Notes: a model not told the origin generated them from the letters alone. 34,787 nt of DNA from an uncultured bacterium (GCA_902803135.1 CADCPA010000270.1:1-34787), one strand, 5' to 3'; counted from the stretch's first letter, positions 1 through 34,787 are shown. Translations and numbers: made by a program.

Positions 1-8
1 GAGGACAT

Positions 9-37
9 AGTGTATCAAAACCCCGCAGGGCGCGCAA
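9..37 (-). promoter_or_regulatory. Possible sigma70-type promoter reading out of the window
   Basis: Read on the minus strand there is a TTGCGC hexamer (32-37), a 17-base spacer and a TACACT hexamer (9-14). It lies just after rsmD and points to lower coordinates, so it would serve a gene outside the window. The -10 matches the consensus at four of six positions and the downstream gene cannot be seen, so this is tentative. Confidence 0.3.
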
Positions 38-40
38 GGG

Positions 41-65
41 GGAAAATGAACTTTTTTCATTTTCC
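41..65 (-). terminator. AT-rich hairpin over the rsmD stop codon
   Basis: The arms GGAAAATGAA (41-50) and TTCATTTTCC (56-65) pair perfectly over ten bases around a 5-base loop. The rsmD stop codon (57-59) lies inside one arm. The stem is AT-rich and there is no long U-tract after it, so it could be a weak terminator, an mRNA 3'-end structure or chance. Confidence 0.3.
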
Positions 66-647
66 GTTTCCGGGGGTCGGCGGCGCCGACTTGCGGCGGT
101 AGATTGCAATGCGCGTCTGGCCGTAGACGCGGTCGCGGCAGAGATCCCACGGCGGGGATTCGTCGGGCGTCTGATGCGATTTCATCTCGGCGATGAACAG
201 CCCCTGCGGCTTGACGATATTTCTTTCGGCTAACAAAGTTAGCATGCGCGAATAACCCTGGGCGGCGCCCAGCTCGTACGGCGGGTCGGCGTAGGCGACA
301 TCGAAACCCTGCCCTTCCGCCACGGTCGCCGTGCCCAGCCACGCATAGACGTCGCCGCGGATGACGGACGTGCACGCCTCGGCCTGCACCTGCGCGATGT
401 TCGCCTGCAGGCACGCGAGAGGACGCGGCGCAAGTTCGACAAACGTCGCATGGGATGCGCCGCGCGAGAGCGCTTCGAGTCCCACCGAGCCCGAGCCCGC
501 GAAGAGGTCGAGCACCTTCGCATCGGCCAGTTCGAACTGCAACATGGAGAACAGGGCCTCGCGCACACGGTCCTGCGTCGGGCGCACCGCCTCTCCGCTC
601 GGTACGCGCAGATTGCGTCCGCGCCACTTGCCGCCGGAGATCCTCAT
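57..647 (-). CDS. rsmD: 16S rRNA (guanine(966)-N(2))-methyltransferase RsmD
   Basis: This 196-residue protein is a Rossmann-fold SAM-dependent methyltransferase that methylates G966 of 16S rRNA on the 30S subunit. The family start RISGGKWRGR is at residues 2-10. The SAM-binding motif DLFAGSGSVG is at 47-56, and the catalytic DPPY motif of N-methyltransferases is at 121-124, preceded by YA. Length matches the family (about 180-200). The ATG overlaps the stop of the upstream methionine synthase gene as ATGA (644-647), so the two are probably translationally coupled. In many bacteria rsmD lies next to coaD; here it is last of a kdsB-metH-rsmD run. Nothing is missing from the core motifs. Confidence 0.93.
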   Translation of the reverse strand: MRISGGKWRGRNLRVPSGEAVRPTQDRVREALFSMLQFELADAKVLDLFAGSGSVGLEALSRGASHATFVELAPRPLACLQANIAQVQAEACTSVIRGDVYAWLGTATVAEGQGFDVAYADPPYELGAAQGYSRMLTLLAERNIVKPQGLFIAEMKSHQTPDESPPWDLCRDRVYGQTRIAIYRRKSAPPTPGNGK

Positions 648-3121
648 TTCAATTCCCTTTCACACAGACGCACGAGCTCCATTGCGTTGCGCGTATAGAA
701 ATCGGCCCCGATCTGCCGAGCATATTCCGCGGTCAGCACCGCGCCGCCGACGGTGACCTTGCAGCCCGGCAATTCGGCATGCAGCAGCTTCACCGTCTCC
801 TCCATCGCGCCGACCGTCGTCGTCATCAGGGCGGAGAGCCCGACGAACCGCACGTTCTTTTCGCGCGCCGCCTCAAGAACCGCCTCGGGCGACACGTCGC
901 GCCCGAGATCGATCACTTCAAAACCGTAGTTCTCCACGAGCGCCCGGCAGATGTTTTTGCCGATATCGTGGATGTCGCCCTTCACCGTCGCGAGAATCAT
1001 CCGCCGCGGCTTCGCGTTTGCCGCAGTCTGCTGCGCGGCGGGGGCTTTCGCCATCGCCGCCCGCACGGCGTCGAAAGCGGCAGAGGCAGCCTCGGCCGCC
1101 ATCAACAGTTGCGGCAGGAAGAGCGTTCCCTTCTCAAAGCCCTGTCCCACGAATTCAAGCGCGGGCACGATCTCATGGTCGATGACCTCGAGCGGCGTCG
1201 CCCCGCCCGAGAGCCTTTCCGCGGCCTGTCGTCCCGCGTCGGCCTTCAAACCCTGCCGGATCGCCCGGTAGAGCGCACTGCCGTTCTCTTCGGCGGACGG
1301 CCAACCCGCCGCGGACGCGGGCTTGCCGCCTGATGTCGGCGCGGCCGGCTGAACCGTCGGCGCATACGTCACCCAGCCGGCGCATTTGGCATCCCGTCCC
1401 GTCAGCGCCCGCCAGGCGTGATAGGACGTCATCATCTCCTGTGCAAGCGGATTCACGATGCCCGCCGACAGACCGGCCTCAAGCGCCAGCGTGAAAAACG
1501 AACCCGTCAGCAGCGGACGCGCCGGCAGGCCGAAAGAGATGTTGGAGACGCCCAGCACCGTGCAGCACCCCAGCTCGTCCTTGACCCGCCGCAGCGACTC
1601 CAGCACCACGCGGCCCGGAAACTCCGACAGCGGCGCCTCGGGCGAGGCCGTCGCCACCGAAAGGCAGAGCGGATCGATCACGAAATCGCGCGGCTTCAAA
1701 CCATATTCCGCGCCGCGCGCGAGGATCTTCCGCGCAATCGCCAACCGCCCTTCCGCCGTCGGCGGAATGCCTGCCTCGTCCAGCGTGAGCGCGACGACCG
1801 CACCGCCGTACTTCGCGACGAGCGGCAGCACGGCGGAAAGGTTCTCCTCCTTGCCGTTGACGCTGTTGACGAGCGCCTTGCCGTTGTAGTGGCGCAAAGC
1901 GCGGCCCAGCGCCACGGGGTCGGACGTGTCGATCTGCAGCGGCAGGTCCGTCACGCCCTGTACAGCCTCCATTGTCGACTCGAGCACCGTCGGCTCGTCG
2001 ATGCCCGGCACGCCGACGTTGACGTCGAGGATGTGCGCCCCCGCCTCGGCCTGCGAAACGGCTTCGCGCAACACATAGTCGACATCGCCCTCCACCAGCG
2101 CCGCGCGCAGCTTCTTCTTGCCGGTGGGATTGATGCGTTCGCCGATCAATACCGCATCGTCGAGCGGAATCTCGACGACATGGGTGCCGGACGAAACCAC
2201 CGTCCGGCAGCCGACCTTCGGGGGCTGCGGCCGGCGACCCGCCAGGCGCGCATGGACTGCGGCGATGTGCGCAGGCGTCGTGCCGCAGCATCCGCCGACA
2301 ACGGACACGCCGGCGTCGACCAGCGCCTCCACATCGTCCGCAAACGCCTCCGGCCCCACCAAGAACACGGTCTTTCCGTCCACAATCTGCGGCAATCCCG
2401 CATTCGGCTTCACGATGACCGGCAGCGACGTCGCGCGTACGAGGCGCTCGACAAAGGGGCGCATGCGGTCCGGTCCCAGTCCGCAGTTGAACCCGAGCGC
2501 GTCGACGCGCAGCCCTTCCAGCAGCGCGGCCACGCTTTCGACGTCGCCGCCCGTGAGCAGCTTGCCGTTTTCGCCCAGGGCGACGGTTGCGAAGACCGGC
2601 AGGTCGCAGTTTTCCTTCGCGGCGAGGACGGCCGCCTTCAGCTCGTAGGTGTCTCCCATCGTCTCGATCGCCACGAGGTCGGCCCCCGCAGCCGCGCCGA
2701 GACGCACCTGTTCGGCAAACGATTCGTAGGCCGCGTCGAACGCGTAGTCGCCGACGGGCTTGAGCAGGCGACCCGTCGGACCCACGTCGAGCGCGACAAG
2801 CCCCCTTCCGCCGCTCGCGGCGCGCGCATTGGCGATCGCCGCGGGGATGATGTCCTCCAGCCTGCAGACGCCATGGTACTTGGCGCGGTTGCCGCCGAAC
2901 GTGTTCGTGCAGACGATGTCGCTTCCTGCGGCGTAGTAAGCCGCATGGACGGCCTGAACCGCTTCAGGATGCGACAGATTCCAGTCTTCGGGAATCTCGC
3001 CCGGGGCAAGCCCGCGGGCCTGGAGCTGCGTACCGAAGCCGCCGTCAAGGAAGAGAAGGCGTTCGGCGAGAATCAGCTGAAATTTCGATTTGCTCTGCGT
3101 CTGCTGGTCTGTCATCGTCAT
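644..3121 (-). CDS. metH: Cobalamin-dependent methionine synthase, core form without reactivation domain
   Basis: The 825-residue protein transfers a methyl group from methyltetrahydrofolate through cobalamin to homocysteine. Domains in order: homocysteine-binding barrel (about 18-300) with zinc ligands C213 and C278/C279 in GGCCGTTPAH; pterin-binding barrel (about 325-560) starting at GERINPTGKKK; B12 cap helices (about 610-700); Rossmann B12-binding domain (about 705-822) with the DxHxxG loop D716-H718-G721, H718 being the lower cobalt ligand. Classical MetH has about 1230 residues because of a C-terminal AdoMet-binding reactivation domain. Here the protein ends right after the B12 domain, so it is a natural core MetH of the kind found in many anaerobes. 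A separate reactivation protein would be expected elsewhere. It starts 21 bases after kdsB and overlaps rsmD by 4 bases. The Shine-Dalgarno sequence is weak. Confidence 0.93.
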   Translation of the reverse strand: MTMTDQQTQSKSKFQLILAERLLFLDGGFGTQLQARGLAPGEIPEDWNLSHPEAVQAVHAAYYAAGSDIVCTNTFGGNRAKYHGVCRLEDIIPAAIANARAASGGRGLVALDVGPTGRLLKPVGDYAFDAAYESFAEQVRLGAAAGADLVAIETMGDTYELKAAVLAAKENCDLPVFATVALGENGKLLTGGDVESVAALLEGLRVDALGFNCGLGPDRMRPFVERLVRATSLPVIVKPNAGLPQIVDGKTVFLVGPEAFADDVEALVDAGVSVVGGCCGTTPAHIAAVHARLAGRRPQPPKVGCRTVVSSGTHVVEIPLDDAVLIGERINPTGKKKLRAALVEGDVDYVLREAVSQAEAGAHILDVNVGVPGIDEPTVLESTMEAVQGVTDLPLQIDTSDPVALGRALRHYNGKALVNSVNGKEENLSAVLPLVAKYGGAVVALTLDEAGIPPTAEGRLAIARKILARGAEYGLKPRDFVIDPLCLSVATASPEAPLSEFPGRVVLESLRRVKDELGCCTVLGVSNISFGLPARPLLTGSFFTLALEAGLSAGIVNPLAQEMMTSYHAWRALTGRDAKCAGWVTYAPTVQPAAPTSGGKPASAAGWPSAEENGSALYRAIRQGLKADAGRQAAERLSGGATPLEVIDHEIVPALEFVGQGFEKGTLFLPQLLMAAEAASAAFDAVRAAMAKAPAAQQTAANAKPRRMILATVKGDIHDIGKNICRALVENYGFEVIDLGRDVSPEAVLEAAREKNVRFVGLSALMTTTVGAMEETVKLLHAELPGCKVTVGGAVLTAEYARQIGADFYTRNAMELVRLCERELK

Positions 3122-3142
3122 CAGGGGAAACTAATCTGGTCT

Positions 3143-3913
3143 TTACCGGTCCGCGCGCGCCGCGAGAATCTTGCCCACGCGTTCCGCGTCTTCCGGCGTG
3201 TCCACGCCAATGCCCTCGTCGTCCGTACGGATGCACGCGATCTTCGCGCCCATCCACAGCGCCCGCAGCTGTTCGAGTTTTTCGGTCTGCTCGAGTGCGC
3301 ACGGCGGCTCGGCCACATAGCGGCGGAGAAACGCCCCGCGATAGGCATAGATGCCGAGATGGCGCACGTAGAGCCCCGTCGTGCAGTCTTCAGGCTTGTC
3401 GCGGTTGGCGGGAATCGTCGCCCGCGAGAAGTAGAGCGCGCCGTCGTCGCGGTCGAGCACGACCTTCACAACGGTCTTCGCCGTGAGATCGCGTTCGTTG
3501 CGGATCGGCGTCACGGCCGTCGCCATGTCCCAGCGGTCGCCGGGTTCGCGCAGACGCGCCACAAGGCCGTCGATGAGCGCGGGGGCGATCAGCGGCTCGT
3601 CGCCCTGGATGTTCACGAGGATGTCGTCGTCCGCAAAGTCGCCCGAGGCCTGGCTCAGACGCGCCGCGCAGGCAATGCGGTCCGTACCGCTCGGCAGCTC
3701 GCTCGGCGTCATCACGGCCTTGCCGCCATACTGCGCCACGACCGCGGCGATGCGCTCGTCGTCCGTCGCCACAATGACGTCGTCCAGCGACGTCGCCTTC
3801 TTCACCGCCTCGACGACCCAGGCGACAAGCGGCTTGCCGGCGAGCAGCGCCAGCGGTTTCCCCGGGAAACGGCTCGAGCCGTAACGGGACGGAATAATGC
3901 CTAAAACTTTCAT
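3143..3913 (-). CDS. kdsB: 3-deoxy-manno-octulosonate cytidylyltransferase (CMP-Kdo synthetase)
   Basis: This 256-residue cytosolic enzyme activates Kdo with CTP for the lipopolysaccharide inner core, so the cell probably has an LPS outer membrane. Visible hallmarks are the N-terminal nucleotide-binding stretch IIPSRYGSSRFPGKPL (6-21), SGTDR (75-79) and NIQGDEP (101-107). Length is normal (about 250). The ATG at 3913 is the family start: MKVLGIIPSR needs no trimming. No Shine-Dalgarno sequence precedes it. Instead a TACAAT box with an upstream TG ends only nine bases before the ATG, suggesting an almost leaderless transcript. It is first in a kdsB-metH-rsmD run. Confidence 0.93.
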   Translation of the reverse strand: MKVLGIIPSRYGSSRFPGKPLALLAGKPLVAWVVEAVKKATSLDDVIVATDDERIAAVVAQYGGKAVMTPSELPSGTDRIACAARLSQASGDFADDDILVNIQGDEPLIAPALIDGLVARLREPGDRWDMATAVTPIRNERDLTAKTVVKVVLDRDDGALYFSRATIPANRDKPEDCTTGLYVRHLGIYAYRGAFLRRYVAEPPCALEQTEKLEQLRALWMGAKIACIRTDDEGIGVDTPEDAERVGKILAARADR

Positions 3914-3922
3914 GATGCGGGT

Positions 3923-3931
3923 ATTGTATCA
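3923..3931 (-). promoter_or_regulatory. Extended -10 promoter abutting kdsB
   Basis: On the minus strand TGA-TACAAT (3931 down to 3923) is an extended -10 element, with five of six bases matching TATAAT. No good -35 lies 16-18 bases upstream, which extended -10 promoters tolerate. Only nine bases separate the box from the kdsB ATG, so initiation about seven bases after the box would leave a leader of about three bases. Confidence 0.5.
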
Positions 3932-3993
3932 CACACTGTCATTCGATGCGAGAACATCGCGTAGAAGCTCAACTGGGTGTACGGCGCCGGTTT

Positions 3994-4023
3994 CCGCGCC
4001 TTCGCCGCCTTTTCGAGGCGCGG
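3994..4023 (-). terminator. GC-rich hairpin after the GH106 gene
   Basis: The arms CCGCGCCT (3994-4001) and AGGCGCGG (4016-4023) pair over eight bases. The structure begins one base after the stop codon of the GH106 gene, where a transcript end is expected because kdsB has its own promoter. There is no U-tract after the stem, so intrinsic termination is not certain. Confidence 0.35.
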
Positions 4024-4024
4024 C

Positions 4025-7000
4025 CTAGCGCGCTTCCGGAATAAGGCGCACCGGACCGATCAGGCCCGATTTGCGCAGCGCCGTGCCCTTGCCGCAGCAC
4101 GGCAGCGACGTCCAGGTCGGACGGTCCGCCACGTCGTTGTCGCCCACGAGGCGATTGACCCAGAGGTCGCACACCTCGACCTCGAGTTCATTGACGCCTT
4201 CCTTGACGAACTCGGTCACGTCGAGGCGGTACGGGGCAAAGCACACGCCGCCCGCCGCCTTGCCGTTGACCTTCACCTTCGCCGTCACCTGCACGTCGCC
4301 GAGGTCGAGCACGCGGCGCGCCGCCGGACCCTTGCACGTGAACGTGGTCGTGTAGACGATCTTGCCCGAATAGAACTTCACGGCCGGATCGGCGGACGTC
4401 GAAAGGTCGAAGAGCTGGACCGTCTTCACCGGCTTCGCGGGACCGCGATGGATCGGATCGCTTTCAAACGCGAGCGCCCAGGGCCCGGCGACTTCAAGCG
4501 GCGCACCCGCCGGCTTCGCCGTCGCGCCCGTGCGACCCGCGGCGTCCTTTGCGAACACCACGAACAGGCTGCCGTGCGGCGCAAACGAGAGGTTCACGAC
4601 CGTACGGCCGTTCTCGAAGTGCCACGTATCCGCCTCGCGGATCGCGCCCGTCGCCGCGTCCCAGATTTCCGGCACGCGGCCGGACACGCGGAACGACACG
4701 TCCACGGACGGCGCCGCGCGACCACCGAAACAGGCCACGAAGTAGAGCTCGGCGTTCGGCATCGTGCGGTGCGCATGGATGAGGTGCGCACGGCCGTCAT
4801 GCAGCAGATCCGTGCCGCAATTGCGCATTTTGAGCGCCTCGTCGAGGGAGAGGCCCCAGGCGATCGTACCCTTGCCGCGCGTCGCGAACTTGACGGTCTT
4901 GCCGTCCACATCGCCCCAGAGTCGGTCCGCAATCTCCTTCACGCGCGCATCGGCCTGCGGCTGCCCCGCCAGCGACGGCGAGCGAACCGGCTTCGGCCCC
5001 AGCACGAACGCGCCGGCATGGACGAGCTTCTCGATGCGCGCAAGCAGTTCGGGACGCATCGTCTCGAGTTTCGGCAGCACGAGCACTTCATACGCCGTGC
5101 CGTGCGGCAGCACGAGGCGGCCCCTCGCGTCCACACCGGCCGTCTCGCGCAACACTTCGCCGTTGATGTAGTCGAACTGACGGCCCCGCGGCACGCCCGG
5201 GTCCGTGACACCCGTCATCTTCGGCGCGTCTTCACCGATGAAGTAGGCGATGTCCGCCACGTTCAAGCCCTGCTGCAGCATGTAGCCCGCGCGCTTGAGA
5301 TAGCCGCTGAAGAGGTCGAAGTGCTCAAACCAGGTGTTCTTGCGGTTGAACTCGTTGCCGAACCAGGCGATGTTGCCCGGCACGCGTTCGTCGTGCTGGA
5401 GAATGTAGAGGTGGAGAATCGTCGCGTTGATGCCGTCCGCAAAGAAGCGGTCCGTACGAGACTTCAGATCCATCGGCGTACGTTCGAACGCGCGGCCGCC
5501 GCAGGTATTGGACTCCGCCCAGATCTGGCGCTTGCCGTAGATATGGCCGCAGCTCGACGCTGCACGGTTCTCGATGTCGCCAAGCGACCCTTCGCTCCAG
5601 AACTCGCCGGCAATGCCGTCGCTCTGGCCGCCGTACTGGAGGAACTCGCCCGGGAAACCCCAGTGTCCGTAGCACTCCAGCCAGGTGTTCAGACCGTGGT
5701 GGTTGCTCGCGGCACGCAGACCGCCCACATACGAGTAGGCCACTTCATCCGCCACGAACCGGCGCACGTCCCAGAGGAAACGGTCGGAATCGTCGCGGCT
5801 CGCCGTCGGCATGCCGAAGAAGGCCGGCAGGTACGGTGTGGGATCATAGCCGAACGCCGCCTTGAACCGCGCGGCGAAGTCGTCCGTGAAGTTCTGTCCG
5901 CCCATCTCGTAGCTGTCGAGCACCGCGTGCTTGATCGCCTTGCGGGGACCGGCCGGCGTGCGGGCGAGAATCTTGCCGAGATACGCGTCGAAATGCGCCG
6001 CCACGTGCGCACGGCTCATCTTGTCCACTTCGTAGCCCGTCGCCTCGGGGTTCGCCGGACTGTTCTTCGTGCCGGTCGCCGCCGTCGCGAAACGGTAGAC
6101 GAGCCAGCGGCCCTCGGGTACGTCCCAGTCGAGCGAACCGTCGCGCGCGACCTTGCCGTGCAGCACGACCGCCTTCGCGGGGTCGAGCGCCGTGCCTTCG
6201 GCGTTCGCGGGTTCGGCCGGCCACTGGTATTCATGCCAGTATGGCAGTGGCGACTCGAACATCTTCGCGAGCGTCTTTTCATAGGCCCGCGCGATGAGCG
6301 GGGCGCCGCAGACGGAGACGGTTGCAAACCGCGACTGGAAACCGCCCGCGGGGGCGATCGTCACGCGGTAGCGCGTCGCCGTCACCGGCGCGAAGGACGC
6401 GAGAACGGGCGCGTGCGGCGAGAAGCCGACGTTCGTCGCGTGGTTGGCGCGGCTGAACGGCATCTCGCACACCTTCTGCCAGGAATCCGGCGCCGTCTCG
6501 GCTTCGACCTTCACCGAACCGGCGATCGTGCCGTCGATGAACGCGAGCTCGACGCTCTGCGCCGTGAAGGGCTTGTCGGAAGCGAGATCGACGACGAGCG
6601 GCTGGCCGGCGCGCTGCAACAGCGAATCGTTGACGTCCTTCGCCTCGAGACGTTCCGTTGCCAGCGCGGGCGCAGGATAGGCGACCGCGAGGAGGTCCTG
6701 GAACTCGTCCGCCGGTACCGACTCGAACTTCGGCGCGGGCAGCTTGACGCCCTTCGCCGGACCCGTCACCGCGACGGAACTCGCGACCAGGCGGCGCATC
6801 GCCTGCTCGGGCTTCACCCACGGGCCGCCCGACTGGCTCCAGCCCGGCGAATTGAAGAGGCCGAGTTCGACGCCGATTTCGCTCGCCGTCTCGAAGGCTG
6901 TGGCCAGCGCCTTCTCCCATTCGGGCGAGAAGGTCTTGACCGTGCCCTTCGGACCGTCCTGCCCGCCGATGTCGCCGATGTAGGCGCGATCAATGCCGGC

Positions 7001-7252
7001 ACGCTTCATCGCGAGCAAGTCCTTGCGGACGCCCTCGCAGGTGATATTGCCGTTGATCCAATACCAGTAGCAGCCCGTCTGAACCTTCCCGAAGGGATTC
7101 TTGAAGTCCGCCGCCATCTCCTCATATGCGGGATTCGTCGGTTTCAAATTCGTTTCGCCCGGCATGTCGTGCGTGAATCTGCCCGTCGCCATTTCGGCTC
7201 CGGCCGCGCCGGCCAGCGCGGCCAACGCCAGCACACCCAATTGGTTCTTCAT
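4025..7252 (-). CDS. GH106-family alpha-L-rhamnosidase, exported
   Basis: This 1075-residue protein begins with a signal peptide (MKNQLGVLALAALAGAAGA, cleavage near 19-20). It then shows the GH106 opening: FKNPFGKVQTGCYWYWINGNI at about 50-70, followed by EGVRKDLLAMKRAGIDRAYI. GH106 enzymes remove terminal alpha-L-rhamnose from rhamnogalacturonans and other plant glycans. The last 160 residues (about 915-1075) look like the usual galactose-binding-type jelly roll, with GPWAL, YTTTF and VKVNGK. Length is typical for the family (about 900-1150). I did not assign the catalytic glutamates. A likely ribosome site AAGGA lies nine bases before the ATG. It follows the TIM-barrel isomerase gene after 80 bases with no clear promoter between, so the two may be co-transcribed. 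Family assignment is firm; exact substrate is inferred from the PL11, GH78 and GH97 genes nearby. Confidence 0.88.
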   Translation of the reverse strand: MKNQLGVLALAALAGAAGAEMATGRFTHDMPGETNLKPTNPAYEEMAADFKNPFGKVQTGCYWYWINGNITCEGVRKDLLAMKRAGIDRAYIGDIGGQDGPKGTVKTFSPEWEKALATAFETASEIGVELGLFNSPGWSQSGGPWVKPEQAMRRLVASSVAVTGPAKGVKLPAPKFESVPADEFQDLLAVAYPAPALATERLEAKDVNDSLLQRAGQPLVVDLASDKPFTAQSVELAFIDGTIAGSVKVEAETAPDSWQKVCEMPFSRANHATNVGFSPHAPVLASFAPVTATRYRVTIAPAGGFQSRFATVSVCGAPLIARAYEKTLAKMFESPLPYWHEYQWPAEPANAEGTALDPAKAVVLHGKVARDGSLDWDVPEGRWLVYRFATAATGTKNSPANPEATGYEVDKMSRAHVAAHFDAYLGKILARTPAGPRKAIKHAVLDSYEMGGQNFTDDFAARFKAAFGYDPTPYLPAFFGMPTASRDDSDRFLWDVRRFVADEVAYSYVGGLRAASNHHGLNTWLECYGHWGFPGEFLQYGGQSDGIAGEFWSEGSLGDIENRAASSCGHIYGKRQIWAESNTCGGRAFERTPMDLKSRTDRFFADGINATILHLYILQHDERVPGNIAWFGNEFNRKNTWFEHFDLFSGYLKRAGYMLQQGLNVADIAYFIGEDAPKMTGVTDPGVPRGRQFDYINGEVLRETAGVDARGRLVLPHGTAYEVLVLPKLETMRPELLARIEKLVHAGAFVLGPKPVRSPSLAGQPQADARVKEIADRLWGDVDGKTVKFATRGKGTIAWGLSLDEALKMRNCGTDLLHDGRAHLIHAHRTMPNAELYFVACFGGRAAPSVDVSFRVSGRVPEIWDAATGAIREADTWHFENGRTVVNLSFAPHGSLFVVFAKDAAGRTGATAKPAGAPLEVAGPWALAFESDPIHRGPAKPVKTVQLFDLSTSADPAVKFYSGKIVYTTTFTCKGPAARRVLDLGDVQVTAKVKVNGKAAGGVCFAPYRLDVTEFVKEGVNELEVEVCDLWVNRLVGDNDVADRPTWTSLPCCGKGTALRKSGLIGPVRLIPEAR

Positions 7253-7332
7253 GTGATAGAATCCTTTTTCACCTCAAAAGTTTCACCATATGTTTTCGGC
7301 ACCTCCCCGCACGGGCGACGGCAGGCGGACGC

Positions 7333-8286
7333 TCAGCCCTCGAAGACGCGACGCATCTTGTCGAGGCCCGTGCGCAACGTCTCGATCGGCGTCGTCTTCC
7401 AGTAGGCGGCGTTGAAAAGTTCCAACGACAGCCAGGGATTGAGTCCGCCGGCCGCGAGCAGGTCGCGGATGCGCGCCCAGGGTGCGATGCCGTCGCCCGG
7501 CCACACGCGATCGGCATCGCCGAGCTTCTCGCGCGCCGGCGAGGACGGAAAATCGTTCACATGCAGGACGGGCAGCGTCGACGGCGACAGAAACCGCAGG
7601 CCTTCGTACGAGCTGCCGCCACGGTACATGTGGTAGACGTCGGCCAGAATCGCCACCTTGGGGTGTCCGCTCGCGCCGGCGACGTAAAGCGCCTCGTTCA
7701 GACGGCTCATGTTCTTGGACGCGCCCCAGAATTCGAGGATCGGCGTCACGCCCGTCTCGTCGCCCATCGCGAGGACGGCGCGATAACGGTCCACAAACTC
7801 GTCCAACGAGACCGTGGGATCCTTCCCGCCCGCCACGCCGCTCGGCGGAGCCGCAATGAAGGCGCCGCCGGCCTCGGCCATGAGCGCCATGTCGCGCTTC
7901 ATCTCCTCGAGTCCGCTCTCGCGCGCCACGGCATCGGGCACGGCCCAGGGGGCGAAGCCAATGCCGTTCACCACGGTCAGGCCGGCATCCGCGCACATCT
8001 TGCGGATGTCGTCGAGTTCGCCGGCCTCCTTGGCCGCGCGCAAATCCGAAATCCAGGGCTCGATGCCCTGGTAGCCGGCCTCGATGCAGAGGCGGACCTG
8101 CTCCTTCAACGAACACTTGTAACCGCGAATCGTCGCGGGGTTGAGGGCATAGCGGAACGTCGCGGTCTTCGGCGTCTCCCCCGCCTTGACCGACAACGCA
8201 CCGCCCAACAGGCCGAAACCTGCCGTCGCAAGAAAGCCCCGCCGATTCCAACCAAACGCGGGAATGTCGATTACAGTCTTCTTCAT
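7333..8286 (-). CDS. Tat-exported sugar phosphate isomerase/epimerase-like TIM-barrel protein
   Basis: This 317-residue protein belongs to the xylose isomerase-like TIM-barrel superfamily (AP_endonuc_2, which includes hydroxypyruvate isomerase and inositol-catabolism isomerases). The likely metal ligands are in the expected order: E185 (ILEFWG), D216 (ILADVYHMY), H242 (VLHVNDF) and E289 (LSLELFN). The N-terminus carries a twin-arginine signal, NRRGFLATAG (14-23), followed by a short hydrophobic stretch, so the folded protein is probably exported. A cytosolic phosphosugar is therefore an unlikely substrate and the name describes only the family. It directly precedes the GH106 rhamnosidase, which suggests a linked role with released sugars (inference). 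No Shine-Dalgarno sequence precedes the ATG, and a TAAAAT box ends nine bases upstream. Confidence 0.8.
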   Translation of the reverse strand: MKKTVIDIPAFGWNRRGFLATAGFGLLGGALSVKAGETPKTATFRYALNPATIRGYKCSLKEQVRLCIEAGYQGIEPWISDLRAAKEAGELDDIRKMCADAGLTVVNGIGFAPWAVPDAVARESGLEEMKRDMALMAEAGGAFIAAPPSGVAGGKDPTVSLDEFVDRYRAVLAMGDETGVTPILEFWGASKNMSRLNEALYVAGASGHPKVAILADVYHMYRGGSSYEGLRFLSPSTLPVLHVNDFPSSPAREKLGDADRVWPGDGIAPWARIRDLLAAGGLNPWLSLELFNAAYWKTTPIETLRTGLDKMRRVFEG

Positions 8287-8295
8287 GGTCCAGCT

Positions 8296-8324
8296 ATTTT
8301 ACCAAACCGCACCCTGCAACGCAA
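8296..8324 (-). promoter_or_regulatory. Promoter for the isomerase-GH106 pair
   Basis: On the minus strand TTGCGT (8319-8324), a 17-base spacer and TAAAAT (8296-8301) form a sigma70-like promoter, with an extended TGG directly before the -10. Only nine bases lie between the -10 and the ATG at 8286, which predicts a leader of about three bases and no ribosome-binding site. Confidence 0.55.
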
Positions 8325-8379
8325 CACTCTGCACTTTACTTGGCGCTGGATCTCCTCTGGGGCACGCTCTTCTGAGGGC

Positions 8380-8715
8380 CTACGCCACCAGATACATGTA
8401 GAGCGCCGTGCCGCAGGCGATTGACAGTAGCGGATTGCCGCGCCAGAGGTGCAGCGCGATGGTCAGCGCGGCGGCGGCGAGTTCGGCGCCGCCATGGAGC
8501 GGGGTCGAGAGACAGCCGTTCTTGAGACAGTCGGCAAAGCAGTAGACGACGAGCATCGCAATGACTGCGGGGGCGAGCTGTCCGCCGATGTAGCGGATGA
8601 CGGCCGGCGGCTTCCTGCCCGAACCGAAGAGGATGAACGGCAGCGCGCGCAGCAGGTAGGAAACGAGGCCGACGGCCACAAGGAGGCCGAGGAGGTAGTG
8701 TCCGTTCGCATTCAT
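8380..8715 (-). CDS. azlD: AzlD-family branched-chain amino acid transport subunit
   Basis: This 111-residue hydrophobic protein has the AzlD pattern: about four membrane segments, with LLRALPFILFG near 21-31 and RYIGGQLAPAVIAMLVVY near 41-58. AzlD is the small partner of AzlC in exporters of branched-chain amino acids and their analogues. The ATG at 8715 overlaps the azlC stop (ATGA, 8712-8715), as is usual for this pair, so translation is coupled. A longer reading in the same frame runs into azlC and is not needed. It is the last gene of the ferredoxin-exporter-azlCD run. Substrate is inferred from the family only. Confidence 0.87.
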   Translation of the reverse strand: MNANGHYLLGLLVAVGLVSYLLRALPFILFGSGRKPPAVIRYIGGQLAPAVIAMLVVYCFADCLKNGCLSTPLHGGAELAAAALTIALHLWRGNPLLSIACGTALYMYLVA

Positions 8716-9494
8716 GCCGCGGCCCCCTTCCGCTCCGGATCCAGATACGTGCGCACGGCGAGGAACACGCACACGATCAGCACCATCGAGGGGATCAGCA
8801 TGGATCCCTTCGCCGCCGCAAATCCCCGGAAATACGAGAGCCCGCCGAAGACCAGCGCCGAGGCCGTCAGACCGATCACCGCGGGAATGCGGTTCGTCTT
8901 TGAACGCATCTGATCGACAAGGATGACGAGGAAAAGCGCCGTCATCGCGAAATCGATGCCCTTCGTGCACGATGCCACGCGAGCCCTCGAGAAGATGCCT
9001 TGCGCGAAGATGCCCGCCAGCGCACCGGCCGTCACACCGACGACCCAATACAAATGGTCAAAAAGCGCCAAAAACAGACAATAGCGCGTCGATTTCAATC
9101 CCGCCGGCCACGGGCACTGCGTCTGCAAGGCGTAAGTTTCATCCGTCACCGTACCGATCATGTAGAGCCGCTTCGGCACCGAGGCCGCCTTAAAGCGGTC
9201 CAAAAGCGACAATCCGTACAGCGAATAGCGGATATTGAGACAAATGGTCAACACGACGGTTGCCATGTAGGGCGTGCCTTCGCGCACCCAGTCGACAAGC
9301 AGGTACTGGAGCGGACCCGACACGAAGAACGCGCTCGTCAACGCCGCCCACAGCGCGGATGCCGCCGTACCGTCCTGCAGCGCCAGCAGCAGACCCGCGG
9401 CAAAGCCCATCGTCGTATAGCCGGTCAGAACCGGCAGCGAGGCGACAAACGCCTTGCGCACAAGACTGCGCATCGTCTGATGCGCTGCATCCAT
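8712..9494 (-). CDS. azlC: AzlC-family branched-chain amino acid permease
   Basis: This 260-residue inner-membrane protein is the large subunit of the AzlCD exporter. The family N-terminal region is visible as LPVLTGYTTMGFAAGLLLA (20-38), then ALTSAFFVSGPLQYLLVDW (51-69) and NIRYSLYGLS (87-96). Several more membrane segments follow. The ATG at 9494 shares one base with the upstream stop (TGATG), which fixes the start; a longer in-frame extension to 9902 lies wholly inside the previous gene and is spurious. Pairing with azlD downstream makes the assignment solid. Its linkage to an ArsP_2-type exporter and a ferredoxin is unusual. Confidence 0.88.
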   Translation of the reverse strand: MDAAHQTMRSLVRKAFVASLPVLTGYTTMGFAAGLLLALQDGTAASALWAALTSAFFVSGPLQYLLVDWVREGTPYMATVVLTICLNIRYSLYGLSLLDRFKAASVPKRLYMIGTVTDETYALQTQCPWPAGLKSTRYCLFLALFDHLYWVVGVTAGALAGIFAQGIFSRARVASCTKGIDFAMTALFLVILVDQMRSKTNRIPAVIGLTASALVFGGLSYFRGFAAAKGSMLIPSMVLIVCVFLAVRTYLDPERKGAAA

Positions 9495-10333
9495 CAGAGG
9501 AAGAGTCCTCCCAAATAGCCGAACACGACGCCAAACCCGTAGACGGCCGCCAGGATGCCGAGATTCTGCAGCAGATGGCGATGCGTGCGGAACAAAACGA
9601 GCAGACCGACGCCGGCTCCCGTCAGCGAAGAGGCGACGAGCGCACCGGCGGACATTCCCTTCTCGACATAGAGCTCGGCGCACGCGGCCGACACGGCGCA
9701 GTTGGGGATCAGTCCGACGAGACCGCCCAACAACTCGCCGACAAAAGGCCTGTTGAGGATGCAGCCCTTCAAGACCTCCTCGCCGCCGCAAAAGTGGAGA
9801 ATCAGCTCGAGAATGCCGGAAATGACCAGCAGAAAGACGAAGATTTCGGTCGTATGAATGAGCGCGGGCACGAGAAGACCCTTCCGCTTTTCGCAACTGC
9901 AACGACTATGTTCGCAGAGTTCGCCCACGTGCGGCGAGGGTCCGCGACGGCCGATGCAGTAGAGGAAAGCGTTGACCGCAAAACCGGCGAAGACGGCAAA
10001 GAGAATCTTCAAACCGACGATTTTCGCCAAAAAGGGAACGGGAATCTGCTTGGAGAGCAGAATCGGAACCAATTCGTCCGACGTCGACAGAAAGACGGCC
10101 ACCAACGTTCCCGCCGTGATCACGCCACCCGCATAGAGCGAGGCGGCCGCAGCGGAAAAGCCGCATTGGGGCACGACACCGGCAGCCGCGCCGAAGAACG
10201 GGCCCCATTGACTGACACGCCCGAGCTTTTGCTCGAGCGCGTCCCCCGCGTGCGCCTCCACCCACTCCAACACCAGATAGGCGGGGAAAAGGAATGGAAG
10301 CAGCAGCAGGTTGTCTAGCAGGAAGTCGATCAC
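9494..10333 (-). CDS. ArsP_2-family putative metal/metalloid exporter
   Basis: This 279-residue membrane protein matches the ArsP_2 family (putative 10-TM heavy-metal exporter, also annotated as arsenic efflux protein or putative manganese transporter). Its two halves are related. PQCGFSAAAASLYAGG at 55-70 and PNCAVSAACAELYVEKG at 210-226 are matching repeats, each with a Pro-x-Cys start. A polar middle loop (about 135-150) holds H135, C140, H142, C145 and C147, a plausible metal-binding patch. The start is GTG at 10333, inside the ferredoxin stop region as GTGA, so translation is coupled to the ferredoxin. The one-base overlap with azlC continues the coupling. The transported ion cannot be told from the sequence; arsenite, manganese and other metals have all been proposed for relatives. 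Confidence 0.8.
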   Translation of the reverse strand: MIDFLLDNLLLLPFLFPAYLVLEWVEAHAGDALEQKLGRVSQWGPFFGAAAGVVPQCGFSAAAASLYAGGVITAGTLVAVFLSTSDELVPILLSKQIPVPFLAKIVGLKILFAVFAGFAVNAFLYCIGRRGPSPHVGELCEHSRCSCEKRKGLLVPALIHTTEIFVFLLVISGILELILHFCGGEEVLKGCILNRPFVGELLGGLVGLIPNCAVSAACAELYVEKGMSAGALVASSLTGAGVGLLVLFRTHRHLLQNLGILAAVYGFGVVFGYLGGLFL

Positions 10334-10503
10334 GAAACCGGGGCGATCGCTTCATTCGGGCAGGTGCTGGCGCACGCGCCGCAGTCAACGCACTTGTCGG
10401 CGTCGATCACGTAGGGCGTACCTTCGGAAATCGCTTCGGCCGGGCAGGCGTCCTTGCAGCAACCGCAGCCAACGCACTTGTCAGCATCAATCTTGTGAGC
10501 CAT
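10330..10503 (-). CDS. 2[4Fe-4S] bacterial ferredoxin
   Basis: This 57-residue protein carries two cysteine motifs of the CxxCxxCxxxCP type: C10, C13, C16, C20 with P21, and C38, C41, C44, C48 with P49. Each motif supplies ligands for one of two 4Fe-4S clusters. The halves are near-duplicates: IDADKCVGCG (5-14) and IDADKCVDCG (33-42), showing the ancestral duplication. An extra C15 lies within the first motif. A strong Shine-Dalgarno AAGGAG (10512-10517) lies eight bases before the ATG. Such ferredoxins carry electrons at low potential in anaerobes. The stop overlaps the start of the ArsP_2-type exporter gene by four bases. Why a ferredoxin is coupled to an exporter is unknown. Confidence 0.93.
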   Translation of the reverse strand: MAHKIDADKCVGCGCCKDACPAEAISEGTPYVIDADKCVDCGACASTCPNEAIAPVS

Positions 10504-10542
10504 TTTCTTTTCTCCTTTTGTGGTTAAAACCGATTTGCGGAC

Positions 10543-10572
10543 ATTATCTCATATCGAGACCAAGTTAGGCAA
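10543..10572 (-). promoter_or_regulatory. Possible promoter for the ferredoxin-exporter-azlCD run
   Basis: On the minus strand TTGCCT (10567-10572), an 18-base spacer and GATAAT (10543-10548) precede the ferredoxin by 39 bases. The element overlaps the end of the PHP gene. A second source of transcription is read-through from the PHP gene, because no terminator separates them. Confidence 0.35.
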
Positions 10573-11364
10573 TGGTAACTTATCAAGGCGCCCCGCTTCG
10601 TCGCCATATCGCTCGAAGGCGCAGTCGATGCCGGCGGCCGCATGGGCGTCGGACCCCAGCAGGAACCGCACGCCGCGCGCGCGCAGCAGCGCCCGAAACG
10701 CGGCCGAGGGGTAGACGTCGTCCATCCAGCCGCGCGCGATGGCGCCCGTGTTGATCTCGACGATCTTGCCGGACGCGGCAATCGCCTCGGCCGTCAGCCG
10801 GAGTTCGTCTTGATACCAGGCGGCCGTCTCGTCAAAGTACGCGAGGCGGCCGTTGAACTTCCGCACGAGGTCGGGGTGTCCCAGCACGTCGAAGTCGAAT
10901 CGGGCGACCATCTCGCGCTCCTGCACGAAATACGTGCGGACATACGTCTCGTAGTCGCCGCCGAAGTGGGCCTTCACCCCTTCCACGAGACGCTCGGGCG
11001 ACCAGTCCACCGGAACATGCGCCCCGTCGGGGGCGACGACCCAATGGATTGATCCGATGAGGTAGTCGAGCCCGAGATGCGCATAGCGCACCTTCTCGGG
11101 TGTCGTGTCGCCGGGGATGTAGTCCGCCTCGACGCCCAAACGCACGGAGAGGCGATCCGCGTATTTCGCCGCGAGCGCGCGGATCTCCGCCGCATAGGCC
11201 GGGGCCGAATCCGGCGTGAGGTTGCCCTCGACGACGTCGGGCAGACGGGCATGGGACGAGAATCCGATTTCGTCGAATCCGCGGTCGATCGCCGCGCGAA
11301 TCATCGTTTCGGCGTCGTCATGCCCGTCGCACCAGGTCGTGTGCTGGTGGTAGTTGGTCTTCAC
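10549..11364 (-). CDS. PHP-family phosphoesterase, histidinol-phosphatase (HisJ) type
   Basis: The 271-residue protein has the PHP metal-binding fold. It starts with YHQHTTWCDG (5-14), where H6 and H8 are metal ligands. IGFSSH, GVEADYI, GSIHWV, DVLGHPDLV and a final GSDAH supply the remaining ligands in the usual HisJ order. HisJ enzymes remove phosphate from L-histidinol phosphate in histidine synthesis, but no other his gene is present, so the substrate is uncertain. I chose GTG at 11364 because MKTNYHQHT fits the family start; a 15-residue extension to 11409 is rich in Arg and unlike the family. The GTG lies seven bases after the stop of a possible small leader ORF. Downstream is the ferredoxin gene. 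Confidence 0.82.
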   Translation of the reverse strand: MKTNYHQHTTWCDGHDDAETMIRAAIDRGFDEIGFSSHARLPDVVEGNLTPDSAPAYAAEIRALAAKYADRLSVRLGVEADYIPGDTTPEKVRYAHLGLDYLIGSIHWVVAPDGAHVPVDWSPERLVEGVKAHFGGDYETYVRTYFVQEREMVARFDFDVLGHPDLVRKFNGRLAYFDETAAWYQDELRLTAEAIAASGKIVEINTGAIARGWMDDVYPSAAFRALLRARGVRFLLGSDAHAAAGIDCAFERYGDEAGRLDKLPLPNLVSI

Positions 11365-11371
11365 GGGACCT

Positions 11372-11479
11372 TTAGCAAAGCGCCGCACCGAACGCGGTCT
11401 GGCGCACATCCGCGAGCACCGACGCGCAGGCGAGGAGGCACCGCGCAGCTCCCCGAACCTTCATCTGAATTGAATCCAC
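11372..11479 (-). CDS. Possible 35-codon leader ORF upstream of the PHP gene
   Basis: A GTG at 11479 stands six bases after a good Shine-Dalgarno AAAGGA (11486-11491) and opens a 35-codon frame ending in TAA at 11372-11374. An in-frame ATG follows at 11464. The peptide would contain MKVRGAARCLLACASVLAD and end with QTAFGAALC, with three cysteines and no run of a single amino acid. It lies between a strong promoter and the PHP start and ends seven bases before that GTG, so it could couple translation. I do not recognise the peptide. It may be a leader peptide, a small protein, or untranslated leader. The whole 11365-11590 gap holds only this ORF, the promoter and a GC-rich palindrome. Confidence 0.3.
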   Translation of the reverse strand: MDSIQMKVRGAARCLLACASVLADVRQTAFGAALC

Positions 11480-11519
11480 GTTCGATCCTTTCTCGTTACT
11501 TCATTTACCCCGCGCTATT

Positions 11520-11548
11520 ATTATACACCAAACGCCCCGGTGGGACAA
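11520..11548 (-). promoter_or_regulatory. Sigma70-type promoter for the leader ORF and PHP gene
   Basis: On the minus strand TTGTCC (11543-11548), a 17-base spacer and a perfect TATAAT (11520-11525) make one of the best promoters in the window. Initiation near 11513 would leave about 34 bases before the leader GTG and about 150 bases before the PHP start. It lies after the rnhB stop at 11591, marking a new transcription unit. Confidence 0.62.
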
Positions 11549-11590
11549 GCGGCCCGCCGCGGCGGCGGCCGGGCGTACAGACCGCAGCGG

Positions 11591-12229
11591 CTAAAAGAGC
11601 GTCATCTGGCTGACGGGACCGAAGCTGCACCGGTGCTCGGGACACGGGCCGAGCTGCTTCAACGCCGCAAGATGCGCGGGCGTCGGATAGCCTTTATGTT
11701 TGGCGAAACCGTAGCCGGGATAGAGGGCGTCGAGGCGGAGGCAGTCCGCATCGCGCGCCGTCTTCGCGAGAATCGACGCCGCCGCGATGAAGAGCGAGCG
11801 CGCATCGCCCTTCACGAGGTTCCGGGACGGGTACGGCAGCGTACGCACCGGGAGTCCGTCGACGAGAATGGACATCTTCACCGCCTCCCCCAGCTTCTCG
11901 CCGACGCCGAGCGCGGCACGACGCATCGCCAGATGTGTCGCAGAGAGGATGTTGAGCCGGTCGATTTCGGCCGCCGACGCGGAAGCGATGCACCAGGTGC
12001 AGTCGGGCGTGGACTTGATGACCTCCGCCAGCGCCTCGCGCTTCCTTTCCGCCAGTTTCTTCGAGTCGTTGACGCCGGCCCAGGTGCCCGTGAGCAGTTC
12101 CGCGGCCTTCGCGAGCGGCACGGTGACAGCCGCGGCGTAAACGCCGCCGGCGAGCGGACCGCGACCCGCCTCGTCGATGCCCATTACGACATCGCCCGCC
12201 GCCTGCTCAAATTCAAGCGAGACCGCCAT
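11591..12229 (-). CDS. rnhB: Ribonuclease HII
   Basis: This 212-residue cytosolic nuclease cuts the RNA strand of RNA-DNA hybrids and removes single ribonucleotides from DNA. The signature GIDEAGRGPLAGG holds the catalytic D19 and E20. Further family features are NDSKKL, ILVDG with a third acidic residue, and KGDARSLFIAAASILAKTARD with the fourth. The C-terminus GYPTPAHLAAL is typical. Length is normal. The ATG at 12229 shares one base with the stop of the yggU-like gene (TGATG). A GTG one codon earlier at 12232 is also possible, with a 4-base overlap. Both starts imply translational coupling. Confidence 0.93.
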   Translation of the reverse strand: MAVSLEFEQAAGDVVMGIDEAGRGPLAGGVYAAAVTVPLAKAAELLTGTWAGVNDSKKLAERKREALAEVIKSTPDCTWCIASASAAEIDRLNILSATHLAMRRAALGVGEKLGEAVKMSILVDGLPVRTLPYPSRNLVKGDARSLFIAAASILAKTARDADCLRLDALYPGYGFAKHKGYPTPAHLAALKQLGPCPEHRCSFGPVSQMTLF

Positions 12230-12537
12230 CACCCCTCCACGACGGCGCGCACCTGCGCGGCCGTCACGCCCTTCACAAGCAGACGCTTCGTCTTCGACGT
12301 TTCGCCTCCCTTGAACACAACGGCGCTTTTCGCCACGTCAAAGGCATCAGCCAGGGTCTCGACCAATTCCCTGTTCGCCTTTCCGTCGACGGGCGCGCAC
12401 TTGATGCGCACCTTGACGGCATCGCCGAGCAAACCGTCGATTCCCGCCTTCGAGGACCGCGGCTGCGCCTTGACGTTCAGAATGACGCCGTCAGGACTTT
12501 CCGTAAAGTACGGGTTACACATTCCACTTCTTTCCAT
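12229..12537 (-). CDS. DUF167/YggU-family protein
   Basis: This protein of about 102 residues has the DUF167 (YggU) core: GVILNVKAQPRSSKAG, then VKVRIKCAPVDGKANRELVETLADAF and VVFKGGETSKTKRLLV. Its molecular role is unknown, although the family is widespread and often sits near genes for cell-envelope or nucleic-acid functions. I placed the start at ATG 12537, preceded by a partial ribosome site GGGAAAG; ATG 12522 (97 residues) fits the family start equally well. A longer frame upstream begins with TTG and is Cys-rich and unlike the family, so I excluded it. The stop overlaps the rnhB start. Confidence 0.8.
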   Translation of the reverse strand: MERSGMCNPYFTESPDGVILNVKAQPRSSKAGIDGLLGDAVKVRIKCAPVDGKANRELVETLADAFDVAKSAVVFKGGETSKTKRLLVKGVTAAQVRAVVEG

Positions 12538-12595
12538 TTGATTCTTTCCCGCATTCGAGCACAAAAGGACAGCCCCGCAGCAACCCAATGCACTC

Positions 12596-15500
12596 TCACC
12601 GTACCTTGCCGGCCAGATCGAGCGGCACGATCTTGCCCGACACCGTCGTGTACGCGCCCGTCACGGCGCAGTACGCTTCGACCGCCACCATACCGGCCGC
12701 GTCGCGCACGAGATGCCAGTTCGGCTTGAGGAGGAGCGCAGCCTCTGCGGGGAGAATCAGCTCGTCGTCTTCCACCACGCGGAACATCTGCTCCTTCCCG
12801 TCGACGCGGCAGACGCCGCGCACCTCCTTCACCTTGTTCGGCACGGCGTCGCCAAAGAGTCCGTTGCTCGCATTCTCCACGAGAAGTCCGTCCTTCACGC
12901 GCGCCCGCAGCTTGTCCGCCACGTCGATGCAGATCGGCTTCGCGCCGTCCTCGGGGAACCAGCCCCATTCGGCCTTCACAATCTCCACTGTCTTCGCCCG
13001 CGGCGGCGGGTTCTTCGGGGCGACCGTGACGCTCAGCAGCGGATCCGGACGCGGTCCCGTCGGGGTCAGGCGCAATTCATAGGAACCCGATCCGTAGCGC
13101 CCCGCCGCCCCGGTTGTCGTGTAGCCCGTCGGGATTACGACATCCGCCGTCGCATTCGGCGGGATCGTAAACGACCATCTGACTGAACCGTCCGCCTGGC
13201 GCCGCCAGGCGCTGCGGATCATGCCGCGTGGCGAGTTGTGCGCGGCGGCAGCATGGTCAAGGGCTCCGAGAAAGCGCGGCGCGAGGAGGAAGCGACCGAA
13301 ACCGACCGCCGCCCTGTCCGTCGGCACCTGCGCGATAACGGCGTCCGCACCGCCGGCCGGGCGAATGCCCGCCGCGTACTGGTAGAGCCACGCGGAGAAG
13401 TCGCCGAACATGATGTGATTCCAAGACGAATTGCCGTAGAAGTCTTCCCAGAGCGTCGTACCGCCCCGCTTCAGCCAGTTGCCGAAGGACGGGAAGTCGT
13501 CCCGCGCGAGCAGTGCGAAGGCAACGTCTTCAAGTCCGTTCTCCGCCAAGGCGCGGAAGAGGTACTTGGAGCCGAGGATGCCGAAGTCGACGTGGCCGTC
13601 TGCACGGCAGATTGCTTCGAGCATCTTCACCACCGCGGCCGGGCGATCCGCCCGCGGCAAAAGTCCCTGGTGGAGTGCCGTGCTCTGCGACGTCTGCGTA
13701 CCCGTCGAGCAAGTTCCGTCCGGCTCCATGAATGCACGGCGGAACGCCGCGGCGACGCGGTCGCTTTCCGCCAACAGGGCGGCCGATTCGTCCGCCTTGC
13801 CGAGCACGGCCGCCGTCCGCGCGGCAATGCGCAGGTCGAGCGCATAGTAGCCCGTGCTCGTCACGCCGTTGAACGTCTCCGTCTTCACCGGCACCCAGTC
13901 ACCCAGTCCATAGGCAATCGTACCATCGGGCCGCTCGTGCGCCTTCATGAAAGCGAGATTGCGTCGCATCGCCGGATACGCGAGCGCCAGCGCCTTCACG
14001 TCGCCCTTGTAGAGGTAGAGATTCCACGGCAACACGAAGATCACGCTATCCCAAGCCGGCCCGCCACCGGCGCCCCAGCCCGAAGTCGGCACGATGTCGG
14101 GAATCTGTCCGTTGGGACGCTGCGCATCCACCAGGTCGTTGATCCACTTCTCGTAGCCCGCGACGTTATCGAAGTTGTACATCGAAAGTTCGCTCGCAAG
14201 CTGGGCATCACCCGTCCAGCCGTTCTTCTCGCGGTGCGGACAGTCCGTCGGGAAGCCGTTGGCGAAGTTGCCGCGGTAGGAAGACTTCGCCGCCGCCTGC
14301 AGACGGTTGATCAAGTCGTTCGAGCAGCTGAAGTCGCCCACGTCGGGGAAATCTGTGCAGACGACCTGCCCCCGCACGTCGTCCGGTGCCGGCGGACGCG
14401 CGAGACCGATCACCTCCACGTAGCGGTAGCCGTTATAGGTGAATCGCGGCTCGTAGACGTCGTCGTCCGAGCCCGAGCAGACGAAGCGGTCCGTCTGGAA
14501 CCAGCCGCCCGGCAAGGCGAGGAAGCTCTGTCCGTTGCCCGTGCAGCCGTCGCAGAGACGCACCGTCCCGTCGTCGTTGAGCATGTCGCCAGATCGAATG
14601 GTCAGCACGTCGCCCTTCTGCTGTCCGCGCACCTGCATCCGCATCCAGCCCGCGACGCCACGGCCGAAGTCGATGAGGCAATGTCCGTTGGCGAGCGTCT
14701 TGATTCCCACGGGCGCGAGCGACTCGCGCACGACGGACCCCGGCTGCGACTCGGCGCACAGCTTGCCGTTCGGCCCCGCCACGACGCGCACGGGAAGATC
14801 GAGCGCGGCCTTTGCCGCCGCGGGGGAGATCGTCTCGTTCTCGCGCAGGTCGTCCCACAGAATCGGGCTCCCCACCTGCCGCCACGATCCATCCGTCGCC
14901 ACAACCTCGCGCGCCCCGTCGGCATAGACGAGCTCGAGCTGGGCGATCATCCGCGGCGTTTGGCGCCACGGCGCACTGTCGAAGTTCCACGCCGCGATGC
15001 CGCGCACGTCATAGTAGCCGTGACCGACGAGCACGTCGAGCTGATGTTCGCCCGCCTTCGCAAAACGGTCGGTCACGTCATAGGAAGAATAGAGGACGCG
15101 CTTGTCGTACTGCGTCGGCGCCGGGTCGAGCACCTTGTTGCCGACGCGCGTACCGTCGAGGCTGGCCTCGTAGTAGCCGACGCCCGTGATGTGGAGCACG
15201 GCGGACTTCACGCCGGCCCGTGTTGCGAACCGCTTGCGGAACGCGGGCGACACCCGCTCGATGCCGCGCTTGACCTCGCCCCAGGGCCGACAGCCGCACG
15301 GACCAACCTCGCGCACGCCCGCCCACGCCTCGGGCTGCGCGGCGCTCGCCTGCCACCGCGCATCGGAGACGAGCGGCGCCTTGCCATCCGCCGTCACGAG
15401 GGCGAGGAGGAGTCCGGTCGGACCTGACTTCGCGTTGTACACGCGTACAGTGATTTCATTGCGGCCCGCCTTGAGATGTCCGGCGACATCCGCAAAGCGC

Positions 15501-16294
15501 AACCACCGCCAGTCGGCGACGCCGCGGTCGCCCACCGTACCGGTCGCGGGGCGTCCGTTGATCCAGATCATCACATGGTCGTCCGCCGTGTAGGCCAGAA
15601 TCGCACGCTTGGCAAGATGCGCCCGGTCGTGAATCGGGCGCCACCCGTTGAAGCCTGTCTGATGGACGACCGCACTGTACTCAGGCGTCAGGACGGATGC
15701 GTCGACGTCGAACGCCGCCTTGTAGACCGTGTCGCCGGGCGGGCACTGTTCGATGTCGTCCGGACCCTGCCTCGGCCGGATCCACTTCGCCCCATGGAGA
15801 TCGAATGTCTCGATCGTCGCCTCGTTGGCGGCAATCCACTGCGCCGACCAGTCGCCCGGGTTCATTATGCCTGTGAGCCACGTGGCAGGCGCGCTCCAGG
15901 GCGACGGTTCATCCCCTTCGTTCGTCCACGTACGAACCGTCCACCAGTACCGCTGCGACGAAACGAGCGCCTTGCCGGCATAGACGATGTCAAGCTGCTC
16001 GGCCGACGCGACGCGTCCGCTTGCCCAGAAATCGGCCGCGCCGTCCACCGCCAGCTTCGCCGGATCCGTCGCCACGCGAATCTCATAGCCGGTCTGCACG
16101 ACATCCCTGGCCTCCCGCGCGGCAGCAACCTTCCAGGAAAATCGCGGCTGCGCCGCATCGAGACCCTCGGGATTCACCCGACGCTCCACCTGCAGGTCGC
16201 ACGGCGCCAGCGCAGCCAGCAGACCCAACGGCAACACGCCCGCCGCAAACGCGGCAAACAGGGCAAGACCGCCCAGGAATGTTCTTCTCTTCAT
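12596..16294 (-). CDS. GH78-family alpha-L-rhamnosidase with DUF3395-like C-terminal tail
   Basis: This 1232-residue exported enzyme releases alpha-linked L-rhamnose. A signal (KRRTFLGGLALFAAFAAG, with a twin-arginine-like start) is followed by an Ig-like domain with RFSWKV and RYWWTVRTWT (about 30-145), then jelly-roll domains. The (alpha/alpha)6 catalytic barrel carries TDCPHREKNGWTGD, with E689 as the likely general acid. The Bac_rhamnosid_C sandwich follows, with AVGFGRFLLAPRF and YGSGSYELR. The last 125 residues (1108-1232) are extra: AEWGW, DVADKLRARVKDGLL, NGLFGDAVPNKVK and DELILP resemble the DUF3395 domain first named from DnaJ homologues. GH78 proteins usually have about 700-1100 residues, so this one is long. 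It follows the GH97 gene after 78 bases. Confidence 0.88.
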   Translation of the reverse strand: MKRRTFLGGLALFAAFAAGVLPLGLLAALAPCDLQVERRVNPEGLDAAQPRFSWKVAAAREARDVVQTGYEIRVATDPAKLAVDGAADFWASGRVASAEQLDIVYAGKALVSSQRYWWTVRTWTNEGDEPSPWSAPATWLTGIMNPGDWSAQWIAANEATIETFDLHGAKWIRPRQGPDDIEQCPPGDTVYKAAFDVDASVLTPEYSAVVHQTGFNGWRPIHDRAHLAKRAILAYTADDHVMIWINGRPATGTVGDRGVADWRWLRFADVAGHLKAGRNEITVRVYNAKSGPTGLLLALVTADGKAPLVSDARWQASAAQPEAWAGVREVGPCGCRPWGEVKRGIERVSPAFRKRFATRAGVKSAVLHITGVGYYEASLDGTRVGNKVLDPAPTQYDKRVLYSSYDVTDRFAKAGEHQLDVLVGHGYYDVRGIAAWNFDSAPWRQTPRMIAQLELVYADGAREVVATDGSWRQVGSPILWDDLRENETISPAAAKAALDLPVRVVAGPNGKLCAESQPGSVVRESLAPVGIKTLANGHCLIDFGRGVAGWMRMQVRGQQKGDVLTIRSGDMLNDDGTVRLCDGCTGNGQSFLALPGGWFQTDRFVCSGSDDDVYEPRFTYNGYRYVEVIGLARPPAPDDVRGQVVCTDFPDVGDFSCSNDLINRLQAAAKSSYRGNFANGFPTDCPHREKNGWTGDAQLASELSMYNFDNVAGYEKWINDLVDAQRPNGQIPDIVPTSGWGAGGGPAWDSVIFVLPWNLYLYKGDVKALALAYPAMRRNLAFMKAHERPDGTIAYGLGDWVPVKTETFNGVTSTGYYALDLRIAARTAAVLGKADESAALLAESDRVAAAFRRAFMEPDGTCSTGTQTSQSTALHQGLLPRADRPAAVVKMLEAICRADGHVDFGILGSKYLFRALAENGLEDVAFALLARDDFPSFGNWLKRGGTTLWEDFYGNSSWNHIMFGDFSAWLYQYAAGIRPAGGADAVIAQVPTDRAAVGFGRFLLAPRFLGALDHAAAAHNSPRGMIRSAWRRQADGSVRWSFTIPPNATADVVIPTGYTTTGAAGRYGSGSYELRLTPTGPRPDPLLSVTVAPKNPPPRAKTVEIVKAEWGWFPEDGAKPICIDVADKLRARVKDGLLVENASNGLFGDAVPNKVKEVRGVCRVDGKEQMFRVVEDDELILPAEAALLLKPNWHLVRDAAGMVAVEAYCAVTGAYTTVSGKIVPLDLAGKVR

Positions 16295-16372
16295 CTTCGT
16301 ACGCTCTTTCGTTTTGACATCCGTTGACGGATGAACACCGTCGTCGCGAAGCGGGCGATCTTGATTCCGCCG

Positions 16373-18868
16373 TTACTTTGTCGCGTGGGCGGTCCAGCCG
16401 CCGCCCGTGCGCATGCGGATGCGCAGCGGCTTCGAGACGTCGTGCTTGACCGTGCGGTGGATGTAGTGCTCGGCATTGAAGACGACGTCGAGGTCGTCCT
16501 CGAACACGTCAAACGTCCACACGCCCGAGCCGAGGCAGGAGACATCGAGATCGATCATACGCTCATCCCAATCGGTCACGCCGCCGATCCACCAGTCCCT
16601 CCCCTTGCGGCGCGCAACGACGGCGTACTTGCCGACTTCGCCCGCGAGACCGACCGTGTCGTCCCACGTCGTCGGCACGGCCGCGAGGAACTTCGTCGAT
16701 TCGGCATTGCGGCGGTAGAGGCTCGGGCTGTCGCAGAGCATCTGCAGCGGACCGTCGAAGAGCGTGAAGAGCGCGAGCTGGTGCGCGCGCGTGCCCATCG
16801 AGCCCGGACGCGACCAGTGCATGCGCTCGAGCATGCGCGAACGGTTGAGCATGGCGCCCGGCGTGTAGTCGAGCGGACCCGCCACCATGCGCGTGAACGG
16901 AATCTGGCAATCGTTACGCGGAAAGTCGCCGTTCGGACCGCCCTTGAGCTGTTCGAGTCCGTACACGCCTTCATAGTTCACGATGTTCGGCAGCATGCGG
17001 CTCATGCCCGTGGGTTTGTGCATGCCATGGTAGTCGATGAGAAGCTTGTACTTCGCCGCGATGCGTGCAGTCTCTTCGAGGTACACCTCGACCTCCGCAT
17101 CGTCGCGCTCCATGAAGTCGATCTTGAGGCCCTTGACGCCCATCTTCGCGAAGCGGGCGCAGAGTTCCTCCTGGCGGTTCCAGAGCTTGCTCCACGCCGC
17201 CCAGAGGATGATGCCCACGTTCCTGACCTTGCCGTAGGCGATGAGCTCCTCGAGGTTGAGGTCGGGGTTGATCTCGTCGAGGTTCAGATGGCGGCTCCAG
17301 CCCTCGTCCATGATGATGTAGGGAATGCCGTTTTCGGACGCGAAGTCGATGTAGTTCCTGTACGTCGGCATGTTGATGCCCGGCTTGAAGTCGACATCCG
17401 TCAGACGCCAATCGTTCCACCAGTCCCACGCGACGAGGCCGGGCTTGATCCACGACGTGTCCTTCAGTTCGTTTGGCGTGGAGAGCGCCCACACGAGGTC
17501 GTTCGCCATGAGGTCGGCCGCCTTCCCCGCCATCGCGAAGACGCGCCACGGAAACGTACGTGCGCCCGTTCCCTTCACCAGGAAATCTTCGCGCTCGCGC
17601 ACCGGACGGTAGCGGCCTTCTTCGCGCGTGCCCTTCGCCGTCGGCGCACGGGCCATCCAGGCGGAGAGCACCTCGGGGTCGTCGTCGTAGCGTCCGAACG
17701 ACCAGCCCGAGTAGTTGCGCAGATCGGCTTCGGTCACGCAGAGCGTGCCGTTCGCATAGGAAGCCGTCAGCGGCAGCAGCACGAGGCGGCCGAAGTTGCC
17801 CGGCACGTCCTTCACCGTGCCGTTGCGGTAGATCGTCTCCCAGCCGTTCTGGTGGGGATCGGACGGCGGACGGCCACCCGTGAGACCGTAGCAGATCGGC
17901 GTAGCCGCGGGAAACGTGATGCTCGCCGTTTCGTGCACGACGGTCAGCTCCTGTTCCGGGGCCACGGTGAAGCGGTATGCGACACCGTCGTTGCGCGCGA
18001 CCACGTCGAGCGCCCAGCCTTTGAAGGCGAGGACGGCCTTGTTGCCCTCGTTCGAAACCTTTGCCTTCTTGTAGACGGGCGCATCGATCTCGCCCTTGAG
18101 CGCCTGGCGCGTCGCCTTGTAGCCGAGACCCGCGCCGCCGAGAAGACCGTACTCGCGCGTTTCCAGCGCGAGCGGCGTCGGCTTCACCCACGTCACGCCG
18201 TCGCGCAGCACTTCGTACGCGAGAACCGGCTCCGTGCCGATGCGGATGACATTGTGTCCGTCCGGCGACGTCACCGCGGTGACCTGTCCGCCCAACTTGC
18301 CGTTGAAGTTCCGGGGCATGAACACGCCCTTCTTCTCGACCTTGAACGGATTGACCGTCGCGATCTTCGCGCCGTCCGCGACCACGATGTAGGCGTCGCA
18401 CCAGTCCGCATGGTCCGCATTGATGCCGTCGCCGCCGTCGTCCACAATCAGCGTAAGACGCTTCGCCCCCTTCAGCGGCACCTCGATCGTCTTCGCCTTG
18501 TCGCCGCGCCGGATAACGCCCGTGGCGGCGACGGTCTTGCCATCCGCCTGCACCTTGAACGAAACCGTGCCGCGCATGTGGTTGTCGGGTTCTTCGTCGT
18601 CCACGCCCACCGCAGCCACGAACTTCACGGCCTGGCCGCCGAGATCGATGTCCATGCGGCTCACGGCATGCACGCCGATGCCGTTCTGATACGGCTGCCC
18701 GCCGACCGAAAGCGTGTGGTCCTCACACGAACGACGTGCACGGACCTGTCCGAACCCCGTGATCACGGGCCCCAGGTCGAGCGAATCGATCCACACCTTC
18801 GTTTCGGCGCCAACCGAAAGCGACGCCGCGAGCGCCAACACGCCCACCGTCAAATGACATCTTTTCAT
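16373..18868 (-). CDS. NPCBM-GH97 glycoside hydrolase, probably alpha-galactosidase type
   Basis: This 831-residue exported protein has a signal peptide (MKRCHLTVGVLALAASLSVGA), an NPCBM carbohydrate-binding domain (about 24-165, with GQPYQNGIGVHAVSRMDIDL and the WCDAYIVVADG strand) and a GH97 domain (about 180-830). GH97 hallmarks are AWDWWNDWRL (480-489), PYIIMDEGW (516-524), LKIDFMERDD (581-590) and NYEGVYGLE (631-639). In GH97, retaining alpha-galactosidases have an Asp nucleophile in this DFM position while inverting alpha-glucosidases lack it, so D584 suggests the retaining group; E633 is a candidate acid/base. These subgroup calls are inference. No Shine-Dalgarno sequence precedes the ATG; the promoter abuts it. 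Neighbours are the PL11 fusion upstream and GH78 downstream. Confidence 0.9.
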   Translation of the reverse strand: MKRCHLTVGVLALAASLSVGAETKVWIDSLDLGPVITGFGQVRARRSCEDHTLSVGGQPYQNGIGVHAVSRMDIDLGGQAVKFVAAVGVDDEEPDNHMRGTVSFKVQADGKTVAATGVIRRGDKAKTIEVPLKGAKRLTLIVDDGGDGINADHADWCDAYIVVADGAKIATVNPFKVEKKGVFMPRNFNGKLGGQVTAVTSPDGHNVIRIGTEPVLAYEVLRDGVTWVKPTPLALETREYGLLGGAGLGYKATRQALKGEIDAPVYKKAKVSNEGNKAVLAFKGWALDVVARNDGVAYRFTVAPEQELTVVHETASITFPAATPICYGLTGGRPPSDPHQNGWETIYRNGTVKDVPGNFGRLVLLPLTASYANGTLCVTEADLRNYSGWSFGRYDDDPEVLSAWMARAPTAKGTREEGRYRPVREREDFLVKGTGARTFPWRVFAMAGKAADLMANDLVWALSTPNELKDTSWIKPGLVAWDWWNDWRLTDVDFKPGINMPTYRNYIDFASENGIPYIIMDEGWSRHLNLDEINPDLNLEELIAYGKVRNVGIILWAAWSKLWNRQEELCARFAKMGVKGLKIDFMERDDAEVEVYLEETARIAAKYKLLIDYHGMHKPTGMSRMLPNIVNYEGVYGLEQLKGGPNGDFPRNDCQIPFTRMVAGPLDYTPGAMLNRSRMLERMHWSRPGSMGTRAHQLALFTLFDGPLQMLCDSPSLYRRNAESTKFLAAVPTTWDDTVGLAGEVGKYAVVARRKGRDWWIGGVTDWDERMIDLDVSCLGSGVWTFDVFEDDLDVVFNAEHYIHRTVKHDVSKPLRIRMRTGGGWTAHATK

Positions 18869-18874
18869 GACAGT

Positions 18875-18903
18875 ATGATAGCAGAAAACGCCCCGCGTGT
18901 GAA
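18875..18903 (-). promoter_or_regulatory. Promoter placed for a leaderless GH97 mRNA
   Basis: On the minus strand TTCACA (18898-18903, five of six bases of TTGACA), a 17-base spacer, an extended TGC and TATCAT (18875-18880, five of six of TATAAT) form a strong promoter. Six bases separate the -10 from the ATG at 18868, so the usual start point is the A of the start codon. Confidence 0.62.
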
Positions 18904-18930
18904 GTCCCCGATGGCGTGGACGGGAATGTC

Positions 18931-21900
18931 CTAGAGCACAAACGGCTGTCGAACGATCAGCGGCGCTGCGCCCTCCCGCTTCAACTCGGCCGCCATGTCG
19001 TAACGCCCCTTGGGGTTCGGCGGACGGCGGATCTTCAGCGTCTTCGTCCAGAGTCCGCCCGGCGGCAGATCGATCTCAACCGAGCCCAGCTTCACGGACC
19101 ACTCGGGCGGCATCTGCGTGATCGCGAGCGTGCCCCGCAGCGGCCGGTCGAGCGGTGCCACGACGTCGAGGACAAGTTCGCGCGCGTTTTCACTCAACCG
19201 CACGGAGACGTTCGGATCGCGGGCACTCGGCACGTAGGTGAGAATCGGCTGCTGGTCGTAGCCGCTCGTCCACATTGTGATGCGCGACCGGTACGAGCTG
19301 TCGCACATCAGCGACAGACGGCGGTCCATGGCGGGGATGTCCGTCGTGTAGATGCGGATCTCGCCCTTCCCGCCGGCGATGAACTCCTCACGCCAGTCGC
19401 CGAAGAGATCGGCGACGAGCATCGGATTTGGCAGCCGCGCCGTCACGCGCGCCCCTTCGTGGTCCTTCAGTCCGCTGCGGAACAGTTCACGCTGGAGGTC
19501 GGCATCCCAGTAGGCGTTGCGCACGCCCTGCCCGTAGCCGTAGACGCAGTTCGTATGGGAACTCAGCAACGTGCCATTCGCGGCGAAGAACCAGCGGTTG
19601 TCGCTCTGCGGATGCGTCTTCTCCTTCGTGCTGCCGGACTGATCGACTTCCTGTCCGTAGATTTCAAGCCCGGCATGGCGCGGGTCGATGTCCGCGCAAA
19701 TGCCGCAGCTGTGCACGTGGTGCGTCGGCTCCTTCAGCTGCCAGATGTCTTCACCCGTCACGGGATCCGTCAAAAGCAGACCGCCGCCCTGACGTTGCCG
19801 CGTCTCATAGATGAAAGCGAGTTCCATGCCCGGACGTTCCGGATCGATGTCCCCATAGTAGTGCGCGTCGGAGTGGCCGCGCTCGTTGCACCAGAGCACC
19901 GTGCCGTCATGGTCGAGCGTGAGGGAGCCGATCAGCACCTCGTCGCAACCGTCGCCGTCCACATCTTCACAGAGGCACGCATGGTCGCCCTGCCCCTTGA
20001 AGCGTTGCGGCATGAACTCGTTGTTGAACCGCCAGACGCGTTCCAGCGCGGCGTCCTGGCCCTCCGGCAATCCATCCTTCGCGACAAGACGGTAGGCGTC
20101 GACGATCATCTTGCCGTACGTGCCACGTTCCATGATGACGCAGGGCGGTTGACCGCCTCGACGTGCGAGGGCCAGCTGGTTGCGCGAATTGTAGTGGTTG
20201 TAGTCCTCGACGGGATCCGGCGATGCACGCGGAATCCACGGCACCTGCGCGCGGATGCGCCCCGTCAATCCGTCAAACACGGTGAGGTGTTCCGGACCGT
20301 CGTTCACGCGCCCGTCGGCGTCGCGGTAGTCGGGCGACAACGGCGCAGTCTTCGCAATCACCTCCGCCTTGCCGTCGCCGTCGAGGTCCGCGACAAGATA
20401 CGGCGCATACCACGTCCCCATCTCGATGTTCCAGCCCAGATCCTTCCGCCACAGCATCTTGCCCGATGAATCGTACGCCGTGAGCTTGTAGGTGTCCGTC
20501 GCCCGTTTCCACACGAGGTCCCACGGATCGGTGCCGCCCGCCGGGGTCCGCACGACATAATCGTACAGGCCGTCGCCGTCAAGATCGCCCACGCCGACGG
20601 CGGATACCGTCTCATTCGTGTCCGCCAGCGGCAGGCGAATGAAAGGTGCCGCCGGATCCACCTCGCAACGGACGGGTGTAAAGTGCGCGCCGTCGAGGGA
20701 ATACTCGGCCGTAAGGTCCGTGTAGCCGTCGAGGAAGAAGTCGCTCGTCTGCACAATCGGCGCGGCGTTGAGTTTCTCCACCTTCCCGTTCGCACGACGC
20801 CAGAGGGTGAAGCCCAAATCCGTCGCATCCGACGGCAGCATCCGCCAGCTCACCTGCGTACCCTGCGCGTTGACGCACGCCACCAGCGCACGATTGTTCG
20901 TGAAGCAAGGTGCGTCAGCCGTCTCACGACCGCCCGGGCGTTTGTCTGCATGCACGGCGAGCTTGTATGCAAGCTGCAGCGTCTCGCCCTTCTTGAGCGT
21001 GAGCGGCGCCGTATGAACCGGGCACGGATTGATCATCCGCTTGTCCGGCCACAGATAGAACTTGCCGGTGTCCGGTCCGACAAGCTGGGTGAAGGTCACA
21101 CCCTCGCCGCACTCCCGATCGGTGAAATCGAGGAACTTCGTCTCGACACCCGTACAAGCCGCCGGCGTCGTGCCGCCCGCAAACCCGCGCACGTCGAGCG
21201 CCTTCGCCGTCGTCGTGTCGAGTCGCAGCGTCATGCCCGCATAGCCGCCGCCCCACTTGCCGGTCTTCGGGTCGCCGTGCGGCGGTGTGCGGTCAAGCGT
21301 CACGTCCGCCAACGCCGTGAACGTATGGCGCGTCGTGATGATGTAGCCGCCGTTCGGATCCGGCGGATCGACGGTGATGCGACGCGATTCCGCGAGCACG
21401 GGTTTCTCGCCGCGCGGACCGTACTCGAGTTCCGCCTGGACGACGCAGTCGAGTCCGTCGAGGCGGACGTCCTTCTTCACCAGCCGCGTCGCGCCTGCCG
21501 GCTCGGCACCCGTGCGCTTTTCGTCGGCCGGCTCCCAGTAGTTGACGCCGTTGATGAACTTCCAGGAGAACCAGTAGCCGAGATGCCACACATGGTCTTT
21601 CGGACGTAGATCCGTCAGCGGACGTCCCGACGGCAGGGCGAGCGGATGGAAGAAGGGACGTCCCTCAGGATTGTCCAGCTCGAGATTCCACAGCGTCTTC
21701 CCGTCGCGGAGCATTCTCACGCCCGTCGCCGTGCGCGTCAGCTGTGAGCGGCGGAAGATGGAGATGGCTTCGTCCGTACGCCGGCACTTCGGTTCACGTG
21801 TAATCAGCTCGTCGAGAATCGCGCCGATCGTGTGGCACGGGTACTTGTGGCGCTCACGCGTCACCGCCGCCTTCAGCAGGTTGAATCTGCCTTGCGGATC

Positions 21901-22833
21901 CGGCACCCATTCAGTTGTGCCGTCGTCCGTCAGCGTGAATGCCCCGCGTTCGGATTCAAAGAACCGCGACGGCCCGTAAACCGCCGCCAGCACCGTCACC
22001 TCGTCCCAGGAGCAGCGTCCGCCGACCTCCTTCTCCTCGGTCTTGCCCGCAAGGACGTCCGCCCGGCGCGGCAGCGCCCACGCGAAGATGTCGTGCACGG
22101 GATTTCTGTAGCCGTAGCTGCGCTCCGCAACCGTCCGGCCCGAATAGATGTCGTTGCCGAGCTCGCACGGCGTCACGACGACGTAGGTCGGCCATTTCGC
22201 GAAGGCGATCTTCGCGGATTCCGCATCATGCAGCACGTTGTACGTGCGTCCCTTCGCCTCCTGTCCCGCCATGACATGCCAGGTCTTGACCTTCTTCGCC
22301 ACGAGATCGCGTCCCGGGAGCGGCGAATACTGGTCGCCCGGCGTCTCCAGAAGACGGCGGATGTTCGTGAGAAAGCCCACGCTGCAGAAGACGACGCTCT
22401 TGTCCGGCGCGGACGCCAACGCCTTGCGGTAGACCTCGTTCGCGTCGGGCGCGTCGTTGGAATTCGGATGCTTGACCCAGTCGGCGTACTCGCGCGCCAG
22501 CCGCGTGTACTTCTGATGCCAGCGGCGCGTCGGATCGCCGCCGGGCACGCCGACGACGCCGAGGTTCTTCGCGCACCCCACGGGAATGTCGGGGCGCCCG
22601 TAGTAGGCGTTTACGATTTCGACCGCGGCGACAGACTGGTTGTCCCGCGTGCAGGAGGCCATCGCGAGGATCTCGCACCTGCCTTCGTCCGCCAGCGCAT
22701 GCAGCGTCGCGAGCGCGCCGACATCGTCGTAGTCCTCGACCATGTCGGTATCGAAGACGACCTTCGGCACGGCGGCGGCGGCCGCCAGCGCCGCGCCCGT
22801 GGCAACCATGAACAGCCAGTTCTTCAGATTCAC
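18931..22833 (-). CDS. Fusion of nucleoside-hydrolase-like, PmoA-like (DUF6807) and PL11 rhamnogalacturonan lyase domains
   Basis: This 1300-residue exported protein joins three enzyme-type modules in one uninterrupted frame. Residues about 23-350 resemble inosine-uridine nucleoside hydrolases: KVVFDTDMVEDYDDVGAL carries the Asp cluster. Residues about 365-635 resemble the DUF6807/'methane oxygenase PmoA' family: NPEGRPFFHPLALP, DHVWHLGYWFSWKFINGVNY. Despite the name, that family is not methane monooxygenase. Residues about 645-1300 form a PL11 rhamnogalacturonan lyase propeller with VSWRML, DLDGDGLYDY and DLDGDGKAEVI calcium loops, HYNSRNQLA and GDHACLCEDVDGDG. PL11 cuts the rhamnogalacturonan I backbone by beta-elimination. 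I chose GTG at 22833 because GAGGA lies five bases before it and the signal peptide MNLKNWLFMVATGAALAAAAA then starts cleanly; an ATG frame extends to 22866. Confidence 0.87.
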   Translation of the reverse strand: MNLKNWLFMVATGAALAAAAAVPKVVFDTDMVEDYDDVGALATLHALADEGRCEILAMASCTRDNQSVAAVEIVNAYYGRPDIPVGCAKNLGVVGVPGGDPTRRWHQKYTRLAREYADWVKHPNSNDAPDANEVYRKALASAPDKSVVFCSVGFLTNIRRLLETPGDQYSPLPGRDLVAKKVKTWHVMAGQEAKGRTYNVLHDAESAKIAFAKWPTYVVVTPCELGNDIYSGRTVAERSYGYRNPVHDIFAWALPRRADVLAGKTEEKEVGGRCSWDEVTVLAAVYGPSRFFESERGAFTLTDDGTTEWVPDPQGRFNLLKAAVTRERHKYPCHTIGAILDELITREPKCRRTDEAISIFRRSQLTRTATGVRMLRDGKTLWNLELDNPEGRPFFHPLALPSGRPLTDLRPKDHVWHLGYWFSWKFINGVNYWEPADEKRTGAEPAGATRLVKKDVRLDGLDCVVQAELEYGPRGEKPVLAESRRITVDPPDPNGGYIITTRHTFTALADVTLDRTPPHGDPKTGKWGGGYAGMTLRLDTTTAKALDVRGFAGGTTPAACTGVETKFLDFTDRECGEGVTFTQLVGPDTGKFYLWPDKRMINPCPVHTAPLTLKKGETLQLAYKLAVHADKRPGGRETADAPCFTNNRALVACVNAQGTQVSWRMLPSDATDLGFTLWRRANGKVEKLNAAPIVQTSDFFLDGYTDLTAEYSLDGAHFTPVRCEVDPAAPFIRLPLADTNETVSAVGVGDLDGDGLYDYVVRTPAGGTDPWDLVWKRATDTYKLTAYDSSGKMLWRKDLGWNIEMGTWYAPYLVADLDGDGKAEVIAKTAPLSPDYRDADGRVNDGPEHLTVFDGLTGRIRAQVPWIPRASPDPVEDYNHYNSRNQLALARRGGQPPCVIMERGTYGKMIVDAYRLVAKDGLPEGQDAALERVWRFNNEFMPQRFKGQGDHACLCEDVDGDGCDEVLIGSLTLDHDGTVLWCNERGHSDAHYYGDIDPERPGMELAFIYETRQRQGGGLLLTDPVTGEDIWQLKEPTHHVHSCGICADIDPRHAGLEIYGQEVDQSGSTKEKTHPQSDNRWFFAANGTLLSSHTNCVYGYGQGVRNAYWDADLQRELFRSGLKDHEGARVTARLPNPMLVADLFGDWREEFIAGGKGEIRIYTTDIPAMDRRLSLMCDSSYRSRITMWTSGYDQQPILTYVPSARDPNVSVRLSENARELVLDVVAPLDRPLRGTLAITQMPPEWSVKLGSVEIDLPPGGLWTKTLKIRRPPNPKGRYDMAAELKREGAAPLIVRQPFVL

Positions 22834-22899
22834 CGTTTTCCTCGCTCCCATCGACCGCAAGTCCAATCAAACATTCGCCGATTGAGACATCAAGCGCTT

Positions 22900-25731
22900 T
22901 CAGTCGACGAGTTCGAAAGTCGAATCATAGCGGAAGTTGCCGACCTTCGGCGTCGTGACCTTCGCCCGCCCCGATATGCGCAGGTACGAGCCTGCTTCCG
23001 TGAAGGATTCGAACGACACGCCATCCGCGCGGTCGTTGCCCGGACGCTTGAACCAGGTCGCGCGCGCCGCGAAGTCGGCGGAGCCGTCGTTCTCGACCAC
23101 ATTCACAAAACCATCCGGCATCTGCACGAGATAGGCGCCCGGACGGCTCATGGACCGGATCGAGACGCCCTTCGCATCCGCCAGCCCCGGTTCAAACTCC
23201 CAGTACGCGTCGCCCATCACCTTCGCATTGCAATCGGAAACCACGTGGACCTCCTCGCGTTTCGCCTTTCGGCCCTGGGCATCCACGAACTCGACCCGTT
23301 CGTCGCGCGTCACGAGGAACTTGACCGGACCATGAATCCACCGGATGCGCTGGGCGGGATTCGAGACCTTCAGTCGGGTCACGGCCGACGGACGGGCGTT
23401 CTTCGCATACACGCCCAGCTTGCCGACCGGCAGCTGCGCGTCGCGCAGCGTCACGCAGACGCCGCCGACCGTCAGGCCGAGCGTCGAACCGAACGCCGTG
23501 ACCTTGCACGGCACCGCGCCCTTCACGGCAATCTTCTTCTCCGCCGACGGGGGCCTGTCCCCGAATATCGGACCAAATCCGCGAATCAACGCCGTCCCGT
23601 CGCCGCGCAGGCCGAGATAGTAGCCGCCTTCGTCGGAAACGCGCACCGCCACGCCCGCTTCGCCGTCTGCCTGTTCCGGTACGGACACCGTCGCCGTGAT
23701 CACCGCCGCCGCGACATTCGGCGCCGAGCCGTCCGCCGTTTCCGCAAAGACGACGGACTCCTTCCCGCCACCCGTCGTCGAGCGCTGCTTCGGCGGCAAC
23801 GCCAGACCGGCGTTGGCGGAAACGACCGACTTCAAGTTCTTCGACGCCTTGATGATCCGGTCGTGCGCGGCCTTCATCATCTTGGGATCGAACTTGAGCA
23901 CCTTGCGGTCGTAGGTGTAGATGCCGTTCGTTTCGCCCTCCACGTCGGTGATCTGCGTGTACATCGACGCGCTCAACCCCGGGAAGTAGAGCAGATTGTA
24001 GATTTCATCCTGCATCTCGCGGTAGCGGCGCCCCAGCATGTCGACATCCTTGTTCGCCTCGCCGTAGGCCCAGCCGCCGCGCTTAAACCACGTGTGGTCC
24101 TTGACGTTGAGGCCGGCGCCGCCGTATTCGCCAAGCGCCTGGATCGTCGGAGGAACCTCGGCGCCGCCCACCAGCACGGGGTACGGACTGGATGACGGTC
24201 CGGGATAGATGTGGATGTCGTAGACGTCGCCCGACGCATGTTCGTTGGGCAGGCCCGTCGAGTCGTTGACGAGGCGGGTCGGATCGTAGGCGCTCAGCCA
24301 GTCGGAAAGGCGCTTCACCTCGGGACGCTCGTAGATCGCCCAGCCCTCGTTGAAGAGAATCCAGCAGACCACCGACGGCGCGGAGATGTGCGTATCGACC
24401 ATCGCCTTGAGCTCGCGCTCGAAAGCCGCCTTCTCCGCGGCGTTCGGGCGGAACCCGATGTCGCGGTCCTGCCCCCACTCGCGACGCTGTTCGTGCGTAT
24501 GCATGCAGGGCATGTCCTGCCACACGAGCATGCCGATCTTGTCGCACCAGTAGAACCAGCGGCGCGGCTCGACCTTGATGTGCTTGCGGATGAGATTGAA
24601 GCCGAGCTCCTTATGCGCGACGATGTCGCTCTTCAGCGCCTCGTCCGTCGGCGCGCGCAGATTGCCGTCCGGCCAATAGCCCTGGTCGAGCGTACCGAGC
24701 TGGAAGACGAACTCGCCGTTGATCGTGGGACGCCACACGCCGTCGATCTGCTTCAGGCCCACGTCGCGCAGACCGAAATAGCTCGTGATCCTGTCGACAA
24801 TCCGGCCGCGATCCGACAGGGTCAGCTCGAGATCGTAGAGGAACGGCGTGTCGGGCGTCCACGGCTTCGCATCCGGAATCGCCAGGCGAAACTCGCGGTT
24901 GACCACGCCATTGCCCGTCGCCACCGGCTTCCCGCCGTCCCGCGCCACTGCCGTCACGGTCTGGAACTTCTCCGGCGCTTCGACGAGGATGCCCACCCAC
25001 CCCTCGGCGAAATGCGGCGTGAGCTTGAGACGCGTCGCCGCGGCTTCGTCCACCGGTTCAAGCCACACGGTCTGCCAAATGCCGCTGTTCGGCGTGTACC
25101 AATAGCCCTCGGGCTTGTTCCGCTGCTTGCCGACAGGCTGCGTGCCGTTGTCCGTCGGATCGTAGACGGAGACGATCAGCTCGTTCTCGCCGTCCTTCAG
25201 CGCCTTCGTCACGTCGAACCAGAAGGGGTCATAGCCGCCGTCGTGCCGGCCGACGCTCTTGCCGTTGACGTAGGCTTCGCACCGCCAGTCGACAGCCTCG
25301 AAGTTCAGGCGCACATGGCGGCCCTTCCAGCTCTTCGGCAGGGCAAAGGTGCGGCGATACTTCATGTACTCCATCCGCTCCATGATGCCCGACAGCGCGC
25401 TCTCGACGGGATACGGCACGAGAATCTCGCGCGGCAGCTTACGTCCGGGCTCCACGGCCTTGAAGACGGATTCGTCCATGCCCTTCCAGTCGCAGGTCGG
25501 TACGCGGTTCGTCACGCCCGTCGTCCCGTCGAACTCCCAGACGCCGTTGAGGTTCAGCCATTCCGCGCGCACCAGCTGCGGACGCGGATACTCCGGCAGC
25601 ACGTTCTCCGCCGTCACGTCGTCCGCCCACTTGGTCATGATCGGCGCAGACTTCTTCTCCCACGCCAATCCGTTCACGACCGTCGCCGCCGCCAACGCCG
25701 CGGCCATCCATCCACCCATCTTCATCTTCAT
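22900..25731 (-). CDS. GH2 glycoside hydrolase with LamG-like and CBM42-like C-terminal domains
   Basis: This 943-residue exported protein starts with MKMKMGGWMAAALAAATVVNG. The GH2 sugar-binding sandwich (about 45-225) has LNLNGVWEF and VDWRCEAYVNGKSVGRHDGG. An Ig-like sandwich and a TIM barrel (about 320-620) follow. E462 in LFNEGW is the likely acid/base and E535 in ALGEYGG the likely nucleophile. GH2 includes beta-galactosidases, beta-glucuronidases and arabinosidases; I cannot choose. Residues about 655-790 look like a concanavalin-type sandwich. Residues about 845-943 have two AbfB-type repeats, GVSIRSMSRPGAYLV and GVSFESFTEAGSYLR, with matching ATWFKRPG and STFELVD, as in CBM42 arabinofuranose binders. 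ATG 25731 has AAAGGGG upstream; an extension to 25884 is spurious. Confidence 0.88.
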   Translation of the reverse strand: MKMKMGGWMAAALAAATVVNGLAWEKKSAPIMTKWADDVTAENVLPEYPRPQLVRAEWLNLNGVWEFDGTTGVTNRVPTCDWKGMDESVFKAVEPGRKLPREILVPYPVESALSGIMERMEYMKYRRTFALPKSWKGRHVRLNFEAVDWRCEAYVNGKSVGRHDGGYDPFWFDVTKALKDGENELIVSVYDPTDNGTQPVGKQRNKPEGYWYTPNSGIWQTVWLEPVDEAAATRLKLTPHFAEGWVGILVEAPEKFQTVTAVARDGGKPVATGNGVVNREFRLAIPDAKPWTPDTPFLYDLELTLSDRGRIVDRITSYFGLRDVGLKQIDGVWRPTINGEFVFQLGTLDQGYWPDGNLRAPTDEALKSDIVAHKELGFNLIRKHIKVEPRRWFYWCDKIGMLVWQDMPCMHTHEQRREWGQDRDIGFRPNAAEKAAFERELKAMVDTHISAPSVVCWILFNEGWAIYERPEVKRLSDWLSAYDPTRLVNDSTGLPNEHASGDVYDIHIYPGPSSSPYPVLVGGAEVPPTIQALGEYGGAGLNVKDHTWFKRGGWAYGEANKDVDMLGRRYREMQDEIYNLLYFPGLSASMYTQITDVEGETNGIYTYDRKVLKFDPKMMKAAHDRIIKASKNLKSVVSANAGLALPPKQRSTTGGGKESVVFAETADGSAPNVAAAVITATVSVPEQADGEAGVAVRVSDEGGYYLGLRGDGTALIRGFGPIFGDRPPSAEKKIAVKGAVPCKVTAFGSTLGLTVGGVCVTLRDAQLPVGKLGVYAKNARPSAVTRLKVSNPAQRIRWIHGPVKFLVTRDERVEFVDAQGRKAKREEVHVVSDCNAKVMGDAYWEFEPGLADAKGVSIRSMSRPGAYLVQMPDGFVNVVENDGSADFAARATWFKRPGNDRADGVSFESFTEAGSYLRISGRAKVTTPKVGNFRYDSTFELVD

Positions 25732-25748
25732 TCCTATCCCCTTTCGAC

Positions 25749-25780
25749 ACGGATTATATTTCGATTCCAAACGGATTATA
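25749..25780 (-). repeat. Direct repeat TATAATCCGT upstream of the GH2 gene
   Basis: Two identical ten-base copies of TATAATCCGT lie at 25771-25780 and 25749-25758 on the minus strand, 22 bases apart, close to two helical turns. Both contain a perfect -10 hexamer. They could be tandem promoters or an operator. Confidence 0.6.
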
Positions 25781-25804
25781 CCATCTCCGCCCCACCCCGC
25801 GCAA
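25775..25804 (-). promoter_or_regulatory. Promoter for the GH2 gene
   Basis: On the minus strand TTGCGC (25799-25804), an 18-base spacer and TATAAT (25775-25780) lie just after the rubrerythrin terminator and before the GH2 gene. A second perfect TATAAT (25753-25758) nearer the gene lacks a good -35. The downstream PL11 fusion, 66 bases after GH2 with no evident promoter, may share this transcript. Confidence 0.5.
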
Positions 25805-25823
25805 GCCCGCGCGCCCGGAACAG

Positions 25824-25855
25824 AAAGCTCCGGCGGACGAATCCGCCGGAGCTTT
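25824..25855 (-). terminator. Strong hairpin terminator after rubrerythrin
   Basis: The arms AAAGCTCCGGCGGA (25824-25837) and TCCGCCGGAGCTTT (25842-25855) pair perfectly over 14 bases. Read on the minus strand the four-base loop is TTCG, a very stable tetraloop, and the stem ends in TTT. It starts 31 bases after the rubrerythrin stop and just before the GH2 promoter. The U-tract is short (TTTCTGTT). Confidence 0.75.
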
Positions 25856-25886
25856 GATCCAACAGTTTCTGCAAACCGCGCCAAAC

Positions 25887-26438
25887 TTACTTGAAAAAGC
25901 GGTTGAACAGACCCTGGAACGCTTTGCCGTGACGGGCCTCGTCCTTGGCCATTTCATGCACCGTGTCATGGATCGCGTCGTAACCGAGTTCCTTCGCACG
26001 CTTGGCGAGGGACATCTTGCCGGCGGTCGCACCGCACTCGGCTTCCATGCGACGGCGGAGGTTCTCCTTCGTCGAGTCCGTGACCATGTCGATCGTCTTG
26101 CCGAGGAGCTCCGCGAACTTCGCCGCATGTTCGGCTTCTTCGAACGCGATGCGCTTGTACGCCTCGGCGACTTCCGGATAACCTTCACGATCTGCCTGAC
26201 GGGACATCGCGAGGTACATGCCGACTTCCGTGCACTCGCCGGCGAAGTTGTCCTTGAGGCCCTGCGTCACTTCCGCATCCTCGACGACACCATCGCCCAC
26301 GTGATGCTCGGCGACGAAGGAGAGACCTTCGCCCTGCTTCAGGAACTTCGCGCCCGGAACGCCGCACAGGGGGCACTTCTCAGGAGCCGTATCGCCTTCA
26401 TGCACATAGCCGCAAACCGGGCAAACCCACTTAGCCAT
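25887..26438 (-). CDS. Reverse-type rubrerythrin (rubredoxin domain first)
   Basis: This 183-residue protein is a non-haem iron peroxide scavenger of anaerobes. The N-terminal rubredoxin domain has [12 protein letters not shown] and [10 protein letters not shown], giving the four Cys ligands of a single iron. The ferritin-like four-helix domain follows, with the ExxH pairs in EEAEHA and DEARHG and an extra acidic ligand region near [10 protein letters not shown]. Classical rubrerythrin has the rubredoxin domain at the C-terminus; the reversed order matches the clostridial revRbr type. The start at ATG 26438 ([10 protein letters not shown]) is chosen over a 16-residue Lys-rich extension because AGCAGG lies upstream and the family begins here. 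It has its own promoter and terminator, so it is probably monocistronic. Confidence 0.92.
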
Positions 26439-26458
26439 CTGATTACCTGCTCTTTCTT

Positions 26459-26486
26459 TTTTTATTGCTTTACTTGTTCGTGTCAA
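26459..26486 (-). promoter_or_regulatory. Promoter for the rubrerythrin gene
   Basis: On the minus strand a perfect TTGACA (26481-26486) is followed by a 16-base spacer and TAAAAA (26459-26464), 20 bases before the ATG. The leader contains an A-rich tract and the AGG ribosome site. The box starts 34 bases after the stop of the large CotH gene. Confidence 0.5.
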
Positions 26487-26519
26487 CCGATTGGAAATCC
26501 CGTCGCACAGTGCCTCGGA

Positions 26520-29500
26520 CTACTGGAGACGTTTGATGCGGAAGAACGCCGTGCCGGCACCTTCGGGCACGGCAAAGGAGGCACTTGCGCCCTTCCCTTG
26601 CGTGTTCGGCACGACGGACCATGGCCCGGTCGGCGACGGTGCCGTCTCGACCACGTAGGTCGCGCCTGCCGTCGCCTCCCACGAAAGGGAGAGGATGCCG
26701 TTGGCGCAGGAAACCGCCGAAATGCCAAATGCCCCTGCTGGCGAAACGGAAAACACGAGCGTCACGGCGTCGACGCACTCGTCGCCGCGGAACGCGCACA
26801 GCACCGCCGACGAAACACCGGGCGCACCGCCGGCGAAGGAAACGACGCCCGACGCGGCGTCAACCGCGAGACCGGACGGCAGCGAACGCCCCGCTTCCGT
26901 GGGAACCAGTCGCCACGAGACGTCGTCCAGCGCATTGGTCAGCGACTGCGCCTCCCCTTCTGCAAGCCAGCCGACTGCGGGCGTCTCGAGGAGCGCCTCG
27001 GTGAAGCGCGGCGGACGGTTCGGCAGGCCAGGCGTCGGAACGGGGAGCACGCGCCAGCCGCCCGTCCCGTGCGGCCAGCGTCCAAAGGAATTCGTCTTTG
27101 CAATCTCCTGATTGTAGACGATTGCATCGACGAGCCTCTGCTCGGCGTCGAAGAGGTAGATGGCGTCGCCGGACTTCCCGAGTCCGAAAGGCGCCTGGAG
27201 GTTCGCCCGGTCGAACGGCTCGGCCGCCGCAACGTCCGCCCCCGTCCACACGCGCAGCACTTCGCCGGGCGCCAAGGCGACGCCGTCGGGGAAAGTCAAC
27301 GCCTTCGTCGCCTTGGTCACCGGCGCCGGCGGATCTTCGGTCTTCAAGGTGTCCGTGACGATCCACCCCGCGAGATCGACGGATGCAAGACCGACGTTGA
27401 CCAGTTCGAACCAGTCGTCCTTCTCGCCCGACACGGGATTCACGTAGAGTCCGTTCTGGGACATGAACTCGTTCAGAACAATCTCCGAAGCACGCGGCTC
27501 GTCACGGTTGGCGGCGCCGGGCGTTTCGGGATTGAGGCGGCGCCAGGCATCTGCACCGTCGGGGAAGCGGCCGAAGACCGCAGCCGCGTCAAGGCCCGCG
27601 CAGTCTACGACGTCGACGACCTTCTCGCCGTCGAGCAGGCGCAGTTCGCCCGCAGGACGCGTCAGCGCCACCGAGCGGAACGCGCCTGGCGCCAACGTGC
27701 CCGTCAACGCCACGGGGGCGTCGCCGCCGGCCAGCGCCCAGCCGGCGAGCGAAACGCTCGACGCGCCGGCGTTGTAGATTTCGGTCTGCGCCGGCCCCAC
27801 TTCGTTCAACCGCACCGCCGGCAGCGAAACGGACGAGGGGAAATCGTCGGGAAGACCCGGCGTGCCGACATGCGAGACAAAGTTCGTCACGTCGAGGAGC
27901 CCGAACCAGACGAGGTCCGAACTTCCGCCGCCGTTCTGGTGCACCTCCACGGCGAGGACGTTCTCGCCGACACGCAACGCATCCGATTCGAGGACGAACG
28001 GCCCCTCTAAGACACCTTCCGGCTCCCGCGCGGCGGTCGCGACCGTCATGTCGTCGATCGCACCGGAGGGCATGAGCTGCGAACGGGCGAGTTCCTGTCC
28101 GTTCAGATAGACGACGGCGCCGTCGTCGAGCATGTAGGACAGGAACAGACGCGCCTTTCGGGTCGGTACCGCATTCGTAAAGGTCGTGCGGAAGTAATAG
28201 GTGATGCGATTGCTCGTCAGCGCGAATTTCGTACGGATCGGACGCGTCCAGCTCGAACTGTTCGAGTCGCGCCCGAGCGGCGCGACACCGCTCGGCCAGC
28301 CGGCGTCGTCGAAGCCGGCCGCCTTCCACCCGTCGCCCGGATAGCCGTTCGCCCAGTACCGCCATTTCGTCTCGGAACCGATCAGCGGCTGAAGGGGCTG
28401 CGGCTCCTGCACAACGGCCGCACGCTTCGTCCAGTTGGCCGGCACGTTGTTGTCGCCCTGCGGATCGAGCAAGACGAGCGGCTCGTCCTCTTCCGCCTGA
28501 GGCCAGCCCGTACCACCCCACGCCACATGGTCCACGACGGGGTCGGCAAGTTCGCCGCCCTTCGCCGGGCGGCACAGCCGCAACTCGCCGACGGGGGGCA
28601 GCGGGGACGCAAAGAACGCCGCAGGGACGACGTGCGAGCCGAAGATCTCGGCGAAGACGGCCGCATTCTCGGCCACGGCAAGACAGCCGTCCGGCGGCAG
28701 GATCGTTCCCTGCGGGAAGACGGCATTGGACGAACCTTCGAAATACCAGCCGCCCAAGTCGATCGCCACTTGCCCCGAGAGATTGCGCACCTCCGCATAG
28801 CCGCCGCCTGCGCGAGCCGGACGACTGAGGATCTCCGAGACGACGACCTGCTCGTCCGCCGGCTCTTCGAGCGGCACCGTCGTCACGACCTCCGCCGTGG
28901 CGCGGCCGAGCTCGGTGCCGTCTTCGCCGCGCGCGACCAGCACAAGGGCCGTCCGGCGCGACGTGAGCGGCACCTGCGCCACCCAGTTCGTGGGCGTGGT
29001 CCATGTCACGGGCAGCGGCGACCCGTTCAATTCAAGATTCGCCACCAGGAACGGCGCGACGCCTTCGAGGCTGCAGACGCTCGCGTCGAGCTGCGTGGTC
29101 GCACCCGCCGCGGGGGACAGGAGGCAGAAGGCCTGCGCATCGGCAGCCGCCCGTTGGGACTCGATGTTGTCATGGCGTTTCACCAGGTTGTTGAACCGGC
29201 TGTCAAGCGAGCTGACGGAAATGCCGGCCGTACGAAGCGCCTGATTCTTTTCCTCGATTTCCATCCGCTCGTCGGAATCCGGCAGCAGCGCGTCCTGGAG
29301 CGCCAGCACCTTGCGCCACCAGAAGCGGGCCATGTCGGGGCGGCGCACGAACGCCTTGAAGGCAGGGTCGCGCATGTCGTTCGTCGAGATGCGCATCGGA
29401 TCGACCAGATGGCTCGTATCGCTCCAATCGATATCCATGTCCATATCCCAGCCGAGCAGGCCCCAGCCGATGTCGCTCTTGTAGAGATACATGTTCTTGC

Positions 29501-32500
29501 CGCGCTGATAGCCGTAGGTGTCCCAGTTGCCGGCCACATGGTTGACGACCGGTACGCCGATGAAGGCATCCAGATCGATCACCTGCCGAACGGCATCGAA
29601 CGAAGGGTTGGGCACATTCATGATGTCGATCAGCTTCCAGAATTCGGTATAGTCGCTCGGTTCGAAGTTGTCGTACGAACGCCGCTGCCAGTGCCAGCGA
29701 TAGCGCGACGTCCGATAGACCGTCTCGCCGGCGTCCGTCTTGGTCGTGAAGGCCTCGAGCGTGGCGCCCGGACGCAGCCCCGTCCCGAAATCGTACGACT
29801 TGGAGAAGTGGTTGTAGCCGTCGAGCTCATATTCGTACCACTCGTTGATCTTCATGAGCTGACCCGTCTTGTCGTCGGGGAACCAGTGCTTGAGCATGTC
29901 GCCGCCCGGCTTCTCGGTATCTTCGATGATGCCTTTTCCAGTCTGCAGACGCCCGTTCGCATAGAGCCGCACGAAACGGCGATGGAGGCCGGGGAGGCCG
30001 AGGCGGCGGAAGAGCGAATAGTTGAACTGCTCCATCACGCAGCTGCCGTCCGCCACCGTGCAGAGCACGGCGCCGTCGTCGCCCAGGAAGAGATCGTCCT
30101 TCGGGAAGTCCATGATGTAGTCGATATCGCCGTTGAACGGACGGCTGAAGCCCTGCATGTGAAGCGGGGAACCGCCGTAGACGATGCCGGCGTTCTGGAT
30201 GATCCGCTCGCCGTTTCCGTATACGAATGTAAAGGGATTGGGCTTGTTGTTGTCCTTGTTCAGCGCGTTCCACTTGGAGATGGCGCGCGTCGTCATCCAC
30301 ACGCGATAGGCGCCGAACGTCTGGTCGAGCGTCGTTTCGCCCCAACGCACGAGGCAGTCGCGGTCCACAGGATAGACCGCCGTCTGCGGATGTTCGGCGG
30401 CCGATGTCGCCACGACATGGTAGGCGACGAGCGAACCGGAGGAAAACGAGCCCTTCATCACGCCACGGTACCACCCGCCTTCCGCCGGCACCATCGCCAC
30501 GCGGTTCGTCGTGAGGCTTTCGTCGAACGCCCACTCGAGCGCGACGGAGGTCATGCCGTCGGGGGCCTGCACGCGAGCCCACACCTGGACCTGTTCGTCC
30601 GCGCGCGGCAGCGCGGGATAATGGAACGTTTCCGTGACGTCGGGCGCCGCCGACGCCCGCGCCCGCGAGTTCCGCTTGCCGGGCGAGCCCAGCGCGAACG
30701 TCGTGAGCGTCACGCCAGGGGCTTCAATCCAGTTGCCCCGCACGCGCAGCAGCGCATCGGGAGAACCCGCCAGCCACCGTACGCGGGCGGAGACCGTGGC
30801 GCGGCCGTTCGTCGGCATCTGCTCGCGGAAGAGCCCGCGCACGCCGTTGCCGCCGGTGTGGAGACGGCCGCACGCGCGCAGATGCAGCACGTGCGCCCCG
30901 TCGTCCGCATCGCTGCGCGATTCAATGCGCGTATCCTGGTGCGTACCCACCCATGTCCAAGTTGTGTTGACCTCTTCGAACGAGGAGTTGAGCACGTAGT
31001 TCTCGCCGCCCTCCATCGACACGTTGACGGAATCGACCAGGCACTCGCCAGCGCCGTAGAGGCCGATTTCGACGCGCAGCGGATTGCCGAACGTGTCGCT
31101 TTCCGGGTCCTTGCCGATGACGCGTCCGTATTCCAGCGGCCCCGTATACGAAATCGTCGTCCAGTCGGACTTGTCGCTTTCGTCGCTGTCCGCCCAGGAC
31201 GAAACGAGACGCGGGTCGGCGCGCGGATCGACGCGCTCGAGGGAGCTGCCGCCGCCGTCGGCCCACCGGCCCCAGCGTCCGCCGTCGCGGTAGGTCACCT
31301 CTTCGAGGATGACGTTCTTCAGGATCGGCGCCTCCGTCGCCGCATCCCACACGGGCAGCGGCCGCCGCAGCCGCACCGTGTCGCTGCGGTCGCCGAGCGT
31401 GCCGCTGTAGGAGCCGTCGTCGAGGCAGCCGACCTGCTTCGGATAGAGCGCCTTGAAGGCGCTCTTCTTAGCCGCTGCGACTTTATACCCGTGCGCGGGA
31501 ATGACCGTCGAGAACGTGTGGTCGATGCCGCCGGAGAGCGTCCAGCCGTCGAGGTCGATGTCCGCCTCCGTCGTATTGAACAATTCAATGTACTCGTCGT
31601 CGGACGAACCTGAAATCGGATTGTACATGATTTCGTTCAGCACAACGGGGGACGTCGCACGCAGGGCGTTGCGCACGCCGGGGGTCGGACGTGCCAGACG
31701 CGCGGTCATCGGTCCGCCGTCGGGCGTGCGGCCGAACGAACGGTCGAGTTCCACGTTGGGCACGCGGAAGGCGTCGATCACCACGCCGCCGGCCGAGGCG
31801 GGCGCATTCAGCAGAACGTCCGCGGACGTGCCGCACAGGCGGAACCCGAGCGTCGACTCCGTGAAAAGCGCGAACCCGTGCGCGGCAATCGTCGTACCGT
31901 CGGGAATCGTGTAGACCGCCGTGCCGCCCGAGAGCGACAGACGGCACCCGGCCAGGTCGAGCGCATCGGTGCCGACGTTCACCAGTTCGATGAAGCCGTC
32001 GGCCGTCGGCGAATGCGCGCGGTACTCGTTCACGAGCAGCTTCTCGTAGTCCGTCGCCGGAGCCGGGTCGATTGCCCCGGGCGAACCGCCGAGCTGCGCC
32101 GAACGGCTCCAGGCCTTCGGGTCGGACTGTCCATAGGACGGACGCGCCAATACAAGGGAATGCCCTGTTCCTTCCGCCCCCGCCGGCCACGGCCACTTGT
32201 CGGACGGCTCGATCTTCGCGAGCTGGGCGCCGATTTCGTCGCGGAGCTCGATCTTGCTCGTGAGCGAGAAGCCGTCGTCTTCCGCCGCCCGCACGTCGGC
32301 CAGCCCGTAGACGGCCGCAACATCCGCCGGCGACGGCGCGAGGACGACTGTCGCATGCGCCGGAATCTTCTCGCCCGCGGGGAACGTATACGAAAGACCG
32401 CCCGAGAGCCTGTACCCGCCCACACGCTGCGCATAGGGCGCCGAGTTGTAGAGTTCGAGGAAACGGAGATCGCGCCCGTCGGCCCGCGGCGCCGGACTCG

Positions 32501-34787
32501 CCGCAATCTCCGTCACCGCGATCGGATTGCGGCGCGAGCCCGGGCCGTCCGGTTCACGCACGCCGCTCACGGCCTCGAACGGCGGCGAGACAAGGCTGGG
32601 CGCCTTCAAGGAGAGCGACAGGTCAAGCAGGTTGCCCGCCACATCGGGAACCTGCGCGGCCAGTTCAGAACTCGTATCGGACACAAGCGGCTCGGCAAAG
32701 GTCAGCGCCACGCCCGTGCCGTTCGCAATCGGCCGTACGGCGCTCACGGGGATGCCGGCCAGCGTCCACGTCGCCGGATCGAGGGCCGCCGGGCCCAGCA
32801 GTTCCGAAAACGTGAGGTAGAGTTCGCAATTGTCCGAACGGAAGGAACTCGCCTTCAGAGACGGCTTCGTCGTATCCACGGCCCGCACGGTGACGCCATA
32901 GGGGACGGCGTCGACACACGTCGAGCCGCTGAAGGCGCAGATCATCACCTGGTAGTAGCCGGGCGCACCGCCGAGCCAAGTCAAGACGCCCGTGCGGGAA
33001 TTGATCGAGAAGGCGGACGGAATCGTCCCGTCCGCGGTGACGGGGAGCAGGCGCCAGGTGACGCCGGAGAGGCCGGGGCTCGGGAACACGCGAACCTCGT
33101 TCGCATCCAGCACCACCGGCTCCTTCTCGGGAATGCGGATGGTGGTGAAGCGCGGCGGACGGTTCGGCGTGCCCGGCGTGGGCACGGGCAGCACCTGGAC
33201 TTCGCCGGTCATGTCCGGCCAGCGGCCGAGGGCATTCGTCGGCGCGATTGTCTTCGTCCACGCGACCGCATCGACCGCAGTACGGTCGGCATCGAAGAGA
33301 TAGAGCGCATCCACGCGCTTGCCCAGGCCGAACGGCGCCTGGAGATTGGCGCGGTCGGCGGTGCGGTCCGTCTCGTTCGTCACGTCGCCGCCCGTCCAGA
33401 TCCGCAGATGTTCGCCCGGCTGCAGCACGGTGCCAGTCGGCAACACGAACGACTTCGACGTCCGTTCCGTCGGCACGACGGGGTCGGTCTCCTCGAGCGT
33501 ATCGGTGAGCAGCCAGCCGGAGACGTCGACGGCGACGGACTGCGGATTGGCCAGCTCGAACCAGTCGTCGCACGCGCCTGTGACCGGATTCACGAACTCC
33601 ATGTTCTGCGCCGCGACTTCGTTGATGACGATGCGCGGAGCGGACTTGGCCGGCGAGGCGACGGCGTCGACGACGAGCTGCTCGTGACCGACCGGTCCGC
33701 GCAGCAGCAGCCAGCCCGACGGCGGCATCAGGGAGACCGTGCGCGTGGCGCCTGCCGCCAACGTGCCGGAGAGGGCGACATCGCCCAGCGTCCAGTCCTT
33801 CAGGGAAATCGACGCGCTCTCGTCGTTGCGGATCGTCGCCGAGGTGGCGTCCAGCGAGACGATGCGGAGGCTGGGGACGTGCGGACGGAAGACCGACGCG
33901 TCGGTCGCGACGCCGGGAACCGGCGCGATGCCGGGACGGTAGGAACCGAACAGACACGAACCGGTCACAATATCCGTGCTGCTGTCACTGTTCTGATGAA
34001 CTTCCACGGCCAGCGTATTGACGCCCGTGCGCAGTTTCGAACGGTCGAGGGACACGGGGCCGTAGACGACGCCTTCGGGGTCGACGGCAGCTGTCGCCAG
34101 CGTGTCGTCGGCAATCGTGCCGCTGGGACAGAGCGCGGACCGCGCGACTTCGGCGCCGTTCAGATAGTAGACCGCCGCATCGTCGACGGTGTACTGCAAC
34201 AAGAGGTCGGAGAAAGCCACCGTGCCGTCGTTCACGAAGGTCGTGCGGAAGTAGTAGGTGCGGCGACCGGAGACGATCGAGAAGGTCGTCGCAAGCGGAT
34301 GGGTCCAATTCGCCGCTCCGGAGGACGTGTCGCGTCCCAGGGGACCAGGTCCCGAGGCCCAGGCGGAGTCGTCGAAGTCCGGCTGCTGCCAGCCCGTCGG
34401 CGCGGCGTCGGCCAGATAGCGCCACGTGGCGCCCCAGTCGAGGAGCGTCTGATCGACAACCGAATTCTCGTCAAGCGCGATCCAGTTGGCGGGCGTCGCG
34501 CGGTCTTCCGTCGGCCGGATCAGGACGAGCGCCTGTCCGGCCGCCGTCGCGGGCCAGCCGCACAGCGGATTCCAGGCGACGCGGTCGACGACCGGATCGG
34601 CGAACTCGGTGTTGCGCGCCGCACGGACAAGTCGGAGTTCTCCGCAGCCCGTCAGCGCGCCGGAATAGACGCCGACCGGCAACGGCGCCGTCGGATAGAG
34701 CGCCGCGTACGCCGCCACATCCGCCGCCACGGCGAGACAGGCGCCCGGCGCGAGCCGCGTGTCGGCGGGAAAGGCGAACGCGACATC
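26520..34787 (-). CDS. Giant lamin-tail domain / CotH kinase family protein, N-terminus cut by the window edge
   Basis: The frame stays open to 34787, so the 2755 visible residues are only part of the protein. The first visible residues, ending TRLAPGACLAVAADVAAY, are already inside a lamin-tail domain (LTD). Order by nucleotide: LTD (34787-34475), a galactose-binding-like jelly roll (34450-33940), a short LTD, an LTD (33635-33155), an Ig-like domain, three more LTDs (32520-31160), a CBM4/9-like segment, a CotH kinase core (about 30310-29120) with HVAGNWDTYG, KNMYLYK and GWDMDMDIDW, then a second copy of the first five domains. The C-terminus (ATYVVETAPSPTGPW) is a fibronectin-like tail common in Verrucomicrobia-type secreted proteins. 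CotH proteins can be atypical protein kinases. Location outside the cell is inferred, since the signal peptide is not visible. No sorting signal is seen at the end. Confidence 0.85.
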   Translation of the reverse strand, partial: DVAFAFPADTRLAPGACLAVAADVAAYAALYPTAPLPVGVYSGALTGCGELRLVRAARNTEFADPVVDRVAWNPLCGWPATAAGQALVLIRPTEDRATPANWIALDENSVVDQTLLDWGATWRYLADAAPTGWQQPDFDDSAWASGPGPLGRDTSSGAANWTHPLATTFSIVSGRRTYYFRTTFVNDGTVAFSDLLLQYTVDDAAVYYLNGAEVARSALCPSGTIADDTLATAAVDPEGVVYGPVSLDRSKLRTGVNTLAVEVHQNSDSSTDIVTGSCLFGSYRPGIAPVPGVATDASVFRPHVPSLRIVSLDATSATIRNDESASISLKDWTLGDVALSGTLAAGATRTVSLMPPSGWLLLRGPVGHEQLVVDAVASPAKSAPRIVINEVAAQNMEFVNPVTGACDDWFELANPQSVAVDVSGWLLTDTLEETDPVVPTERTSKSFVLPTGTVLQPGEHLRIWTGGDVTNETDRTADRANLQAPFGLGKRVDALYLFDADRTAVDAVAWTKTIAPTNALGRWPDMTGEVQVLPVPTPGTPNRPPRFTTIRIPEKEPVVLDANEVRVFPSPGLSGVTWRLLPVTADGTIPSAFSINSRTGVLTWLGGAPGYYQVMICAFSGSTCVDAVPYGVTVRAVDTTKPSLKASSFRSDNCELYLTFSELLGPAALDPATWTLAGIPVSAVRPIANGTGVALTFAEPLVSDTSSELAAQVPDVAGNLLDLSLSLKAPSLVSPPFEAVSGVREPDGPGSRRNPIAVTEIAASPAPRADGRDLRFLELYNSAPYAQRVGGYRLSGGLSYTFPAGEKIPAHATVVLAPSPADVAAVYGLADVRAAEDDGFSLTSKIELRDEIGAQLAKIEPSDKWPWPAGAEGTGHSLVLARPSYGQSDPKAWSRSAQLGGSPGAIDPAPATDYEKLLVNEYRAHSPTADGFIELVNVGTDALDLAGCRLSLSGGTAVYTIPDGTTIAAHGFALFTESTLGFRLCGTSADVLLNAPASAGGVVIDAFRVPNVELDRSFGRTPDGGPMTARLARPTPGVRNALRATSPVVLNEIMYNPISGSSDDEYIELFNTTEADIDLDGWTLSGGIDHTFSTVIPAHGYKVAAAKKSAFKALYPKQVGCLDDGSYSGTLGDRSDTVRLRRPLPVWDAATEAPILKNVILEEVTYRDGGRWGRWADGGGSSLERVDPRADPRLVSSWADSDESDKSDWTTISYTGPLEYGRVIGKDPESDTFGNPLRVEIGLYGAGECLVDSVNVSMEGGENYVLNSSFEEVNTTWTWVGTHQDTRIESRSDADDGAHVLHLRACGRLHTGGNGVRGLFREQMPTNGRATVSARVRWLAGSPDALLRVRGNWIEAPGVTLTTFALGSPGKRNSRARASAAPDVTETFHYPALPRADEQVQVWARVQAPDGMTSVALEWAFDESLTTNRVAMVPAEGGWYRGVMKGSFSSGSLVAYHVVATSAAEHPQTAVYPVDRDCLVRWGETTLDQTFGAYRVWMTTRAISKWNALNKDNNKPNPFTFVYGNGERIIQNAGIVYGGSPLHMQGFSRPFNGDIDYIMDFPKDDLFLGDDGAVLCTVADGSCVMEQFNYSLFRRLGLPGLHRRFVRLYANGRLQTGKGIIEDTEKPGGDMLKHWFPDDKTGQLMKINEWYEYELDGYNHFSKSYDFGTGLRPGATLEAFTTKTDAGETVYRTSRYRWHWQRRSYDNFEPSDYTEFWKLIDIMNVPNPSFDAVRQVIDLDAFIGVPVVNHVAGNWDTYGYQRGKNMYLYKSDIGWGLLGWDMDMDIDWSDTSHLVDPMRISTNDMRDPAFKAFVRRPDMARFWWRKVLALQDALLPDSDERMEIEEKNQALRTAGISVSSLDSRFNNLVKRHDNIESQRAAADAQAFCLLSPAAGATTQLDASVCSLEGVAPFLVANLELNGSPLPVTWTTPTNWVAQVPLTSRRTALVLVARGEDGTELGRATAEVVTTVPLEEPADEQVVVSEILSRPARAGGGYAEVRNLSGQVAIDLGGWYFEGSSNAVFPQGTILPPDGCLAVAENAAVFAEIFGSHVVPAAFFASPLPPVGELRLCRPAKGGELADPVVDHVAWGGTGWPQAEEDEPLVLLDPQGDNNVPANWTKRAAVVQEPQPLQPLIGSETKWRYWANGYPGDGWKAAGFDDAGWPSGVAPLGRDSNSSSWTRPIRTKFALTSNRITYYFRTTFTNAVPTRKARLFLSYMLDDGAVVYLNGQELARSQLMPSGAIDDMTVATAAREPEGVLEGPFVLESDALRVGENVLAVEVHQNGGGSSDLVWFGLLDVTNFVSHVGTPGLPDDFPSSVSLPAVRLNEVGPAQTEIYNAGASSVSLAGWALAGGDAPVALTGTLAPGAFRSVALTRPAGELRLLDGEKVVDVVDCAGLDAAAVFGRFPDGADAWRRLNPETPGAANRDEPRASEIVLNEFMSQNGLYVNPVSGEKDDWFELVNVGLASVDLAGWIVTDTLKTEDPPAPVTKATKALTFPDGVALAPGEVLRVWTGADVAAAEPFDRANLQAPFGLGKSGDAIYLFDAEQRLVDAIVYNQEIAKTNSFGRWPHGTGGWRVLPVPTPGLPNRPPRFTEALLETPAVGWLAEGEAQSLTNALDDVSWRLVPTEAGRSLPSGLAVDAASGVVSFAGGAPGVSSAVLCAFRGDECVDAVTLVFSVSPAGAFGISAVSCANGILSLSWEATAGATYVVETAPSPTGPWSVVPNTQGKGASASFAVPEGAGTAFFRIKRLQ
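26745..28847 (-). repeat. Second copy of the five-domain LTD/jelly-roll/Ig module
   Basis: This part of the giant CotH gene repeats the domain order of 32883-34787. Shared strings include DPVVD, FRTTF, LAVEVHQN, RANLQAPFGLGK, VLPVPTPG and NRPPRFT, all in the same order. Protein identity is clear but partial, so the duplication is old. Confidence 0.8.
32883..34787 (-). repeat. First copy of the five-domain module (cut by the window edge)
   Basis: The order is LTD, jelly roll (TYYFRTTF, YLNGAEVARS), short LTD, LTD (ANLQAPFGLGK), Ig-like (GVTWRLLPV, STCVDAV). The copy at 26745-28847 has VSWRLVP and DECVDAV at matching positions. The CotH core and three single LTDs lie between the copies. Confidence 0.8.

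Follow-up and report, generated by a model that had tools for sequence, protein, structure and literature searches.

Three enzyme-like modules joined in one secreted protein of a rumen bacterium

A three-module protein and its gene neighborhood

Three enzyme-like parts that are usually separate proteins are joined in one secreted protein of a rumen bacterium. The gene lies in the window, the whole stretch of 34,787 nucleotides analyzed here, and reads on the minus strand from position 22833 to 18931 as a single open reading frame of 1300 residues. It has a GTG start with a GAGGAA-type ribosome-binding site just 5' of it, while the plus strand of the same interval is interrupted by stops. GC content is even along the whole gene, and a promoter and terminator scan returned nothing beyond chance.

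Pfam searches with the protein, labeled P0001 in our comparisons, identified IU_nuc_hydro at residues 25 to 291 (2.5e-10), DUF6807 (formerly "PmoA") at residues 372 to 631 (3e-36), RGI_lyase at residues 647 to 712 (1.6e-7), and RGL11_C at residues 745 to 1200 (1.4e-75). All of these families exceeded their curated cutoffs; the nucleoside hydrolase (NH)-like module scored 40.9 bits against a cutoff of 34.2. The sole PDB sequence matches of the protein were PL11 crystal structures, at residues 645 to 1200 (~1e-64). A preliminary description of this DNA had reported an unbroken 1300-codon frame and three recognizable modules behind a signal peptide, all of which we found, the signal-peptide-like N terminus by direct inspection of the sequence. 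The predicted models had a pLDDT of 86 for residues 1 to 642 and a pLDDT of 91 (pTM, 0.92) for residues 637 to 1300. The latter model includes an extra C-terminal β-sandwich of about 100 residues, overlooked in the preliminary description; residues 1201 to 1300 had no Pfam match.

TABLE 1 Features of the fusion gene and its neighbors in the window
Feature	Coordinates	Strand	Evidence
Complete CDS, 1300 aa, three-module fusion, GTG start	18931..22833	-	Frame, Pfam, orthologues
Signal-peptide-like N terminus, residues 1-21, MNLKNWLFMVATGAALAAAAA	22771..22833	-	Sequence inspected directly
NH-like module, residues 22-351	21781..22770	-	Pfam, fold (Z 28), conservation
DUF6807 (PF14100, formerly PmoA) module, residues 372-631	20941..21720	-	Pfam, conservation
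PL11-fold module, residues 647-1200, beta-sheet domain and eight-bladed propeller	19234..20895	-	Pfam, PDB matches, predicted model
C-terminal beta-sandwich, residues 1201-1300	18934..19233	-	Predicted model
GH2 + AbfB (CBM42-type) gene, upstream neighbor, 66 bases off	22900..25884	-	
NPCBM + GH97 gene, downstream neighbor, 62 bases off	16373..18868	-	
GH78-type alpha-L-rhamnosidase, next gene downstream of NPCBM-GH97	12596..16294	-	
GH106 alpha-L-rhamnosidase, further downstream	4025..7252	-	

The GH2-AbfB, GH97, GH78, and GH106 neighbors suit a pectic glycan that contains rhamnose and galactose. Elsewhere, the surroundings of the fusion are not conserved and often are not glycan loci, and a conserved neighborhood was rejected as a guide to the substrate because the flanking genes differ between genomes (RmlD, Wzy, GH42, SMC, ILVD). 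We infer the substrate of the fusion protein from its neighbors and fusion partners only. Also in the window, at 26520 to 34730 on the minus strand, is a 2736-residue open reading frame in which a CotH kinase domain and six lamin-tail domains were matched. Elsewhere in this genome, on a different contig (L157:2825-10000), a similar protein of 2392 residues is encoded next to a standalone NH gene.

The fusion is shared by related genomes and is under purifying selection

The preliminary description had recommended a search for the same domain order in other genomes, and we found this arrangement in seven other Kiritimatiellae assemblies, at about 60 to 70% identity. Five of them (G014, G053, G004, G023, and G034) encode all three modules, identically ordered, in single open frames at 62 to 69% identity; in G016 the fusion is cut by the contig end, and in G001 there is a frameshift within the PL11 part. 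The fusion-bearing relatives are Kiritimatiellae or Verrucomicrobia assemblies, several of them from rumen or from goat, sheep, or horse gut. A sample of 388 genomes from the whole phylum contained the junction between the NH and DUF6807 modules only in this fusion family.

Purifying selection acts on all three modules, with dN/dS values against P0001 of ~0.1 to 0.35 for each (Nei-Gojobori), although synonymous sites are near saturation. Values for the C-terminal extension are higher (0.34 to 0.62 by the same method, among the pairs computed), and it is conserved less than the other modules. The source assembly is fragmented (348 contigs), which could raise the suspicion of an assembly or frame artifact, but identical junctions recur in independent assemblies at 60 to 70% identity, GC is uniform, and dN/dS is well under 1. 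Because seven relatives share the arrangement and selection has acted on all three modules, an assembly join is ruled out, and we regard the chance of any such artifact as negligible.

Close relatives have not always kept all of the modules. A sister lineage (L014/L066 and L016/L067) retains only ~115 residues of the NH part, with no Asp motif left; this relic is still in frame and similar in both genomes. These relic-bearing fusions lie at L066:9599-12898 and L067:107-3461, and the L067 frame is also split. In L017 (L058), the NH and PL11 modules are present and DUF6807 is missing. The NH-eroded and DUF6807-less relatives all fall inside a single 12-row fusion clade in the tree, and therefore the simplest history is one fusion event with later loss of modules. 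Since the NH part is eroded or DUF6807 is absent in such close relatives, the modules are separable, can be gained or lost independently, and are not obligately coupled.

A divergent PL11-fold module

The predicted model of the third module aligns with YesW and YesX at Z 36, with an rmsd of 2.3 to 2.5 Å over 520 to 531 residues. In the alignment with YesW, P0001 keeps the Ca2+ ligands as H951, H987, D989, and E1010 (His363, His399, Asp401, and Glu422 of YesW) and the stacking Tyr as Y1192. The Arg452 position is C1043, the Asn-Gly-Thr-Lys (NGTK) block with the catalytic Lys535 is missing, and the Asn152 loop is deleted. In characterized PL11 enzymes, one Arg and one Lys stabilize the uronate carboxylate, one Tyr stacks on the sugar, and Ca2+ is bound by His, His, Asp, and Glu (PMC8787155).

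The same pattern defines a larger group. The NGTK block is absent from, and the Ca2+ ligands are kept in, 23 of 23 divergent copies, and the Arg is absent from 21 of them (L028 and L030 have it); of the other PL11 sequences, 21 of 25 have both R452 and K535, and C221, this genome's second PL11 gene, is among those 21. Phylum-wide sampling added 15 rows, one of them L032 repeated, and these likewise lack the catalytic Arg and NGTK residues. Divergent copies are split off by a fully supported branch in a tree of 64 rows (SH-aLRT, 100), PL11 bit scores across the phylum form two clear groups, and the divergent clade is spread over many Verrucomicrobiota families. The loss of both the catalytic Arg and the NGTK block is seen, too, in PL11 proteins of Pedobacter and Rufibacter (L077:10001-11722 and L079:10001-11677), which lie outside the Verrucomicrobiota clade.

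Eleven residues are invariant in the divergent copies first aligned with YesW, before the phylum-wide rows were added, and are absent from ordinary PL11: N885, Q886, Y992, Q1013, H1039, H1041, H1074, R1080, W1081, D1170, and R1172. The HVH motif at 1039 to 1041 varies in some of the wider-phylum rows (HVD, HIH, or HIN). Judged from these alignments, the module seems to have a rebuilt, not a decayed, active site. Because the known cutting residues are lost and a different conserved set is present, it probably does another job than its namesake rhamnogalacturonan lyase.

It could be argued that the module is instead a noncatalytic glycan-binding propeller that anchors NH and DUF6807, with any catalysis elsewhere in the protein, as the Ca2+ site stays although the NGTK block is gone and Arg452 is gone in most copies. 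We consider this unlikely: the many invariant His, Arg, Asn, Gln, and Trp residues of the clade exceed the needs of a binding scaffold, and many members carry the PL11-like module without NH or DUF6807.

The preliminary description had called the third module a PL11 lyase and had proposed that the protein may be a processive depolymerizing machine. The family assignment, the YesW fold, and the Ca2+ site hold; ordinary rhamnogalacturonan lyase activity cannot be assumed, because the NGTK block and Arg452 are gone and the clade has invariant residues of its own. A true lyase that passes its products to NH and DUF6807 would fit the RGL11_C match (1.4e-75), the YesW/YesX fold, and the pectin-type neighbor genes. 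However, the catalytic block is absent, close relatives have lost NH or DUF6807 while retaining the rest, and the same genome encodes another PL11 protein in which the canonical Arg and NGTK residues are intact. The proposal of a processive machine is unsupported, and we think the true-lyase reading as a whole very improbable.

The NH-like module and its fusion partners

Over residues 22 to 351, the predicted model matches nucleoside hydrolases at Z 28. A PDB search with a single NH relative gave no match, and NH profiles gave only weak RihA matches. The module keeps the Ca2+-site motif (D28-T-D30-M-V-E-D-Y-D36-D37) along with T156, N199, and W276-D277, residues whose roles are taken from IUnH, and P0001 retains 84 of the 90 positions conserved in 17 other NH modules. 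At the position of the ribose-binding Glu (before Phe/Tyr-Asn), P0001 has Thr197 where the other triple-fusion orthologues keep Glu; among the aligned orthologues, only P0001 shows E197T and D222P. In the whole NH subfamily, the base-side His before the C-terminal Asp is replaced by Trp, which some known purine NHs also have at this position. Because E197 is absent here and the NH part is eroded in the sister lineage, the NH module of P0001 may be inert.

Members of the subfamily also occur as standalone, secreted-looking proteins and as fusions with GH106 (L045, L046, and L047), a GxDLY/SGNH esterase (L050 and L051), AXE1 (L043), GH43 (L044, with a GH28 fragment upstream), a sugar permease (L040 and L041), and, less certainly, GH2 (L048). 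In another Verrucomicrobiota genome (G347), three NH-type genes form an operon-like run (L160:4848-13708) with an RbsC-like permease, an RbsB-like binding protein, a LacI regulator, and ThuA. A literature search on NH modules in polysaccharide loci returned nothing informative.

Related genes in an RbsB/RbsC-like transporter run, the NH fold, and the retained Ca2+-site Asp, T156, N199, and D277 would all be expected if the module were a secreted nucleosidase or ribosidase recovering ribose from gut nucleosides. We nevertheless regard this as improbable, as NH modules are repeatedly joined to carbohydrate-degrading modules, the ribose-binding Glu position is Thr in P0001, and the expected His is Trp subfamily-wide, the last point being tempered by the purine NHs. 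The preliminary description had inferred that the NH-like and DUF6807 modules act on a glycan fragment or other glycoside released by the lyase and not in nucleoside salvage. The repeated fusions to carbohydrate-degrading or sugar partners, together with the sugar ABC transporter run of G347, indicate that a role in glycan breakdown is probable.

The DUF6807 module

In the preliminary description, the second module was labeled "PmoA-like," an obsolete misnomer for DUF6807. PF14100 is now listed by Pfam as a family of unknown function, and the module is modeled as a soluble, largely β domain; neither fits a PmoA copper membrane oxygenase subunit. PF14100 has been used as a marker of methane-oxidizing PmoA in a metatranscriptome study (PMC10291797), and its PF14100 hits may have been misread as methane oxidation.

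The invariant residues of the module include His, Trp, and Glu residues, among them H396, H414, H417, and H503, and the HP and DHxWH motifs are invariant. Elsewhere, DUF6807 is joined to ThuA (C249 of the same genome, L053, L054, and L056) or to LacZ (L055). LacZ and GAL10-mutarotase chains at Foldseek ranks 41 to 50, with a query model larger than the DUF6807 module, hint at a galactose-mutarotase-like supersandwich fold for the module. A comparison of the DUF6807 profile with the LacZ small-chain domain profile was negative, and literature searches for DUF6807 or the PmoA family name gave nothing informative on function.

Discussion

The reading we prefer, to which we give an even chance, is that P0001 is a secreted, multimodular enzyme of herbivore-gut Kiritimatiellae that acts on a pectic glycan with rhamnose and galactose through a rebuilt PL11-fold site and an NH glycosidase. 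Encoded in a run of GH2-AbfB, fusion, GH97, and GH78 genes, the protein would be exported and would break down this glycan. The PL11-fold module would still bind glycan at its Ca2+ site. Its active site would be rebuilt from HVH 1039-1041, N885-Q886, H1074, R1080-W1081, and D1170-R1172, and it would therefore cleave a different bond, or carry out other chemistry, than YesW. The NH module would be a Ca2+-dependent glycosidase that grips a sugar via a cis-diol and releases this sugar from a glycan or glycoside, perhaps weakened in P0001 by E197T and D222P. DUF6807 may be a sugar-binding or sugar-converting module, which is the weakest step of this scheme. All three modules would act on a single substrate in parallel and nonprocessively.

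Automatic annotation would describe this protein as a rhamnogalacturonan lyase, a nucleosidase, and a part of a methane oxygenase, names of which two are either probably or certainly wrong. Two candidate activities emerge, one in a PL11-fold clade that lacks the PL11 catalytic block and one in an NH-fold module that repeatedly joins pectin-degrading enzymes; both belong to gut bacteria that subsist on plant fiber and are mostly uncultured. A literature search found no activity for the divergent PL11 clade, the NH subfamily, or DUF6807, and we know of none in any of their members. It is possible, and we propose it tentatively as something short of probable, that the divergent PL11-fold copies form a new CAZyme family, spread throughout the Verrucomicrobiota and with its own catalysis, and that, in addition, the NH-like module, which recurs with rhamnosidases, esterases, and this clade, is a new class of Ca2+-dependent glycosidase whose substrates are plant glycans and not nucleosides.

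Comparison with known systems

YesW (2z8r, endo) and YesX (2zuy, exo) of Bacillus subtilis share their fold with P0001 over the whole PL11 module. The Ca2+ ligands and the stacking Tyr are common to YesW and P0001; P0001 differs in the missing NGTK block and catalytic Lys, in Cys for Arg452, in the deleted Asn152 loop, and in its own invariant residues. P0001 also has an insertion at 1060 to 1081, overlapping a site at which YesX too is extended relative to YesW. In other Kiritimatiellae, proteins that combine CBM4_9 with a PL11-like module (L020 to L030) belong to the same divergent clade but lack NH and DUF6807; the one that was Pfam scanned, L025, has a carbohydrate-binding domain instead.

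With IUnH (PF01156; 5tsq/2mas) and RihA (3g5i), the NH module shares the fold (Z 27 to 28), the Ca2+-site Asp residues, and the LTN and Tyr-Asn motifs, at 15 to 18% identity and with a two-residue insertion in the Asp motif. Unlike them, it has Trp for the base-side His, is secreted and fused, and in P0001 carries E197T. The ThuA-DUF6807 protein C249 of the same genome has the same full-length domain with the invariant HP and DHxWH motifs, joined to ThuA, whereas in P0001 the domain is fused to PL11 and NH.
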